From the IMG/VR virus record IMGVR_UViG_3300006923_000027, positions 1 through 56,225 of that record: a stretch of 56,225 nucleotides of DNA. One strand, 5' to 3'. Shown in pieces: positions 1-56,225 of the stretch. The first letter of the stretch is position 1. Each line of letters starts with the position of its first letter. Both the position numbers and the translations under genes were made by a program. Below the pieces are notes generated by a model that was given only the letters and a program-made list of their open reading frames with translations, was not told the origin of the DNA and made no database searches. This DNA comes from a virus.

Positions 1-187
1 GGTAGAGTTAAAAGTGACAGAGCATTATGCTATATCAACAATAAAGAAAGAATACACTAAAACAGAAACACGGACAACCTCTCATAACTGGTTTAAGATA
101 CCATTGAATATAGATATGGATATAGAAGAACAAGTTTTAAAACTATTTCCTACAATGATCAACTTTAAGTGGAGAGAGATAGAATAA
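1..187 (+). CDS. 3' end of an unidentified gene (5' truncated)
   Basis: An open frame enters from the left edge, is read from base 2, and stops with TAA at 185-187, leaving 61 codons. The visible tail ends FKWREIE. No family is recognised. A hairpin follows at 206-223, and then the first copy of the palindromic promoter module. This is probably another single-gene unit of the same battery as the genes to its right. Frame and stop are clear; function is unknown. Confidence 0.6.
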   Translation, partial: VELKVTEHYAISTIKKEYTKTETRTTSHNWFKIPLNIDMDIEEQVLKLFPTMINFKWREIE

Positions 188-205
188 TATTTGAGAAGCC
201 CAAAA

Positions 206-231
206 GCCTTGACAAGTCAAGGCCTTGCTTT
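206..231 (+). terminator. hairpin after the left-edge gene
   Basis: GCCTTGAC (206-213) pairs perfectly with GTCAAGGC (216-223), followed by CTTGCTTT. It lies upstream of the 238-256 palindrome, so the palindrome itself is not needed as a terminator. Confidence 0.55.
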
Positions 232-237
232 GCACCG

Positions 238-301
238 TTACCCCCGTAGGGGGTAATCTTTTGTTCAATGTAATTGAAATTAAATTTAGATGTGTTATAA
301 T
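238..301 (+). promoter_or_regulatory. palindrome plus promoter, unit 1
   Basis: Palindrome at 238-256 (GTA centre), -35 TTGAAA at 274-279, extended -10 TGTTATAAT ending at 301, spacer 16. The module is 64 nt long. It is almost identical in sequence to unit 3, although the genes they drive are unrelated. Confidence 0.85.
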
Positions 302-332
302 ATAAGTACCTATTCAACATAAAGGAGAAAAT

Positions 333-746
333 ATGAATTTACAAGATTGTATGCCATGTGAAGAGTCTGAATTGCACCCTGCACTTAAGTCTATAGTAGA
401 GGCATTAGATGAAACAATGAAAAGCAATAAGGTGATTCCTAACAAAACTGCTGATGATTTATTCAACGAAACAAAATTTTTAATAAAAAGATTGTGGAAT
501 TACGCATTACTTATGAATAAACCAATGTGCCTAGTAACTAACCATTGTGCCTTTGGTATGGTCATTGTCTGTTCCAAAGATGAAAACGGACAAATGCTAT
601 GGAACAATCAACAGATACCAGAAAATATGTGTGGGATTGTTGCCAAGCATGTATCTACTTTTCCAGAGATGGTTACTTGTGATAGATATCATGAGCTGTG
701 GACAGTAAACTATCTTCAAAAAAGCATGGGTGGACACGAACAATAA
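333..746 (+). CDS. unknown 137-aa protein, first complete unit of the palindrome battery
   Basis: The gene follows its own promoter and a good AAAGGAG site six to seven bases before ATG. The product has several cysteines (CMPCEE near the N-terminus, further Cys in the middle) and an NHCAFGMVIVCSKDENG segment that looks like a beta-hairpin. No signal peptide or membrane segment is seen. I do not recognise the family. As a separately promoted small gene in the battery it is a candidate early or host-interaction protein; that role is inferred from layout only. Confidence 0.85.
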   Translation: MNLQDCMPCEESELHPALKSIVEALDETMKSNKVIPNKTADDLFNETKFLIKRLWNYALLMNKPMCLVTNHCAFGMVIVCSKDENGQMLWNNQQIPENMCGIVAKHVSTFPEMVTCDRYHELWTVNYLQKSMGGHEQ

Positions 747-764
747 AGTGTAAACTTATTTCAT

Positions 765-794
765 AAGGGAGAGTCAAATCTCCCTTTGTGTTTT
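765..794 (+). terminator. intrinsic terminator after 333-746
   Basis: AAGGGAGA (765-772), six-base loop, TCTCCCTT (779-786), then TGTGTTTT. It ends just before the palindrome at 797. Confidence 0.75.
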
Positions 795-796
795 CG

Positions 797-861
797 TTAC
801 CCCCGTAGGGGGTAACATTTCTTTCAGATTAGTTTACATACGTGTGTATGTGTGTTACAAT
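797..861 (+). promoter_or_regulatory. palindrome plus promoter, unit 2
   Basis: Palindrome at 797-815 (GTA centre), -35 TTTACA at 833-838, extended -10 TGTTACAAT ending at 861, spacer 17. Module length is 65 nt, the battery standard. Confidence 0.85.
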
Positions 862-890
862 ATATATATCAATAAAACAAAGAGGTTATT

Positions 891-1259
891 ATGACAAACT
901 TAGCAACAATCAAACAACAATTGGAAAATGAAATAAAAAGACTAGAGGAAGAACTTGAGAATCTAAAAATAGACCAAAGCGAAAGAGGTAATAAACTTAT
1001 AGATTCTTTCAAAGAACAGAATATAGACTTTATTAAAAGTTGTTTTGGAAAAAGAGAATATGAAGTCATAGAAGATGAAATTGAATTTGATTATAATTTT
1101 GACACTGAGTGTGTTATAATATCTGCAAGTTTAACATTTGTTGATTTAACCCTTAATAACAATGATAAATATAAAGTTGAGATAAAGTCTATAACTACAG
1201 AATTTAATGAGTTTAGCCAACAAATATATATTTATATATCTGTCTCTTGGAGAGGATAA
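891..1259 (+). CDS. unknown 122-aa protein with N-terminal coiled coil
   Basis: ATG follows AGAGG. Residues about 5-35 are rich in Leu/Glu/Lys with heptad spacing (LENEIKRLEEELENLKID), which reads as a coiled coil. The C-terminal half alternates hydrophobic and polar residues and looks like beta strands, ending ISVSWRG. A long antisense frame over the coiled-coil region is a shadow. Function is not recognised. It is the only gene between the palindromes at 797 and 1293. Confidence 0.85.
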   Translation: MTNLATIKQQLENEIKRLEEELENLKIDQSERGNKLIDSFKEQNIDFIKSCFGKREYEVIEDEIEFDYNFDTECVIISASLTFVDLTLNNNDKYKVEIKSITTEFNEFSQQIYIYISVSWRG

Positions 1260-1292
1260 AGCGAGGAGGTGTATGATCGTGCATCTTCCACG

Positions 1293-1357
1293 TTACCCCC
1301 TACGGGGGTAATGTTTTGTTCAATATAATTGAAAGATTTAATTAGACGTGTTATAAT
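1293..1357 (+). promoter_or_regulatory. palindrome plus promoter, unit 3
   Basis: Palindrome at 1293-1311 (TAC centre), -35 TTGAAA at 1329-1334, -10 TATAAT at 1352-1357 with upstream TG, spacer 17. Module length is 65 nt. The sequence from the palindrome's end to the ribosome site is nearly the same as in unit 1. Confidence 0.88.
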
Positions 1358-1388
1358 ATAAGTACCTGTTCAATATAAAGGAGTAAGC

Positions 1389-1877
1389 ATGAAAAAAGAA
1401 AAAGCGATACAAGGTAAAAGAGCGTATGAAAGCTCTATAGCTTTCATGAGTAATCAGACAGATTATTATATAGAGACATGGAACGGTTGTGTAAAAATTA
1501 CTAACATGTCATTAAAAGACGAGCCCGTAGAGGGAGGCTATGGTTATGACATGAACATTGTAAATTATGATAAAAGTAACATACATTATCAGTTTAATTT
1601 CTTTACTTACTTTGGAAATTGGCAATTACAATCAGTTACAAAATATGAGGATAATAATGTTATTCTTTCAATGAAGTTTGAAGATACTGTTTATCTTTAC
1701 AATAATTATTCTATGAGTACTATAATGAATTTTCTTCATAGTGTGCCCGTATTCACTAAATACATCACTTTGAAAGACGGGATAGTGCATGAGCATACAA
1801 GACCATACGGGAAGTTTATAGAGGAAGTCTCAGAACGGGATACAGAAGAATTATTGAAATATATTGTTATAGAGTAA
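1389..1877 (+). CDS. unknown 162-aa protein
   Basis: ATG is preceded by AAAGGAG. The N-terminus is basic (KKEKAIQGKR) and the rest is rich in Tyr, Asn and Phe, consistent with a small beta-rich soluble domain. No motif is recognised and there are no membrane segments. Its promoter and leader are near duplicates of those of 333-746, but the proteins are not alike, so the regulatory module and the ORF have had separate histories. Confidence 0.85.
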   Translation: MKKEKAIQGKRAYESSIAFMSNQTDYYIETWNGCVKITNMSLKDEPVEGGYGYDMNIVNYDKSNIHYQFNFFTYFGNWQLQSVTKYEDNNVILSMKFEDTVYLYNNYSMSTIMNFLHSVPVFTKYITLKDGIVHEHTRPYGKFIEEVSERDTEELLKYIVIE

Positions 1878-1890
1878 AATAAAAACAAAT

Positions 1891-1916
1891 AGTTACATGC
1901 GTATTCGCATGTGACT
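1891..1916 (+). terminator. hairpin after 1389-1877
   Basis: An 11-bp stem (1891-1901 with 1906-1916, one G-T pair) with loop TATT. It is followed only by a mixed T-rich stretch, so terminator strength is uncertain. Confidence 0.5.
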
Positions 1917-1925
1917 TCATCCTTA

Positions 1926-1990
1926 TTACCCCCTACGGGGGTAACTTTCTGCCCCTTTCCCTTGCACGATTGAACAATGCGTGTTATAAT
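1926..1990 (+). promoter_or_regulatory. palindrome plus promoter, unit 4
   Basis: Palindrome at 1926-1944 (TAC centre), -35 TTGCAC at 1962-1967, -10 TATAAT at 1985-1990 with upstream TG, spacer 17. Module length is 65 nt. Confidence 0.88.
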
Positions 1991-2018
1991 ATATTATCAT
2001 TTCAACATAGGATTTAAC

Positions 2019-2345
2019 ATGAGTATTAAGCATTTTACAGATTATCTTTTTCATAACGGTTCTCACTGGAATAGGATTGACCTTGGTAACGGTTTGCAAC
2101 TATCAATTCAAGGCGGCATGCTGAACTATTGCCGACCTAGACAACATGGATTGAGAGCGAATCAATATACCGAGTGGGAAATCGCTGTTTTTAAAGAGGG
2201 GGAGATGATAAACCCTCAATGTAAAAGTTATGAATTTTCAGAGGAAGATAATGTTTTCTGTTATGTTCCTACATTAAAGGTTCAAGAATTATTTGAGGAA
2301 ACAAATAGACTTACAAAAGAAGAAGTAGAAAGATTAGGAAGTTAA
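2019..2345 (+). CDS. unknown 108-aa protein
   Basis: I place the start at ATG 2019 (MSIKHF), after TAGGAT. An upstream in-frame ATG at 1977 would precede the -10 box at 1985-1990 and cannot be used from this promoter. The product contains GNGLQLSIQGG and YCRPRQHG followed by YTEWEIAVF, a pattern seen in small phage proteins of unknown role. No membrane segment is seen. Confidence 0.85.
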   Translation: MSIKHFTDYLFHNGSHWNRIDLGNGLQLSIQGGMLNYCRPRQHGLRANQYTEWEIAVFKEGEMINPQCKSYEFSEEDNVFCYVPTLKVQELFEETNRLTKEEVERLGS

Positions 2346-2364
2346 AAGATAAAAATTAGATACT

Positions 2365-2394
2365 AAGACCATGCATGAGTATGGTCTTTTTCTT
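2365..2394 (+). terminator. intrinsic terminator after 2019-2345
   Basis: AAGACCAT (2365-2372), eight-base loop, ATGGTCTT (2381-2388), then a T-rich tail. This is a clear rho-independent terminator upstream of the next palindrome. Confidence 0.85.
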
Positions 2395-2396
2395 CA

Positions 2397-2459
2397 TTAC
2401 CCCCGTAGGGGGTAACCTTTCTGTCTTTTTTATGCATGTGTGAAAATACATGCTATAAT
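2397..2459 (+). promoter_or_regulatory. palindrome plus promoter, unit 5
   Basis: Palindrome at 2397-2415 (GTA centre), -10 TATAAT at 2454-2459 in the context TGCTATAAT. The -35 is poor (TATGCA at 2431-2436 for a 17-bp spacer). Module length is 63 nt. With a weak -35 and an extended -10, this promoter may depend most on whatever binds the palindrome. Confidence 0.75.
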
Positions 2460-2487
2460 ATATTATCACTACAAAAAAGGAGAATTT

Positions 2488-2751
2488 ATGCATTACAGAA
2501 TCTATTATGAAAACAGGGATTATTTATTCAGAGTGTCGGATAGACAGTGGTATTCTATAGACGGTACAAAGGTTTATGACAGAGAGTTGAGGGATACTTT
2601 GACAAGTTTGTGTTCTCAAAGATGTAACGTCCCTATGGAGAGTTTTCAGCCTGTTAAAGTTGTAATTCAAGATATAAAGAAAGAGTCAAAAAGAAAACCA
2701 AGAAAAGCAAAGGTCAGTAAAAATAAAAAATGGAAATTGAATCTTTTTTAA
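2488..2751 (+). CDS. small protein with KWKLN-type C-terminal tail (copy 1)
   Basis: Start at ATG 2488 after AAAAGGAG; an upstream in-frame ATG at 2440 precedes the -10 box. The 87-aa product has an N-terminal part rich in Tyr and Arg, then a very basic linker (KKESKRKPRKAKVSKNK), and ends KWKLNLF. The same kind of tail closes the proteins at 4609-4755 and 6002-6328. A basic body with a constant aromatic/hydrophobic end suggests nucleic-acid contact plus a docking peptide; both are inference. Confidence 0.85.
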   Translation: MHYRIYYENRDYLFRVSDRQWYSIDGTKVYDRELRDTLTSLCSQRCNVPMESFQPVKVVIQDIKKESKRKPRKAKVSKNKKWKLNLF

Positions 2752-2799
2752 TGACTTAATATGTAGCCTTTACTATTTAATTGTTTGGGCTTTAATTCA

Positions 2800-2864
2800 T
2801 TACCCCCTACGGGGGTAACACTTAACTCAAAAGACTTGTAAGATTACTATAGTCATGTTATAAT
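2800..2864 (+). promoter_or_regulatory. palindrome plus promoter, unit 6
   Basis: Palindrome at 2800-2818 (TAC centre), -35 TTGTAA at 2836-2841, -10 TATAAT at 2859-2864 with upstream TG, spacer 17. Module length is 65 nt. The leader can start with a hairpin, GTATTC/GGATAC, at about 2870-2887. Confidence 0.88.
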
Positions 2865-2918
2865 ATATATGTATTCAACAACGGATACACATTCACTACT
2901 AAAAAAAAGGAAAAAAAA

Positions 2919-3434
2919 ATGTCAAATTTCATTTTTTCATTCAATCAAAAAAACAAACGTACACGATCTGCAAAAGAGATATTTGAGGAGACTCTTTTTC
3001 TTAAAAAGAAAAATGGCGTTCTATGTATCGAATTTAACCTTGTGGAAGATAGAAAAGGATATGGGGCACAATTCATTCCTACTGGCGAATTAGAAGAAGT
3101 AGCACAAGTCCTTGTTGACGCTAGGGACAATGGTATCACAAGCGAAACACAACAACTTTCAACGGCTCAGATTCTCAAAAAATCTTTAATAGAAACTGAG
3201 AAAGGAGAGATTAGATTCAAAACTGAAGATACAAAAGGAAAAAAGCCTACTGTATGTTCTGATAAAGAAGATTTTAATGAGTTTGTAGATACGTTCATGT
3301 CTATACTTCCTGCTATGCAAACTGAAATTGCAAGAGTCCAAAAGGAAATGGGCTTAATTGTAGAAGAAGAAGTAGAAGAAGTAAATAATGATGAATACTA
3401 CAATGAAGAAGATTATATTGAAGAAGAAGAATAA
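2919..3434 (+). CDS. KRTRSA-family protein, copy 1 (171 aa)
   Basis: One of three paralogues (also 4011-4457 and 5369-5842). All share an N-terminal F-S-F-N-[QK]-KNKRTRSA[KT]EIF segment, a central NLVEDRKGYGAQF, a nearly invariant stretch around TAQILKKSLIETEKGEIRF, and a C-terminal helix (LPAM..EI.RVQ). This copy has an extra acidic tail (EEEVEEVNNDEYYNEEDYIEEEE region). The basic start and long shared core suggest nucleic-acid or polymerase binding, but no known domain is recognised. The promoter, leader and terminator are also duplicated with the gene. Confidence 0.9.
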   Translation: MSNFIFSFNQKNKRTRSAKEIFEETLFLKKKNGVLCIEFNLVEDRKGYGAQFIPTGELEEVAQVLVDARDNGITSETQQLSTAQILKKSLIETEKGEIRFKTEDTKGKKPTVCSDKEDFNEFVDTFMSILPAMQTEIARVQKEMGLIVEEEVEEVNNDEYYNEEDYIEEEE

Positions 3435-3455
3435 CATTTGTAGTTAAATATACAA

Positions 3456-3485
3456 GAGGACATGCGTTTGTGTGTCCTCGCTTTT
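3456..3485 (+). terminator. intrinsic terminator after KRTRSA copy 1
   Basis: GAGGACA (3456-3462) pairs with TGTCCTC (3473-3479), followed by GCTTTTAT. It is homologous to the terminators at 4480 and 5865. Confidence 0.8.
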
Positions 3486-3491
3486 ATCTGG

Positions 3492-3556
3492 TTACCCCCT
3501 ACGGGGGTAATGTTATGTGCTATAAATTTGTTTGATCTGATTATTTGTGTTATAAT
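3492..3556 (+). promoter_or_regulatory. palindrome plus promoter, unit 7
   Basis: Palindrome at 3492-3510 (TAC centre), weak -35 TTGTTT at 3528-3533, -10 TATAAT at 3551-3556 with upstream TG, spacer 17. Module length is 65 nt. Confidence 0.85.
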
Positions 3557-3607
3557 ATAATATAGCATAAAGTTATATTCAAAAATCACTACCAAAGGGA
3601 GAATCCT

Positions 3608-3853
3608 ATGAAAAAGAAAGTCGATTTAAGTCAATTTGCAGTTGACTTGAAAAGCAAAAGCAACGTTGTTTACATGCTTGAGAATGTAATACAAAGAAGT
3701 AAATTAGATTTGGTTGTATCTGACAAGGAAACACTTGTTTCTTTAATTAGATATGTTATATTGAGAGGTAAATACACTATAAATATAGATGAACTTGTAA
3801 AAGATGATGAGTATATAGTAAGGCTCATAGAGGAACACGCCAAAGTTGAATAA
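3608..3853 (+). CDS. unknown 81-aa protein
   Basis: ATG follows AAAGGGAG. The product starts MKKKVDLSQF and looks mostly helical, with alternating charged and aliphatic residues (SLIRYVILRGKYTINIDELVKDDEYIVRLIEEH). There are no cysteines and no membrane segment. The family is not recognised. It is a single gene between the palindromes at 3492 and 3892, with its own hairpin at 3863-3883. Confidence 0.85.
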   Translation: MKKKVDLSQFAVDLKSKSNVVYMLENVIQRSKLDLVVSDKETLVSLIRYVILRGKYTINIDELVKDDEYIVRLIEEHAKVE

Positions 3854-3862
3854 AAAAAAGAG

Positions 3863-3891
3863 CAGTTATTATTTGTATAACTGTTTCTTTA
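3863..3891 (+). terminator. intrinsic terminator after 3608-3853
   Basis: CAGTTAT (3863-3869) pairs with ATAACTG (3877-3883), then TTTCTTTATT. Confidence 0.7.
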
Positions 3892-3956
3892 TTACCCCCT
3901 ACGGGGGTAACACTTAACCCAAAGTAGTTGAAATATTTATACATACGTGTTATAAT
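3892..3956 (+). promoter_or_regulatory. palindrome plus promoter, unit 8
   Basis: Palindrome at 3892-3910 (TAC centre), -35 TTGAAA at 3928-3933, -10 TATAAT at 3951-3956 with upstream TG, spacer 17. Module length is 65 nt. The leader carries the same GTATTC/GGATAC hairpin as unit 6. Confidence 0.9.
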
Positions 3957-4010
3957 ATATATGTATTCAACAACGGATACAAATTCACTACTAAAAAAAA
4001 GAGGTCAAAA

Positions 4011-4457
4011 ATGAGTTTTTCATTTTCATTCAATCAAAAAAATAAACGTACACGTTCTGCAAAAGAAATTTTTTCAGATACATTACAGCTAGTTGAGCAT
4101 GATGGCACATTATGTATATCATTTAATCTTGTAGAGGATCGAAAAGGCTACGGTGCACAATTTGTTCCAGTGTCTGAACTACAAGAGTTTGCTGATGTTC
4201 TTTGTATGGCACGTGACAACGGTATTGCTAACGAAACTGAACAGTTATCCACAGCACAAATTCTTAAAAAATCTTTAATCGAAACTGAAAAGGGAGAAAT
4301 AAGATTTAAGACAGAAGATACAAAGGGAAAAAAACCCACTGTTTGTTCTGACAAAGAAGATTTTGATGTATTTGTAACTACGTTTATGAGCGTGCTTCCA
4401 GCCATGAAGTCTGAAATACAACGTGTTCAAAATGAACTAGGTAAGATGAATGAGTAA
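4011..4457 (+). CDS. KRTRSA-family protein, copy 2 (148 aa)
   Basis: Paralogue of 2919-3434 and 5369-5842, with the conserved core from FNQKNKRTRSA through KGEIRFKTEDTKGKKPTVC to the C-terminal helix. It is the shortest copy and lacks the acidic tail of copy 1. ATG follows AGAGGTC. Its leader matches that of copy 1 almost base for base, and its terminator is the same type, so whole units were duplicated. Function is unknown. Confidence 0.9.
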   Translation: MSFSFSFNQKNKRTRSAKEIFSDTLQLVEHDGTLCISFNLVEDRKGYGAQFVPVSELQEFADVLCMARDNGIANETEQLSTAQILKKSLIETEKGEIRFKTEDTKGKKPTVCSDKEDFDVFVTTFMSVLPAMKSEIQRVQNELGKMNE

Positions 4458-4479
4458 ATATTAAATATTTAAAAACCAA

Positions 4480-4512
4480 GAGGACATGCATTTGCGTGTC
4501 CTCACTTCTCTC
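4480..4512 (+). terminator. terminator-like hairpin after KRTRSA copy 2
   Basis: GAGGACA (4480-4486) pairs with TGTCCTC (4497-4503), followed by ACTTCTCTC. It is homologous to 3456-3485, with a weaker T tract. Confidence 0.7.
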
Positions 4513-4513
4513 A

Positions 4514-4578
4514 TTACCCCCTACGGGGGTAATCACTTGTGTAACAACCTTGCAAAAACAAGCAAGTAGTGTTATAAT
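4514..4578 (+). promoter_or_regulatory. palindrome plus promoter, unit 9
   Basis: Palindrome at 4514-4532 (TAC centre), -35 TTGCAA at 4550-4555, -10 TATAAT at 4573-4578 with upstream TG, spacer 17. Module length is 65 nt. Confidence 0.88.
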
Positions 4579-4608
4579 ATATTATCACTTCAACAAAAGG
4601 AGATTTTT

Positions 4609-4755
4609 ATGAGTGAATACTATAAACATAAGACAATCATTATATGTGAAAAAACTGGTCGAAAAAGAATACAGTTTAAAAAGGAAGAACGCAAAATAGT
4701 GTTGGCAGAACCCAAGAAGCCAAAAACTGTAAAGGTATGGAAAATAAATTTTTAA
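4609..4755 (+). CDS. 48-aa basic protein with KWKLN-type tail (copy 2)
   Basis: A short gene: ATG at 4609 after AAAAGGAG, TAA at 4753-4755. The product is basic (CEKTGRKRIQFKKEERK, then a Lys/Pro-rich linker) and ends VWKINF, matching the ends of 2488-2751 (KWKLNLF) and 6002-6328 (KWKLNIDF plus four residues). Its own palindrome-linked promoter and a following hairpin make it a genuine unit despite its size. Confidence 0.85.
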   Translation: MSEYYKHKTIIICEKTGRKRIQFKKEERKIVLAEPKKPKTVKVWKINF

Positions 4756-4767
4756 TCGGCTCTCAAA

Positions 4768-4790
4768 AGAGTTGCTATTATGGCAACTCT
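4768..4790 (+). terminator. hairpin after the 48-aa gene
   Basis: AGAGTTGC (4768-4775) pairs perfectly with GCAACTCT (4783-4790). There is no good T tract, so it may stabilise the 3' end rather than terminate. Confidence 0.5.
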
Positions 4791-4795
4791 ACACA

Positions 4796-4860
4796 TTACC
4801 CCCGTAGGGGGTAACTCCTAACCCAATTCACTTGACGTGAGTATAGTAAGAGGTTATAAT
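4796..4860 (+). promoter_or_regulatory. palindrome plus promoter, unit 10
   Basis: Palindrome at 4796-4814 (GTA centre), -35 TTGACG at 4832-4837, -10 TATAAT at 4855-4860, spacer 17. Module length is 65 nt. It is the only unit without the TG of an extended -10. The leader can fold ATATCC/GGATAT at about 4866-4883. Confidence 0.88.
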
Positions 4861-4919
4861 ATAGTATATCCAATCAAGGATATATGAAATATTATATAAT
4901 ATCAAACAAAGGGAAAAAT

Positions 4920-5162
4920 ATGCAAAATATAGATGTAGTAAGACGCTGGACACGTGGTGTGACTGGTAAAAATTCAAATATGCGTACAGACGGGAGTGCG
5001 TTGTATTCTTATGATTTACAAATAGGATATACTAAACGAAACGGTGACAAAATAGTTTATAACTATACTGCAAGTGGAGAATTCAAAACTCGAACCACAT
5101 CAAAGCATGTTGTTACTGCACGTGTTCTAGCCGATAGGCAAGAGGACGTTCCTAGCACATAG
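4920..5162 (+). CDS. unknown 80-aa phage-type protein
   Basis: I choose ATG 4920 (MQNIDV), after AAAGGGA, over the upstream in-frame ATG at 4884, which directly abuts the leader hairpin. The product has a YDLQIGYTKRNGDK segment and NYTASGEFKTRTTSKHV, which resembles short phage proteins with a TTSxHV motif. It is probably a small beta-rich protein; role unknown. Confidence 0.82.
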   Translation: MQNIDVVRRWTRGVTGKNSNMRTDGSALYSYDLQIGYTKRNGDKIVYNYTASGEFKTRTTSKHVVTARVLADRQEDVPST

Positions 5163-5183
5163 TATTTGGAATTTTTATCTTTG

Positions 5184-5227
5184 GAGGTATTCTTCTTTAT
5201 AAGTTGAATACCTCACTTTTTTATTTT
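5184..5227 (+). terminator. intrinsic terminator after 4920-5162
   Basis: GAGGTATTC (5184-5192) pairs with GAATACCTC (5206-5214), followed by a T-rich run. Confidence 0.85.
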
Positions 5228-5231
5228 CCAT

Positions 5232-5318
5232 TTACCCCCTACGGGGGTAACGTATGTATCAAAAAGATTTACTTTTTAACACACACGTGTTGACACGACA
5301 CTTCAATCATGTTATAAT
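5232..5318 (+). promoter_or_regulatory. palindrome plus promoter, unit 11 (long spacing)
   Basis: Palindrome at 5232-5250 (TAC centre), -35 TTGACA at 5290-5295, -10 TATAAT at 5313-5318 with upstream TG, spacer 17. The module is 87 nt, exactly 22 nt longer than standard, so the palindrome is moved about two helical turns upstream and keeps the same DNA face. The leader starts with ATATCC/GGATAT. Confidence 0.88.
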
Positions 5319-5368
5319 ATATATATCCAATGAAGGATATTCACTACTATAAAAAAGAGGTAAAAAAA

Positions 5369-5842
5369 ATGAGTAAAAATTTTGTATTTTCATTCAATAA
5401 GAAAAATAAAAGAACACGTTCAGCAACGGAGATTTTTCAAGATACGTTGCAATTAGTTATGCATAACGATATTTTGTCTATAGAATTCAATCTTGTTGAG
5501 GACAGAAAGGGTTATGGAGCCCAATTCGTTCCCGTTGACGAATTAGAACAAGTTTCTGCAATCTTAGTCAATGCACGTGATAACGGTATAGCGAATGAAA
5601 CCGAACAGTTATCAACGGCTCAGATTCTCAAAAAATCTTTAATAGAAACTGAGAAAGGAGAGATCAGATTTAAAACAGAGGACACAAAAGGTAAGAAGCC
5701 AACTGTATGTAAGGATCAAGGCGACTTCAATGAATTTGTTGATACGTTCATGAGTGTGCTTCCTGCTATGCAATCAGAGATACAACGTGTTCAAGGTGAA
5801 CTAAGTAAGATGAAAGCTACAGATAGTGATACAGAAGAATAA
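5369..5842 (+). CDS. KRTRSA-family protein, copy 3 (157 aa)
   Basis: Start chosen at ATG 5369 (MSKNFVFSFN) after AGAGGT; an in-frame ATG at 5330 lies inside the leader hairpin region. It is the third paralogue of the 2919 and 4011 genes, with KKNKRTRSATEIF, NLVEDRKGYGAQF and the conserved KKSLIETEKGEIRF core. The tail is short and acidic (TDSDTEE). Its promoter is the strongest-looking of the three and the only one with displaced palindrome spacing. Confidence 0.9.
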   Translation: MSKNFVFSFNKKNKRTRSATEIFQDTLQLVMHNDILSIEFNLVEDRKGYGAQFVPVDELEQVSAILVNARDNGIANETEQLSTAQILKKSLIETEKGEIRFKTEDTKGKKPTVCKDQGDFNEFVDTFMSVLPAMQSEIQRVQGELSKMKATDSDTEE

Positions 5843-5864
5843 ATATTTGTTATTCTGTTATATA

Positions 5865-5898
5865 AGAGAACATGTATATGCGTGTTCTCTTTTTTTTC
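5865..5898 (+). terminator. intrinsic terminator after KRTRSA copy 3
   Basis: A ten-pair stem (5865-5874 with 5881-5890, one G-T pair) followed by eight T. It has the same layout as the 3456 and 4480 hairpins, with compensating base changes. Confidence 0.9.
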
Positions 5899-5906
5899 TT
5901 ATTGAA

Positions 5907-5971
5907 TTACCCCCGTAGGGGGTAACAACCTACTCGCTTCACTTGACATAACAAGTGCAGCATGTTATATT
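5907..5971 (+). promoter_or_regulatory. palindrome plus promoter, unit 12
   Basis: Palindrome at 5907-5925 (GTA centre), -35 TTGACA at 5943-5948, -10 TATATT at 5966-5971 with upstream TG, spacer 17. Module length is 65 nt. Confidence 0.9.
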
Positions 5972-6001
5972 ATATCACTACTCTAAAAAAAGGAGACCAT
6001 C

Positions 6002-6328
6002 GTGTCATTATTACAAGTTAAATACCGTTCAAAAGGTGAAAGATCAATTTATTATTATAATCAAGAAGAAAGATGTTTTCTAACTGAAGATATGAAACAA
6101 ATAAGTGATAACAAACTTCATCATAGGTTAGTATATCGTATGATGTTCGAAACAGAGCATTGTATAAATAGAGTTAAAATATTTAACCTTACCGAAGAAG
6201 AAGAAACAAAATTAAGACTAATATACGGAGAAGAAGAAAAACCTAAAAAAGCTATTAGAACTCCCAAAGTAGATAATACAGTTAACTCAAATAAGTGGAA
6301 ATTAAATATAGACTTTACAAATCATTGA
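6002..6328 (+). CDS. 108-aa protein with KWKLN-type tail (copy 3), GTG start
   Basis: Translation starts at GTG 6002, seven bases after AGGAG; no ATG is suitably placed. The N-terminal half resembles the Tyr-rich half of 2488-2751 (SIYYYNQEERCF against DYLFRVSDRQWY). A Glu-rich segment (TEEEETKLRLIYGEEE) and a Lys/Pro linker follow, and the end is SNKWKLNIDFTNH. The tail motif is therefore four residues from the C-terminus, not at the very end as in the other two. Confidence 0.85.
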   Translation: MSLLQVKYRSKGERSIYYYNQEERCFLTEDMKQISDNKLHHRLVYRMMFETEHCINRVKIFNLTEEEETKLRLIYGEEEKPKKAIRTPKVDNTVNSNKWKLNIDFTNH

Positions 6329-6339
6329 TTTAACAAAAC

Positions 6340-6371
6340 AACTCTTTAGTTTTTCTAAAGAGTTTACTCTA
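6340..6371 (+). terminator. terminator after 6002-6328
   Basis: AACTCTTTAG (6340-6349) pairs perfectly with CTAAAGAGTT (6355-6364), then TACTCTATT. Confidence 0.75.
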
Positions 6372-6437
6372 TTACCCCCTACGGGGGTAACGCATGCTCA
6401 CACTTGAGTTGACATACGATTGAAACCGTGTTATATT
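6372..6437 (+). promoter_or_regulatory. palindrome plus promoter, unit 13 (RNA 1)
   Basis: Palindrome at 6372-6390 (TAC centre), -35 TTGACA at 6409-6414, -10 TATATT at 6432-6437 with upstream TG, spacer 17. Module length is 66 nt. No ORF follows; the unit makes structured RNA 1. Confidence 0.88.
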
Positions 6438-6443
6438 ATTATC

Positions 6444-6760
6444 GTTAGTGCGTTGTACCAACGTGCGATAAGAAGTTTTTTAATTTTTCTTCCTTAGAGT
6501 TCTTGAATAATAAATTAAAATTAAACTAATTTTTATCTTCGATAAAGTCTTTTAATTTCTTATTTAATAACTCTCAGTGATAAAAATTAAATTAAAATAT
6601 GCTTCTTGTGCCATCTATTTTAAATAAAGAGGCCAGCGTAAGCTGGCAAGTTAAACTTTCCAGAAAGAAAACATCTCTGCATTTAAGATAAAACTTAATA
6701 TATCTCTTAGTTTTTTAATAAACATCCTTTTGGTTAGAGATATATTAAGTTTTATCTTGA
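6444..6760 (+). ncRNA. structured RNA 1 of a three-copy family
   Basis: No open frame lies between the promoter and the next palindrome. The predicted transcript starts near 6444. P1 is GTGCGTTG-TAC-CAACGTGC (6448-6466). P2 is closed by AAGAAG (6470-6475) and CTTCTT (6602-6607), with nested AGAGTT/AACTCT. P3 is GCCAGC-GTAA-GCTGGC (6632-6647), a GNRA tetraloop. P4 is a perfect 23-bp stem (6685-6707 with 6736-6758) whose loop holds AGTTTTTTAATAAACATCC and a CC-TTTT-GG mini-hairpin. The same order of helices recurs in RNAs 2 and 3 with compensatory changes. It matches no RNA class I know. Function is unknown; separate promoters suggest high, regulated expression. Confidence 0.85.
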
Positions 6761-6825
6761 TTACCCCCGTAGGGGGTAACGCATAACCAAAGCAACTTGA
6801 CTCTAGTCTACTAACATGTTATATT
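6761..6825 (+). promoter_or_regulatory. palindrome plus promoter, unit 14 (RNA 2)
   Basis: Palindrome at 6761-6779 (GTA centre), -35 TTGACT at 6797-6802, -10 TATATT at 6820-6825 with upstream TG, spacer 17. Module length is 65 nt. Confidence 0.88.
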
Positions 6826-6831
6826 ATAATT

Positions 6832-7185
6832 GTAAGGATCGACACCTAGATAGGGTTTATATATCAATAACTAGATAGTGTCTACGGACACACACAAAAA
6901 CAAATACAGTTGATCCTTACTCTGTGTTTTAGTGCGTTGTTACAACGTGCGTGTACACGTTCACAAAATCTTTCTTTAATTGCTAAAGATTTGTAAACAA
7001 AACAATAAATTTTCTTGTCACAATTAAAGAAAGATTTAGTTTAACCAGTCCCGCATCCCAGCTTCTTTTAAAATTAAAAAGCAGCTTCCCTTCCAGGAAT
7101 CAAATTAAACAAGATCAAAACTTAATATACTATCAGTTTTTAAATAAACAACCTTTTAGGGATAGTATATTAAGTTTTGCTTTTA
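6832..7185 (+). ncRNA. structured RNA 2, with extra 5' domain
   Basis: The longest of the three RNAs. A 5' extension (P0) is closed by GTAAGGATC (6832-6840) and GATCCTTAC (6912-6920), and contains GTGTC-TACG-GACAC (6878-6891) with a UNCG-type loop. P1 is GTGCGTTG-TTA-CAACGTGC (6932-6950). P2 is a perfect 17-bp stem (6966-6982 with 7021-7037). P3 is AGCT-CTTTT/AAAAG-AGCT (7060-7086). P4 is 19 bp (7116-7134 with 7161-7179), with loop AGTTTTTAAATAAACAACC and a CCT-TTT-AGG mini-hairpin. No ORF is present. It is flanked by palindromes at 6761 and 7186. Confidence 0.85.
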
Positions 7186-7250
7186 TTACCCCCTACGGGG
7201 GTAAAGCGATACACACACGTATTGACACAACATATCATATATGTTATATT
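7186..7250 (+). promoter_or_regulatory. palindrome plus promoter, unit 15 (RNA 3)
   Basis: Palindrome at 7186-7204 (TAC centre), -35 TTGACA at 7222-7227, -10 TATATT at 7245-7250 with upstream TG, spacer 17. Module length is 65 nt. Confidence 0.9.
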
Positions 7251-7256
7251 ATTATT

Positions 7257-7534
7257 GTTGGTGGTATGTTGTTCCGACATGCTAGTATTATCTTTTAAAT
7301 TAACGACCGTTAATGCAAATGTGATTTAAAGATCATTCTGATTTTTAAACTAAAATAAACACATTGCGCAATCACTTTCGTTAATTTAAAGAACCCAGAA
7401 GGAATCACAGCTTTAAATTAAAATGTAGCTGCGGCCTGCCTGGAATAAAACCAAACAAAACACACTTAATATATATTTCAGTTTTTAAATAAACAATCTG
7501 CCAACAGAGAAGTATATATTAAGTGTGTTTTGCA
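7257..7534 (+). ncRNA. structured RNA 3 of the family
   Basis: The shortest copy. P1 is GTATGTTG-TTC-CGACATGC (7264-7282); against RNAs 1 and 2 its pairs have changed on both sides (G-T to A-T, C-G to T-A), so pairing is kept while sequence is not. P2 is 14 bp with one bulge (7291-7305 with 7379-7392), with nested GTGATT/AATCAC. P3 is CAGCT/AGCTG (7408-7431). P4 is 24 bp with one G-T pair (7456-7479 with 7509-7532), with loop AGTTTTTAAATAAACAATC and a TCTG-CCAA-CAGA mini-hairpin. Confidence 0.85.
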
Positions 7535-7553
7535 TTACCCCCGTAGGGGGTAT
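7535..7553. repeat. terminal palindrome without a promoter (copy 16)
   Basis: The last palindrome (GTA centre) ends in TAT instead of TAA. No -35/-10 pair follows at the standard spacing. It marks the right end of the battery; I found no further copies to the end of the window. Confidence 0.85.
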
Positions 7554-7629
7554 TACTTCATTCTTGTAGTTATATCATTTTATTTATGTAGTTTGTTCAG
7601 ATAAAATAATAAAGTAAAGAATGAAGTGA
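7553..7629 (+). other. long-range hairpin in noncoding DNA
   Basis: TTACTTCATTCTT (7553-7565) can pair with AAGAATGAAGTGA (7617-7629), 13 bp with one G-T pair and a 51-base AT-rich loop. No promoter or ORF is evident inside. From about 7630 to 7740 I see no further gene or obvious structure. Confidence 0.4.
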
Positions 7630-7743
7630 TGTATATTAAAAATCAATATAGGCGATCATATATGCGTTTATATTCCTGCACAAATTTTTCAGGTGGGTTA
7701 TGTACGCACACAAGAAAAAGGTGGTAAATATAAGCCATATTGC

Positions 7744-7772
7744 TTGACAAGGGATAGAATATAGGTTATTAT
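7744..7772 (+). promoter_or_regulatory. promoter upstream of a noncoding stretch
   Basis: TTGACA at 7744-7749, 17-bp spacer, TATTAT at 7767-7772. No palindrome is present. Transcription would start near 7779, about 175 bases before the next ORF. Confidence 0.55.
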
Positions 7773-7778
7773 TTATGT

Positions 7779-7945
7779 ATAGCGAATTGAACGTCACTTT
7801 TCAAGATTGTAGAAATACTATAAGAAAGAATTTAAGTATTCCTATTAAGAGATGTGAGACACACAAAGTGATGATCAATCAATGATAAAAACAATACAGA
7901 ATATAGAGGGTTTAATTTATTCTGTATAGCCTTTCACACTTTGGA
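7779..7945 (+). ncRNA. possible structured leader or small RNA
   Basis: It follows the 7744 promoter. CAAAGTG (7864-7870) pairs with CACTTTG (7937-7943) and encloses ATACAGAATA/TATTCTGTAT (7894-7903 with 7918-7927). This is either a 5' leader of the 7955 ORF or a separate RNA. It does not share P1-P4 with RNAs 1-3. Confidence 0.45.
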
Positions 7946-7954
7946 AAAACATTT

Positions 7955-8179
7955 ATGAATAAAAATAAACCATCATACAGATCAGATCAATTAGGTATAC
8001 ATGTGCGTATCTGTTTAATGTTATTGCAAGGTTTATTATTAAGTTCATTATTGTTTTATGGGGGTATTAGTTTTTATAAAAGTGTAAGAAAAGAAACGAT
8101 TAAATTGATGTATATAAATTATATAAAGGGGAAGTATCAAACGATTATTAAAATAAATGATATGTTGAGTCTGTTATAG
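7955..8179 (+). CDS. possible small membrane protein (74 aa)
   Basis: Residues about 19-41 (CLMLLQGLLLSSLLFYGGIS region) form one membrane segment after a short basic N-terminus; a Lys/Arg-rich tail follows. The ribosome site (TTGGAA) is weak, and the ORF lies in otherwise noncoding DNA between two RNA structures, so it may not be translated. Confidence 0.45.
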   Translation: MNKNKPSYRSDQLGIHVRICLMLLQGLLLSSLLFYGGISFYKSVRKETIKLMYINYIKGKYQTIIKINDMLSLL

Positions 8180-8206
8180 TATAGAGATTCCATATCAGTT
8201 TTTTTT

Positions 8207-8307
8207 GGGCATACAAAGAAATAGACATTTTTCCTTTTTTAGAAGTAGTGATTTAAAAAAATAAAACAAAAATAATGTTTATAACTCTTTGTATGCCCTT
8301 TTTTATT
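8207..8307 (+). terminator. long-loop terminator
   Basis: GGGCATACAAAGA (8207-8219) pairs perfectly with TCTTTGTATGCCC (8286-8298), followed by a run of T. The 66-base loop is unusual. It could close the transcript started at 7744. Confidence 0.6.
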
Positions 8308-8657
8308 ATAAGCAGAAATAAATAAAGAGTCAGAATAAATAAAAAAATAACAAATAAATCTTGAACGCTCTTTATAAAAAATCTAAAGAAATTAAAACGG
8401 GATATAAAAATATATATATAATATACATGAGAGGCATGAATAATAAATAAAGTATATCATGTATATATATAATACATCATAAAAAATACAAGAAAAAAAC
8501 TAAGAAAGTATTTGCCTATTTATAATAGGGGGGATAAAATAAATAAATAGGCTATTAATGCAGAGTAATGGAAAGACAAATAAATTCACATACGTGCGTG
8601 TGTGAATAAGAAATAAGTTTATATACATACACATGTGTGTACACATAAGGGTCAAAT
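8308..8657. other. gene-free AT-rich stretch with small palindromes
   Basis: No credible ORF. Inverted repeats: GCCTATTTAT (8514-8523) with ATAAATAGGC (8543-8552), and TTCACATAC (8585-8593) with GTGTGTGAA (8598-8606). Alternating purine-pyrimidine tracts occur near 8400-8475 and 8620-8650. It may hold the promoter of the 8658 operon, but I cannot assign one. Confidence 0.4.
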
Positions 8658-9056
8658 ATGAATGAAATGTTATTTTTAATTGTTGAGGGAATAGATTTAA
8701 ACCAAGAGTATTATGGTTTTGATGAACCTGATGATATAGAACATAAAGTAATGAAGCATTATGAATCATCAGAAGAATTTTCAATTGAAATAGACAAAGA
8801 AGAAATTGGTGCTTATTATTTAAAGAGAAGAAATATAAAACCTTTGCATATAGTTTTTGATAGGGGTTGGATTATATTTAAAATAAGTCAAGAGGATTTA
8901 TCAAAGGATATGTCAAACAAAGACTATATATCAGATTTTGTATTATCTTTAATTATATTTTTAAAAGCAGAGAAAGAGAGACAAGAGGAAGAAAGAATAA
9001 GACTTGCTGAGGAAAGCAAGAAGAAAAAAGAGATCCCTAACTTTGAGTGGTTATAA
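8658..9056 (+). CDS. unknown 132-aa acidic protein
   Basis: ATG follows AAGGGT. The product is acidic, with a C-terminal charged helix rich in Glu/Lys/Arg (KAEKERQEEERIRLAEESKKKKE). No motif is recognised. It is the first gene of a three-gene run; its stop overlaps the next start (TAATG), so translation is probably coupled. Confidence 0.8.
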   Translation: MNEMLFLIVEGIDLNQEYYGFDEPDDIEHKVMKHYESSEEFSIEIDKEEIGAYYLKRRNIKPLHIVFDRGWIIFKISQEDLSKDMSNKDYISDFVLSLIIFLKAEKERQEEERIRLAEESKKKKEIPNFEWL

Positions 9057-10060
9057 TGATAAGCAATGATTTAGAAAATAAATTTGGCATAAATAAAACA
9101 AAGCAGGCTGTGGGTAAAGCTGGCAATATGAGGATAAATAATTTAATTACTTTATATGAAGACTTTGAGCGATTCTTATTAAGAGAGATATATGAGAATT
9201 TTTATTATGAGAAATATGTATATTTAGAATTATCCGAGAAGTATTATTATGTAAAGGATGGTTATTATTTATCTTCAACGGAAGTTGAGAGCTTAGTAAA
9301 AGAAGTTTATTTAACAACAGATTATGTTTCAACATCATATGATAATGTTGGTCAATCAAAAACAAAAGATGAAGAAATAAGAGAAGAGGGTATGAACTTA
9401 TTATATAATATATTTTATGTTCATGTTGAGCAAGGATATTATTTTTATTCTAAGTTAACCGATAAGGAATATGAGCATAGAAAGAGATTATATAAAATAG
9501 AAAAGAAAGAGGGGATAATAAAGGAGTCATCAGACATAATAGATGATATGGATTGGTTAACAAAAGAGAATAAATTTTATTTAAAGGAAATGGAATTAAC
9601 ATCTTATTATTATAGATCAGGAGAGATATTAAATAAGCTTACAGAATCTATCTTTAATTGGACGAGATCAGAGTATGGGTTATATATTAAAATAAAAGAT
9701 ATCAGGGGTGCTACTGTAGAAGAAAGAGGGTTACAGCTACATTCAGGTAAAACAAAGATAATGGGAACAAAAGAGATATATCCTATAGCAGAAGAAGATC
9801 AAATGATATATTATGTTGATATAGCTCTTTTAAAAAATTTGTCATACGATTGGATAAATAATAATTTAAATCTCTGTATGAATAAATGCTTGGGACATAT
9901 GCTAACAAAAAACCCTAGAATGGTTGGGTTTTACTTTGGATCATATTCTTATTATTCCTTACCCGTTTGGTCTGACATCTGCTATGATATATATAATAAA
10001 ATACTTGAGGCTAAAGTAAATACAATTAAACTCCCAAACAATGAGGTTCTTAATGACTAG
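9056..10060 (+). CDS. unknown 334-aa protein
   Basis: I choose ATG 9056, overlapping the previous stop, over GTG 9047. The product is very rich in Tyr and Glu, with no signal peptide, no evident membrane segment and no recognised catalytic motif. Its length and central position make it the main product of the 8658-10511 run. A long antisense frame at 9147-9365 is a shadow. Confidence 0.82.
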   Translation: MISNDLENKFGINKTKQAVGKAGNMRINNLITLYEDFERFLLREIYENFYYEKYVYLELSEKYYYVKDGYYLSSTEVESLVKEVYLTTDYVSTSYDNVGQSKTKDEEIREEGMNLLYNIFYVHVEQGYYFYSKLTDKEYEHRKRLYKIEKKEGIIKESSDIIDDMDWLTKENKFYLKEMELTSYYYRSGEILNKLTESIFNWTRSEYGLYIKIKDIRGATVEERGLQLHSGKTKIMGTKEIYPIAEEDQMIYYVDIALLKNLSYDWINNNLNLCMNKCLGHMLTKNPRMVGFYFGSYSYYSLPVWSDICYDIYNKILEAKVNTIKLPNNEVLND

Positions 10061-10511
10061 CATGAAAAAGAAATTATCAAACATTCTTGATGATAAAATA
10101 AAAGGTGTAAGATTACATTTCTTAAAAAGAAGCAACGGAACAATTGAAAAATTTATGGAAGGTATAAACTATATAGCAACAGCTCATGAAATTAAATATA
10201 AAATTAAAACAGATAAATCATATACGAAGATGATTAACTTCCTATCTATACATAAATTAGAAAATACTTTGTTTGAATACTATGATGATCCTATTAACTT
10301 ACAAAATCAAATGGCGATGGTTACAGCCTTTAATGCCCTTGCAATTAATGCCGAATCAAATAATGATTCTCAAAAAGAGGAAAATTTAAATATGCTGTTG
10401 GCTTATCATAGTATAGCAAGCTCTGATATAGTTAATATAATAACCGAGTGGAAACTTGACCCAAACTTAGATGATGAAGCTCTTGTTAAAGCATGTCAAC
10501 CAAAGGATTAA
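10053..10511 (+). CDS. unknown 152-aa helical protein
   Basis: Start at ATG 10053, with GAGG six bases upstream inside the previous gene, giving an 8-base overlap. The N-terminus is basic (MKKKLSNILDDKIKG) and the rest looks all-helical. No recognised family. It is the last gene of the 8658 run before a tiny Cys-rich ORF. Confidence 0.82.
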   Translation: MTSMKKKLSNILDDKIKGVRLHFLKRSNGTIEKFMEGINYIATAHEIKYKIKTDKSYTKMINFLSIHKLENTLFEYYDDPINLQNQMAMVTAFNALAINAESNNDSQKEENLNMLLAYHSIASSDIVNIITEWKLDPNLDDEALVKACQPKD

Positions 10512-10512
10512 T

Positions 10513-10608
10513 ATGATTAAAATTAAAACCTGCCCATACTGCGATTGCGATCCTTGTGATTGTGGCTGGGGTAACTTATATTTATTTATTAAGGAGATAC
10601 TATGTTAG
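10513..10608 (+). CDS. 31-aa cysteine-rich peptide
   Basis: ATG 10513 follows AAAGGA; stop TAG at 10606-10608 overlaps the next gene by seven bases. The peptide has the cluster CPYCDCDPCDCGWG, then a hydrophobic end. Five cysteines in ten residues suggest a minimal metal site. It resembles truncated zinc-ribbon tails of phage proteins. Translation is supported by the ribosome site and by coupling to the next start. Confidence 0.55.
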   Translation: MIKIKTCPYCDCDPCDCGWGNLYLFIKEILC

Positions 10609-10856
10609 TATTAACAGGAGCCACTTACGCTCTTAAAGCTATATTCTATGTGGCTATATTTGTTTTATTATCCGAACACTTTAAAAGAAAAGAACAACAC
10701 TATGATAAAATAGATAAAACATTAGATGACTTTATTAAAAACTATAAAAAAAATGCCAATAAGATTATTTTTTCTAACTCCTTTTTTGATGATATTACTG
10801 AAGATATCCCTGCTGGATCACAAATTAAAAATGATTCTATACTAGATAAAGACTAA
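10602..10856 (+). CDS. 84-aa membrane-anchored protein
   Basis: AAGGAG precedes ATG. Residues about 5-26 (TGATYALKAIFYVAIFVLLS) form a membrane segment, followed by a charged, probably cytoplasmic tail. The tail contains DITEDIPAGSQI, which resembles IIQDIPPHSMI in the next gene. This suggests the two products share a short motif or partner. Function is unknown. Confidence 0.8.
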   Translation: MLVLTGATYALKAIFYVAIFVLLSEHFKRKEQHYDKIDKTLDDFIKNYKKNANKIIFSNSFFDDITEDIPAGSQIKNDSILDKD

Positions 10857-10890
10857 CTTTAATTCTATTATTTATAAAAGATTCTTTGCT

Positions 10891-11370
10891 ATGCTAAGAA
10901 TTAATGACAAAGAATTAAAAGAATTTATTAAAGACTTTCAAGATAGTCTGCATTATCATTGGTCTGAAAACGTTCTTAATCAATCTTACGGCTATGAAAT
11001 AATTCAAGATATACCACCTCATTCTATGATAAATAACTGGAATAAAGAAGTATACTTTCTATTTAATGTAGATGATATATACCAACCTAACATAGGTTAC
11101 TATATTAAAAAACAAATTCTTATGGACGGCTTTGAAGAATGGCTGGATCAATCTGATAAATCAACTGACGACCTAGTTAACTTATTATATATAATTAAAC
11201 ATACCGAACAAAAAATAGACGAAGAATGGGGTGACGATATCTTTGAAAGAATTCTGGTTAAATATATAGACTGGATTAGAAACCAAATGAACAACGGTGC
11301 AATCTTTGCTATACCCCTAACTATTAAAATAGAATGGCACGATAAATATTATAAGAATAAGAACAAATAA
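10891..11370 (+). CDS. unknown 159-aa protein
   Basis: The start at ATG 10891 has a poor ribosome site. The product is acidic and Trp-rich (HYHWSENV, NNWNKEV, EEWLDQ, DEEWGDD, IDWIRNQ). It shares an IxxDIPxxSxI motif with the upstream membrane protein. No enzyme motif is seen. It is the last gene before the repeat-rich noncoding segment. Confidence 0.75.
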   Translation: MLRINDKELKEFIKDFQDSLHYHWSENVLNQSYGYEIIQDIPPHSMINNWNKEVYFLFNVDDIYQPNIGYYIKKQILMDGFEEWLDQSDKSTDDLVNLLYIIKHTEQKIDEEWGDDIFERILVKYIDWIRNQMNNGAIFAIPLTIKIEWHDKYYKNKNK

Positions 11371-11938
11371 CTTTTTTTACACCAAAACACTTTTTTTACA
11401 CCAAAACACTTTTTTTCAGAGACCAAAGTGACTTTTTCTCAAAAACCGAAGTGGTTTTTTCTCAGAATTCGAACAGTATATAGAACATAAAAGATTCTTG
11501 AACTTTTTTACACCAAACCAAAAATAGTGCGTAGGGTTGTATTTCCCACAGGTCAATTTTTAAACCTTTTTATATAAGAAAAAACGGAAACTCAATTTTT
11601 TTTACATGATTTTTTTTTGAGGTTTTGCATATAAGATTTTATGTAGTTGGTGTATGGCTTAAAAGCCAAGTGTGATTTTTTTTACATGAAATTTTTTATA
11701 GTTTTTATATATAAAAAAGTGGGTTCAAAGTGGTTCAGAGGGTTCGCTTGGGTTCGAGTGGGTTCAGAGTGGACAAAGTAGGTTTAAGGAACTAAAGAAA
11801 CAAAAAGAAATATTAAGGGATTAAAGTAATCGTAAATATAATAAAAAGGAGTTGAACATTATGTCAGGATAAAATTAAAATAATTTATGGAAAGAAGTAA
11901 GTTCGAGTAAGTTCATTAAACCAAAGAGGGTAATAGTT
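11371..11938. repeat. gene-free repeat segment, candidate origin or partition/regulatory site
   Basis: There are 568 bases without a credible ORF. First come tandem copies of ACTTTTTTTACACCAAAAC (starting 11370 and 11389, degenerate third at 11408, another near 11502), then T-tracts with ACATGA. Next are five GGTTC boxes starting at 11722, 11732, 11741, 11751 and 11761, and two GTTC boxes at 11901 and 11911. The 9-10-bp spacing puts the boxes on one face of the helix. AT-rich DNA beside phased iterons is typical of origins or centromere-like sites, but an operator array is equally possible. Confidence 0.6.
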
Positions 11939-12178
11939 ATGGAAGACAAAAAAGAAAAAAATAAACAAGTTTGTTCGTTATGTGGAAAGGAAGTAGTTCC
12001 GAGGGTTGATAATGAAAATCATTGTTCAGTAGAGATCACACATCATTATGGTTCGCCTAAAGATGGTGACATTTTATTATATGATGTTTGTATTGAGTGT
12101 GTTGAAGATATATTTAAAAATGCGATTCCCTTGAGAAAAAGATCAATTTGGGAAAGAATAATAAAGGATGTGAAGTGA
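11939..12178 (+). CDS. 79-aa zinc-ribbon-like protein
   Basis: ATG follows AAAGAGGG. CxxC pairs at Cys12/Cys15 and Cys51/Cys54, with Cys29 and two His between, suggest a four-Cys zinc site. The C-terminus is basic. It is the first gene of a long tight run (11939-14930); its stop overlaps the next GTG start by four bases. Function is unknown, possibly nucleic-acid or protein binding. Confidence 0.85.
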   Translation: MEDKKEKNKQVCSLCGKEVVPRVDNENHCSVEITHHYGSPKDGDILLYDVCIECVEDIFKNAIPLRKRSIWERIIKDVK

Positions 12179-12546
12179 AAGACAAAGATATAATTTTAGC
12201 CGAAACAAAAGAATACAAATCGGCATTGGAAGAATTTAATGAGGTAACTGATAGACCGATATGTATTTTCATATATAATGAAGGTTCTTCTTTATCTGAA
12301 AGGATAAAAGTTTTAGATTTAGAAGAGGGGCTAGACAAAGAAGAGTTAGGTGAGGGTGGAGTAATGGTTGCTTGTTTTAATAAAGAATTAAAAGTTAAAA
12401 CAAAAGATTGGTTAGAGTGGGCTATGAATATAGCTAAAGAATGGAGATTGCAAGAAGAAGTAAAAACTTGTTATCACAAACATATTTCTGATGGTTATTC
12501 AGAAGAAGAGTCAGCCAATATGGCTTTATATAATTGGGACATTTAA
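12175..12546 (+). CDS. unknown 123-aa acidic protein, GTG start
   Basis: GTG 12175 lies six bases after AAAGGA and overlaps the previous stop as GTGA; I prefer it to TTG 12148. The product is acidic, with a helical C-terminal part (EWAMNIAKEWRLQEEV) and a YHKHISDGYSEEESANMAL segment. No family is recognised. Confidence 0.8.
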   Translation: MKDKDIILAETKEYKSALEEFNEVTDRPICIFIYNEGSSLSERIKVLDLEEGLDKEELGEGGVMVACFNKELKVKTKDWLEWAMNIAKEWRLQEEVKTCYHKHISDGYSEEESANMALYNWDI

Positions 12547-12558
12547 AAGGAGAACAAA

Positions 12559-12732
12559 ATGGAAATAACGGAAGAATTAAAAGATGGAATTATCAGCTAT
12601 GCTATATATGAGTTACTTCATAGAATGAGGGAGGCTGATTATGAGAATTTAATAGACAGTCATCCTGAGTTAAAAGAGTTATCAGATGAAGAAATAGTTG
12701 ATATTATATTAAGTATAGCAGAAGAATTTTAA
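12559..12732 (+). CDS. 57-aa acidic helical protein
   Basis: ATG 12559 follows AAAAGGAG; TAA at 12730-12732. The product (MEITEELKDGIISYAIYELL...) is predicted all-helical and acidic. It fills the gap between its neighbours with normal spacing on both sides, which supports it as a real gene. No recognised family. Confidence 0.75.
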   Translation: MEITEELKDGIISYAIYELLHRMREADYENLIDSHPELKELSDEEIVDIILSIAEEF

Positions 12733-12753
12733 ATTTTACAAAGGAGAGAAGGT

Positions 12754-12939
12754 ATGACAAAGTGTGTAGTTAAAGTATATTGGGGTAAAGATCAGCCTCT
12801 TAATAAATCAGAAGAATATTATATAATGGATTTAGAGATCAGTTATAATCATGGTGTAGAGAGTATACATGATCAGATAAGTAGAAACCTAAACAATCAT
12901 TCGTGGACATCTTGTGAGTGGCAAATAATTTATATTTAA
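12754..12939 (+). CDS. unknown 61-aa protein
   Basis: A good AAAGGAG precedes ATG. The product alternates hydrophobic and polar residues (CVVKVYWG, EYYIMDLEI, CEWQIIYI), consistent with a small beta-sheet domain. No cysteine motif is seen. It sits in the tight 11939-14930 run. Confidence 0.78.
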   Translation: MTKCVVKVYWGKDQPLNKSEEYYIMDLEISYNHGVESIHDQISRNLNNHSWTSCEWQIIYI

Positions 12940-12951
12940 AAGGGGGGAAGT

Positions 12952-13272
12952 ATGGATAAGTTAAAAAGAGTAGAAGATAGGATAGAGAGTTTGATATCAG
13001 AGTCAGAAGAGGCTTTTGATTATTGTTTGCAGTTAGGAGAGTCTTGTGATCAAAGCAGGTATTCTTCTGCTGAAGAAAAGTTTAATATAATTTCTGTTTT
13101 AAGTCAGATGTTTGAGTCATATCCAGACTGGTTTCGTTTGGGAGATATTCAGTACAAAGATTTTGACCGAGCGTTTTTATCTTTTTATGAAGCACCTTTG
13201 GGTTGTTCTTTGGATTATCCACAGTATGTATCAAATATGGCTTATAATTGGTTTGTTTTAATTTCAAATTAG
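12952..13272 (+). CDS. unknown 106-aa acidic protein
   Basis: ATG follows AAAAGGGGGGAAG. The N-terminal 40 residues look helical (KLKRVEDRIESLISESEEAF). Four cysteines are present but not in CxxC pairs. The second half is aromatic-rich (YPDWFRLG, FLSFYEAPLG). No family is recognised. An antisense frame over it is a shadow. Confidence 0.8.
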   Translation: MDKLKRVEDRIESLISESEEAFDYCLQLGESCDQSRYSSAEEKFNIISVLSQMFESYPDWFRLGDIQYKDFDRAFLSFYEAPLGCSLDYPQYVSNMAYNWFVLISN

Positions 13273-13281
13273 GAGAAGGTT

Positions 13282-13473
13282 ATGTGTTATAATTATACAT
13301 ATGAAATGAATTTGGAATACTTTGCAAATAATAATGACCTTGAGTTATCTGAAGATGATTTAAGTGATTTGTTTGTATATGTAGGAAAGAAAGAATGTAG
13401 TAAGGAGAAGTTGCTTTCTTTGATAGAGGAAAGTGGGTTTGATTTTGAGATAATAATGGCATTTAACAAATAA
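13282..13473 (+). CDS. unknown 63-aa acidic protein
   Basis: AGGAG precedes ATG. The product is acidic (LELSEDDLSDLF) with predicted helices and two cysteines. It sits between two strong ribosome sites in the same run, so it is probably real. Two antisense frames of similar size are shadows. Confidence 0.75.
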   Translation: MCYNYTYEMNLEYFANNNDLELSEDDLSDLFVYVGKKECSKEKLLSLIEESGFDFEIIMAFNK

Positions 13474-13486
13474 AAGGAGGTTAACA

Positions 13487-13744
13487 ATGTCTAATACATA
13501 TTTGGTTACAGTAGAGGTTAGGGATGGTGAAAACATATATCATGAAAAGGAATTAGTTTCAGTTTCAGAATTAGCACCTAGAGATAAAGATTTTATTTTA
13601 GAGCTTTATGGTGACATAACTTATGATGATTATAATGAGTGTTGGGATATAAGTTGTGGAATGGGTTATCCTCTTGTTACGATAACAGGATATTATTTGG
13701 TTAAGGAAGATCATATAGAAATTTTAAGAAGTTATGGAATTTAA
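13487..13744 (+). CDS. unknown 85-aa protein
   Basis: Very good AAAGGAGG site. Beta-type pattern at both ends (TYLVTVEVRDGE, LVTITGYYLVKEDHIEIL) around an acidic middle. No known motif. Member of the 11939-14930 run, with 13 bases to the previous gene. Confidence 0.8.
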   Translation: MSNTYLVTVEVRDGENIYHEKELVSVSELAPRDKDFILELYGDITYDDYNECWDISCGMGYPLVTITGYYLVKEDHIEILRSYGI

Positions 13745-13763
13745 TTTAAAGGAGTAAAAAATC

Positions 13764-14237
13764 ATGACAATAAAAAAGTTGAGTAAAGTTGAAGTAAACA
13801 AAGTTATAAATAAAGTAATAGGAAAGCATATTGCAAAGGTTAATTTATATTTTAACAGTTGTGGTGATGCAGAAGTTAGAAGTAAATTATCTTCAGATTT
13901 AAGTCATTTGACTGAAGTTCGTAATGAATTATTAAAATGTAAAACAGTTAAGGATGAGTATGGTTTTCATTATTTTGTTTCAAATAAAAGAGAGTTTGAA
14001 TATCCGAAGTTAAAGTTTCCTTCTGTTAGTACACACACCAAGGTAAACAAAGAATGTTTATTATTCCCAGATGCATTTGATGATCTTTATTTAGAGGAAT
14101 ATTGTTTGGAAGAGTTTGCTGGAGATTTGCATAAAGTTATAAGAAAAGAAACGTTTGCTTTTACTGCAAATTATGTGATTCGAGGGGGAGAGATGCGTTT
14201 ATTTGCTGATGATTTATTTATTGAAGAAATAGTTTAA
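13764..14237 (+). CDS. unknown 157-aa protein
   Basis: AAAGGAG precedes ATG. The N-terminus is basic and helical (TIKKLSKVEVNKVINKVIGK), with an acidic, aromatic middle and a C-terminal RGGEMRLFADDLFIEEIV. No signal peptide, membrane segment or catalytic motif is seen. Role unknown. Confidence 0.8.
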   Translation: MTIKKLSKVEVNKVINKVIGKHIAKVNLYFNSCGDAEVRSKLSSDLSHLTEVRNELLKCKTVKDEYGFHYFVSNKREFEYPKLKFPSVSTHTKVNKECLLFPDAFDDLYLEEYCLEEFAGDLHKVIRKETFAFTANYVIRGGEMRLFADDLFIEEIV

Positions 14238-14266
14238 TTTTAAAATATAAAAGGAAAGGGTGTTTT

Positions 14267-14569
14267 ATGGAAAAAGAATATTGTTTGTATGTATTTACAG
14301 GTTCAAAGAAAGAGCGTTATGTAACTGTTTCTGTTGGGGAAGAGATGACATTAGATCAGTTGTGGGATATGTTATCAGACATAGCAGATGTAGAGCATTG
14401 TGATGAGAGCAAAGTATCTGGAATAACATTTGAATTATTAACTTTAAGTGGTGATGAATTAGATGCTTGGTTTGAAGATGATGCTAATTCAGATGTTTAT
14501 GTGATGTTTCCTCCGAGTTCTGATGATAGCGAAACTGATTCTGTTGAAATTGCTTCTTCTTACGAATAA
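14267..14569 (+). CDS. unknown 100-aa highly acidic protein
   Basis: ATG follows AAAGGAAAGG. The product is strongly acidic, ending in a Ser/Asp/Glu-rich tail (PPSSDDSETDSVEIASSYE). Such strongly acidic small phage proteins sometimes mimic DNA, but here that is only a possibility from composition. No motif is recognised. Confidence 0.8.
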   Translation: MEKEYCLYVFTGSKKERYVTVSVGEEMTLDQLWDMLSDIADVEHCDESKVSGITFELLTLSGDELDAWFEDDANSDVYVMFPPSSDDSETDSVEIASSYE

Positions 14570-14579
14570 AGGATTTGTT

Positions 14580-14930
14580 ATGAAAATTAAAAAGATAAAT
14601 GGTAAAGATGTAAATAGAGATTTAAGTTTTAATAAATATGATTTATTAAAGTTTTGTATTCGTAACACATTAAATGATTTCTATGATAGTCCTCTCTTTA
14701 TACATGATGTATTTTGGTCATTGTTTGACACAGATGTAGAAGATATTACAAGTAAAGACGGATATCATGAAACAGAAGTAGAGTTTGTTAAAAATAAAAG
14801 AGTTTCTATTGGTAATGTTGACTCTACTTATCATGAGGTTATGTTAATGGCTGAAAAGTTATATGAGGAATTAGAGAACAATGAGGAAAGATTTAAAAGC
14901 AAAATGATTTTATTTGATGATAATGAGTAA
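14580..14930 (+). CDS. unknown 116-aa protein
   Basis: Start at ATG 14580, six bases after AAAGGA that overlaps the end of the previous gene; an upstream in-frame ATG at 14523 lies deep inside that gene. The N-terminus is basic, the middle aromatic (HDVFWSLFDTDVED), the end acidic. It is the last of the small-gene run before the HNH gene. Confidence 0.78.
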   Translation: MKIKKINGKDVNRDLSFNKYDLLKFCIRNTLNDFYDSPLFIHDVFWSLFDTDVEDITSKDGYHETEVEFVKNKRVSIGNVDSTYHEVMLMAEKLYEELENNEERFKSKMILFDDNE

Positions 14931-14943
14931 AAAGGAGTCAAAT

Positions 14944-15807
14944 ATGAAAACCAAAGAAGAAATTAAAGAAATAAAAGAAAGATGCACTAAGATTAAATTT
15001 AAGTGTAAAAAAAATAAAAATGGTCTTTTTTCAATGCACCTTAGAAATAGACATAAAAAAATTTCTCTGATTTTAAGTTTCTATGATACAAAAGAAGAGG
15101 CAGAAGCTGTATTTGATAAATTTTATATGGTATTTTATTTATACGGAGAGAAAAAAACTTACAAAGAATTAAAAAAATATATTAAAGAGGAGAATAGAAG
15201 AAGATTTTCAAAAATAAAATGTAGATATAAAGAGCTAAAAGAATTGCCAAATTCTTTTATATGTGAAAATGGAGATCTGTACCATACAAATTATTTTATA
15301 TGTGAAAATGGAGATCTGTACCATATTAAAAGACAAATGCTTTTAAACAAGTCTGCTCAATCTATCTCCAAACCTGGATACAAAACTTTTTCTTTACGTG
15401 AAAATAATAAATGTATGACAAAAAATACCCATAGATTTATTGCAAAATATTTTTTAGATGATTTTAATGAAAACTTAATGGTAGATCATATAGATAGAAA
15501 CAAACTAAACAATCATGTTTCTAATCTTAGAATGGTTACAAAAAGAGAGAATTTTTTAAATTCAGACTTTTATGATAATTCAAAAGGTTATCGCTTAATA
15601 AATGGCAAATATCAAGTTCGTATTACTATTTTTCAACAAAGTTTTACTTTAGGTACATATAAAACTAAGAGCGAAGCAATTGATGCATATAAAGCAGCAA
15701 AAGAAAAGACAAAAGATATTTCAGAAGAAAACATTGCAGAATTTTCAAAGTATGCAAAAAAAATCCAACTCAAGGCTGAAAATAAAAGAAAAGGCAATAT
15801 AAGTTAA
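14944..15807 (+). CDS. HNH homing-type endonuclease with AP2-like domain (287 aa)
   Basis: Start at ATG 14944 after AAAGGAG. The N-terminal 100 residues are basic. A NUMOD4-like region follows (GYKTFSLREN, then HRFIAKYFLDDF), then the HNH core VDHIDRNKLNNHVSNLRMVT and an AP2-like DNA-binding segment (GKYQVRITIFQQSFTLGTYK plus an AIDAYKAAKE helix). Such phage enzymes are usually selfish nickases or double-strand endonucleases. Just before the HNH part, 13 codons are tandemly duplicated (FICENGDLYH appears twice; 39-nt period, starts 15255 and 15294). The frame is intact, so activity may survive. Confidence 0.9.
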   Translation: MKTKEEIKEIKERCTKIKFKCKKNKNGLFSMHLRNRHKKISLILSFYDTKEEAEAVFDKFYMVFYLYGEKKTYKELKKYIKEENRRRFSKIKCRYKELKELPNSFICENGDLYHTNYFICENGDLYHIKRQMLLNKSAQSISKPGYKTFSLRENNKCMTKNTHRFIAKYFLDDFNENLMVDHIDRNKLNNHVSNLRMVTKRENFLNSDFYDNSKGYRLINGKYQVRITIFQQSFTLGTYKTKSEAIDAYKAAKEKTKDISEENIAEFSKYAKKIQLKAENKRKGNIS

Positions 15808-15869
15808 TTCTAAAGCTTATTGCAAGGCTTACTACAAACATCATGGAATCAAATTAGAGGATTATAAAG

Positions 15870-16142
15870 ATGATAAATAATTATATTTGGAAAGGAACAA
15901 GTTGTCAAGCCACAGATAAAAATGGAAGTCCTTTGTGGAATGAGCATACTCTTTATAGAAAAGGAGAGACTTTTTACTGTGGGAGAATTGTCACAAATAA
16001 AAGATTTTCAAATTATAAATATTCAATAGATATTTATTTAAGTCCAAATTTAAGATGGCAAGGAGGAGAGAGCGACATTGATGTTGCTAAGTTTAAAGCA
16101 ATAGTTAAAGCTGAAGAGTTATATAAACAATTTAAAAAATAA
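15870..16142 (+). CDS. W-family protein, divergent (90 aa)
   Basis: AGAGGAT precedes ATG. It has the early Trp (NNYIWKGTSC) and the C-terminal helix (DVAKFKAIVKAEELYKQFKK) of the Trp-start family that fills the next 10 kb, but lacks the final GW. It is first in the array, directly after the HNH gene. Predicted fold is several beta strands then one helix; function unknown. Confidence 0.8.
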   Translation: MINNYIWKGTSCQATDKNGSPLWNEHTLYRKGETFYCGRIVTNKRFSNYKYSIDIYLSPNLRWQGGESDIDVAKFKAIVKAEELYKQFKK

Positions 16143-16156
16143 AAAGGGGATTAGTT

Positions 16157-16456
16157 ATGTGGAACTTTTCAAGAAGATTAAAAGAGTTTGATGATTATGA
16201 ATATTCAATCAATGGAAAGGTTGTTGCTAAGCTAGAAGTTTTAAGATCCAAAGAGTCTTATGACCTTAGCAGTGTTAGTTCTTTTGTAGAAACAACAAGG
16301 TCACCTTTAAATAGATCTAAAGTTTATTCTCTTAAGACTTTTGATTTTGAAAAGCGTATTTGGAGGTTTCAAAGAATGTTTAAAGATTATGAGTTGGCAA
16401 AGTTAGGGACTTTAGTTTTATTAAAAGAACTAGGGTATAATGTTACTTTTAAATAG
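16157..16456 (+). CDS. W-family protein (99 aa)
   Basis: Starts MWNF after AAAAGGGG. C-terminal signature: YELAKLGTLVLLKELGYNVTFK, with GY in place of GW. The middle has alternating strands and no cysteine. Role unknown; it is one of about thirty relatives in the window. Confidence 0.85.
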   Translation: MWNFSRRLKEFDDYEYSINGKVVAKLEVLRSKESYDLSSVSSFVETTRSPLNRSKVYSLKTFDFEKRIWRFQRMFKDYELAKLGTLVLLKELGYNVTFK

Positions 16457-16468
16457 ATTGGAGATATT

Positions 16469-16660
16469 ATGTGGAAAGCATTAAGTGAAAACTATTATAG
16501 TTACATGCATAACAATGAGTGCTTGGTTAATTTAAAAAGAGCTAAAAACTGTTGGGTTGCAGAGATAAAGGTTAGAGATAGGTGGGAGTTACACGATATA
16601 AAAGAAATGGGATTAGATTCTGCAAAAAGAATTTATTTATCTATAATGGAGGCTAATTAA
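16469..16660 (+). CDS. short W-family protein (63 aa)
   Basis: Starts MWKALSENYYSYMHN after TTGGAG. It ends LDSAKRIYLSIMEAN, so the C-terminal helix is cut before the GW part. The strand segment CWVAEIKVRDRWELHD remains. It is the smallest intact-looking member and directly abuts the next ATG. Confidence 0.78.
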   Translation: MWKALSENYYSYMHNNECLVNLKRAKNCWVAEIKVRDRWELHDIKEMGLDSAKRIYLSIMEAN

Positions 16661-16915
16661 ATGTATTATTTGTTCGGTGGTATAAACTGTGAAGAAACAA
16701 AAAAGATAAAAGAGCATTTAAGGAGTCAAGATATAGGTTTGTTTTATATTCCGACATCTTTTAAGATATCATACTTAGGAATAGTAAAAGAGGTGTTAGA
16801 GAAACATTCAGAAGAAGACTTTCCTATTTTAATTATAAGTATAGATAATGGCGAAGAAAAAGAAACATATGAAGTTATAAAAGATTATGTTTCAATAGAG
16901 GGTTTAAAAGAGTAA
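16661..16915 (+). CDS. glutaredoxin-like small protein (84 aa)
   Basis: The N-terminus MYYLFGGINCEETKKIKEHL fits the first strand, Cys loop and helix of a thioredoxin fold, with a single Cys where glutaredoxins have CxxC. FPILIISIDNGEE matches the later strand. One cysteine would suit a monothiol glutaredoxin or a fold used without redox activity. It begins directly after the previous stop. The assignment rests on pattern only. Confidence 0.6.
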   Translation: MYYLFGGINCEETKKIKEHLRSQDIGLFYIPTSFKISYLGIVKEVLEKHSEEDFPILIISIDNGEEKETYEVIKDYVSIEGLKE

Positions 16916-16918
16916 TAT

Positions 16919-17161
16919 ATGTGGAAGAATTACAATCCAGGATGTGGAATACATCATTCTTGTGAATATCAGTTAAAGGGAGCAGTTGTAGCTGTTATAA
17001 AGCCGCATTTTAGAAGAGATGACGCTAGATATATAGGGTTTATTATTCACTTTCATTTTGATACTGTAATTAGGCTTGAAGGAGACAATCTAGAATTGTT
17101 AAAGTTAAAGTGTTTATTAAAAGCAAAAGATTTAGGTTGGGATATAAATAATTTATTTTAA
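16919..17161 (+). CDS. W-family protein (80 aa)
   Basis: Typical member: starts MWKNYNPGCG, strands in the middle (GAVVAVIKPHF, YIGFIIHFHF), ends LELLKLKCLLKAKDLGWD plus INNLF. The ribosome site lies in the preceding gene's end, which is three bases away. Confidence 0.85.
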   Translation: MWKNYNPGCGIHHSCEYQLKGAVVAVIKPHFRRDDARYIGFIIHFHFDTVIRLEGDNLELLKLKCLLKAKDLGWDINNLF

Positions 17162-17162
17162 A

Positions 17163-17222
17163 CTAAAGACTTTATTAGCAGCAAAAGATTATGGTTATAA
17201 TTTAAACAAAGTTATATGTTAA
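17163..17222 (+). pseudogene. remnant of a W-family gene (C-terminal helix only)
   Basis: Read from 17163, the sequence gives LKTLLAAKDYGYNLNKVIC and a stop. This is the family's C-terminal signature, with no start codon or N-terminal part. It sits directly behind an intact copy, as expected from an unequal deletion between tandem paralogues. Confidence 0.7.
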
Positions 17223-17237
17223 AACAATGGGAGAGGT

Positions 17238-17510
17238 ATGTGGAAAATTATAACGAATGATGGGACTAGATTTGTTTGTGGACACTACATTGGAGGGTTC
17301 GAAGCGATTCATTTATGGAAGTACAACTTATATTATTGTTGTCATGTGTATAGTTCAAATCATAGAAAGCGTTTTAATTGTTTTTTAAAAGATGAAAGTT
17401 TAGAGCTTTTAAAATTCAAGTCTTTGTTGAAAGCCAAAGAAGTTGGGTGGAATGTAAGCATATCAAATTTAAGAGCTTTAGACAATAATGAAAGGTATCT
17501 GGATACATAA
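17238..17510 (+). CDS. W-family protein (90 aa)
   Basis: Starts MWKIITNDG after GGGAGAGG. Signature near the end: LELLKFKSLLKAKEVGWNVS, followed by an extra 15 residues. It has a Cys-rich middle (YYCCHVYSSN). Its last 23 bases overlap the next gene. Confidence 0.85.
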   Translation: MWKIITNDGTRFVCGHYIGGFEAIHLWKYNLYYCCHVYSSNHRKRFNCFLKDESLELLKFKSLLKAKEVGWNVSISNLRALDNNERYLDT

Positions 17511-17700
17511 TAACAATCGTTATTTTTATTTAAATAATTCAAGCAAAGTATTAGCAGTAATATTTTGTGACGTTTTTGATTCAAAAACATATTACACAGG
17601 TTATGTTTGTGGGAAAGATCAATTTTATATAAACAGTATATATAGTATTTGTGATAATAGCTTAAGACTTGTAAAAGCAAATGTTGAGAATAACTTATAA
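17488..17700 (+). CDS. W-family protein lacking the C-terminal signature (70 aa)
   Basis: Starts MKGIWIHNNNRYFYL, so Trp is at position 5, then family-like strands (KVLAVIFCDVF, YYTGYVCGK). It ends SLRLVKANVENNL without the KAKELGW helix. It overlaps the previous gene by 23 bases. Probably a decaying or shortened member. Confidence 0.65.
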   Translation: MKGIWIHNNNRYFYLNNSSKVLAVIFCDVFDSKTYYTGYVCGKDQFYINSIYSICDNSLRLVKANVENNL

Positions 17701-17717
17701 AAAAAAGAGAGGTTAAT

Positions 17718-18029
17718 ATGTGGGAAAAACTAAATGATAATAAATATCATTATGATCTTGGGAATGGAAAGTTTGCATATATAATGCGTTATCACAAATC
17801 ATGTTTTAAAGAAATGTTAAAAGACATGAAAGGTACAAAGAGTCATCGCAATTATCATTCAGATATAGATAATTTATTAGGAAGCAAAGAGAGTTTCTTT
17901 CTTTGTATCGGGCCAGACAGATCTTATTATTTTTTGGAAACAGATTTATATATATCTAAATTAAATAGTTTGATTCTACTAAAGTCTGAAGATTTTAATG
18001 TATGTAGTATTAAAGAAATTGGAGAGTAG
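17718..18029 (+). CDS. W-family protein, divergent (103 aa)
   Basis: Starts MWEKLNDNKYHYDL after AGAGG. The helix region is ISKLNSLILLKSEDFNVCSI, keeping LxxLxxLxLLK but losing GW. It has a longer middle insert than usual. Its stop is followed by the next gene's ATG at 18031. Confidence 0.82.
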   Translation: MWEKLNDNKYHYDLGNGKFAYIMRYHKSCFKEMLKDMKGTKSHRNYHSDIDNLLGSKESFFLCIGPDRSYYFLETDLYISKLNSLILLKSEDFNVCSIKEIGE

Positions 18030-18030
18030 T

Positions 18031-18183
18031 ATGTTTAGACTTATAAAAAGAAAAAAGAATAAGGCTTTACGTTTTGCGAAAATTATGAGCGTAAGTTATT
18101 TTGTTGTAATGTTAATTTATATAAAATGTTTAATGAGAGGTGTTCATGTCTTCCAAGAAGAAATCAAAGAAAAAAGAGGTTAA
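18031..18183 (+). CDS. 50-aa single-pass membrane protein
   Basis: ATG 18031 follows GGAGAG. A basic N-terminus (FRLIKRKKNKALRFAK) leads into a membrane segment (MSVSYFVVMLIYIKCLM) and a short charged tail. Positive-inside charge puts the N-terminus in the cytoplasm. It overlaps the next small gene by 38 bases in another frame. Confidence 0.65.
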   Translation: MFRLIKRKKNKALRFAKIMSVSYFVVMLIYIKCLMRGVHVFQEEIKEKRG

Positions 18184-18298
18184 GAAAAGAAATTGGCTTG
18201 CTGTATTAGCCCACTTTAAAACTGGGGCTGGATCTCATAAAGACAAAAAGAAAGAGAGATCAAAGAAAAAATGTCGTGGCAAGGTTAAAGAAGATTAA
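18146..18298 (+). CDS. 50-aa very basic protein, possibly ArfA-like
   Basis: ATG 18146 follows AGAGGTG. The product is extremely Lys/Arg-rich, with RNWLAVLAHFKTGAGSHKDK in the middle and a basic Cys-containing end. Short phage proteins with a GxGSxxxKxK block resemble ArfA, a stalled-ribosome rescue factor. That likeness is weak. A nucleic-acid-binding role is the safer guess. Confidence 0.6.
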   Translation: MSSKKKSKKKEVKKRNWLAVLAHFKTGAGSHKDKKKERSKKKCRGKVKED

Positions 18299-18360
18299 AA
18301 ATAACTTGTAAATTATAATACAAGTCATCAAATATGTGTACCATATATTTGGAGGTGATG

Positions 18361-18651
18361 ATGTGGGAATATGAGACTTATGCTAACGAGTCTTGTATTG
18401 TCTTTAGAATGAAAGACAGTACAGGTATAGAGATAAACGTAATTGAGATTGTTCCTTACGTATCAGACCCATATATGTATTTTCAATGTGATAAAGGAAG
18501 TAAGTTGCGATCAATTATTGTTTCTAACTCTCTTGACAACGACTTTTTTTATGAGGAGATATTTGGACATGACTTAGATGTTTTAAAGTTTAAGTCATTG
18601 ATAAAAGCGAATGAACTTGGTTGGGAAGTTGATTTAACAAAATACAAATAG
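18361..18651 (+). CDS. W-family protein (96 aa)
   Basis: Start placed at ATG 18361 (MWEYETYANES), five bases after GGAGG, to match the family's Met-Trp start; in-frame ATGs at 18358 and 18334 are possible. Signature: LDVLKFKSLIKANELGWEVD. It restarts the array after the two 50-aa genes. Confidence 0.85.
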   Translation: MWEYETYANESCIVFRMKDSTGIEINVIEIVPYVSDPYMYFQCDKGSKLRSIIVSNSLDNDFFYEEIFGHDLDVLKFKSLIKANELGWEVDLTKYK

Positions 18652-18659
18652 GATAAAAT

Positions 18660-19178
18660 ATGTTTAAAAAAGTTTTAATTACTAAAGACATGATAGATAT
18701 TGCTACAAAAAGAGCAAAGAAGATACCTAACAACAGACATACTTTTATGGACTTTGAAAGGCACAAGGTAGGCTTTATAGGTGAGGAAATATTTAAGAGT
18801 GTGTTTCCTATGTCAGATGAGTCTAAGGGCAGTAATGTTTATTATTATGATTACATATTGGGGAAAAGAAAGGTTGAGATAAAAACAAAGATGGTAAAGA
18901 CAGAGCCAAGAATGAGTTATGAGTGTTCTATATACAATTACTTTCAACAAAGACCTGATTATTATTTTTTCTGTAGGGTCTTAAAGAAGAATAATGAGTA
19001 TCCTTATGGCTGGCTATTAGGTTATATATCAGAAAGAGAGTTCAAAGAAAAGAATTATTTTGTTCCAAAGGGTGAGATGCAATCAAATGGTTTTGTTACA
19101 AGAATTGACACTTGGAATTTAGCTATAGAAGATTTATATCCTGTTGATAATATATTAGAAAAAATGAGGAGGCAATAA
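18660..19178 (+). CDS. PD-(D/E)XK nuclease-like protein (172 aa)
   Basis: GEEIFKSVFP (41-50) resembles the first helix of this nuclease fold. Asp64 and the E-x-K pair Glu73/Lys75 (DYILGKRKVEIKTK) give the D-x8-ExK active-site pattern. A following strand (PDYYFFCRVL) also fits. The enzyme would cut DNA, perhaps as a phage restriction-type or host-DNA nuclease. It is embedded in the W-family array, and its stop overlaps the next ATG. Confidence 0.7.
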   Translation: MFKKVLITKDMIDIATKRAKKIPNNRHTFMDFERHKVGFIGEEIFKSVFPMSDESKGSNVYYYDYILGKRKVEIKTKMVKTEPRMSYECSIYNYFQQRPDYYFFCRVLKKNNEYPYGWLLGYISEREFKEKNYFVPKGEMQSNGFVTRIDTWNLAIEDLYPVDNILEKMRRQ

Positions 19179-19429
19179 TGTGGTCAAGAATTAATGGGCA
19201 TTATCTTAAGCAGATATATAAAATATATAACTGTCCAGTTATACATATTGTTTATTCAAAAAGAGATGATGCTTACTTCTGTAAGATAAGAGGTAATATT
19301 TTGTTTCATGTTCAAAATGATATAAGTGATAAGGACATTCAAATTATAAAGTTTAAAGCATTGTTAAGAGCGAAAGAAATGGGGCATGATGTAGATATAA
19401 CTTGCCTAGACAAATACGAAAGAGTATAG
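19178..19429 (+). CDS. W-family protein (83 aa)
   Basis: Starts MWSRINGHYLKQIYK, overlapping the nuclease-like gene's stop (TAATG), with AGGAGG upstream. Signature: IQIIKFKALLRAKEMGHDVD, with GH in place of GW. This couples its expression to the nuclease gene. Confidence 0.85.
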   Translation: MWSRINGHYLKQIYKIYNCPVIHIVYSKRDDAYFCKIRGNILFHVQNDISDKDIQIIKFKALLRAKEMGHDVDITCLDKYERV

Positions 19430-19439
19430 AGGTTTTAAT

Positions 19440-19694
19440 ATGTGGATAAAGAATGATATAGAAACGGAAAAAGAAACATTTAAAATAAACAATGTTACGG
19501 CTATAATTCTACATAAGTATTACACAAATGATGAGATACTTATGAAAGAGAATTTATATATAGCAAGGGTATTTTCAGTCACAGAGGGCAGGGCTATAAA
19601 GATAAAGCACAAAAACAAAGATGTATTAAAGTTTTTATCTTTAGTTAAAGCTTCAGAGATAGGCTGGGTAATACGTGATTTAAAAATTAAATAA
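19440..19694 (+). CDS. W-family protein (84 aa)
   Basis: Starts MWIKNDIETEKET after GAGGT. Signature: KDVLKFLSLVKASEIGWVIR. The middle is basic and beta-like (LYIARVFSVTEGRAIKIKHK). Nine bases separate it from the next member. Confidence 0.85.
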   Translation: MWIKNDIETEKETFKINNVTAIILHKYYTNDEILMKENLYIARVFSVTEGRAIKIKHKNKDVLKFLSLVKASEIGWVIRDLKIK

Positions 19695-19702
19695 GGAGAG
19701 TT

Positions 19703-19990
19703 ATGTGGACAAGTTATGAAGATTTGGAAAGTGATAAGATATATTACAGACTAGAGGGGGATAATATGTTTAAAATTGTTGGATATATTTCTCCCTTTAC
19801 TAATTATTATTCTAATAATGGTGAGGTTAGAAAGAAGTGGATGGGTGTTGTTTTTCAGCCTAACAAAACAAATGACAATAATGAAGATAAGACAGACTTA
19901 GTAATACTTGAAGATGATTTAGATTTAATAAAATTAAAGTTTCAAATGTGTGCTAAAAGTTTGGGTTGGGATATATTAGAGATAAAATAA
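19703..19990 (+). CDS. W-family protein (95 aa)
   Basis: Starts MWTSYEDLESDK after AAGGAG. Signature: LDLIKLKFQMCAKSLGWDIL. It has a longer acidic loop (NKTNDNNEDKTD) before the final strand. The next gene begins one base after its stop. Confidence 0.85.
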   Translation: MWTSYEDLESDKIYYRLEGDNMFKIVGYISPFTNYYSNNGEVRKKWMGVVFQPNKTNDNNEDKTDLVILEDDLDLIKLKFQMCAKSLGWDILEIK

Positions 19991-19991
19991 A

Positions 19992-20252
19992 GTGTGGAAA
20001 GAAGAGTGTATTCATGGGTTTGGGTTTTCTGTTGGGAGATTCAATTATTATTTTGAAGGTTTTCTTATTATAAAGATATTTGAAAATATATTTCAAGGTT
20101 CAAAGTTTTATGCTGTAATTCTAATTCCTAATTATAAAGATGAAAAATATAATACGGTTAGGGTTTTTGGTGATGATCTTGAAGTTACAAAGTTAAAGAG
20201 TTTATTAAAAGCGAAAGAGTTAGGCTGGGGTATAACAGATATAAAAGTTTAA
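19992..20252 (+). CDS. W-family protein (86 aa), GTG start
   Basis: Begins at GTG 19992 followed by TGG, so the Met-Trp start is kept even with an alternative codon. Signature: LEVTKLKSLLKAKELGWGIT. No good ribosome site is seen, so it is probably read by coupling from the preceding gene. Confidence 0.8.
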   Translation: MWKEECIHGFGFSVGRFNYYFEGFLIIKIFENIFQGSKFYAVILIPNYKDEKYNTVRVFGDDLEVTKLKSLLKAKELGWGITDIKV

Positions 20253-20346
20253 TTATATTTTAAACTTTCCTGTACTATTTCTTATAATTTATTATTTTTA
20301 TTATATATGGTTGTTAATTATGTATATAATGAGATAGGGTAATACT

Positions 20347-20589
20347 ATGTGGGAAAAGGACGGTTTTTTCTGGAATAAATATGATGATGATGGAGGTTTA
20401 ATTGCTATCATTGTAACAATAGAAGTTTCAGATAGAATGGTTTACATGGGAGAGTTTACACCTGTAACAAAAATAAAGGCTGCAAATTATATAGGTTATC
20501 TATATACAGAAGATGTAAATAAGTTAAAGTTGCAAATGGACTTGGTTTTATTTAAGAATGGTTATAGTATAAAGCTACCTGGATTTTAA
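20347..20589 (+). CDS. W-family protein, divergent (80 aa)
   Basis: Starts MWEKDGFFWNKYDDDG after TAGGG. C-terminal region: VNKLKLQMDLVLFKNGYSIKL, a variant closer to the second subgroup at 29-34 kb (LKxxxDLxL..GY). It follows a 94-base AT-rich gap. Confidence 0.82.
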   Translation: MWEKDGFFWNKYDDDGGLIAIIVTIEVSDRMVYMGEFTPVTKIKAANYIGYLYTEDVNKLKLQMDLVLFKNGYSIKLPGF

Positions 20590-20590
20590 T

Positions 20591-20851
20591 ATGTGGACAA
20601 AGCCTGAAGACAGATTGTTTCTGTTGTGTTATGAGATTGACAATTATCAAATGATAAAAATATTTGATAACCGAGATAGAAGCATGATCTCTCATGATAA
20701 TAAAGAGAATTATGATTATTATGCTTATGTCTTAGATCCATTTAGATTAAAAAGTTATAGAGTTAGTGATGATGACATTGAAGTTTTAAAACTTAAGTGT
20801 TTGATTACAGCAAAGACAGTAGGTTGGCAGATAAAAAAGGTAACCATTTAA
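20591..20851 (+). CDS. W-family protein (86 aa)
   Basis: Starts MWTKPEDRLFLLCYE one base after the previous stop. Signature: IEVLKLKCLITAKTVGWQIK. The central YYAYVLDPF segment matches the YxGxVxxF strand seen in other members. Confidence 0.85.
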   Translation: MWTKPEDRLFLLCYEIDNYQMIKIFDNRDRSMISHDNKENYDYYAYVLDPFRLKSYRVSDDDIEVLKLKCLITAKTVGWQIKKVTI

Positions 20852-20853
20852 AA

Positions 20854-21111
20854 ATGTGGGTATCTCCAGTAGACACTTCTTCTTTTATAATATTTGTCTT
20901 TAAACTTGAAGGCAAGCCTATAATTTTTATAAAGATGTATTACATGAAAGGATTAGAGAGCGTCTATATCGGTCACGTTCTTCATTTTGATTCAGAGGAA
21001 ACGTCAGAGATAAAAGATTACGACTTTCTGACGACAAGATTCAAAGCCTTAATAAGAGCAAAAGAAGTAGGCTGGAATATAAAAGTTGAAAACCTATTAG
21101 AAATTTTATAA
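20854..21111 (+). CDS. W-family protein (85 aa)
   Basis: Start placed at ATG 20854 (MWVSPVDTSSF) to match the family; a longer in-frame ORF from 20797 lies inside the previous gene. Signature: TTRFKALIRAKEVGWNIKVE. It is the last of the first tandem block; a promoter follows. Confidence 0.85.
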   Translation: MWVSPVDTSSFIIFVFKLEGKPIIFIKMYYMKGLESVYIGHVLHFDSEETSEIKDYDFLTTRFKALIRAKEVGWNIKVENLLEIL

Positions 21112-21130
21112 AAATTCTTATAAGCTTTCC

Positions 21131-21186
21131 TTGACAAACTATCGTATCATGATATACTATATATAGGTAGAGGGAAACCCTCTGCC
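21131..21186 (+). promoter_or_regulatory. promoter with hairpin at the transcript start
   Basis: TTGACA at 21131-21136, 16-bp spacer, TATACT at 21153-21158. Transcription would start near 21165, directly before GGTAGAGGG-AAA-CCCTCTGCC (21166-21186), a nine-pair hairpin with one G-T. A hairpin at the very 5' end typically protects mRNA from decay. Confidence 0.75.
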
Positions 21187-21232
21187 TGTTAGGTTTATTT
21201 TAGAAAACAATTAACTTAAAAGAGGAGTTAAA

Positions 21233-22666
21233 ATGAAGATTAAAGAAAAAGACAAAGAGCTTTTGGAGGTTATTTTGTCTATAACAAAAAGATACAGTAA
21301 TAAGGCTGCTTCTTATTCTGGATATAAAATAGCTTGTCCTAGTTCTGTGTGTACTTCTAGGTATGTAAATGTTAGCACAAAAACACTTATTTGTTCTATC
21401 TTTTTGGAATACATGGTGCATTATAAAGCTAATGAATTAAGAAGCTATGTTAGTAGTTTGAGTGAAAGCTCATATTCTGTGTTTAGCACAATTCATACCT
21501 TTATACATTCTCAAGGTTACTTGGATTACATTTTTGAAAACAAAGAGGTGTCTGAAGAATTCAAGTCATTAGATTTGGGAATTGAAGTAGCTTGTTTGTT
21601 ACTTGAAAACGCTTTGGCATCTAGTAAATGCAGAAACTTGCCCAAAAAAGAAATACTGAGTCTTTGTAAAGATTTAGTGTATTACACTGGTGATTATGAA
21701 ATTATGAAAAAATTAAATAATTATGGTGGTATGAGCTCTGTCTTAACAGACATTTTAATAACACAAAACCTAGACAAAACAGTAGAATTTTTAACTCAAA
21801 AATATAAAAAAGAGGAATTACTTATGAATAGTGAAACATTTCAATTTTTAAAAAGTTGTTTAATAGATACAGCTTCAAGCACTTCAAAATGGCAGTTAGA
21901 AAGTGATAGACATAATTCTTCAACATCAAGAGAGTTGTGTTTATATGTATTAAAGAACTTTGATTATCTGACAGAAGGTATAACTGATAAAGAGTTAGCA
22001 TCTAAGAACTGTGAATATTTGCTTGATTTAGCAAAGATTTTATGTGTAGATGTTGAAAGCAAAAGATTTCAAAAAATAAAAGATGTTAAGTCTGCAGTTG
22101 GAACTCATTCTGTGATTAGTTCTTGGGGATCATTAACAGAAGCTAACTTGAACTATATCAAGTCAGTACCTTTAATTTCTAATGATCCAGACGAACCTTT
22201 TAATTGGAGCGTGTTTAAGTCAGAAACAAAAGACAGAATTGCTTCTGGTAGAGTCTGGTATTGGAATGGGTTGACAGATGCTATCTGTATTTTATCTCAA
22301 ATTGACTTTAAAGAATATGAAAAGTATATTGGAGAATTATTAAAAACTTCAAACAAACATAATGTTAGAGCTATTAAAGCATATACTGATTGTTATAATG
22401 GTATTTGTGATTTTAAACAAGCAAGAAAATACAGATCAGAGGCTCAGAATGTTTCATTGCATGCAGTAAGAGGTATGTTGAGATCAAAAGACAAATATGA
22501 TGATCTTACGTTAAGAAAAAACATATCACAGTTTGCAGACAGTAAACATCAAGATGTTATAAACTTTTTAGTTAAAACTGTTCCTCCTTCATATTTGAGT
22601 TTGTTTTTGGCAAATCCTCTAGCTTCAAAAAGCACAATTCAAAGTAGAATGAAAGTAGGTAAGTAA
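21233..22666 (+). CDS. unknown 477-aa protein
   Basis: ATG follows AGAGGAG in the leader of the 21131 promoter. The product looks largely helical, with many Ser/Lys/Leu and scattered Cys. No membrane segment or recognised motif is seen. Mid-length all-helical proteins of similar make-up occur at 34407 and 35712, so these may be distant relatives (TPR- or HEAT-like). The assignment stays open. Confidence 0.85.
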   Translation: MKIKEKDKELLEVILSITKRYSNKAASYSGYKIACPSSVCTSRYVNVSTKTLICSIFLEYMVHYKANELRSYVSSLSESSYSVFSTIHTFIHSQGYLDYIFENKEVSEEFKSLDLGIEVACLLLENALASSKCRNLPKKEILSLCKDLVYYTGDYEIMKKLNNYGGMSSVLTDILITQNLDKTVEFLTQKYKKEELLMNSETFQFLKSCLIDTASSTSKWQLESDRHNSSTSRELCLYVLKNFDYLTEGITDKELASKNCEYLLDLAKILCVDVESKRFQKIKDVKSAVGTHSVISSWGSLTEANLNYIKSVPLISNDPDEPFNWSVFKSETKDRIASGRVWYWNGLTDAICILSQIDFKEYEKYIGELLKTSNKHNVRAIKAYTDCYNGICDFKQARKYRSEAQNVSLHAVRGMLRSKDKYDDLTLRKNISQFADSKHQDVINFLVKTVPPSYLSLFLANPLASKSTIQSRMKVGK

Positions 22667-22674
22667 TTTATTTT

Positions 22675-22715
22675 CAAGCGTTCTGTGTTTTTAGCAGAAT
22701 ACTTGGTGTTCTATT
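22675..22715 (+). terminator. possible terminator after the 477-aa gene
   Basis: CAAG/CTTG and TTCTG/CAGAA (22675-22705) form an interrupted stem, followed by TGTTCTATTT. Confidence 0.45.
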
Positions 22716-22778
22716 TTTATTAAGAGAGTTTAGATAGATTTAGATTACTTACTTGTAAATAAAATACAGAGGTGAGTA

Positions 22779-23030
22779 ATGGAATTTTACGTAATAGAGG
22801 CAAAGGTCTTAAAGGCTAAACAGTATGATTATGATTTATCTTTTGAAGATTTATATCAAGATATAATAACTTTAGACTTTAGGGCTTTTTATATTTATAT
22901 AGATAAAGGTTTTTGTTTATATAAAAAAGAAGTTATATACTCTTTTGAGAAAGACACTTTCGAGTGTGAGGACTATGTTTATAGTGGCTCTATTCTTCAT
23001 AAGAAAATAACATATAACTATGATGATTAA
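22779..23030 (+). CDS. unknown 83-aa acidic protein
   Basis: Start at ATG 22779 after AGAGGTGAG. The product is rich in Tyr/Asp/Phe (LSFEDLYQDI, DFRAFYIYIDKG). It lacks both the Trp start and the C-terminal signature of the neighbours. No recognised family. Confidence 0.75.
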   Translation: MEFYVIEAKVLKAKQYDYDLSFEDLYQDIITLDFRAFYIYIDKGFCLYKKEVIYSFEKDTFECEDYVYSGSILHKKITYNYDD

Positions 23031-23061
23031 ATATACACAAATAATATACTAAGGATTTAAA

Positions 23062-23358
23062 ATGTCAGAAGAAAGTCAGCATTGGGAAAGAGAAGAGTTA
23101 GACCCAGAAGTGACATATCTTACAGCTGTAATGTCAGTAAAGGTTTCTCATACATTTTTTGCAGAAAGCAAAGAAGATGGAATTAGAATTTGTTGTTGTA
23201 TTCAAGAAATGAATGAAAACACTTTTACTGGTTATGTTTATAACATGGCTATGAATGGTTTTGTTGCAGTTATAGATGAAGAAGATTTAGATATTTTAAA
23301 ATTAAAATGTTTAATTAAAGCAAAAGACAGTGGTTGGAAAATAAATAAAATAATTTAA
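23062..23358 (+). CDS. W-family protein with extended N-terminus (98 aa)
   Basis: Starts MSEESQHWEREEL, so the conserved Trp is at position 8. Signature: LDILKLKCLIKAKDSGWKIN. Central strand FTGYVYNMAMNGF. ATG has AAGGA upstream. Confidence 0.85.
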   Translation: MSEESQHWEREELDPEVTYLTAVMSVKVSHTFFAESKEDGIRICCCIQEMNENTFTGYVYNMAMNGFVAVIDEEDLDILKLKCLIKAKDSGWKINKII

Positions 23359-23373
23359 AATAGGTTGGTAAAG

Positions 23374-23811
23374 ATGAAAAAAGAATTTGATGATTTTTAT
23401 TATAGAGGTAAAAAATATAGCTTAACTAAAGAAAGGTTTATATATAGAGATACATCTGGCTCAAAGTCATTATTGTATGTTTTTTATATTAAAGACATAC
23501 AAAAATATGTAAGGCTAAAAGTTGATAGAAAGTTAGAATTTTTTAAACATGATCACAGAACTATGGCAGAAGTTTTTAAGAGAGTAGAGCTTTCTGATAA
23601 TTCTAATCCTATGATGGATTTGGCTCTTATAAAAGAGAATAGTTCACTTAAATTTAGCTGTCAAAAAGAATTATATTCAAAGCGTTCTTTAATAATAAAG
23701 TATGAAAAAGTTTTAAATAGTCATTGGTTTAATACTAAAGATACAGATCGTTTAAATTGGAATATAGGTTATAAAGATTTATATGATCTTTATGAGTCAG
23801 AAGAGGTGTAA
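23374..23811 (+). CDS. DDFYY-pair protein, copy 1 (145 aa)
   Basis: I choose ATG 23374 over TTG 23365. The N-terminus KEFDDFYYRGKKYSLTKERF matches that of the next gene (QYDDFYYNGKKHCLSQQKL), so the two are tandem paralogues. The product is basic with a beta-like first half. No known motif is seen. Confidence 0.8.
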   Translation: MKKEFDDFYYRGKKYSLTKERFIYRDTSGSKSLLYVFYIKDIQKYVRLKVDRKLEFFKHDHRTMAEVFKRVELSDNSNPMMDLALIKENSSLKFSCQKELYSKRSLIIKYEKVLNSHWFNTKDTDRLNWNIGYKDLYDLYESEEV

Positions 23812-23813
23812 TT

Positions 23814-24326
23814 ATGAATCAATATGATGATTTTTATTATAATGGAAAGAAACACTGTCTATCTCAACAAAAATTAATATATAGAATATCTAAGTATGAC
23901 AGAAAAACATCAGCAGATTTAAACTATTTAAGTTCAGAGTTTATATTTTATATAGAAGAAGAAAATATTTTTGTTAAAATGATCATTGATTTTTCTTCTC
24001 GTGTTTATTTAATATCCAGAAAAACTTCACTTCCTAAAGCAACTGGCAAACCAAAGTTTATAAAAGAGAACCTTCTTTGTCCTTATATTTTTCTTAGCTT
24101 TATTAAAGGATTTTCTCAGAACAAGATTTTTCATTGTGTGAAGTTTGTTGTAAAAAGACAAGAGCTTCTTACGATGTATGAAGATAATTTAAATAATTAT
24201 CAAGATTGTCAAAAAATAAAATGCCTTGTCAATGAAGATTGCTTTGATGTAACTTTAGATATTCAGGAATGGATTATGTCGTATGAAAAAGTATTTAAAT
24301 TAGCCTCTAATAAAAAGGAAATATAA
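23814..24326 (+). CDS. DDFYY-pair protein, copy 2 (170 aa)
   Basis: Tandem paralogue of 23374-23811, sharing the DDFYYxGKKxxL start and I-Y-R that follows. ATG follows GAGGTG two bases after the previous stop. Its last base is the first base of the next ATG. Function unknown. Confidence 0.8.
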   Translation: MNQYDDFYYNGKKHCLSQQKLIYRISKYDRKTSADLNYLSSEFIFYIEEENIFVKMIIDFSSRVYLISRKTSLPKATGKPKFIKENLLCPYIFLSFIKGFSQNKIFHCVKFVVKRQELLTMYEDNLNNYQDCQKIKCLVNEDCFDVTLDIQEWIMSYEKVFKLASNKKEI

Positions 24327-24634
24327 TGATTGTAGATGTTCTTTATAAACATGTCAAAAAAGGATACAAAAAACCTCTTATAATTTATACGCAAGATGAT
24401 AAAGAGATAATCTTTTTTTATAGTGTTGAAAAGGATTGGATTAACATTATAGGTTTTAACTATTCTGCCTTTGTTCTTGAAAAAGACTTAGAATATGGTC
24501 ACGCTGTTTATAATAACAGCTTAAAAGATTTAATTTGGGAATGTTTCCATGTTTTAAACAAGTTTGGATATGATCTTGATAGAGAATTATTTAAGCTTTA
24601 CTTTGAGAATGGTGATGTTTATGTGGAAAAATAA
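24326..24634 (+). CDS. possible W-family relative (102 aa)
   Basis: Starts at ATG 24326, overlapping the previous stop. The segment LKDLIWECFHVLNKFGYDLD resembles the family helix (LKxxxxVxxKLGWDI), here not at the very end. It lacks an early Trp. It overlaps the next W-family gene by 14 bases. Confidence 0.7.
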   Translation: MIVDVLYKHVKKGYKKPLIIYTQDDKEIIFFYSVEKDWINIIGFNYSAFVLEKDLEYGHAVYNNSLKDLIWECFHVLNKFGYDLDRELFKLYFENGDVYVEK

Positions 24635-24986
24635 AAATGATAATTATTATGCTTTTAATTTAGATTATAATGATAGGTATAATTTTTGTAATCCGATTGA
24701 GTTATTTCAAATTAAAGATCGCAGAAGTAAAAACGTTAATATAATTATAATCTATGAAACAAAGAAAGGCTTTATAAACAAAGACTCTCATAAATATACA
24801 GCTAAAATAAAGTCAAAACATCCTTTGTCAGAATCTCATCAAATAGAGGTAGGAAGTTATTCTAAAATACTTAGTGGCGATGATTTGTTTATTTTGAAAT
24901 GGGAATGTGTGACTAAGATATCAAAACTTGGTTGGGATATTTCAAAAGATTTTTTAAGCTTTGTAAAAGGAGATACTAATGACTAA
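24621..24986 (+). CDS. W-family protein (121 aa)
   Basis: Start placed at ATG 24621 (MWKNKNDNYYAFNL); the longer ORF from 24564 lies inside the previous gene. Signature: DLFILKWECVTKISKLGWDI, followed by 14 more residues. It has a long basic insert in the middle. Confidence 0.82.
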   Translation: MWKNKNDNYYAFNLDYNDRYNFCNPIELFQIKDRRSKNVNIIIIYETKKGFINKDSHKYTAKIKSKHPLSESHQIEVGSYSKILSGDDLFILKWECVTKISKLGWDISKDFLSFVKGDTND

Positions 24987-25206
24987 AGAAAAAATAAATC
25001 TAAAGATAACTTATGACAAAAGAGAGGGCAAAGAACTTGACATTTTAGTAAAAGGTGTGATATTTATGCCTGACTTTGTTGTTTGGGCAGAGTTACCATT
25101 TGATGAAAAACAGTTTGTAAGGTTATCTCAAAATGAGATAGTTCAAGATGAATTTACTTGTGGGAGATATATATACAAGCTGGAGAATAAAAATGGAAGC
25201 GTTTAG
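24979..25206 (+). CDS. unknown 75-aa protein
   Basis: ATG follows AAAGGAG and overlaps the previous gene by eight bases. The product is beta-like (DILVKGVIFMPDFVVWAELP) with a single Cys. It is not clearly a W-family member. It overlaps the next gene's proposed start by 14 bases. Confidence 0.75.
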   Translation: MTKEKINLKITYDKREGKELDILVKGVIFMPDFVVWAELPFDEKQFVRLSQNEIVQDEFTCGRYIYKLENKNGSV

Positions 25207-25480
25207 TTGGAAGAAAAGAGAGAGTGGATACTATGACTCAGAATATCTATTAAGTGCTGGTGCTAATTCAAGACTTACTCATACTTTAGTAATTCATATT
25301 TTAGAATTAAATGGTGATTTTACAGGTAGAGTTTATCCTAAGTTTGATGGAAGAAATGTCCTTAGAACTTTAGCTTTTTGTAAATTAAAAGGCTCTACAC
25401 TAGAGGCGATTGTATTTCTTAGTTTATTAAAAGCAAAAGAGCAAGGGTGGTCTGTTGAAGTCTCAACAAAATGTATATGA
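25193..25480 (+). CDS. W-family protein (95 aa)
   Basis: Start placed at ATG 25193 (MEAFSWKKRES), with Trp at position 6, preceded by GGAG; an in-frame upstream ATG at 25148 is inside the previous gene. Signature: LEAIVFLSLLKAKEQGWSVE. It is the last member of the first array block and is followed by a clear terminator. Confidence 0.82.
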   Translation: MEAFSWKKRESGYYDSEYLLSAGANSRLTHTLVIHILELNGDFTGRVYPKFDGRNVLRTLAFCKLKGSTLEAIVFLSLLKAKEQGWSVEVSTKCI

Positions 25481-25504
25481 CATACAAATATTTAAACTTA
25501 ATTA

Positions 25505-25538
25505 AAAGCCAATCATTATGATTGGCTTTTTTTATTTT
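25505..25538 (+). terminator. intrinsic terminator ending the first W-family block
   Basis: AAGCCAATC (25506-25514), loop ATTAT, GATTGGCTT (25520-25528), then a T-rich run. Confidence 0.92.
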
Positions 25539-25588
25539 TAATTACTAATAATATATAGAATATATATGTATATCAGTTGGAGATTTGA

Positions 25589-28573
25589 ATGACTAAAAAA
25601 AGATTTAATCTTATAAAAGAAATATATAAGGCTAGTGCTTATTACGGATACCCATTTGAAGATTGGTTTGGTGGGAAAGAAAGAGTTTATATTTCTCTGA
25701 ATTCAGACTCAGCATGCAGAGAAAGGTCTGATATAAATAATGATTTGATAAAAAAATACCCAAAGGTTATTCACGTAGCAAATGCCCTTAAAGGGTCTTT
25801 TAACAGCGTTGATATGATTGATGGTATGGTATATGCCGAGAACAGAAGCAACAAGGTTATACCCTCTCTATCTTTGAAAGGGAAGACGTTTTTGTTGTTT
25901 GCAAAGAAAGAACTATATAGGGACAACTTTCTTTCAAGTATACCTCAGGAAAACTTTAAGATTAGCATAAAAGATTTAATAGGAAAAATCGCAACGCCTG
26001 AAGTCTTTCTTTCTAATAATTTTAAAATAAATTTAATAAATATATTTTCTGAGTTTTATGAAAACAAAACAGACGATACTTCTTTTGATGATTTAAATGT
26101 CGCTTCTTATTTATATCAAAAGCTAAGTCCTTTTAGTGAAGAATTTATTTTATTCTTAAATGATTCTAATAGAAAAGATACATCATCTGGATATTACGTT
26201 GCAATCTCTCATAACTATGATGATATAATAAATATGTCTAATGAAAGAAGATGGACATCTTGCACTTCAATTGGTGGTGCACATAAAGATGTTCCTTTCT
26301 GTGAAGTAAAGAGTGGAGCATTTATTGCCTACTTAATAAAAAAAGATGATGAGCTTATAGAAAATCCTTTGGCTAGAATACTTGTAAGAAGATTTGATTC
26401 TCAATCTGGAGAGTCTATTGCAATAGCAGAGGACAGTGTTTATGGGGAGAATATAGATGGCTTTCAAGAGACATTAGATAAATGGATAGAATCAAAACAA
26501 GGTGTAATAAAACCTGGTTTTTATTACAGAAAAGGTGGAGGGTATTCTGATACATTCAAAGAAAGTGCGAACTTATTTGGAGATTCTGAAGAACTAATAA
26601 GAGCTGCTTTAGAAAAAACAAAGGAAGAAGGTTTTGTTGCAAAGGATAGACTTAAGTTTACTTTTATGCCTAATTATTCTTATCATATAATGTCAAGCAA
26701 TATAACCATACTTAGTGGTTCTCCTTTCTTTTCGACAAAAGAAGAATTAAAAAAATCTTTAGAGAGTTTGTGTCCTGACAAACATGATGCTTATGATGTA
26801 GCCGAACTAATGAGAAATGAAAGAATGAAAGTTGAGCATGCTGGTATTGTTGATAACTTATCTTCAGACTGGCAAGATCAGTCAGAGTATGAGGCTGTAT
26901 ATGAGAGTTTGTATCAAACAAGATATGAAAAGATTCAATCTCAGATAGTAAAACTAGAAGATGATAAGTATGAAATAATGCAAGCTTTAGAGGATGGGAA
27001 AGACACTACTGATAATAAAGTTTGGGATGAAATGATGGCAAGTCACGACAAGATAGAAGAATTGATTGATGATCTTAACGAAAAAGAATATGACTTGCAT
27101 GATAATATAGAAGAAGAACTCGCCTTTTCAGAAGCAGAAGAAATGGTCAGAACAAAAGCCTATGATGTTATTGCGAGATTTGAAGTTGTAAGTATAAATA
27201 AAGAAGACTATGTTGAAAACATAAAAGAATACAACTCAGAAGGATTTCATTTTTCTTTAGGTGAACTTAAAAATGTTTCCAAAAGAAAAAACAATATACC
27301 AAAACAGATATGGCTTGATCAAAAATCATCTCTAAGCCCAGATACTTGGAATAATGCACTATTAAATGATCCAAACAAATTTGAAGATGAGTTTGCAAAT
27401 ATATTAGATGATATAGAAAAAGAAACTTTTTCTTTAGAGTCAGCTTTAGATAATGTATATATAGATATAAAAAGAGAGCTTGATGACACTTCTTCTTTGC
27501 AGTACAGGATAAGAGACTTTGAAAATATATTTGGTACTTCTAGGCAGGAGTCAAAAGGTAATTTTGTTCAGTCTGGTTTAAAAAGTAACAATGAGAATCT
27601 TTTAAGAAAGTCTAACGTTATTTTATCAAGATTTAATAGTCTTTTATCACATCTTATTGATATTTTTAATGATTATTTAAAACTAACATCAGACTTAACA
27701 GAAGAAGAACTTCTTTCAGCTCTAAATGTAAAATCATTGAACGAGGCTATTGAAATAATATCTGTAAGATATCTGTCTATTTTTGGTGATAGCTTGTATC
27801 CCATTCTTAATAATAGCTTGGCTGTACATTTAAAACCAGAAGTGCTTTCGAAACTTTTAAGTTTTAAAGATAATGTTTATAATTATGTAAAAAATATTTA
27901 TCAAAAGTTTTTACAGGGTACAGATGCTAACATGATCAACGCTAGCAAACTAGCAAATAACGTAAAAGGTATAGAGAGAATTTTTATTGCACCTTCTTAT
28001 GATATGTATTCTTTATACAAAGATGATGAAGTAATTAAAATATTAAATATGGTTTTAGGAATAGAGTACGGAGAATATAGTCTAAGTAAAAATATGGTTG
28101 ATAAGTATCTTAGTTCTAAAACAGGCTTTATAAGTTTAGATGCAATTAATTTCGAAAGAGATGTAATAAAGATTATCAAAGATAGAAATTTTACTGGAAT
28201 GACTTCTAGAAATCTAAGCTTAGATCAAGCTATAGATTGGGCTAGCAAAACAAAAGAAGGTAGAGAGTATTTAAAGGATTCACTTCTAGAGATCAATAGA
28301 CATCTAAGAAAAAGTTTGGTTCAATTCTCTGCAGAAATAAAAAGTGCTCATAAATCTTTAAAGGCTTTCGAGAAATCTTTTAAAGATGAGAACTTAGGAA
28401 ACATACTTAACCAAAAAAGAAGAACCGTTTTAAAGCATATAGAAGATGCCAAGACTCTTTTTAATGGAAATTACAAAAGGTATGTTGAAATAAATAAACT
28501 TTATGGTGTTACCAAACAATCTAGGTTAAATTTCTTTAAAAATTTATTTATAAAATATAGTGATAATCAATAG
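25589..28573 (+). CDS. large unknown phage protein (994 aa)
   Basis: ATG follows TTGGAG. The N-terminal third contains NERRWTSCTSIGG followed by EVKSGAFIAYLIKKDDELIE and PLARILVRRF. I associate this W-[TS]-S-C pattern with large uncharacterised phage proteins. The middle is strongly acidic and helical with coiled-coil character (KLEDDKYEIMQALEDGKD and after), and the last 400 residues look all-helical. No membrane segment or signal peptide is seen. It could be a virion-associated or polymerase-associated protein. It is the largest gene here, transcribed alone after a terminator. Confidence 0.9.
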   Translation: MTKKRFNLIKEIYKASAYYGYPFEDWFGGKERVYISLNSDSACRERSDINNDLIKKYPKVIHVANALKGSFNSVDMIDGMVYAENRSNKVIPSLSLKGKTFLLFAKKELYRDNFLSSIPQENFKISIKDLIGKIATPEVFLSNNFKINLINIFSEFYENKTDDTSFDDLNVASYLYQKLSPFSEEFILFLNDSNRKDTSSGYYVAISHNYDDIINMSNERRWTSCTSIGGAHKDVPFCEVKSGAFIAYLIKKDDELIENPLARILVRRFDSQSGESIAIAEDSVYGENIDGFQETLDKWIESKQGVIKPGFYYRKGGGYSDTFKESANLFGDSEELIRAALEKTKEEGFVAKDRLKFTFMPNYSYHIMSSNITILSGSPFFSTKEELKKSLESLCPDKHDAYDVAELMRNERMKVEHAGIVDNLSSDWQDQSEYEAVYESLYQTRYEKIQSQIVKLEDDKYEIMQALEDGKDTTDNKVWDEMMASHDKIEELIDDLNEKEYDLHDNIEEELAFSEAEEMVRTKAYDVIARFEVVSINKEDYVENIKEYNSEGFHFSLGELKNVSKRKNNIPKQIWLDQKSSLSPDTWNNALLNDPNKFEDEFANILDDIEKETFSLESALDNVYIDIKRELDDTSSLQYRIRDFENIFGTSRQESKGNFVQSGLKSNNENLLRKSNVILSRFNSLLSHLIDIFNDYLKLTSDLTEEELLSALNVKSLNEAIEIISVRYLSIFGDSLYPILNNSLAVHLKPEVLSKLLSFKDNVYNYVKNIYQKFLQGTDANMINASKLANNVKGIERIFIAPSYDMYSLYKDDEVIKILNMVLGIEYGEYSLSKNMVDKYLSSKTGFISLDAINFERDVIKIIKDRNFTGMTSRNLSLDQAIDWASKTKEGREYLKDSLLEINRHLRKSLVQFSAEIKSAHKSLKAFEKSFKDENLGNILNQKRRTVLKHIEDAKTLFNGNYKRYVEINKLYGVTKQSRLNFFKNLFIKYSDNQ

Positions 28574-28748
28574 TTTTTAGTTTTAGTATATAATTTGCAT
28601 ATAAAGTATTCGATGTTTTTATATAGATTCTTGAAAATTTATATAAAGTTTATAAAAAACTTCAGATTTTTTATGAAAGATGAATATGATATATACTGAA
28701 AATAAAGAACACATAATAATAAAAAGAAATATATAAAAGGAGTATTAC

Positions 28749-29477
28749 ATGAATAACAAACTTATAGACTTAATTACAGAGTTAACTATTATCGCAAATA
28801 AACTTGATCAAAAAGGTCACACAAAGAAAGCTGATGAATTAGATGGAAAGATAGTAAAAATTTCTGCTATGTTATCAAATGATGTATTGGCAAAGTATAA
28901 AAACTTTAAAGCATCAGGGGAAGAGGACACTATCTTAGGGGAAAATATTACAAGTCAAATGGAAATTAATCCTTCTGCTTACTTAAAAGATTTAGATCAG
29001 AACTTCATAAATATCATTTTGGGTTATGCTGAAGCTGGAGATAATGAGGCTGGAGAGTATCTTAAGATGATAATAAATAATGAGGAAACTGACTTAGCAT
29101 TTGAAAGACAAATGAATCCAGAATCAACAGAAGTTGATGCTAGAAAAAAACAGTTAAATAAGTATTTATTAGACGAATCAGATGTTATAAAAAGACAAGG
29201 AGATCCTTACGAATATATTTATGATATATATTCCGATAGCTTCATTGTGATTAAAGCTCCAAAAGACAGACAGAAAGCTGTTGGGGCAAAACTAGGTAGG
29301 GATCACAAAGCCTATGAAACTTTAGCTGAAGATATATATAATATAAAGGGCGAGGAATATCTTAAGAATTTAGTAAAGAAAACAAAAAGAGACTTTTTAA
29401 AAAGCAATACTTTTTTAAATAGAGAAGGCGACCTTATGGCAAGACATAGCATTTCAACAGAGGATATAATTGGTTAA
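28749..29477 (+). CDS. 242-aa protein with N-terminal ADELD motif
   Basis: ATG follows AAAGGAG. The first 35 residues hold the helical motif IANKLDQKGHTKKADELD, also seen at the ends of several unrelated proteins in this window. The rest is acidic, with no recognised domain. Motif-bearing proteins may be virion components or share a localisation tag. A second block of W-family genes follows directly. Confidence 0.85.
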   Translation: MNNKLIDLITELTIIANKLDQKGHTKKADELDGKIVKISAMLSNDVLAKYKNFKASGEEDTILGENITSQMEINPSAYLKDLDQNFINIILGYAEAGDNEAGEYLKMIINNEETDLAFERQMNPESTEVDARKKQLNKYLLDESDVIKRQGDPYEYIYDIYSDSFIVIKAPKDRQKAVGAKLGRDHKAYETLAEDIYNIKGEEYLKNLVKKTKRDFLKSNTFLNREGDLMARHSISTEDIIG

Positions 29478-29494
29478 TAATTATCATATCTAAA

Positions 29495-29785
29495 ATGCTC
29501 TCAAGTAAAATAAAACTATCGGATTGGTCTAGCAAAACAACTTGTGACTTCTTACAGCATGAGGAGATAGTTAGATATTACAAAGTGGGAAAAACAGTTA
29601 ATATAGTTGGCTATATTAGACCTACTCATTTGAAGTCACCATATAAGTGGGTTGGTGTAATATGGGATGTGAAAAACCAAGAGGCTCCTAATAGAGTTTA
29701 TCATAATGACTTAGATGTTTTAAAGTTTAAAGTAGATTTATTGTTAAGTGAGGTTGGGTACATAGTATCAAAGCTGGGCTCTTAA
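29495..29785 (+). CDS. W-family protein, subgroup 2 (96 aa)
   Basis: Trp at position 11 (SKIKLSDWSSKT). Strands YYKVGKTVNIVGYIRP and YKWVGVIWDV; C-terminal signature LDVLKFKVDLLLSEVGYIVS, the subgroup-2 form (LKFKxDLxLxExGY). It has no clear ribosome site. Its last base overlaps the next ATG. Confidence 0.8.
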   Translation: MLSSKIKLSDWSSKTTCDFLQHEEIVRYYKVGKTVNIVGYIRPTHLKSPYKWVGVIWDVKNQEAPNRVYHNDLDVLKFKVDLLLSEVGYIVSKLGS

Positions 29786-30108
29786 TGACACAAGTTACAA
29801 GATGGATGAGGTTACGATTGACAGATCGTAATCATATATACTTTAGAAGATATATCTTTAAAGAAGGTATAATAAAAAAGAGGAACTGCGCTATGGTCTG
29901 GTGGCCTCAAAACTCCAAGGTGTTTAAAAGTAAAGTGTGGATTAAAACTAAAAATTCTAAGTTTTTTTATAAAGAGATTGAGAGTCTTTCTTTAGAAGAA
30001 GCCTTTTTCAAAATAAATCTGTTATTAAATAAGTTTAATTATAACATAGATATATTTGATATCAGTTATATAGATGTTGATTTTGATGAGTATATAGGAG
30101 ATTTTTAA
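29785..30108 (+). CDS. W-family protein, subgroup 2, divergent (107 aa)
   Basis: Overlaps the previous stop (TAATG). Early Trp (MTQVTRWMRLRL), strand NCAMVWWPQNSKVFKSKVWI, and helix LEEAFFKINLLLNKFNYNID. It has an extra acidic tail. Its last base is shared with the next ATG. Confidence 0.8.
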   Translation: MTQVTRWMRLRLTDRNHIYFRRYIFKEGIIKKRNCAMVWWPQNSKVFKSKVWIKTKNSKFFYKEIESLSLEEAFFKINLLLNKFNYNIDIFDISYIDVDFDEYIGDF

Positions 30109-30416
30109 TGGAATTGTTTGACTGGGAAAAAAACTCTAATGATGTTGGTTGTGCTTATAACTCAAATAAGTTTTATCCAATATCAAGATCTTATTTTGAC
30201 AAAGAAGACTTGGAATATAAAGTTGCTTGTTTGGTGTGGGTTAAGAAAGACACAGACAAGGCCTTTGCTTCGGTTATAATAGACAGATCAAGAAACAAAA
30301 GGGGTAAGGTAACAGTTGACAAGCTTAACGCCCCTATGAGTCCATTGTTAGAATGCCTTAAGATGGATATAAAATTAAAAGAGCTTGGCTTTTCATATAA
30401 GAAGCTTGGGATGTGA
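30108..30416 (+). CDS. W-family protein, subgroup 2 (102 aa)
   Basis: Starts MELFDWEKNSNDVG. Signature: LECLKMDIKLKELGFSYKKL, with GF for GY. Central strand KVACLVWVKK. Overlapping starts and stops through 29785-32356 point to one tightly coupled message. Confidence 0.83.
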   Translation: MELFDWEKNSNDVGCAYNSNKFYPISRSYFDKEDLEYKVACLVWVKKDTDKAFASVIIDRSRNKRGKVTVDKLNAPMSPLLECLKMDIKLKELGFSYKKLGM

Positions 30417-30417
30417 A

Positions 30418-30765
30418 ATGAGTAAGGAAGTTTATTACAGAGATTATGATGGAAGAAAGCTTGTAAAAGAAGAAGACTTAAGAAGTTTAGGTGGCTGGGA
30501 GACTGATCCTTTAATAAAACCAGAAAATTTTTATAAAATTAATAAAATTGGGCATATAATAATAAGGATAATAAAAAGAGATGATGATTTGTTTTATGTC
30601 ACGATAAAAAAATTGTGGGAACCAAATAAAGAATTGGTTACATACTTTGCTATCGAACTAAAGAAAGTAAGCTCTTTGATGGAAGCAAAACTCAAATCCG
30701 AAATAATGGCAAGAGAGTTTGGATACAAACAAGAAATGACTCTAGGTCTAAATAAAAAAAAATGA
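30418..30765 (+). CDS. W-family protein, subgroup 2, extended N-terminus (115 aa)
   Basis: I place the start at ATG 30418 (MSKEVYYRDYDG). The conserved Trp is internal (LGGWETDPLIKP). Helix: MEAKLKSEIMAREFGYKQEM. It carries an extra 30-residue head. It overlaps the next ATG by four bases. Confidence 0.8.
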   Translation: MSKEVYYRDYDGRKLVKEEDLRSLGGWETDPLIKPENFYKINKIGHIIIRIIKRDDDLFYVTIKKLWEPNKELVTYFAIELKKVSSLMEAKLKSEIMAREFGYKQEMTLGLNKKK

Positions 30766-31040
30766 TACTTACTAATTGGGAATTTACAACAAATGAAAAA
30801 AAAGATGCTGCTTGTACAGGATATTGGATGCGTAAAGAAGAAGATACAAATATAGAGGTTGTAAGGGTCGTTTCATCTCTTGGTATGTATGTGGTATACA
30901 TAAACGATGTAAGCGTTCTTAAAAGCAAGAATAAGCAGTTTAAAATAGAATTATTTGAAACAATAGAACAAGCAAGACTTTGGTGCGATTTAAGATTAAA
31001 TGATTTGGGATATAAATTTATATTTTCGGGGGGACTATGA
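30762..31040 (+). CDS. W-family protein, subgroup 2 (92 aa)
   Basis: Starts MILTNWEFTTNEKK. Signature: ARLWCDLRLNDLGYKFIFSG, then GL. The GGL/GGV end is shared with the next two genes, marking the most recent duplicates. ATGA overlaps on both sides. Confidence 0.85.
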   Translation: MILTNWEFTTNEKKDAACTGYWMRKEEDTNIEVVRVVSSLGMYVVYINDVSVLKSKNKQFKIELFETIEQARLWCDLRLNDLGYKFIFSGGL

Positions 31041-31279
31041 AGATAACAGACTGGGTAAAGAAAGGAACTTCTTATTATAGATTTGATGATAAAGGAGAAG
31101 AAGTTTGCGAAATTCATTTATCCTATAAAGATAAAAAAACATTTGTCTGTTATTATGAAGACTTTTTTTCAAAAGATTATTCTTATTTTGAATGTAACGA
31201 TTTAAACCTATGCAAATTAAATGCTGACATGATATTGAGAAAGATGGGATATGTATTTGACTTTATGGGCGGACTATAA
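31037..31279 (+). CDS. W-family protein, subgroup 2 (80 aa)
   Basis: Starts MKITDWVKKGTSYYRF. Signature: LCKLNADMILRKMGYVFDFM, then GGL. It has a four-base overlap with the previous gene and a one-base overlap with the next. It is the shortest subgroup-2 member of this coupled run. Confidence 0.85.
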   Translation: MKITDWVKKGTSYYRFDDKGEEVCEIHLSYKDKKTFVCYYEDFFSKDYSYFECNDLNLCKLNADMILRKMGYVFDFMGGL

Positions 31280-31722
31280 TGAAACCTTTCTTTTATGACG
31301 TAAGAGATGTAAGTTCTTATAATTATATAAAAAAAATGAAGAGAGAAATCCTCAATCAATATAAGTATGACGAAGAAGACTTTAAAGATTTATATCATAA
31401 AGAGGTTGATAAAGAAACTTTTTTGTTTCTGGGAGATATAACCTCTATGAAAAACGAAGGCATATATAACGATAACGATTTTTATTCAACCCATATAAGA
31501 ACAAATTATTATGGTATAAATTTGGGCTTTATTTTGGAGTTTGAAAAAGGTGACTGCTTTATAAGCGTTTATGATATTGAGTTCAAAGAAAAAGAAGATT
31601 ATGTTCTTATAAGACTGGATAAGATTGCTTTCCATTCGGAGAATATAAATAAAGCGAAACTGATGATGGATATAAAATTAAAAGAAAAAGGTTATAAGTT
31701 TGAATTTAAAGGTGGCGTATGA
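31279..31722 (+). CDS. W-family protein, subgroup 2, long form (147 aa)
   Basis: It lacks the early Trp and instead has a 60-residue head (KPFFYDVRDVSSYNYIKK...). The second half is standard: strand GFILEFEKGDCFISVYDI and signature KAKLMMDIKLKEKGYKFEFK with GGV. Probably a fusion or extension of the basic unit. Confidence 0.83.
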   Translation: MKPFFYDVRDVSSYNYIKKMKREILNQYKYDEEDFKDLYHKEVDKETFLFLGDITSMKNEGIYNDNDFYSTHIRTNYYGINLGFILEFEKGDCFISVYDIEFKEKEDYVLIRLDKIAFHSENINKAKLMMDIKLKEKGYKFEFKGGV

Positions 31723-32024
31723 TTAAGATAGGAGAGTGGAGCAATCAAAGCTATGGAGATTTTGTAGTTTGGGAGAGGGTTTTAGAAGAAGAAAGATTTC
31801 CTTTTACGGTTGCGATAATAAAAGAAGTTTGTAATGAATATAATTGCGAGATATTTTTATATACAACTGAGGCTTTAAAGATGATAAGAAGGGAAACACC
31901 TAAGTTTTTAAAATTGGAGAAGAAAATTTTTGTAGAGAGAGATTTAGATGTATTAAAGTTTAAAGCTGATCTGTTTTTATTTTTAGAAGGATATTCTTTT
32001 GAGTTCTTAGGTAAGTCACAATGA
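31719..32024 (+). CDS. W-family protein, subgroup 2 (101 aa)
   Basis: Starts MIKIGEWSNQSYG. Signature: LDVLKFKADLFLFLEGYSFE. It overlaps by four bases at both ends. It contains a two-Trp strand (FVVWERV). Function unknown. Confidence 0.85.
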   Translation: MIKIGEWSNQSYGDFVVWERVLEEERFPFTVAIIKEVCNEYNCEIFLYTTEALKMIRRETPKFLKLEKKIFVERDLDVLKFKADLFLFLEGYSFEFLGKSQ

Positions 32025-32356
32025 AGGACAACAAGGTCGAGGCTTGGGCTAGGCAGGACTGGAGACTGCATGGGACATACCATTACAATTTTAACGCATT
32101 ATTTAAGCTATGTAGAGTCTTGGTCAGATACCCCTATAAAGATTATCATTATCCTTTAGCCCTGATAGGAATACGTAAAAGTAACAATCTAATACATACA
32201 CAAAGAATATATAATTTAAAAGGCAGAAAGCCATACCAGACATATTCTATCAAAGAGTCAAACCATAAAGGCAACTTGGAAATGATAAAGTTCAAGATAG
32301 ACTTGGAACTACTCGAAATGGGATATGACTTAGATGGGCTTTCTTTTGGTATATAG
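32021..32356 (+). CDS. W-family protein, subgroup 2 (111 aa)
   Basis: Starts MKDNKVEAWARQDWRLHG. Signature: LEMIKFKIDLELLEMGYDLD. It is basic in the middle and the last gene of the coupled run. A gene-free stretch with two hairpins follows. Confidence 0.83.
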   Translation: MKDNKVEAWARQDWRLHGTYHYNFNALFKLCRVLVRYPYKDYHYPLALIGIRKSNNLIHTQRIYNLKGRKPYQTYSIKESNHKGNLEMIKFKIDLELLEMGYDLDGLSFGI

Positions 32357-32470
32357 ATATATTAGATTAACATTATAAATAAAATTTATTTTAATATGTA
32401 TATAATCTTACTATCTAACTTAATCTTACTTTGGGTTACTGACCAACATAGGTTACATAAGGCTACATTG

Positions 32471-32502
32471 TTCAGCCCTTTGGGCTGTGGGTTTTGTTTT
32501 TG
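32471..32502 (+). terminator. terminator after the second W-family block
   Basis: CAGCCC (32473-32478), TTT, GGGCTG (32482-32487), then TGGGTTTTGTTTTT. A second hairpin, CAAGGGC/GTCCTTG (32536-32555), lies downstream. The remaining bases of 32357-32608 show no ORF. Confidence 0.75.
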
Positions 32503-32608
32503 TTGCGTTCCGTTTAGTTTTGGTTTAAGTAAGGGCAAGGGCTTTTAAGTCCTTGTTATTGATTGAAAAGAAAATATACTTATATAAAAATATAAAAAGA
32601 GGCTGGTT

Positions 32609-33034
32609 ATGAATAAGAAAGGTATAATTGCAGGTTGTTTTGATATTATACATCCTGGATATATAAAGATGTTTAAGGAGGCTTCTGATAACTGCAATCA
32701 TTTAATTATAGCTTTACATAGCGATCCATCTATCGAGAGGCCAAATAAATTAAAGCCTTTGTTAAGTTTAGAGGATAGGAAATCTATTCTTTCTAGTATA
32801 AGGTTTATAGATCAGATTGTAGTGTATGATACAGAAGAAGATTTGCATAACTTAATAGAGAGTTTAAGTCCTACGATAAGATTTCAAGGTGATGACTATA
32901 GAGGTCGAACAGACTATACTGGTTTTGGTTTATGTCCTGAAGTTTATTTTTTTAATAGAGATCATGGCTGGTCATCAACTAAGTTCAAGCGAGCAATTTG
33001 GGAACAGGTTGAGGAAGTAAAGAATAATCAATAA
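32609..33034 (+). CDS. cytidylyltransferase-like nucleotidyltransferase (141 aa)
   Basis: Rossmann-type nucleotidyltransferase: GCFDIIHPGYIKMFKEA corresponds to the GxFDxxHxGH motif, with Tyr in place of the second His. LLSLEDRKSILSSIRFID matches the conserved RxxxL region. GWSSTKFKRAI matches the SST-T/K-x(I/L)K end. Family members transfer CMP or AMP to glycerol-3-phosphate, sugars or similar. A phage copy could modify surface polymers or cofactors. Length is normal for the family. The HPGY variant may lower activity. Confidence 0.85.
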   Translation: MNKKGIIAGCFDIIHPGYIKMFKEASDNCNHLIIALHSDPSIERPNKLKPLLSLEDRKSILSSIRFIDQIVVYDTEEDLHNLIESLSPTIRFQGDDYRGRTDYTGFGLCPEVYFFNRDHGWSSTKFKRAIWEQVEEVKNNQ

Positions 33035-33096
33035 AATTTAATAAGCCTTAATATATCTGCGTATTATATATGTAGGACGCTGGAGGTATTGAGCAT

Positions 33097-33576
33097 ATGG
33101 TTATTGTAAACAAATATAATATAGAAAAGATTTCTGAGGAGATTTATAATTTTCTTTTGTCTAGATCAAAAGCAATATTAAAAAGAGTTGTAAACATTCA
33201 AGATCCTGAGTTGAATTTAAAAGAAGTTGATATTGTAATGAATAAAATATCTTTTGAGAAAAAGATAGGAGGAAGTCGTTTTATTTTATCTGGATTTACA
33301 GAAGACGCTTTATTGTATCTTCCAGAGCCGATTTTTAAAGAAGAGTTTATAGATTTCTTAGTTAATACTGGGTCAGCTCATTCTTCTTGTGTTTTATTTA
33401 AAGATTTAGATGAGGCTGTTGATGGCTGTTTATTTCTTATGGGTACAGCTAATGAGTTATCTATGGAGTTAGTTGTGAATTTAGTTTATATTTTTGCATT
33501 AAGCTTAGAGCATAAGCATGAGGATTATTCTCTTTCTTTTCTTCCATTGCCTATTAACTTTGAAGATTATGATTAG
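33097..33576 (+). CDS. unknown 159-aa protein
   Basis: ATG follows GGAGGT. The product is mostly alpha/beta with an acidic C-terminal half (EDALLYLPEPIFKEEFIDFL). No motif is recognised. It converges with the minus-strand gene: the two overlap by four bases at their stops. Confidence 0.8.
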   Translation: MVIVNKYNIEKISEEIYNFLLSRSKAILKRVVNIQDPELNLKEVDIVMNKISFEKKIGGSRFILSGFTEDALLYLPEPIFKEEFIDFLVNTGSAHSSCVLFKDLDEAVDGCLFLMGTANELSMELVVNLVYIFALSLEHKHEDYSLSFLPLPINFEDYD

Positions 33577-33977
33577 TAGAGTTCAATTAAGCAAAGTCCT
33601 GTTTGAGGGTATCTTGTTGCTTTGACTTCATCTAATATTTTATTATCTCCGACATAGATAGGATCTATTAGTTCACAGAGTTTTTGATCTTCACAAACAT
33701 CTTCAGTATATTTTGTAAGAATGTTTAATATGTTATTAAAGTCATCGTCTGATTCGCAATTAATTGTATAAATATATTTTTCATCATCTTCATTGTATGT
33801 GGTTGACCCTCCACCGATTATTTCTTGAAAGAAACTTTGAGGAGACTTTACATTTAATTCTTCTTGAGCAATTTTATTTCTTATTAAGTCGTCAATTTTA
33901 TCTGCGAGTTTAAAGTTATTATTTATATCAGCTTGATTCGCTTTTTTTATTAGTTTTATTATCTGATCAGTAAGCAT
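33573..33977 (-). CDS. 134-aa minus-strand protein with N-terminal ADxLD motif
   Basis: On the minus strand ATG follows TATGGAG with good spacing. The first 35 residues hold ANQADINNNFKLADKIDDLI, a variant of the helical motif found at the ends of other proteins here. The remainder is acidic (ESDDDFNNILNILTKYTEDV) with three Cys. It is one of only two well-supported minus-strand genes in the window. Confidence 0.82.
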   Translation of the reverse strand: MLTDQIIKLIKKANQADINNNFKLADKIDDLIRNKIAQEELNVKSPQSFFQEIIGGGSTTYNEDDEKYIYTINCESDDDFNNILNILTKYTEDVCEDQKLCELIDPIYVGDNKILDEVKATRYPQTGLCLIELY

Positions 33978-34037
33978 TTTACAATCTCCATATTTATAGT
34001 AAGTAAATATATTAGTAACAAAAAGGTTTAAAAAACA

Positions 34038-34280
34038 ATGTTTTTAACAAAATGGATAGAGGAAGATACTCTTTTTGTCAGAAGGGATAAAGACCAAGAG
34101 ATAGTTTCAGCAATAGCACTTACTGATGAAAAAGAAAATTGGTATTGTGGATATATAAGGTTGCCAAAATCGGAGAAGAAATTCGAAGAAGTAAAGGTAT
34201 TTAACGATCTTTTAAGATTAAAAATGATGTTAGATATAAAACTTATAGAGTTCGGATATAAAATTTCTGTAGGAATATAA
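34038..34280 (+). CDS. W-family protein, subgroup 2, isolated (80 aa)
   Basis: Starts MFLTKWIEEDTLFVRRD. Signature: LLRLKMMLDIKLIEFGYKIS. Central strand WYCGYIRLP. It lies outside the coupled block, divergent from the minus-strand gene. It is typical in length. Confidence 0.85.
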   Translation: MFLTKWIEEDTLFVRRDKDQEIVSAIALTDEKENWYCGYIRLPKSEKKFEEVKVFNDLLRLKMMLDIKLIEFGYKISVGI

Positions 34281-34290
34281 AAAATAATTT

Positions 34291-34339
34291 GAAAAACTTA
34301 TCCTAAAAACTTGACAGATTAAAAGGCATGGGTTATACT
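34291..34339 (+). promoter_or_regulatory. promoter sharing an upstream element with 42390
   Basis: TTGACA at 34311-34316, 17-bp spacer, TATACT at 34334-34339. The 27 bases 34290-34316 are identical to 42389-42415. A short stem-loop (GGC/GCC at 34349-34362) can form close to the predicted start. Confidence 0.78.
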
Positions 34340-34406
34340 ATATACATGGGCATGGGATCGCCTTGTTCTTTATTTTATAGCCTAAGGCAAAAAAGGATTT
34401 AGTTTA

Positions 34407-35393
34407 ATGAAAAAATCAAATAAGCAAAAATTAAAAGAAAGGATATTAAAAGTAGAGGATTCTCTTATGAGTTCTTACTATGATACATTTCTTTACAAAA
34501 AGAACTCTGAACAAATAAGAGCTTTTACAAGTTCTTATTCCATGGTGAAAACTGACGATTTAGAACAAATCACAAGAGTTGCAGATTTTGTTATAGAAAA
34601 CCTATCGTCATTTAAGTTTTTATGTAAGCATAAAAAATATAACAGATCCGTATATCATACTACAGCTAGTTCTTATTATAGGACACAGTCTATAAATAGT
34701 CAGTTACTCAATCATAATCAAAAGAACGAAAGGCCTTATCTTAAAGGATTAGAAATAATAACTAGACAAACTCTTTTAGGTCTTTCTTTTCGAGTCATCT
34801 GTCTTGCAACTAGATTTAATTTATCTTTGCAAAATTATGTTTATAAAAATGCATCTGATTATTTTAAAATATTTCTTACTTCTCAATTAACAGATCTTGA
34901 GTTAGAAAGAAAAGGAAAGTTGTTTTGGCATTATCAATTAAAAAATGCTACGACAGACAGATACAGAAGACATTGTTATAAGAGAGTTAGTAAAGAATCG
35001 TTATCTAACTTTTTAGAAAACAAATATGACTTTAGTCTACCATCTAGTTTGGAATGGTTTTTGATTGGACATAAATTATATTCAAGATTTGAATTGAATA
35101 ATTTTAAAACGTTTGGACAGTTCAAGTCTAGTGAGAAACATAAGTTTGAAGAAAATATAAGTGACTTAATAGAAATATGGAAAATAGCAAATTGTAACTG
35201 GCAAGGTTTTTCTTTAATAGAAGAAGCTATTCTTTCTTCAGAAAAAGAACCTTATTATCTTATGGGATATGCTGTTGAAATAAGAGAGGCTTATTCTGAT
35301 AATTCCAAAAATGCAAACTGGCTTTCTTGGAGAATATCTAACATTGAAAGTAGCATAAGGTCAAAGTTAGCATTTGCAAAGATAAAAGCATAA
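34407..35393 (+). CDS. unknown 328-aa protein
   Basis: First gene after the 34311 promoter; AAAGGA lies ahead of ATG, with longer than usual spacing. Basic, Tyr/Ser-rich and mostly helical (QTLLGLSFRVICLATRFNLS). No recognised domain and no membrane segment. Its stop overlaps the next start (TAATG). Confidence 0.83.
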   Translation: MKKSNKQKLKERILKVEDSLMSSYYDTFLYKKNSEQIRAFTSSYSMVKTDDLEQITRVADFVIENLSSFKFLCKHKKYNRSVYHTTASSYYRTQSINSQLLNHNQKNERPYLKGLEIITRQTLLGLSFRVICLATRFNLSLQNYVYKNASDYFKIFLTSQLTDLELERKGKLFWHYQLKNATTDRYRRHCYKRVSKESLSNFLENKYDFSLPSSLEWFLIGHKLYSRFELNNFKTFGQFKSSEKHKFEENISDLIEIWKIANCNWQGFSLIEEAILSSEKEPYYLMGYAVEIREAYSDNSKNANWLSWRISNIESSIRSKLAFAKIKA

Positions 35394-35701
35394 TGCAAGG
35401 CTGGATTGTTGACTTGGCATCTAAATATATCTTATATAGGCAGTTCAAGAGAATTGATAACGTCTATATAAGATATTGTTTTATTTATTATCACAATGGT
35501 TATTTTGTAGGTCAGATAAACAGAAAGAAGAAAGTTATAATAAAGTCTTTGAGTTTGTTTGATTTGGTAATAAAGATAGACAAGGTGCTTCTTTCTTACG
35601 GTGTTATTATAAAAGCAGGAAGTATATATACAAAGCCTTATGACAGTAAGGGTTTAAGTTCTTTGTGTAAAGATATAGATAAAAAATTAGGAATAATATA
35701 G
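35393..35701 (+). CDS. W-family relative, subgroup 3 (102 aa)
   Basis: Starts MQGWIVDLASKYILYRQFKR. The pattern W-I-V-x-L-x(5)-L-[YF]-R-Q is shared with 37139-37459, and the helix LFDLVIKIDKVLLSYGVIIK is the family type without GW. It overlaps the previous gene by one base. The last 25 residues are an extension. Confidence 0.78.
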   Translation: MQGWIVDLASKYILYRQFKRIDNVYIRYCFIYYHNGYFVGQINRKKKVIIKSLSLFDLVIKIDKVLLSYGVIIKAGSIYTKPYDSKGLSSLCKDIDKKLGII

Positions 35702-35711
35702 AGGATAACAT

Positions 35712-36755
35712 ATGACAAAGACAAAGTTGAGAAAGGAAATGCTAGTGCTTTATGCTAAAGACTTTTCAAAAAGTATACATAAAGAGAAAACAGTTAGTAG
35801 GACATGTTATGATGTATTAAGCAAATCAACAGAGGAGGAGATAATTAACTTTATATCATGGAGAGGTTTGAATAAAATAAGAATGGTCGGTAGCTCTGGT
35901 GCTTTTGGTAATTATTTAATTAAAGAGAGCATGATTAAAGAATATAGTAAAGGGAAAGCAGATGAAAAAGTTGAGGCATATATAAAGATAATTTTTTGTC
36001 ATGATATATGTTCATTTTTTCAATCAAATAAGAAGTTTTTTGATAAGTATTTTGAACATTCATGTAATTATATTAAGTATAGAGTTTTGCAAAACTTTGG
36101 AAATTATAATTTCATTAAAAAGTATTTGAAAAAAAGAAAAGTAATTTGCCTTTTAGATAACAACCCACCTTCATATCTAAAGGCACTTCTTTATAATCAT
36201 TTAAGTGATTTTCAAATAGCGAAGTATTTAAATAAGATGAGCGATAAATTTGAGTCTGTTGAAGAAAGTAAAAAGACCAGTGTTGAATACAAATTAGAGT
36301 CAAGATATTATGAAGATATACATTTGTTGGTTGATAAAGGAATTCTGTCAAATAGATTTGTTGAAAAAAAGTTAGATCATGTATCACAATATGCAGAGAT
36401 GCCAACAGTTTCAGAGCGTTTTGAAATGAGATTTAAAACAGAGTTGAGAGATTTGCATAAAGCAAACAAGCATAATGCCTTTTCAGTTATTTCAAAATAC
36501 ATAAGTAATTATAAAGATGAAAGAATATATCTTAATAAGGCATTTTTAATAAAGTTTATTGAAAGTTTTTTACCGTATATGTCTTTATTAAAAAGAAAAG
36601 ATGTGCCTTATTTTATAAATCTATCACAAGAGATACAAGACTTTGCAAAAGAAAAGGGTATTGAGACAGGAGGTTTGTTTGGCAGAAGTATATGCTTTAC
36701 GCATCTTGATGATATCATAGAACTTAAACTTAAAGATACAAAAAATTTAATTTAA
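35712..36755 (+). CDS. unknown 347-aa protein
   Basis: ATG 35712 follows AGAGGA. Basic and helical, with alternating charged residues (YFEHSCNYIKYRVLQNF). Similar in composition to 34407-35393 and 37452-38219, which suggests repeat-type helical proteins. No catalytic motif is seen. Confidence 0.82.
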   Translation: MTKTKLRKEMLVLYAKDFSKSIHKEKTVSRTCYDVLSKSTEEEIINFISWRGLNKIRMVGSSGAFGNYLIKESMIKEYSKGKADEKVEAYIKIIFCHDICSFFQSNKKFFDKYFEHSCNYIKYRVLQNFGNYNFIKKYLKKRKVICLLDNNPPSYLKALLYNHLSDFQIAKYLNKMSDKFESVEESKKTSVEYKLESRYYEDIHLLVDKGILSNRFVEKKLDHVSQYAEMPTVSERFEMRFKTELRDLHKANKHNAFSVISKYISNYKDERIYLNKAFLIKFIESFLPYMSLLKRKDVPYFINLSQEIQDFAKEKGIETGGLFGRSICFTHLDDIIELKLKDTKNLI

Positions 36756-36768
36756 AAAGGAGAATGAC

Positions 36769-37137
36769 ATGGGTTTAGATCAATGGTTTTACAAAGCAAA
36801 GGAAGATACTTTTGAAGAAGTAGAAAAGTATGATGATGGAACAGAACAAACTTATATTAGGTTACCCAAAGACCATATAGAGATTTGTTATTTTAGAAAA
36901 CATCATGAATTAAATAGTTGGATCGGATTCAAGGCTTGTCCTGATGAATTATATGATTTTAATTGTATTCCTATCAAATTAGAAGAGTCACATATAACTA
37001 GTCTGTTTAATGATCTTGTCACTGGAGAGTTAACATCAGAACATGAACATCACAATGAAGAACTTTTAAGTTTTATTAAAAAGGCTTTTGATAGTATTGC
37101 TGAAGGATATGATCTTTATTATATGGGTTGGTGGTAA
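36769..37137 (+). CDS. MGLD-type phage protein (122 aa)
   Basis: AAAGGAG precedes ATG. The start MGLDQWFYKAKED, then ICYFRKHHELNSWIGF, and the end LYYMGWW match a widespread phage family that begins MGLD[MQ], has a YxRKxxxLxxW block and ends in an aromatic-rich strand. Its biochemical role is not established. Length is normal. Confidence 0.85.
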   Translation: MGLDQWFYKAKEDTFEEVEKYDDGTEQTYIRLPKDHIEICYFRKHHELNSWIGFKACPDELYDFNCIPIKLEESHITSLFNDLVTGELTSEHEHHNEELLSFIKKAFDSIAEGYDLYYMGWW

Positions 37138-37138
37138 T

Positions 37139-37459
37139 ATGATTTCAGATTGGATTGTATGTTTGCACGAAGAAGAATTTTTGTTTCGTCAGTTACGGAC
37201 AAATAGTTTTATGAGAATAAGATGTTGTCACATAAAGAAAGAAGATGATGAGTTTGTAGCAACAATAAATTTTAGAGAGAGAGTTACTTTTTATTCCACA
37301 AAAGTAAAAGAGTTGGTTTCGTTAGTTGATACTTATTTAACACAAAAAGGTTTCGAAGTAATACCTTGTAGGTTAGATCAATTTTCAAGAAAACAATTGC
37401 CAGAAAAAGATACTTGGTTTTTTATACAAAATAATATAAGGAGAAAATATTATGAATGA
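37139..37459 (+). CDS. W-family relative, subgroup 3 (106 aa)
   Basis: Start at ATG 37139 (MISDWIVCLHEEEFLFRQLR), since the longer ORF from 37088 lies inside the previous gene. It is a paralogue of 35393-35701 by the DWIVxL...FRQ head. Helix: VKELVSLVDTYLTQKGFEVI. It carries an extra basic tail. It overlaps the next gene by eight bases. Confidence 0.78.
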   Translation: MISDWIVCLHEEEFLFRQLRTNSFMRIRCCHIKKEDDEFVATINFRERVTFYSTKVKELVSLVDTYLTQKGFEVIPCRLDQFSRKQLPEKDTWFFIQNNIRRKYYE

Positions 37460-38219
37460 TTTTAATATTATGATAGACGAGAATAATTCAGAAGAAGTAG
37501 ACTTGTCGAATGAGTTTGAAAAATTCGTATTAGGTTTCAATAATACAGGCAGAACTTCTAGACAATCTAAATCAAGTTATATCTTTTCAAACATAGACAA
37601 ACAAAGATGGATAAACTCAGAAGCGTTTGATGCTGAGTTTGTTAAAACATTAAATTATCTATCATATTGGGATATAAGAGAAATGTGTTCTAATTTGCCT
37701 AGAAAAACAAGTTTGAATAAAGATCTAGAGTCTTTTTGGTTTAGGATAAGTAAGTACAAAGATTTAGAGCCGTATATAAAGATATATCTTTTTATAAATT
37801 ATTTGTGTAATTTAGAAGATATAATTCCTGTATACTTAGAGAAAGATACTTCAGGAGTGTTTTATAGCAATGTTTCAAGAAGAATGAGTTTAGAGGGCTA
37901 CAAAAGACTAACTAAAAGCAAAGACTCAAACATAAGAACTCTTTCTTATTATGCACTTCCTATTGAAGAAAACATAGATAATATGTTAAACGATAGATCA
38001 AAAGACGTTAGAATTATTGCTTTGAGACATTTAAAGTTTGGAGACAAAAGATTTAAACAAGCAGCATTAAAAGAAAAGGCAGGTCAAAACTTAATAGAGA
38101 TTGCAAAAAAGTTATCATATAAAGATTTAGTGTTTTTAGTTGGTAAGAAAGCAAGAAGCAAGTGGACTGACAGTCATATAAAGAAGTTAGTTCAAAAAAG
38201 AATGGAGGAGAGATGTTGA
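37452..38219 (+). CDS. 255-aa helical-repeat-like protein
   Basis: ATG follows AAGGAG. The C-terminal half contains short repeated helices with a HEAT/VLRF-like look (DSNIRTLSYYALP, then RSKDVRIIALRHLKFGDKRF). The N-terminus is acidic. It could be a protein-interaction scaffold. It overlaps the next gene by seven bases. Confidence 0.78.
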   Translation: MNDFNIMIDENNSEEVDLSNEFEKFVLGFNNTGRTSRQSKSSYIFSNIDKQRWINSEAFDAEFVKTLNYLSYWDIREMCSNLPRKTSLNKDLESFWFRISKYKDLEPYIKIYLFINYLCNLEDIIPVYLEKDTSGVFYSNVSRRMSLEGYKRLTKSKDSNIRTLSYYALPIEENIDNMLNDRSKDVRIIALRHLKFGDKRFKQAALKEKAGQNLIEIAKKLSYKDLVFLVGKKARSKWTDSHIKKLVQKRMEERC

Positions 38220-38440
38220 TTCCTAAAAGCTGTGAAAGATGTAATGAAGAGTCTAGACGTAAAACCTGTTCAAGATTCAACATACAAATGATTTGTATGG
38301 AATGTAATGACAAAGAGAAGAAACATGCCAAATACAAGTTGGCATGTGAAGTAGAGTTTAATGAGGTTAAAAAGGGTAACTTTAATTTTGAGGGTATTGG
38401 GTTGCCTAGCGATCTGTATACGATAACAATAAAAAAATGA
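38213..38440 (+). CDS. small zinc-binding phage protein (75 aa)
   Basis: GGAGGAG precedes ATG. CxxC pairs at Cys7/Cys10 and Cys28/Cys31 form a zinc site. The following DKEKKHAKYKLACEVEFNEV and KKGNFNFEGIGLPSDL closely match a very common small phage/bacterial family (ICMDCKxKEKxHPxYxxA...GxxNFxGIGLPxDL). Its function is not known. Confidence 0.9.
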   Translation: MLIPKSCERCNEESRRKTCSRFNIQMICMECNDKEKKHAKYKLACEVEFNEVKKGNFNFEGIGLPSDLYTITIKK

Positions 38441-38546
38441 AAAATATATACGGTTTATAAAAAAACGCATATAACATGTAGGAATATAGCCTAGCAAGGG
38501 ATATATTCTTATGTCATGCAAAGTCTATTATAAGAGGTTTAATAAA

Positions 38547-39194
38547 ATGCCAAAGTGGTGCAAATGTATATTAAATGTTTCTTTTTCTTCAAACGAAACT
38601 TATGACAAGTGGAAATCTGTTTTTGTTGGAGATAGATTTGAAATGAATGAGTTCTTTGTAAGAGTAAAGAAAGCAAATGGTGTTCTCTTAAAAAATAAAA
38701 GTTGGGGAACAAGGTGGGAAGTATGTAAAGATTCTTTTGAGTCTAACAATGAAGACTTGAGTTTTCAGTTTGTATATAATTCTGTTTGGACACCAAACAT
38801 TCCAGTTCTACAGTCTGTATATAAAAAGCTTAAGAGTGATGATGGGTTTGTTGAAGTAAGATGTTCTTTTCATGAAGGATTCTCTAATTACAGAGGTTTG
38901 TTTTTAAATGGAGAGGTAGATGTTATAGGCATTGACTCTTTTTATAAACTTGTAATTCAGCAAGATTCTAAGTACAGCAAAGATGTTTATAGTGTAAAGA
39001 AAACAAAAGGCAATGATTTGTTTTTATATAAAGAAACTTACATTGCATCTTACCCTGTTGATAAAAGCAAATCAAAGGAAAAGATATCTTCAAAATTAGA
39101 TGGAGAAGAAGAATACACTGAACATAAGTGTTACCTTATAGACTTGGAAGATTGCATACCTATAATAGAATATAAAAATAAATTTTACTTTTGA
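38547..39194 (+). CDS. Api92/YubB-like ferredoxin-fold protein, copy 1 (215 aa)
   Basis: Start at ATG 38547 (MPKWCKCILNVSFSS) after AGAGG, matching the family's MPNWC start. Further marks: WGTRWEV, then VYNSVWTPNIPVLQSVY, and FHEGFSNYRGLFLNGE. The domain occurs in phage APSE Api92 and plasmid YubB; role unknown. The C-terminal 70 residues are an extension. It is tandem with copy 2 and related to 43355-44020. Confidence 0.85.
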   Translation: MPKWCKCILNVSFSSNETYDKWKSVFVGDRFEMNEFFVRVKKANGVLLKNKSWGTRWEVCKDSFESNNEDLSFQFVYNSVWTPNIPVLQSVYKKLKSDDGFVEVRCSFHEGFSNYRGLFLNGEVDVIGIDSFYKLVIQQDSKYSKDVYSVKKTKGNDLFLYKETYIASYPVDKSKSKEKISSKLDGEEEYTEHKCYLIDLEDCIPIIEYKNKFYF

Positions 39195-39208
39195 TAAACG
39201 GAGAAACT

Positions 39209-39871
39209 ATGCCTAACTGGTGTTACAATAAGTTATATATACAGTTTTCAAGAAAGGAACTGTATGAAAAATGGGTTGATGAATTTTCTGCAACAGACTT
39301 TCAACTCAATCAGTATTTCAAACCAATTAAAGACTGTCCAAACCGTCTGTCTTTTAAAGAGTATTGGGGAACAAGAGCAGAGACAACTGAATTTTCTGTA
39401 AACTTTTGTGATTCAAAGCTTGAGATAGAGTGTTCTTATCTTACTGCTTGGACACCTAACCGTTTAGTCTTAGACAGGGTTTATGATGCACTGAGCTTAG
39501 AAGATGATGAGGTTGAGGTCAGTTCTTTTTATGAAGAAAGATCAAATTCGTTTAGGGGGATGTATTACAATGGCGAAGATATGTTCTTTGATGTTGATGA
39601 CTTTTACATAGTACAAAACCAAGATAACGACTCTTATTCTTTAAGCAGAAAACAAAACGGATTATTTGTTTTAAGCACTGACAATCCTGACCATGAATAC
39701 ATCTTAGTTTCAAGAGAAAAAGAGAAGAAAAGAAGCTGTATCATAGACGGAGATGAAGATTACTTTATTCACAAATGTTTCTCTGAAAGACTTGGAGAAA
39801 ACATATCTATTATCGAATATAATAATTGGTATTATATTAAAAATTCCAACTTAAACTTTCTATATTTATAA
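39209..39871 (+). CDS. Api92/YubB-like protein, copy 2 (220 aa)
   Basis: Starts MPNWCYNKLYIQFSRKE after GGAGAAAC. It has WGTRAET, LTAWTPNRLVLDRVYDA and FYEERSNSFRGMYYNGE in the same order as copy 1, and an extended tail ending IIEYNNWYYIKNSN. This copy keeps the family's canonical MPNWCxN. Function unknown. Confidence 0.88.
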   Translation: MPNWCYNKLYIQFSRKELYEKWVDEFSATDFQLNQYFKPIKDCPNRLSFKEYWGTRAETTEFSVNFCDSKLEIECSYLTAWTPNRLVLDRVYDALSLEDDEVEVSSFYEERSNSFRGMYYNGEDMFFDVDDFYIVQNQDNDSYSLSRKQNGLFVLSTDNPDHEYILVSREKEKKRSCIIDGDEDYFIHKCFSERLGENISIIEYNNWYYIKNSNLNFLYL

Positions 39872-39881
39872 AGGAGAAAAA

Positions 39882-40709
39882 ATGAAGATATTATTATTAG
39901 ATGGCTATAACATGTTACACCGTTGTAGATTTAACTGGGGTGGAGGAAAAGCAGAGGGAGAGTTTCAAATTGTTTATAACTTTATGAGACTTTTAAAAGG
40001 AACTGTTGACGACTTTCAAGCTGACAAAGTTTACTTTGTTGTTGATGGAAAACCAAAGACAAGACTTGACATGTATCCTGAGTATAAAGCAAACAGGAGA
40101 GAGGAGGTAACTGATCCAGAAGAAATCGCTTATTGGGAAAGCTTTCATAGACAAAAAAGAATTTGTTTAAACTTAGTAAGAGAACACATTCCAGTTTACA
40201 CTGCGTATCATGAAGATTATGAGGGCGATGATATCATTTATACGATAGCAAAACATAGAACGAGTTTGGAAGATGAAATTATTATTATTTCATCTGATAC
40301 AGATTTTATTCAGGCTGTTCAAGAGTTAGATAATGTAAAGTTATTTAATCCTATTAAAAGAGAATATAGAGAAGCACCAGAGTATAATTATCTTTCTTGG
40401 AAAGCTATGGTTGGAGATAGAAGTGATAACATCAAGGGTGTTCCAAAGATAGGAAAGGTTCGAGCAGAAAGAATCCTTAAGAATGGAGAGTTAAATGAAA
40501 GACTTGAAGATGATAACTTTAACTCTGCATACAGTCAGAGCTTTTCTTTAATTAAGTTAATTGATATGAAAGGTGTATCTGGAATGGAATTAAATCAAGC
40601 TAAATTTAATTATGCAGAACTAAAGAGATCATTTGAAGAAATGTCTTTTGCATCTATGCTTGAAGAAAATTATGCTAAGTCTTATCAAGAAACTTTTGAA
40701 AGATTGTAA
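39882..40709 (+). CDS. 5'-3' exonuclease / flap endonuclease (275 aa)
   Basis: All main PIN/FEN motifs are present: LLLDGYNML (first Asp), YPEYKANRR, the acidic EGDDIIY, SSDTDFIQ, and GDRSDNIKGVPKIG, the helix-hairpin-helix-like region. It matches T4 RNase H or the pol I 5' nuclease domain, which removes RNA primers and 5' flaps during replication. AAAGGAG precedes ATG. A terminator follows. It is complete in length. Confidence 0.95.
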   Translation: MKILLLDGYNMLHRCRFNWGGGKAEGEFQIVYNFMRLLKGTVDDFQADKVYFVVDGKPKTRLDMYPEYKANRREEVTDPEEIAYWESFHRQKRICLNLVREHIPVYTAYHEDYEGDDIIYTIAKHRTSLEDEIIIISSDTDFIQAVQELDNVKLFNPIKREYREAPEYNYLSWKAMVGDRSDNIKGVPKIGKVRAERILKNGELNERLEDDNFNSAYSQSFSLIKLIDMKGVSGMELNQAKFNYAELKRSFEEMSFASMLEENYAKSYQETFERL

Positions 40710-40732
40710 TTTAAAAATTTAATAACCTCTCT

Positions 40733-40771
40733 AAGACTTGCTTCTTTTTTTAGTTGCAAGTCTTTTTTTAT
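40733..40771 (+). terminator. intrinsic terminator after the exonuclease
   Basis: AAGACTTGC (40733-40741) pairs with GCAAGTCTT (40756-40764), followed by a run of T. Confidence 0.92.
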
Positions 40772-40819
40772 GCTAATATTTATATGAAATATAGAAAATA
40801 AAAACAGGAGATTTGCTTT

Positions 40820-42325
40820 ATGTATAATAAAGAAATATCAAAATTAAAGAACAAACTTATATCTTTGGGTGAACAAGAAGAAGCTAAGCTTTTGGAAAAG
40901 AGAGCTAATCCTGTTGCTGCTTTGTTAGCAGGTGGTGTCACTGCCACTGCTTTCTTTCTAACATTTCTTCTTATGGAAGGCTTAGTTACAGAAGATGAAA
41001 AGAAAAAATTAAGAATAGCCATAGGATTACCTAAAGCAACTGATAGAGAGCTAATTAAAGAACTAAAAGAAAACCCAGAAAAAGCAGAAGAGGCAATTAA
41101 AAAAATTATTCCTAAAGAGAGGCTGGAACTTGCTAAAGAAAAATCTTTAGAAATACCTTTGGTTAGCTTTAGATGTCCAAAAGAAGATAAGTATTCTTCA
41201 TTATCACCTCATATTGTAACTTTAAGAGAAGATGAGAGTAATCATAAATATGCATATATAATAGATGATAATGGTAAAAATATAAGTCTTGGAAAACAAA
41301 TGTCTTCAACTGATGCAACAAGAGTAAGAGATGCTTATATATCTGCTTATCAAGAATGCTTTGGAGATATTTCTTCTAGATCTGCAACAAATACAGAAGC
41401 AGAAACAATTAAAAGCAGAATAGGCATACCTGATAGAGATGTTAAATCCATAGTAAGAGAGCCTAAGATAAAAGAAGAATCTTTAATTTTAAATATTTGT
41501 CAAAAAGATCTTGACGGTGAAGCTTATGAAGAAGGTGGATTTACTTTCAGAAATATAAAAGTTGATTCTGATGCTTATAAAGAATATGATCTTGTTTTAA
41601 GAACAAAGCCAAGAGTTCAAGATAAATATATTAGAATATTAGATTGTGGTGGAGGATCTGATGTTCCAGAAGCACCTTATCGCACACCAAAGCCAGATGT
41701 TATTCCCAAAAAAGTTAAACCTAAAAGAGAGAATACTCCTTCAAGAAGGCCTATGCCTCAAACTGAAGATGTTAAACTTGTGACTCCAGAAATACCTCAA
41801 GGTAGAACTGACGTAACAACAATTCAAACTGAAGATGAAATAGGAGATAGCAAATATAAAATTACTGAAAGTTCAATAAGATCTGTTTCCAATCAGGATG
41901 ATAATTTAATTTATATGACAAGAGATGCTCAGCCTGGAGTAAAAGGACCCATTCTTTATTTGCAACACTTATTAAATCAAAAAGGAGAAAGCGTTACAAC
42001 AGATGGATACTATGGTCCAGCTACAAAGAAAGCGATATTTAATATCACAGGTTATGAAGGAGATGTTGTTGATAAAGATATTCTTGGACTCTTAATAGAT
42101 GATCACCCTAATCCTGGATATAAAATACAGTTTATTTTAGATCAAGATGGGATTGATCCAAACATCTATAATCAATTAACTAGACAAGAAAGAAAGCAAT
42201 TAGCTAGAGATATGTCATCTGAAAATGGAAAACTTAGAATTGTTAATAGAATAAAAAATAAAATTAGAAATAAAAATAGAGGCAGAAGAAGAAACACACC
42301 AACAATTAATTTACCTGGAGAATGA
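40820..42325 (+). CDS. peptidoglycan-binding-domain protein (501 aa)
   Basis: ATG follows ACAGGAG. The N-terminus is a charged helix (LKNKLISLGEQEEAKLLEKR) loosely like the ADELD motif, then a membrane-like segment (VAALLAGGVTATAFFLTFLL). The middle is long and charged, with a Pro-rich linker. Near the C-terminus, PILYLQHLLNQKGESV and DGYYGPATKKAIFNI form a PG_binding_1 domain. The tail is very basic. A cell-wall-contacting virion or lysis-associated protein is likely; no catalytic lysin domain is seen. Confidence 0.85.
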   Translation: MYNKEISKLKNKLISLGEQEEAKLLEKRANPVAALLAGGVTATAFFLTFLLMEGLVTEDEKKKLRIAIGLPKATDRELIKELKENPEKAEEAIKKIIPKERLELAKEKSLEIPLVSFRCPKEDKYSSLSPHIVTLREDESNHKYAYIIDDNGKNISLGKQMSSTDATRVRDAYISAYQECFGDISSRSATNTEAETIKSRIGIPDRDVKSIVREPKIKEESLILNICQKDLDGEAYEEGGFTFRNIKVDSDAYKEYDLVLRTKPRVQDKYIRILDCGGGSDVPEAPYRTPKPDVIPKKVKPKRENTPSRRPMPQTEDVKLVTPEIPQGRTDVTTIQTEDEIGDSKYKITESSIRSVSNQDDNLIYMTRDAQPGVKGPILYLQHLLNQKGESVTTDGYYGPATKKAIFNITGYEGDVVDKDILGLLIDDHPNPGYKIQFILDQDGIDPNIYNQLTRQERKQLARDMSSENGKLRIVNRIKNKIRNKNRGRRRNTPTINLPGE

Positions 42326-42354
42326 AACTGAATAATAAAATTTATTTTATATTT

Positions 42355-42388
42355 AAGCCTCGATCCAAAACGAGGCTTTATTTTTTTC
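42355..42388 (+). terminator. intrinsic terminator after 40820-42325
   Basis: AAGCCTCG (42355-42362), eight-base loop, CGAGGCTT (42371-42378), then TATTTTTTT. Confidence 0.92.
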
Positions 42389-42389
42389 T

Positions 42390-42462
42390 GAAAAACTTAT
42401 CCTAAAAACTTGACATAGGTATCTCAACATGTTATATTATAGTCATGGGATAATTCTATCCC
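42390..42462 (+). promoter_or_regulatory. promoter with start-site hairpin
   Basis: TTGACA at 42410-42415, 17-bp spacer, TATATT at 42433-42438. The predicted start near 42445 is followed at once by GGGATA-ATTC-TATCCC (42447-42462). The sequence 42389-42415 is identical to that upstream of 34317. Confidence 0.82.
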
Positions 42463-42482
42463 CTTAATTGAGAGGTTATAAT

Positions 42483-42536
42483 ATGTCTGATGATAGAATA
42501 ATTATATGTAGAAATATAAGGAAAACAATAATATGA
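42483..42536 (+). CDS. 17-aa upstream ORF
   Basis: ATG 42483 follows GAGAGG in the leader of the 42410 promoter. It reads MSDDRIIICRNIRKTII, and its TGA overlaps the next ATG as ATGA. It may be a leader peptide that couples translation to 42533-42913. Evidence is positional only. Confidence 0.4.
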   Translation: MSDDRIIICRNIRKTII

Positions 42537-42913
42537 AAAAGATAATTAAAATAAATGATTTTTCAGATAGTCGTTGCATGTCAGGTGGTTCTTATACAAT
42601 GACAACTTCTGATAAATTGGTAAAACTTTTTGGAGAGCCAACAAAATCTGATTCTTACAAGTCAGATTGGATCTGGAGATTGACTTTAGATGATCATAGT
42701 TTGATTGATTTATATGATTGGAAATTAGGAAAAAATTATTTAGGAGAAGAAGATGGTCTGTCTTTTGATGAAATAAGGATGTGGTCTATATCGTCTGATA
42801 AAAAAGAAAATTCTGAATTTTTACAGACCTTGATAGATTTCTTTTTAAATAAAGAAGACTGGGGAAGATTTGAATATATAAAAGAAGAAATGTTTTTTAA
42901 CTTGGAGGAATAA
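42533..42913 (+). CDS. unknown phage-type protein (126 aa)
   Basis: AAGGAA precedes ATG. The pattern LVKLFGEPTKSDSYKSDWIW, then HSLIDLYDWK and a later MWSIS, fits a common small phage protein in which a GxP loop precedes a W-x-(I/V) strand and an IYDWK strand. Function is not known. Its stop overlaps the next start. Confidence 0.82.
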   Translation: MKKIIKINDFSDSRCMSGGSYTMTTSDKLVKLFGEPTKSDSYKSDWIWRLTLDDHSLIDLYDWKLGKNYLGEEDGLSFDEIRMWSISSDKKENSEFLQTLIDFFLNKEDWGRFEYIKEEMFFNLEE

Positions 42914-43017
42914 TGTTAGAATTAAACTTGTTATTTGTTTGTTTAATAACCTTTGCAATTAGTTTTTTAGTTGGTATGGGATTTTTATATTTGTGTGATA
43001 AACACAACTGGTATTAG
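42913..43017 (+). CDS. 34-aa membrane protein
   Basis: ATG 42913 overlaps the previous stop (TAATG), with GGAGG just upstream; TAG at 43015-43017. LLFVCLITFAISFLVGMGFL spans the membrane, with a short tail LCDKHNWY. It is similar in size to phage small membrane or spanin-like peptides, but no function can be named. Confidence 0.65.
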   Translation: MLELNLLFVCLITFAISFLVGMGFLYLCDKHNWY

Positions 43018-43025
43018 GAGATTAA

Positions 43026-43355
43026 ATGTCTAGTAAAAAAGGAACGGATACTCAAAATCAAGATGGTGTTGACTTGAAAGATAGAGAGGATAATAAAATA
43101 GAAAAGCCTAAGAAGTATAAAGTTGTTTTTTATAATGATGATTATACTCCTATGGACTGGGTGGTGTTGCTTCTTATGAGTGAGTTTAACTTAAGTTCAA
43201 AGAAAGCTTTTGCTGTAATGATGAAAGTACATGAAAAAGGGAAAGGAATAGCAGGCATCTTTCCTAAAGGTATAGCTTCAACTAAATCAAAAAGATGTAA
43301 TAAGCTATCTAAAAATCAAGACTTCCCATTGTTTACAGATATTGAGCCTGAATAA
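43026..43355 (+). CDS. clpS: ClpS-like protease adaptor (109 aa)
   Basis: YKVVFYNDDYTPMDWVV contains the N-degron pocket residues of ClpS (NDDYTPM). MKVHEKGKGIAGIFPKGIA matches the second conserved block, and even the end FPLFTDIEPE resembles the bacterial C-terminus. ClpS hands N-end-rule substrates to ClpA/C-ClpP. The N-terminal 35 residues are charged and flexible, as in bacterial ClpS. A phage copy could redirect or inhibit host ClpAP. Confidence 0.92.
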   Translation: MSSKKGTDTQNQDGVDLKDREDNKIEKPKKYKVVFYNDDYTPMDWVVLLLMSEFNLSSKKAFAVMMKVHEKGKGIAGIFPKGIASTKSKRCNKLSKNQDFPLFTDIEPE

Positions 43356-44020
43356 TGTATTTTGAAAACAAATTAATTTTTAGATTTTCAAAGAAAGATA
43401 CTGCAAAGCAAATCTTTTATGACTTTTCAAGCTCTCTTTCATATAACTCTTTAGTCATAAATGGTGAATCTTTTAATACAAATAAGGCAAAAAAAGACTT
43501 GGTGAAAAAAGAGTTTTGTGAATGTACTTTATTTCCCACAGAAAATATTGATGGTAAATTTGTATTTAAAGTAAAAATTGTAAGTGACTGGGACTTATAT
43601 GAAGAAGTTTTGTTTATGAAAGAAGAAATAATAAAGTTAGATAGTTTTTTTGAAATAGAATATTATTTTTACAATGAAAGAGAGCAGGTTAGAGGATTTG
43701 TAAATAACTCTTGTGTTTTAAATAAAGAAAGAGTTTGTGACTTATATAGAGTGGCATATAGAGGTTTGCATTTTTCAACAATTGATATCCTTTTCAATAA
43801 TAATATTGCGTTTTTTGATAGTATATCAGGCAAAGGGGTGTTTTTGTTAAACAAAGATGTAGAAGAAATACAGTGTTATAGTGAAGACTTTACATTAAAA
43901 ATAAAAGGAGAGTTATGGAATAGCTTTAGTAATGTGTCAGAAAATATAAAACTTATAAAATATAATAATCAATTCTATATAGATGATTGGAATCGCTTAG
44001 AATTAAACTATTGGGAGTAA
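43355..44020 (+). CDS. divergent Api92/YubB-like protein, copy 3 (221 aa)
   Basis: It overlaps the clpS stop (TAATG). The order of elements follows copies 1 and 2: LIFRFSKKDTAKQIFYDF, FVFKVKIVSDWDLYEEVLFM, FFEIEYYFYNEREQVRGFV, and an end IKLIKYNNQFYIDDWN like IIEYNNWYYIKN. The MPNWC start is lost. Relationship is inferred by pattern, not alignment score. Confidence 0.7.
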   Translation: MYFENKLIFRFSKKDTAKQIFYDFSSSLSYNSLVINGESFNTNKAKKDLVKKEFCECTLFPTENIDGKFVFKVKIVSDWDLYEEVLFMKEEIIKLDSFFEIEYYFYNEREQVRGFVNNSCVLNKERVCDLYRVAYRGLHFSTIDILFNNNIAFFDSISGKGVFLLNKDVEEIQCYSEDFTLKIKGELWNSFSNVSENIKLIKYNNQFYIDDWNRLELNYWE

Positions 44021-44025
44021 TAACG

Positions 44026-44292
44026 ATGGCTTTAAATAAAACAAAAGAGAAAGGCGACTTAAAAGAAACAATAGAGAAAGTAAAGAGTTTGGTGGTTGAT
44101 TGCACTGACTATCACTTTCATGTAAAGGCTGAGTCAGATGATTATGGAAATCACATTTGCTACTATGTTGAAAGAAGCTTAGACGACAAGCAAACTTTAA
44201 AAGAAAGATTGCCAAGCAAAGTTAATGGTTGGAGGATTGTTTATATGACTTGTCCTAACGGATACATAAAGGCTTTTTTGGAGGTAGTATGA
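44026..44292 (+). CDS. unknown 88-aa protein
   Basis: Start at ATG 44026 (MALNKTKEK) after GGGAG; the longer ORF from 43987 is inside the previous gene. Helical head, then beta-like YHFHVKAESDDYGNHICYYV and WRIVYMTCPNGYIKAFLEVV. It overlaps the next ATG by four bases. Confidence 0.8.
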   Translation: MALNKTKEKGDLKETIEKVKSLVVDCTDYHFHVKAESDDYGNHICYYVERSLDDKQTLKERLPSKVNGWRIVYMTCPNGYIKAFLEVV

Positions 44293-44660
44293 GGTCTGAT
44301 TTGGAAAACATTATTTATAGTAAATATCCAAAGTTATTTTTAGAGAAAGATTTGCCACCACAAGAGACTTGTATGTGTTGGGGGTTGGCTTGTGGAGAAG
44401 GCTGGTTTGATTTGATTGACAATCTTTGCATGCAAATAAAGAAACATTCAGAGAGAGAAAGAAAAACAAATCATCTTTATGAAGATGTTATTGTCAAGCA
44501 AGTAAAAACAAAGTTTAGTATGCTTTGCTTTTATTATTCGGGAGGAGACAAGACTATTTCTTCTTTAAAAGCTTTTGCTACAAATATGTCAAGGTATATT
44601 TGTGAACGATGTGGGAATAGTAAACTTGCAAATAAAAAGTGCAACTGTAATACAAATTAG
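44289..44660 (+). CDS. phage protein with GW/KxKF motif and zinc tail (123 aa)
   Basis: GGAGGTAG precedes ATG. The sequence SKYPKLFLEKDLP, then MCWGLACGEGWFDLIDNLC and VKQVKTKFSMLCFYYSGG, matches a widespread phage/bacterial family (GWxxLIxxLC ... VKEKFGxLRFYY). The C-terminus adds a Cys-rich end (CERCG...CNC), probably a zinc site. Function is not established. Confidence 0.85.
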   Translation: MRSDLENIIYSKYPKLFLEKDLPPQETCMCWGLACGEGWFDLIDNLCMQIKKHSERERKTNHLYEDVIVKQVKTKFSMLCFYYSGGDKTISSLKAFATNMSRYICERCGNSKLANKKCNCNTN

Positions 44661-44684
44661 GCAAAGTATTCTTGTAACATAATT

Positions 44685-44728
44685 ATGGTAATATCTAGGT
44701 GTATCTTAGGTATTACCATTTTTTTTTG
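44685..44728 (+). terminator. intrinsic terminator
   Basis: ATGGTAATA (44685-44693) pairs with TATTACCAT (44711-44719), then ten T. It ends only eight bases before the next ATG, so it could act as an attenuator for that gene. Confidence 0.92.
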
Positions 44729-44736
44729 GATTAAAT

Positions 44737-45159
44737 ATGTATGAATACTTCATATTAAATGAAAAGGTTACATTGGATCAGGTTGATGGTTGCATTAACA
44801 GAATTAAGAATTTTACAGTTGATGAGCTTTTAATTATATCTAATTTGTTTGATGCAAATGAGATAGGATCTAGTGATTTTAAAATAAAAGAAGAAGATTA
44901 CTTATATTTAGATGATCCCAAAAAGATTAAGATTAAAAATCAAATAAGAAAAGCAATGATGTCAGCATTGAAAGCTATAATGATACCACTGGTTAACGTT
45001 CCATTCAATGAAGGCTTGCCTACAATTAATGGTGTTTTCTGTATTTCTCTTGACGACAAGTTAATAGTCGGCTCTATGGCTAGTTCTTATTATTCAAAAA
45101 AGATACAACTTGATTCGGGGTTGTCTCAAATCATTTTAATTAAAAAGTTTCTATTATAA
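44737..45159 (+). CDS. unknown 140-aa protein
   Basis: ATG sits just after the terminator's T run, with only a weak TTGGAT site. The product has an acidic first half and a basic helix (KIKIKNQIRKAMMSALKAIM). No motif is recognised. Its position implies read-through or a promoter hidden in the terminator region. Confidence 0.75.
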   Translation: MYEYFILNEKVTLDQVDGCINRIKNFTVDELLIISNLFDANEIGSSDFKIKEEDYLYLDDPKKIKIKNQIRKAMMSALKAIMIPLVNVPFNEGLPTINGVFCISLDDKLIVGSMASSYYSKKIQLDSGLSQIILIKKFLL

Positions 45160-45216
45160 CTTTATACTAATAACTAAAATAATATTTAGAAAATCATTAT
45201 ATATCAGGAGATCAAA

Positions 45217-46056
45217 ATGAAAATTAGAACTTATTCACAACAAGCTTCCAGAAAAGCAATAGAAGATAGTGTTGCTACATTATATAAGAAGGCTCAACTG
45301 TTTGAAGGACATGAAGAAGAGATGTCCTCTGTCATGATTAGTTTGTCAAAAGCTTTTGGTATGGAAATAACAAAAGAAGAAGCAAGAGAAGTCATGAGTT
45401 TTGTTGATGATATAGCTGCAGCTTTGGGTATTACTTTGGATGACTTAAAGGTTGCTCTTAAAAAGGTAGCAGATGTTGCAGAAGGTATATTTAATAAGAT
45501 AATGGGAATGTTATCTTCAAAACAAGATGACTCTTCAGAAACACTTCTTTTAGAAAACAACGCAGAAGATGGAGCTTTGGCTACTGGATTTAAAGTTTTA
45601 AAAACTATTGTTCCAAAAACAAAAAGAATTTATAATTATTTATTTAAGTCAGATGCATCAAAAATTAAAAAAGTTTTAGGAACTGGAATTGCTTTGGCTT
45701 TATCTTTGGGGTATATTGTTTCTCCTGTTGATTTGATACCAGATATAATTCCAATTATTGGTTGGGGTGATGATCTTGTTAGCTTTATATTTATTGGAGA
45801 TGTAGTCTATGGGTTGATTGATAGTAATTACAAATCAGATGATTCTCAAGAAGTAGCTCAAGAAGAAGTTGCAGAAGAACTAGAAACAACAGAGCTTCCA
45901 GATGAACCAATAACAATTGATGTTGAGTTTGAAGACTTAGACAAAGAATCTTTGGAATTGATTAAAGAGTTAATAAAAGTTTCAAACAATCTCGATGCAA
46001 AGGGGCTTACCAAACTGGCAGATGAAGCAGATAGCTTGTTGAAGAAGCTTTTGTAA
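45217..46056 (+). CDS. DUF1232 (YkvA-like) membrane protein with C-terminal ADxxD motif (279 aa)
   Basis: AGGAG precedes ATG. Residues about 60-95 are helical and acidic. A membrane region (GTGIALALSLGYIV) runs into SPVDLIPDIIPIIGWGDD, the DUF1232 hallmark. The C-terminus is acidic and ends with SNNLDAKGLTKLADEADSLL, the helical motif shared with other proteins here. DUF1232 proteins are membrane-associated with no settled function. Confidence 0.88.
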   Translation: MKIRTYSQQASRKAIEDSVATLYKKAQLFEGHEEEMSSVMISLSKAFGMEITKEEAREVMSFVDDIAAALGITLDDLKVALKKVADVAEGIFNKIMGMLSSKQDDSSETLLLENNAEDGALATGFKVLKTIVPKTKRIYNYLFKSDASKIKKVLGTGIALALSLGYIVSPVDLIPDIIPIIGWGDDLVSFIFIGDVVYGLIDSNYKSDDSQEVAQEEVAEELETTELPDEPITIDVEFEDLDKESLELIKELIKVSNNLDAKGLTKLADEADSLLKKLL

Positions 46057-46102
46057 GATTCAAAAAGTGCTAATAAAAAAGCATTATGTGGAGGGTATTC
46101 AC

Positions 46103-46675
46103 ATGGTGCTTTTTTTATTATCTTGTTTGAGTTTTGTTTATGTTAAGAAGATTGAGAAAAGCACATTCCATTTGCAAACCCCGACTTCTTATGGTAGTGG
46201 CAACTTTATAGACTTAGAGGGCAGAACTTATGCCGTAACTGCGTATCATAATATGAAAGAACAGTATATGATAAATAGTGCTAGAGATAGTGGCGTAGAT
46301 ATAAAAAGACTTAGTTATGCAAATCCAGTTAGAGATATTATAATTTTTGAAGTCAAAAATGTTAAGACTGGTGTTTCTTACAAACCACATAAAAATTTAA
46401 AAGAAGGTTTGGAGGTTCAATATTGGTGTAGTCCTGGAAATAAACTTAATAGATATTTCAAAGGTTATATTTCAAAGGTTCGACAAGGCGACGTATTAGT
46501 TCAAGGTTATGCTTGGATGGGTTGTTCTGGTGGACTGGTATTCGATATGGATGGCGGTTTAATAGGATTAGTTACAGGAATCTCTATTAAAAGAGATAAA
46601 CAAGGTGGCATTGTGTTGGCAGAGAATGAAGTTTACATTAGTTTAATAGAGAAAAAAGATTTTTATGGAGGTTAA
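46103..46675 (+). CDS. trypsin-like serine protease, probable lipoprotein (190 aa)
   Basis: I place the start at ATG 46103, seven bases after GGAGGG; the in-frame start at 46067 lies before that site. Residues 1-8 (MVLFLLSC) look like a very short lipobox signal. The catalytic triad fits S1 proteases: His49 in AVTAYHN, Asp78 in NPVRDIIIF, Ser142 in GCSGG. A periplasmic or envelope protease would be unusual cargo for a phage. Its stop directly abuts the vWA gene. Confidence 0.82.
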   Translation: MVLFLLSCLSFVYVKKIEKSTFHLQTPTSYGSGNFIDLEGRTYAVTAYHNMKEQYMINSARDSGVDIKRLSYANPVRDIIIFEVKNVKTGVSYKPHKNLKEGLEVQYWCSPGNKLNRYFKGYISKVRQGDVLVQGYAWMGCSGGLVFDMDGGLIGLVTGISIKRDKQGGIVLAENEVYISLIEKKDFYGG

Positions 46676-48232
46676 ATGCTCTTATTTTTATTTTCATGCT
46701 TGTCAGATCAAGCTTTAGTTATAGAGAAGGAAGTTCCTTCCGAAATAACTGCACCTGAAATATTCGTCACCCCAAACCCAATTAACTTTAATCATTTAGA
46801 TGCATTAGATGAAATGACAACATCTGTCTATATTTCTAACTTTGGTGATCAAGAGCTAGATTTATCAGGAATAGAATTTGTAGGTGATTTAGAGTTCACA
46901 TTACAAGATAACGAAACAACTACTTTGCAGAAAGGTGAGCAAAAAGAGTTTTCCATAACATTTGAACCAATAGCTTATGATTATTATTCTGGAGATATCA
47001 AGATAAGCTCAAATGATTTTGATGAAGAAATATTTTATGTTCCAGTTTTAGGTCATGGAGATGCACCTAAAATTAAAGTAACACCTGAAAGTTATTCTTT
47101 TGAAGATGTTGCAATACCATGCTTTGAAACAAAAGATATATTTATTAAAAACATAGGGAATAAAGATTTGACAATTGACAATGTATCTGTCGCCTCTTCG
47201 ATACCTCAAGATTTTGATACGGAATATAATTGGAACTTAAATGGAAGCTATCCTTGGTTACTTGAGCCTGATGAAGAAATATTTATTTCTTTAGAATATA
47301 ATCCTAAAGATTTAATAAACGATACTTCTTATATAGATATCACTTCAAATGATCCAACAAATAATATTTATACTACAAGTTATAATGGCAATGGTTCTAT
47401 TGAAAGATATATGTCGGAAGCATTTATAGTTGCTGACACAAGAGTTGCGGATTTATTATTTGTAATAGATAATTCAGGATCAATGCATCCATTTCAAAAT
47501 GCTTTGGCTGGACACTTCTCTGATTTTTTAAATATATTCTTAAGCCTAAGTGTTGACTTTCAAATAGCTGTAATCACAACTGATGATCACAATTTTGTTG
47601 GAAATATAATAGACAGTAATACAGCTGACCCAATTGCAGATTTTATTGGCATTCTAAATACAATATACATTTATGGCAGTGGTAATGAAAAGGGATTAGA
47701 ACAAGCTTACAAAGCAACAAGCATTGGTCAAGCTACAGCTTCTTCTGGTTTTATAAGAAGTAATGCTTTTCTTGGAGTTATATTTTTATCAGATGAAAGA
47801 GATCATTCCTATCAAAATAATGCTTATTATTATAATCATTTTATAAGCCTTAAGTCAGATCCATCCAAAATAAAAGTTCATTCAATTGTTGGAGACTATC
47901 CTAATGGTTGTATTTATAGTGGCAGAAACATAGAGTTTGGCAATGGTTATTATGATTTAACTAATATGACTGGTGGGAACTTTTATTCTATTTGTGCTCA
48001 AGACTGGGGACTTCAAATGCAAAACTTAGCGTTTAATTCTTCAGGAGTAAGCCTCTTTAGTTTGTCAGAAGATCCAGTTGTTGAGTCTATAGAAGTATAT
48101 GTTGAAGGACAGCTTAATGAGAAGTGGTCTTATGATGAAATAAACAATTCAATATTATTTGATCAAGGTTATATACCTGATGTAAACGAAGAAGTCAGAG
48201 TGGACTATGGAGTCTTGTCAAGTTGTCAGTAA
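46676..48232 (+). CDS. lipoprotein with ASH-like repeats and von Willebrand A domain (518 aa)
   Basis: GGAGG precedes ATG. MLLFLFSCLS is a lipobox-type signal. Two choice-of-anchor/ASPM-SPD2-Hydin-like beta domains follow (PINFNHLDALDEMTTSVYIS and SFEDVAIPCFETKDIFIKNI, each ending in SND). Then a vWA domain begins at FVIDNSGSM, a MIDAS metal-site motif (DxSxS). It is probably an envelope-anchored adhesion or scaffold protein. It forms a pair with the upstream protease. Confidence 0.88.
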   Translation: MLLFLFSCLSDQALVIEKEVPSEITAPEIFVTPNPINFNHLDALDEMTTSVYISNFGDQELDLSGIEFVGDLEFTLQDNETTTLQKGEQKEFSITFEPIAYDYYSGDIKISSNDFDEEIFYVPVLGHGDAPKIKVTPESYSFEDVAIPCFETKDIFIKNIGNKDLTIDNVSVASSIPQDFDTEYNWNLNGSYPWLLEPDEEIFISLEYNPKDLINDTSYIDITSNDPTNNIYTTSYNGNGSIERYMSEAFIVADTRVADLLFVIDNSGSMHPFQNALAGHFSDFLNIFLSLSVDFQIAVITTDDHNFVGNIIDSNTADPIADFIGILNTIYIYGSGNEKGLEQAYKATSIGQATASSGFIRSNAFLGVIFLSDERDHSYQNNAYYYNHFISLKSDPSKIKVHSIVGDYPNGCIYSGRNIEFGNGYYDLTNMTGGNFYSICAQDWGLQMQNLAFNSSGVSLFSLSEDPVVESIEVYVEGQLNEKWSYDEINNSILFDQGYIPDVNEEVRVDYGVLSSCQ

Positions 48233-48277
48233 AAGTTTATATAAAAAGTAAAAACAATTATCAAAAACAGGTATATC

Positions 48278-48601
48278 ATGAAGATGCTTTGCACACCCAA
48301 AGTAAAATATAAAGAGTGGGAAAAGGTTGACGACTACACTTGGATTAGAAAATGTTTGTCTAATGACTACTCTGTATTTCTAGTTAAGATAAAAGAACAC
48401 AAAGGAAAGTACGAATGTGAAGTACCAACAGTTCTTCCTATAAAATCTTTAAATTCTTCAAAGAAATTTTATATATCTAAGATAACAGATTATGACTCTT
48501 TAGTTAAATCTATAATATGGGTTGATACTTATTTAATAAATGAGTTCAAATGTGAGGTAGAAAAACCATTTAAATTTAATTGGTCTGAAATGGAGGATTA
48601 A
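48278..48601 (+). CDS. W-family relative, isolated (107 aa)
   Basis: YKEWEKVDDYTWIRKCLSND holds the early Trp segment, VFLVKIKEHKGKYECEV the strand pair, and DSLVKSIIWVDTYLINEFKC the helix, close to 37139-37459. It lies 11 kb from the nearest relative. No good ribosome site beyond AACAGG is seen. Confidence 0.72.
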   Translation: MKMLCTPKVKYKEWEKVDDYTWIRKCLSNDYSVFLVKIKEHKGKYECEVPTVLPIKSLNSSKKFYISKITDYDSLVKSIIWVDTYLINEFKCEVEKPFKFNWSEMED

Positions 48602-48604
48602 AAA

Positions 48605-48898
48605 ATGAATCGTGATATTATATTAAATAAAACTTTAGAATGTGGGATAGGTGTTAACTTATCAGGATACAATCTCGATGTGCTAAGTGAAGAATTAGAT
48701 GATTATATAACTAACTTATTTTCATGTTCTGTAAAAATCAAAAAATGGGAGCTTGTTTGTAGCATAAACAATGAAAGAATAACTTCAGTTGTAATTGACA
48801 AACAAGGTATTTTCTTTAAAGATGTAGAGAGCAAAAAAGAAGCCACCAAGATGGTAGCTCCCATTGTTAAGTTCTTTGTAGATAAAACTTTTAATTAA
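48605..48898 (+). CDS. unknown 97-aa protein
   Basis: ATG follows GGAGG that overlaps the end of the previous gene. Helical head and acidic centre (LDVLSEELDDYITNLF), then strands WELVCSINNERITSVVIDKQ. Its stop overlaps the stop of the minus-strand gene by four bases. Confidence 0.78.
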   Translation: MNRDIILNKTLECGIGVNLSGYNLDVLSEELDDYITNLFSCSVKIKKWELVCSINNERITSVVIDKQGIFFKDVESKKEATKMVAPIVKFFVDKTFN

Positions 48899-49404
48899 GA
48901 ATTTGGATAAGGGTTTGCTTGAGTTGCCTTTCTATACTTAGGATGGTTATTAAGAAATCCAGACTTCTTATAAAAAGTAAATATAGCAAATCCTGACATC
49001 TCTTTATTTTGTGTGCTCCAAACTATATTGCCTGTAAAGTCAGCTGTAGTTGAAGTTAAAACATTCTTGCCTAGACCTTTATTTATTCCAAAGTCTCCTG
49101 TTTGAGCAGGTAAAGTCATAAATACTCTGGCGTCTGCTGACCCGTCATTTGTTTCATAAGCCAAATTGACTTCTCCGTTAGTTGTGTTGCTTGCATCAGA
49201 AAAAGAATATTTAACATGAGTTAAAACAAGTTCAACTTGTGTCGCAGCATTAGTAACATTAGTATCGTAAGTAGAAATATCAGTTGTATGATGAATAAGT
49301 ATCTCATCATAATTAGGAACTTGAACATCTTCTAGTGATAAATAGACTGCAACAATTTGGTCATTATCAACTAAAACTTTTCTTATGTATTCTCCAGTAG
49401 CCAT
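48895..49404 (-). CDS. probable phage structural protein (169 aa), minus strand
   Basis: On the minus strand ATG follows AAGGAGG. The product is Thr/Asn-rich and beta-like (VELVLTHVKYSFSD, VNLAYETNDGSADARVFMTL) with no Cys, a composition common in decoration or tail-fibre-associated proteins. It is the second of only two minus-strand genes. The assignment is by composition only. Confidence 0.8.
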   Translation of the reverse strand: MATGEYIRKVLVDNDQIVAVYLSLEDVQVPNYDEILIHHTTDISTYDTNVTNAATQVELVLTHVKYSFSDASNTTNGEVNLAYETNDGSADARVFMTLPAQTGDFGINKGLGKNVLTSTTADFTGNIVWSTQNKEMSGFAIFTFYKKSGFLNNHPKYRKATQANPYPNS

Positions 49405-49451
49405 TTGGCCTCCTTAGTTTATATATATTATTATTACGGTATAATATTAAT

Positions 49452-49643
49452 ATGAATATTAATAATTTAGTAAAAATAAAAGGTAAAGTTATAACTTGTA
49501 CAACAAGTTTTGGGTTTATTAAAAAAGGTGATCAGTTTTATTGTACTCATATTAAAGAGGAATATTTCTATTTATTTAATCCTAACTTTAATTTCGACTT
49601 TAAATTACATATAAAGTTATTAATTAATTTTGATATTTATTAA
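49452..49643 (+). CDS. possible 63-aa protein
   Basis: TATAAT at 49440-49445 is followed at +7 by ATG 49452, so a message from it would be leaderless; no -35 is clear. The product (VKIKGKVITCTTSFGFIKKG, YCTHIKEEYFYLF) resembles short phage domains with a GxxY strand. It may not be translated. Confidence 0.45.
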   Translation: MNINNLVKIKGKVITCTTSFGFIKKGDQFYCTHIKEEYFYLFNPNFNFDFKLHIKLLINFDIY

Positions 49644-49675
49644 TAATAATCATTAAAGTAATTGAGGGTGTTATT

Positions 49676-50167
49676 ATGGAAGTCAATTTAGATTGCGAAC
49701 TAATGGCTAAATACTTAGGTTGTATTATAGCTTTAAAAAACTTTTATCAAAGCTGTCATTGGCGCTCAAAAGGAAAAGGTTACTATGGTGATCATTTGTT
49801 ATTTGAAAGATTATATGAAGATATGATTGCAGAAGCAGATGCCTTTGCTGAAAAATCTGTTGCTATGTCAGGCGAGAAGTCAGTCTGTCCAATTAAAAGC
49901 CACAAATATGTTTTGAAAATTTTAAGTTTATTTGAAACAACAAAGGGTGAAGTTCCATCAAACTATGAGTTAATAGACATGGCTTTTAATGCGAATTCTT
50001 TTTTCATGCAAGCCACAGAAAAATTATTTGATATATTAGATAAAGAAGAAGAATTGACTTTGGGGTTAGATGATTTTTTTACATCAATATATTCCAAACA
50101 TGAAGAGCATTATTATTTATTAAAACAAAGATCGGCAGATAGAAAAAAGGAAGGTCAAGATGATTAA
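49676..50167 (+). CDS. Dps/ferritin-like protein (163 aa)
   Basis: The first helix KNFYQSCHWRSKGKGYYGDH and next LLFERLYEDMIAEADAFAEK match Dps (HW...KG..F...H..F..LY.......D..AER), including His and acidic residues of the ferroxidase site. The remaining helices are present and length is typical. Such proteins bind iron and may protect DNA. Its end overlaps the next gene by eight bases. Confidence 0.82.
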   Translation: MEVNLDCELMAKYLGCIIALKNFYQSCHWRSKGKGYYGDHLLFERLYEDMIAEADAFAEKSVAMSGEKSVCPIKSHKYVLKILSLFETTKGEVPSNYELIDMAFNANSFFMQATEKLFDILDKEEELTLGLDDFFTSIYSKHEEHYYLLKQRSADRKKEGQDD

Positions 50168-52154
50168 AGAATCAAATGAAGAAATTGTTGAAGAAGTTAT
50201 CAGTTATGAAGAAGACACTGAAGCTTCTGAGTCAGAGGTAGAGCCTTTAAGGCAAACGGTTACTGTAGAACAAATCAAGAACAATGAAATGTTTAAGCAG
50301 ATATCAGGCCTTCTTCCTATTTCAGAAGATGTGATTGCAAATAAAGTTCTTGAGTTTATAAATTCTGGCAATTTAGAAGATAAGATTAAAGAAGTGGTAT
50401 CTTTATTAGAGGCTAAATCAATTAACTTTATTAAAAGTTTTTCTAAATCAAGCAGTGAAATAACATATTCTGAAGAGTTAATAAAAGAGGCTGGTATTTT
50501 AAGTTGGATTGGAAAGAACAATCCTTACACGGCTTATATGACAAGGTTGGTTGCTTTAGGAAGATTTTTAATGGATAGTAGTGTTCCAATTATATCTAGA
50601 GGTTTGGTTATGCTTTTGATTGCTTATGCAATTAACCCTGTTTCTATTGCTTATGCTGTTGGAACTCTTGGATTTACTTCTTTATCTGATGTTGCTTTTT
50701 ATGGACTGATAAGATTAATATTTAAATTAACATCTGAAACATCTTATAAGGCTTTAAATAGGCACGTTGATGATATTAAGGCAGAAATCGAATCAGGTTC
50801 GCTACTATCTAACCAAACTCCTAATCAAAATGTTACATATGAAGAAGAAAACTCAGAAGAAGAAGATATAGATCAAGATATAGATCAAGATAACGGTGAA
50901 CAAGGTAGCCAAGATATAAATACAGAACAAGGTGATCAAGATACAGAACAAGGCAATCAAGATACAGATCAAGGCAATCAAGATACAGATCAAGGCAATC
51001 AAGAAGTAAATACAGATGGAAATAGCCAAGAAACAAGTACAGAAGGAGACAACAGAATAGTTGTTGATGGGTATAATAATTTAAATGATTTAGAAAAGTG
51101 TTACGAAGCACAAGAAGGTGTTGACTTAAAGAAATATTATGGTTTCTTAACAGACCTTAACAGTACTGAATTCAACAGAAGAGATGATAACAAAGAAGAA
51201 ACAGTTAAAAGATTATTAAACGAATGGAGAGTCCCACTTTTAGATGTTGGTGATGTCATATATAATGAGGAAGGAAAACTAGATAATGAGCAGTTCTTAT
51301 CTGCAAGGAACACAATGAATCTTTTAGTTTTAAATTCAAATCCTGATTCTTTTGGTCTAGGCAGTAAAGATACTTGTCAACAAATGTTTGCAGAAATCAA
51401 AGAAAAGCTAGAATTGTTTATTCGGTCATTAGGATCAATAAAAGCAGGAGATACTACTTTAACTTATGACGAAGGTTTTGGAGAAGACGAATATGATAGA
51501 GACACAAACACAGAAGAATTTGATGCAGAACCTGTACAAGAAGAAAGAGAAAACATTCTTTCGATAAAGTTCAAACCACTTATATCTGAAATAGCTGTAC
51601 TGCTTAAGGCTTATCATGATTTAGGTGGTGAAGTTTTAAAAAGAATGATGAAAGCAGCTTTTAAAACAGAACAAGATGACGACTTAAAAGATAAGCTAGT
51701 AGACGGAAAAAGAAGAAAGGCCGTACCAACAGTACATGTTAACCCAAAGACAGAAGAAGGTGAACTCAAGAATCTATATTGTTATATTAAAGATAAGAAA
51801 GATCAATTTAAAGCAGATGATTACAAAGAATATATAGCAAATAACCGTAACTGGGAAGATAAAATAAGCACAGCCGTCAACGAAATATTTGATGAGTTAG
51901 ATGGAATTAATACAATAGATGGTTTGAAAGACTGTGGAGAGGAACATTCTGAAGAACAGTCAAGTTCAGAACAAACAACAGATTCAGTACAGTCAAATCC
52001 AATTAGTCCTTTTAACAACTTAAGAAGTTCCAAAAAAGATTTATTAAATAAATTACTTAAAGTATCAGATGAATTATTTGAGACTGGATATATAAAAGAA
52101 GCTACAAAGCTAGATGAAATTGTAGGAGAAGAATATGAGAAGTTTAGTAAATGA
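50160..52154 (+). CDS. large acidic protein with repeats and C-terminal helical motif (664 aa)
   Basis: ATG follows AAGGAAGG. Order of parts: an acidic head; hydrophobic segments at about 130-190 (VPIISRGLVMLLIAYAINPV and beyond); a low-complexity linker built from QGNQDTD/QGDQDTE repeats (50920-51010); an acidic helical body; and the C-terminal SDELFETGYIKEATKLDEIV, a form of the shared ADxLD motif. It could be an internal virion or membrane-associated protein. An antisense frame across the repeats is a shadow. Confidence 0.85.
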   Translation: MIKESNEEIVEEVISYEEDTEASESEVEPLRQTVTVEQIKNNEMFKQISGLLPISEDVIANKVLEFINSGNLEDKIKEVVSLLEAKSINFIKSFSKSSSEITYSEELIKEAGILSWIGKNNPYTAYMTRLVALGRFLMDSSVPIISRGLVMLLIAYAINPVSIAYAVGTLGFTSLSDVAFYGLIRLIFKLTSETSYKALNRHVDDIKAEIESGSLLSNQTPNQNVTYEEENSEEEDIDQDIDQDNGEQGSQDINTEQGDQDTEQGNQDTDQGNQDTDQGNQEVNTDGNSQETSTEGDNRIVVDGYNNLNDLEKCYEAQEGVDLKKYYGFLTDLNSTEFNRRDDNKEETVKRLLNEWRVPLLDVGDVIYNEEGKLDNEQFLSARNTMNLLVLNSNPDSFGLGSKDTCQQMFAEIKEKLELFIRSLGSIKAGDTTLTYDEGFGEDEYDRDTNTEEFDAEPVQEERENILSIKFKPLISEIAVLLKAYHDLGGEVLKRMMKAAFKTEQDDDLKDKLVDGKRRKAVPTVHVNPKTEEGELKNLYCYIKDKKDQFKADDYKEYIANNRNWEDKISTAVNEIFDELDGINTIDGLKDCGEEHSEEQSSSEQTTDSVQSNPISPFNNLRSSKKDLLNKLLKVSDELFETGYIKEATKLDEIVGEEYEKFSK

Positions 52155-52473
52155 GTTAGATCATATTGCAATTCAAGTTATTTCAATCAAAGAGGCTGTA
52201 GATTGGTACAAAAAAAAGGTCTTAGCAGAAGTTATATATGAAGATAAGGCTTGGGCTTTAATTGACGTTTTTAATACAAAGATAGCCCTTGTAAGACCAG
52301 AGGATCACCCTACACATATTGCTTTTAAATCCAAGCATTTAAAGCTTATAAGAGATAACTTAGGTGATTGTGATTGGGGGAAACATAGAGGTGGATCGGA
52401 ATATGTTTATTTAAAAGATCCTTTTGGAAATGCAATAGAATGGATTAAGCATCCAACAAAAAACGATAAATAA
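52135..52473 (+). CDS. VOC-family (glyoxalase-like) protein (112 aa)
   Basis: GGAG lies six bases before ATG 52135, inside the previous gene. LDHIAIQVISIKEAVDWYKK is the first VOC half; THIAFKSKHLKLIRDNL and YVYLKDPFGNAIEWI the second. His, His and Glu in the usual metal positions suggest a metal-dependent fold. It is shorter than glyoxalase I and probably acts as a dimer. Substrate unknown. Confidence 0.88.
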   Translation: MRSLVNELDHIAIQVISIKEAVDWYKKKVLAEVIYEDKAWALIDVFNTKIALVRPEDHPTHIAFKSKHLKLIRDNLGDCDWGKHRGGSEYVYLKDPFGNAIEWIKHPTKNDK

Positions 52474-52490
52474 AAAATCTTATTTTTCTT

Positions 52491-52551
52491 TCCTAAATAC
52501 TTGACATACTATACCAACGTGTTATAATATATTATGGGATAGCAATATCCT
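52491..52551 (+). promoter_or_regulatory. promoter with start-site hairpin
   Basis: TTGACA at 52501-52506, 16-bp spacer, extended -10 TGTTATAAT ending at 52528. The predicted start near 52535 meets GGGATA-GCAA-TATCCT (52536-52551), a GNRA-loop hairpin. The TCCTAAATAC upstream resembles the 34291 and 42390 elements. Confidence 0.82.
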
Positions 52552-52591
52552 TGTCAATATATATATAACACTGTCACCAAAGAGGTATAAT

Positions 52592-53344
52592 ATGAAAGAC
52601 AGACTAATACATTGGGTTTCTCAAAGTCAAGATAAAAAGATAGGAAAGGTTATGGCTAGTTATAGTCCTAAGTCAACTTGTCCTGATACTTGTTCACTTA
52701 AAGAAGGAGGTTGTTATGCTTGGGGGCTATTCTATCTCAGAAAGCTTTCAAGAGATATAGAAGGAGGAACTAGAAGAAAAACTTTATTAGAAGCAATGAA
52801 AAAGATGCACAAAGATGCAAAAATAGTCAGACACAGAGTAGCTGGAGATTGCGTTGGAGATCAAGAAGAAACAGTTAAAGAATGTAAGGTTATAGAAAGT
52901 GTAGGTTTAATAAACATTGGCTATACTCATGACTGGAGAGAAGAAAGGTCTCAAGTATTAAAACCTTATTTTAGAGCCTCATGTCAAAATGAAGATGAAG
53001 TATTAAAAGCAAGAGAGAATGGTTGGGCTACAACTATAATTGTTCCAGAGAATACACCAAACAAAGTTATGTTATCTAATGGAGAAAAAGCAATTATGTG
53101 TCCAGTTGTTAGAGAGGAAAACAAAGTTAAAAAAGAAATAGAAGCTATGTCTTTTGAGACTGCTAAAGATAAAAGAGAAAAGAAGAAAGAGTTGAAAAGT
53201 AAAATATTTGAAAAGTTTAACTGTAACAAATGTACTCTTTGTAAAGTTACAGACAAGACAGAGGCAATAACTGTTATGTTTGAAGTTCATGGATCAGCTC
53301 AAACATTAAATAACGCTAGAGGTAAAGTTGAAAGTATTTCTTAA
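52592..53344 (+). CDS. Cys-rich phage protein (250 aa)
   Basis: AGAGG precedes ATG. STCPDTCSLKEGGCYAWG near residue 30, HRVAGDCVGD, and a C-terminal CNKCTLCKVTDK give three Cys groups suited to a metal or Fe-S site. The family (SCPxTCxxxxxGCYA start) is known from phages and plasmids, but its role is not established. The middle may be an alpha/beta barrel (INIGYTHDWRE, ATTIIVPENTP). Confidence 0.8.
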   Translation: MKDRLIHWVSQSQDKKIGKVMASYSPKSTCPDTCSLKEGGCYAWGLFYLRKLSRDIEGGTRRKTLLEAMKKMHKDAKIVRHRVAGDCVGDQEETVKECKVIESVGLINIGYTHDWREERSQVLKPYFRASCQNEDEVLKARENGWATTIIVPENTPNKVMLSNGEKAIMCPVVREENKVKKEIEAMSFETAKDKREKKKELKSKIFEKFNCNKCTLCKVTDKTEAITVMFEVHGSAQTLNNARGKVESIS

Positions 53345-53624
53345 TAGTATTTTAGTAAAGATTTTATTCTTAGTTATATCTATTTTCAAACTTGAAGCTG
53401 GCTATAAAAAGTTTTTTATAAAGATTGCAATAGAAAACTTTTTTAACTATTTAGATGAAAATGAAGATTTCGATTTATCTAAAGTAAACATAGACGCTTT
53501 TGTTATATGTTATTGTTATATGATAACAGTTGAAATGCCTAATGGTGAATTAAGAAATAATGTCACAACTGAATTGATAAAGGAACTTTCAAGAAAAGCA
53601 AAATGGCATATAAAAAATCAGTAA
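53328..53624 (+). CDS. 98-aa protein with N-terminal membrane segment, TTG start
   Basis: TTG 53328 follows AGAGG and overlaps the previous gene by 17 bases. SILVKILFLVISIFKLEAGY is a membrane segment or signal. A helical body with VICYCYMITVEMP follows. No motif is recognised. Confidence 0.7.
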   Translation: MKVFLNSILVKILFLVISIFKLEAGYKKFFIKIAIENFFNYLDENEDFDLSKVNIDAFVICYCYMITVEMPNGELRNNVTTELIKELSRKAKWHIKNQ

Positions 53625-53707
53625 TTTTATATGCCAAATCTTTATTCGTGATTATATTATATATGGTAGATTACGATTGATAAACAATTTTTACAAGGAG
53701 GTTTATA

Positions 53708-54544
53708 TTGAAAAGATTAAATGCTAAGGAACAAAAAGAACTAATAAAAGAGTGGCGAGATAATAACAACTCTTCCAGTTTAAATAAACTAATAGAATCA
53801 AATAGGAACTTAGTTTATAAGATTGCTCAGAAACAATATGCGAATAATAGAAATTTAGAATTTGAAGATTTAGTGCAAGAAGGTTTTTTAGGTCTGTCTA
53901 TTGCTGTAGACAAATTTGATTTAAGTAAAGATAATAAGTTTACAACTTATGCTACAGGCTGGGTTCTTCAGAGAATTAGATCGTATATTATTTCAAACAG
54001 ATCTGTTGTTAGGTTGGGAACGACTCAAGATAACAGAAAGGTTTTTTACTATTATAATAAAGTAAAAAATCAAATTGAAAAAGAATACCCTGAATTAAAA
54101 GGAGAGGCAAAGACTACTCTTATATGTGAAACAATGGGTGTTAAAAGAAAGAACTTAGATAAGATGTTAAATGTTATAAGTGGTTATGATGTTTCTTTTG
54201 AAAAAGAAATTAAGTATGGAAACCAAGAAGCTAATGGTGCATCTACAATGCATGATTTGTTAGCAGATAAAGACTCTGACTTTTATGGCAGAGTGGAAGA
54301 AAAAGATTGTATTGATAAGTTTGTATTTGCTTTGACTAATGTAATGTCTACAGACTTAGATAATGAAGAAAGAGAGGTTATCAACAAAAGATACCTAAGA
54401 GATGAAAGAATGACTTATGATCAAATAGCCAAGTCAATGGATGTTTCAAGACAATACATTATGACTAGAGAACAAACAGCTTTAAAAATCATTAGAGCTA
54501 AAATAAAATTGAGATTTAAATTAGATAAATCATGTTTCTTTTAA
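53708..54544 (+). CDS. sigma-70-family factor, RpoH-like (278 aa), TTG start
   Basis: TTG follows AAGGAGG with good spacing. Region 2: LEFEDLVQEGFLGLSIAVDK, then FTTYATGWVLQRIRSYI (the -10 reader). The following SNRSVVRLGTTQDNRKVFYY resembles the RpoH signature around the RpoH box. Region 4: YDQIAKSMDVSRQYIMTREQ (HTH). T4 gp55, which directs late transcription, is a distant member of the same sigma superfamily. This factor may direct middle or late promoters. It lies upstream of a chaperonin gene. Confidence 0.92.
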   Translation: MKRLNAKEQKELIKEWRDNNNSSSLNKLIESNRNLVYKIAQKQYANNRNLEFEDLVQEGFLGLSIAVDKFDLSKDNKFTTYATGWVLQRIRSYIISNRSVVRLGTTQDNRKVFYYYNKVKNQIEKEYPELKGEAKTTLICETMGVKRKNLDKMLNVISGYDVSFEKEIKYGNQEANGASTMHDLLADKDSDFYGRVEEKDCIDKFVFALTNVMSTDLDNEEREVINKRYLRDERMTYDQIAKSMDVSRQYIMTREQTALKIIRAKIKLRFKLDKSCFF

Positions 54545-54554
54545 GGAGATAAAA

Positions 54555-54860
54555 ATGTTTGCAGCAAAAAATAAAGATAGTCCTCAAGACTTATTAAAAG
54601 ATGTATTAGAAAGAGGTGGAAGGTTACTTCTAACCATACCTTTTGGTTCATCTGAAAAAGACTGTGTAGGGTTTGTAGCAGTAATGGGTTCAAGAAACAC
54701 TTTGCCTGTTTTAATGACTTGTGTTCAGAACGTAACACTTGAAAAATGTACTGTTTCAACAATAGTCTTTCCTAGTTCAGAGGATTACAATAAGTTTTGT
54801 GAGAGATTATATGTAGATAGTATTAACGAATTTCAAATTAAAGAGGTGGGATTTGAATGA
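54555..54860 (+). CDS. unknown 101-aa protein
   Basis: AAGGAG precedes ATG. Alpha/beta pattern (LLKDVLERGGRLLLTIPFGS, FVAVMGSRNTLPVLMTCVQN). No motif is recognised. An antisense frame is a shadow. Its stop lies inside the next gene's start region. Confidence 0.82.
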   Translation: MFAAKNKDSPQDLLKDVLERGGRLLLTIPFGSSEKDCVGFVAVMGSRNTLPVLMTCVQNVTLEKCTVSTIVFPSSEDYNKFCERLYVDSINEFQIKEVGFE

Positions 54861-55194
54861 TTTAACTGAAAAAATAAATAATATTTTATTGAAAGATAAA
54901 CTTTCATCAGATGACTTTGAAGAAATAAGTACTCTGTTTGTAAAAGAAGATGGAGAGATAAAAAAAGAAGAAGTCTTTATTGCTCAACAACATATTTCAG
55001 AATTGTTATTTAGATTTAAGTTTATATCAAAAGTCTTAAAAGAAATATATGAGGCATCTCAATCTCAAAGCCAGACTGTGATAGAACAATCTGATGAATA
55101 TAAAGATGTTAAAATATATAAAGCAAATGTTTTAGGAATTCCTATCGAAAAAATATATGAGGTGTTATTTGATAAAAAAACTATTGAAGATTGA
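54853..55194 (+). CDS. unknown 113-aa acidic protein, TTG start
   Basis: TTG 54853 overlaps the previous gene by eight bases, after GAGGTGGG. The product is helical and acidic (DLTEKINNILLKDKLSSDDF) with no Cys. No known family is seen. It is part of a sigma-to-chaperonin run in which four consecutive or near-consecutive genes appear to use TTG. Confidence 0.75.
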   Translation: MNDLTEKINNILLKDKLSSDDFEEISTLFVKEDGEIKKEEVFIAQQHISELLFRFKFISKVLKEIYEASQSQSQTVIEQSDEYKDVKIYKANVLGIPIEKIYEVLFDKKTIED

Positions 55195-55549
55195 TAATTA
55201 TGAAATTGAAGGTTTAACTTATTTTGGTTGGGTTGAAGTTTCTAATAAAGACAACTTAAACCCAAAGATTGCATTAAATAGCCAGACTTTAATTAAAGCT
55301 TCTACTGTCAATGAAGAAATTTATATGTCAACAAAAGATGTTGATGAATATATAAAATACAACTTAGGAATTGATAGTGTAGATTTGATAAAAAGGTTTG
55401 GCAGAAATATGCAAAATCTTAATAATGAATTTAAAAAAATAAATGACAATCATAAATCTGATGACGCTAAGTTTTTTATGGACTTGGCAAAACTTGTAGT
55501 AAGTGATAAATCTTTTTATCATGAGAGTAGAGAATATATGAAAATATAA
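55169..55549 (+). CDS. unknown 126-aa protein, probable TTG start
   Basis: I prefer TTG 55169, five bases after GAGGTG, over ATG 55157, whose ribosome site is absent. The product has beta-like LTYFGWVEVSNKD and a helical C-terminal half. It overlaps the previous gene by 26 bases. Function unknown. Confidence 0.7.
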   Translation: MIKKLLKIDNYEIEGLTYFGWVEVSNKDNLNPKIALNSQTLIKASTVNEEIYMSTKDVDEYIKYNLGIDSVDLIKRFGRNMQNLNNEFKKINDNHKSDDAKFFMDLAKLVVSDKSFYHESREYMKI

Positions 55550-55577
55550 CTTGACAATTTTAATTGAGCGATTATTT
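55550..55577 (+). promoter_or_regulatory. promoter upstream of the coiled-coil and groEL genes
   Basis: TTGACA at 55550-55555, 16-bp spacer, TATTTT at 55572-55577 within a T/A-rich stretch. The -10 is poor, so use by the phage sigma factor or an activator is possible. Confidence 0.5.
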
Positions 55578-55612
55578 TATACTTAACCATTAAACAATAA
55601 GGTGTTAATAAA

Positions 55613-55921
55613 ATGGAAAAACCTTCAGAAAAATACAATAAACTGTTGAAAATTACAAAAAATTTAGAAATTGAGGAGGAAGTATTATGTTTAGAGCAAG
55701 TTCTAAGATCAAACTTAGAAATTATGAATCTAAAAGATAAGATTGAGAGAATAGAATCTTCTTTAGCAGAAAGAGATAAAGCTATGTTTTATTTCTTTGC
55801 TATGGGATTAAATGGAGATGAAATAAACTTCGTTCTAGAAAAAGTTAATGCTAAAAAGAAAAGAATAGAAAAACAAAAAGAACTTGAAAAACAAGAAAAG
55901 GAGTCACAAGATGAGAAATAA
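55613..55921 (+). CDS. 102-aa coiled-coil protein
   Basis: Heptad-like charged helices run nearly end to end (LRSNLEIMNLKDKIERIESS, KKKRIEKQKELEKQEKE). It ends inside groEL, overlapping it by 11 bases. It does not resemble GroES. The close coupling suggests it acts with the chaperonin or is co-regulated with it. Confidence 0.82.
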   Translation: MEKPSEKYNKLLKITKNLEIEEEVLCLEQVLRSNLEIMNLKDKIERIESSLAERDKAMFYFFAMGLNGDEINFVLEKVNAKKKRIEKQKELEKQEKESQDEK

Positions 55922-56225
55922 AAAAATAACTCTTTCACAAGAGGCTAGAGATAAGTTAGGTCAAGGATTAAATGACTTAGCCAATGCAGTAAAAGTAACT
56001 TTAGGTCCGAGAGGAAGAAATGTTGCTATTGAAAATGAAAGAAGATTACCTACAATTACAAAAGATGGTGTGTCTGTCGCAAGATCAATTTCATTTTCAG
56101 ATAGAGAAAAAAATATGGGTGCATCTATAATAAAGTCAGTTGCTCAAAATGCAAATCTTTATTCAGGTGATGGTACAACAACAGCTACTGTTTTAGCTCA
56201 AGAGTTATACAATGAAGGCTCAAGA
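55911..56225 (+). CDS. groEL: GroEL-type chaperonin, N-terminal 105 codons
   Basis: ATG 55911 follows AAAGGAG. The visible part has the ATP-site motifs LGPRGRNV, TKDGVSVARS and GDGTTTATVLAQEL of group I chaperonins. The gene runs off the window. Jumbo phages such as EL encode GroEL-like proteins that can work without GroES; no groES is seen next to it here. It probably folds virion proteins. Confidence 0.95.
   Translation, partial: MRNKKITLSQEARDKLGQGLNDLANAVKVTLGPRGRNVAIENERRLPTITKDGVSVARSISFSDREKNMGASIIKSVAQNANLYSGDGTTTATVLAQELYNEGSR

Follow-up and report, generated by a model that had tools for sequence, protein, structure and literature searches.

Three consecutive transcription units at the end of an array of small phage gene cassettes are very probably functional noncoding RNA genes, whatever their mechanism. 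They lie in IMG/VR record IMGVR_UViG_3300006923_000027 (29.6% G+C), all 56,225 bases of which were analysed and are called the window here, and they would encode three tandem paralogous structured RNAs of ~300–370 nt. We favour noncoding genes because the units have near-perfect promoters and no open reading frame (ORF) with a Shine-Dalgarno sequence, unlike the neighbouring cassettes, and because the predicted transcripts fold far beyond shuffled sequences, both whole and module by module. The fuller reading, that these are orphan paralogous RNA genes, probably early and protein-binding, with constant ends and a variable middle, is put forward tentatively, at less than an even chance.

The virus is almost certainly a phage, and the record is probably a genome fragment. 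Nearly all genes of the window are on the + strand. Recognizable products are a 5'-3' exonuclease, a sigma-70-like factor, and an HNH endonuclease, and most of the other proteins have no family assignment. The virus is deeply diverged, as the nearest cultured phages reach only ~25–34% identity, in few proteins. Close relatives of the segment 40820–42325 were looked for and not found, and a tRNA search of the window, which may itself be a fragment, yielded none.

The first 7.5 kb are divided into short transcription units by a palindrome, TTACCCCC-(GTA or TAC)-GGGGGTAA (the C5-G5 palindrome), one copy of which follows each early cassette. It occurs 16 times within 238–7553 (0 expected by chance), with the 3-nt center in both orientations (7 GTA, 9 TAC), and is absent from the other 48 kb of the window. 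Gene cassettes consist of a promoter, a short ORF with a Shine-Dalgarno sequence, a terminator-like hairpin, and the palindrome, in this order, and nearly all 16 palindromes are then followed by a promoter with a TG-TATAAT/TATATT-like element. The noncoding units are the last three of the array (6409–7553); they keep the promoter and the palindrome and contain no ORF. Their predicted features, all on the + strand, are as follows.

6409–6437, +: unit 1 promoter, TTGACA-17-TATATT, TG before the −10 element; start predicted at ~6444
6444–6779, +: unit 1 RNA, 336 nt, no ORF; fold z −9.9 (folded to 6785)
6448–6466, +: unit 1 P1, 8 bp, loop UAC; pair probability 0.79–0.86 unless the RNA extends to 6785
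6468–6609, +: unit 1 P2, a long hairpin interrupted by internal loops; z −5.6 (+) and −3.0 (−)
6632–6647, +: unit 1 P3, GCCAGC-GUAA-GCUGGC; unrelated to the P3 hairpins of the other two units
6683–6760, +: unit 1 P4, up to 25 bp, forked tip
6761–6779, +: cassette palindrome TTACCCCCGTAGGGGGTAA, end of unit 1
6797–6825, +: unit 2 promoter, TTGACT-17-TATATT, TG before the −10 element; start predicted at ~6832
6832–7204, +: unit 2 RNA, 373 nt, no ORF; fold z −9.7
6832–6920, +: extra 5' folded domain of ~90 nt before P1, unit 2 only
6932–6950, +: unit 2 P1, 8 bp, loop UUA; pair probability 0.94
6966–7037, +: unit 2 P2, 17 uninterrupted bp plus an inner helix
7060–7086, +: unit 2 P3 hairpin, homologous to unit 3 P3
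7111–7184, +: unit 2 P4, 19 bp plus 4 bp past a mismatch, forked tip
7186–7204, +: cassette palindrome TTACCCCCTACGGGGGTAA, end of unit 2
7222–7250, +: unit 3 promoter, TTGACA-17-TATATT, TG before the −10 element; start predicted at ~7257
7257–7553, +: unit 3 RNA, 297 nt, no ORF; fold z −10.3
7264–7282, +: unit 3 P1, 8 bp, loop UUC; one pair compensated in comparison with the other units
7293–7391, +: unit 3 P2 hairpin; z −6.1 on +, −4.6 on −
7395–7443, +: unit 3 P3 hairpin region
7456–7532, +: unit 3 P4, 24 bp, forked tip; z −11.1
7535–7553, +: last cassette palindrome, one mismatch, end of unit 3

The initial annotation of this DNA had described three consecutive units with promoters and without ORFs, and the promoter motifs and the ORF scan of 6331–7960 bear it out; of the extent then given, 6444–7534, the three units stand, and the end is to be moved, as the last unit stops at ~7553. 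Judged by their motifs, the promoters are near-perfect and of the sigma-70 type, and transcription of the three units is predicted from them. No ORF of at least 60 aa is present in the units. Hidden small ORFs were rejected as an explanation, since 6331–7960 contains none of at least 15 aa preceded by a Shine-Dalgarno sequence. In layout, the arrangement would fit the promoter-early stem-loop (PeSL) cassettes of T4-type phages, which Arbiol et al. are said to have described in 2010 (cited in PMC4177764) as a promoter plus stem-loop repeated between small early genes; those cassettes flank protein genes and are reportedly thought to help gene shuffling, whereas here three cassettes hold noncoding RNA.

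Full transcripts fold about 10 SD better than shuffles (z of −9.9, −9.7, and −10.3 for units 1–3, with no shuffle as good), values to which the C5-G5 stem, strongly folding by itself, contributes. As 200-nt windows over gene cassettes, which also carry this stem, reach z of about −4 to −6, the modules were folded separately. On the + strand, P2 alone has z of −5.6, −5.3, and −6.1 and P4 alone −7.1, −7.2, and −11.1 in units 1–3, respectively. When ended at the palindrome, all three transcripts fold into P1, P2, P3, P4, and the palindrome stem, unit 2 with its extra domain in front. The 3' end of unit 1 matters, since its P1 is lost from the fold if the RNA continues to 6785. With G-U pairs allowed, the P4 stems of units 1, 3, and 2 (25, 24, and 19 bp) exceed every other uninterrupted stem of the 56-kb window; in five shuffles of the whole window, the longest stem has at most 15–18 bp. 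Other long stems are one of 17 bp in P2 of unit 2 and one of 18 bp at 46075; the latter is an uninterrupted hairpin with a 5-nt loop (46075–46115) inside the coding ORF 46067–46675.

P4 is nearly symmetric between the strands and does not decide between RNA and DNA. The folding energy of P1 is −8.3, −8.3, and −9.7 kcal/mol on the + strand and −3.3, −3.3, and 0 on the − strand, the z of P2 is better on + than on − in all three units, and that of the extra domain of unit 2 is −5.0 on + and −1.8 on −. The asymmetry is caused by G-U pairs; the better folding of P1, P2, and the unit 2 domain on the transcribed strand thus indicates RNA, and the modeled folds support selection on a + strand RNA. We therefore consider it quite unlikely that the region is a DNA-level element, such as a replication origin or a region for packaging or recombination that consists of AT-rich inverted repeats, whose transcripts are primers or by-products. 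AT-rich tandem inverted repeats with promoters are indeed present, P4 folds almost equally well on either strand, and the GC skew drops to about 0 over 6–8 kb; however, the skew does not change sign, G-U pairs make P1, P2, and the unit 2 domain specific to the + strand, and every unit is separately promoted and closed by the palindrome of the gene cassettes. A replication origin as the main reading was rejected on the retained sign of the skew and the strand-asymmetric folding.

The evidence from covariation is concentrated in P4, which is homologous in all unit pairs (alignment scores of 77, 44, and 51 vs. a shuffle maximum of 30). Ten two-sided changes preserve its pairing, five proximal and five distal of a core, with one mismatch in unit 2; they were counted on a structural alignment made by hand on the folds, so that the number leans towards structure, and RNAalifold on a plain MAFFT alignment finds seven two-sided pairs in P4. 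The core of 10 bp, ACUUAAUAUA/UAUAUUAAGU, and the tip, AGUUUUUWAAUAAACA, are invariant in all three copies. The tip is forked, comprising P4a (GUUU-NNNNNN-AAAC, pair probability 0.73–0.94) and P4b (CC/GG, CCU/AGG, UCUG/CAGA).

The other modules are less uniform. P1 is homologous between units 1 and 2 and marginally so with unit 3 (6–10 of 300 shuffles as good), and all its changes are confined to unit 3. P2 alignment scores between copies are near the shuffle level; P2 is unalignable and hence a separate hairpin in each copy, with no covariation. P3 is homologous, relative to shuffled sequence, in units 2 and 3 only. The initial annotation had proposed P1 to P4 in the same order in every copy, with covariation in P1, P2, and P4. 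P1, P2, and P4 are present in all three units, whereas P3 is not a common element; the covariation of P4 was confirmed, that of P1 shrinks to one two-sided change (C-G to U-A), its other two changes being one-sided, and for P2 the claim is wrong. Compensatory changes, as a sign of a new RNA family, are thus seen in P4 (10) and P1 (1) among three paralogues of one genome, and neither in P2 nor in P3 of unit 1.

These data bear on a rival explanation, namely, that the units are functionless promoter-palindrome cassettes that lost their gene or never had one, with P1 and P4 as a generic 5' hairpin and terminator. In gene cassettes, too, a terminator-like hairpin precedes the palindrome, in the position taken here by P4, and 5' hairpins occur in some of them. 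Nevertheless, P4 was not found in gene cassettes and is not terminator-like by a consensus scan, its compensated pairs and invariant core and tip recur over three copies, and P2 is strongly folded in every copy; this explanation is distinctly improbable.

The absence of a known Rfam class, claimed at the outset, holds: none of the 4227 families of Rfam 15, including GOLLD, ROOL, and 6S, matches the window at the gathering score, and what the region 5840–8700 yields at E ≤ 10 is limited to generic microRNA-hairpin and PreQ1 hits scoring well under the cut-offs. In blastn searches, 5840–7700 gave short scattered matches to phages, none over P4 among the matches listed, and 6600–7560 gave nothing of note against plasmids. 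Pattern scans of IMG/VR DNA (the P4 tip, the P4 core plus tip, P1, and the C5-G5 palindrome) and of GTDB contigs (the P4 core plus tip) found no homologue. On inspection, the partner arm was missing in every P4-pattern match, and the P1 and palindrome matches elsewhere occurred singly, in contigs richer in G+C; all these matches look like chance.

A covariance model built from the three P4 copies recovered three + strand sites in the window, with mirror images on the − strand, and nothing convincing outside the three units: 11 other loci and seven whole IMG/VR records scored at chance level (~20 bits, E of 0.17–0.28). Of the proposed RNA family, then, three paralogous noncoding structured units stand, and homologues beyond one genome were not found in the IMG/VR, GTDB, phage, and plasmid scans, so that all evidence of covariation comes from three paralogues of one genome. 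By sequence comparison, the family is an orphan, undescribed within the databases searched.

As to function, host RNA polymerase with the main sigma factor would transcribe each unit from its own near-consensus promoter, which would make transcription probably immediate and strong on infection. P1 would cap the 5' end, and P4 together with the C5-G5 stem would close the 3' end. The invariant core and tip of P4, set in an otherwise compensating stem, suggest specific recognition, and P4 accordingly resembles a candidate binding site with a constant part and a compensating remainder. P2 is unalignable yet always rod-like, and every copy shows a dsRNA-like rod of its own. This suggests that the sequence of the module is subject to different or looser constraints, although an unimportant P2 would explain the divergence equally well. 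We propose that the RNAs may act in trans by binding a protein, P4 being the common handle and P2 the copy-specific module. A possible role, somewhat doubtful in itself and ranked above antisense action, a DNA element, RNase III control, and functionless cassettes, would be to serve as decoy or scaffold for an RNA-binding protein of host or phage origin, e.g., a dsRNA-binding nuclease or a defence sensor. Protein binding is favored because long duplexes are what dsRNA-binding proteins recognize.

An antisense or sponge function, with P1 and P4 as stabilizing ends and with single-stranded or loop segments such as the P4 tip or the A-rich linker after P3 pairing with host or phage mRNAs or host small RNAs, is unlikely. 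It would agree with the invariance of the tip in all three copies and with a 13-nt complement to window positions 52404–52416 common to units 2 and 3, but this match lies inside the coding ORF 52135–52473, not at its start, and complementarity to the rest of the window does not exceed that of control segments (mean of 2.3 13-mers per 317 nt). A CsrA-type sponge was rejected, as inspection revealed no array of GGA hairpins. RNase III cuts duplexes of ~20 bp, and each unit has duplexes near that size; P2 and P4 might hence be substrates that either titrate the host enzyme or allow the RNAs to be processed to shorter stable forms. Since such control does not require the invariant core and tip of P4, we regard it as improbable. 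Like 6S RNA and phage-encoded RNA polymerase decoys, the units would be long hairpin RNAs that could occupy a host protein; they differ from 6S RNA in lacking a match even at E ≤ 10 and the typical single long hairpin with a central bubble.

Several phage RNAs may be compared with the candidate protein-binding RNAs described here. GOLLD and ROOL are structured noncoding RNAs that phages encode and express as separate transcripts; like the PhiKZ ncRNAs, they have no known function. They are 600–800 nt or more in length, usually located near tRNA islands and included in Rfam (PMC12286853). By contrast, the units are 297–373 nt, occur in three tandem copies without an Rfam match, and have no tRNA in the window, a possible fragment. 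The PhiKZ ncRNA candidates identified by Grad-seq form stem-loops, contain no small ORF with a Shine-Dalgarno sequence, and derive from mRNA 3' and 5' UTRs (~100 and ~180 nt; PMC8545117); the units are likewise noncoding with stem-loops but stand alone with their own promoters and are not derived from UTRs. The CBASS-activating bacteriophage RNA (cabRNA), a structured RNA of ~400 nt, arises from terminase genes, varies in sequence between phages, and triggers defence; a host defence protein binds its dsRNA parts, which provides a precedent for a host protein that binds dsRNA-rich phage RNA (PMC10686824). Its hallmark is the binding and activation of a CdnE-type cyclase. Here, the genes are dedicated and noncoding, with no origin from a terminase gene. 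No kinship with cabRNA, the PhiKZ ncRNAs, or GOLLD and ROOL was found.

To our knowledge, dedicated and separately promoted structured RNAs have rarely been described in phage host-takeover regions. If our reading is true, a triplicated set whose ends stay constant around a central hairpin that cannot be aligned would be a clear and testable example of a phage acting on its host through RNA in place of protein. The small size of P4 suits it to structural and partner studies; the significance is limited by the single uncultured and probably fragmentary genome. It is a long shot that they typify a new modular class of phage RNAs with fixed 5' and forked 3' modules and an exchangeable dsRNA-like central hairpin, each duplicate addressing a different host protein or defence system during takeover.

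The array also encodes three paralogous proteins of ~150 aa (2919–3434, 4011–4457, 5369–5842), 74–77% identical to the first. The family has no significant Pfam or phage match, and a search for relatives of this early family found none. As a partner of the RNAs it was set aside and is a lead only (low-confidence model, pLDDT 58; matches to PUR-alpha/PC4-like folds insignificant, best E 0.5). Three otherwise different small early proteins (2488–2751, 4609–4755, 6002–6328) have a common C-terminal tail, K/V-W-K-(L/I)-N-x-F (KKWKLNLF, VKVWKINF, and NKWKLNIDF), which presumably resembles a sliding-clamp-binding motif; for the 108-aa protein at 6002–6328, the structure model was unusable.

Downstream of unit 3, a fourth near-consensus promoter, TTGACA-17-TATTAT (7744–7772), precedes a 74-aa ORF at 7955; the leader following it folds weakly (z about −1 to −2) and has no palindrome. 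In the gene list used, other long gaps without a + strand ORF of at least 60 aa, some with ORFs on the opposite strand, occur at 11371–11938, 33577–34037, and 48899–49451, and the P4 model detects no copy in them. A further gap, 8180–8657, contains a long inverted repeat at 8207–8298, GGGCATACAAAG...CTTTGTATGCCC, with z of about −5 on the + strand. Finally, short 5' hairpins, e.g., GUAUUC-AACAAC-GGAUAC, open several early mRNA leaders (2866–2890, 3965–3985, 5320–5340) and are perhaps a general 5' stabilizer comparable to P1.
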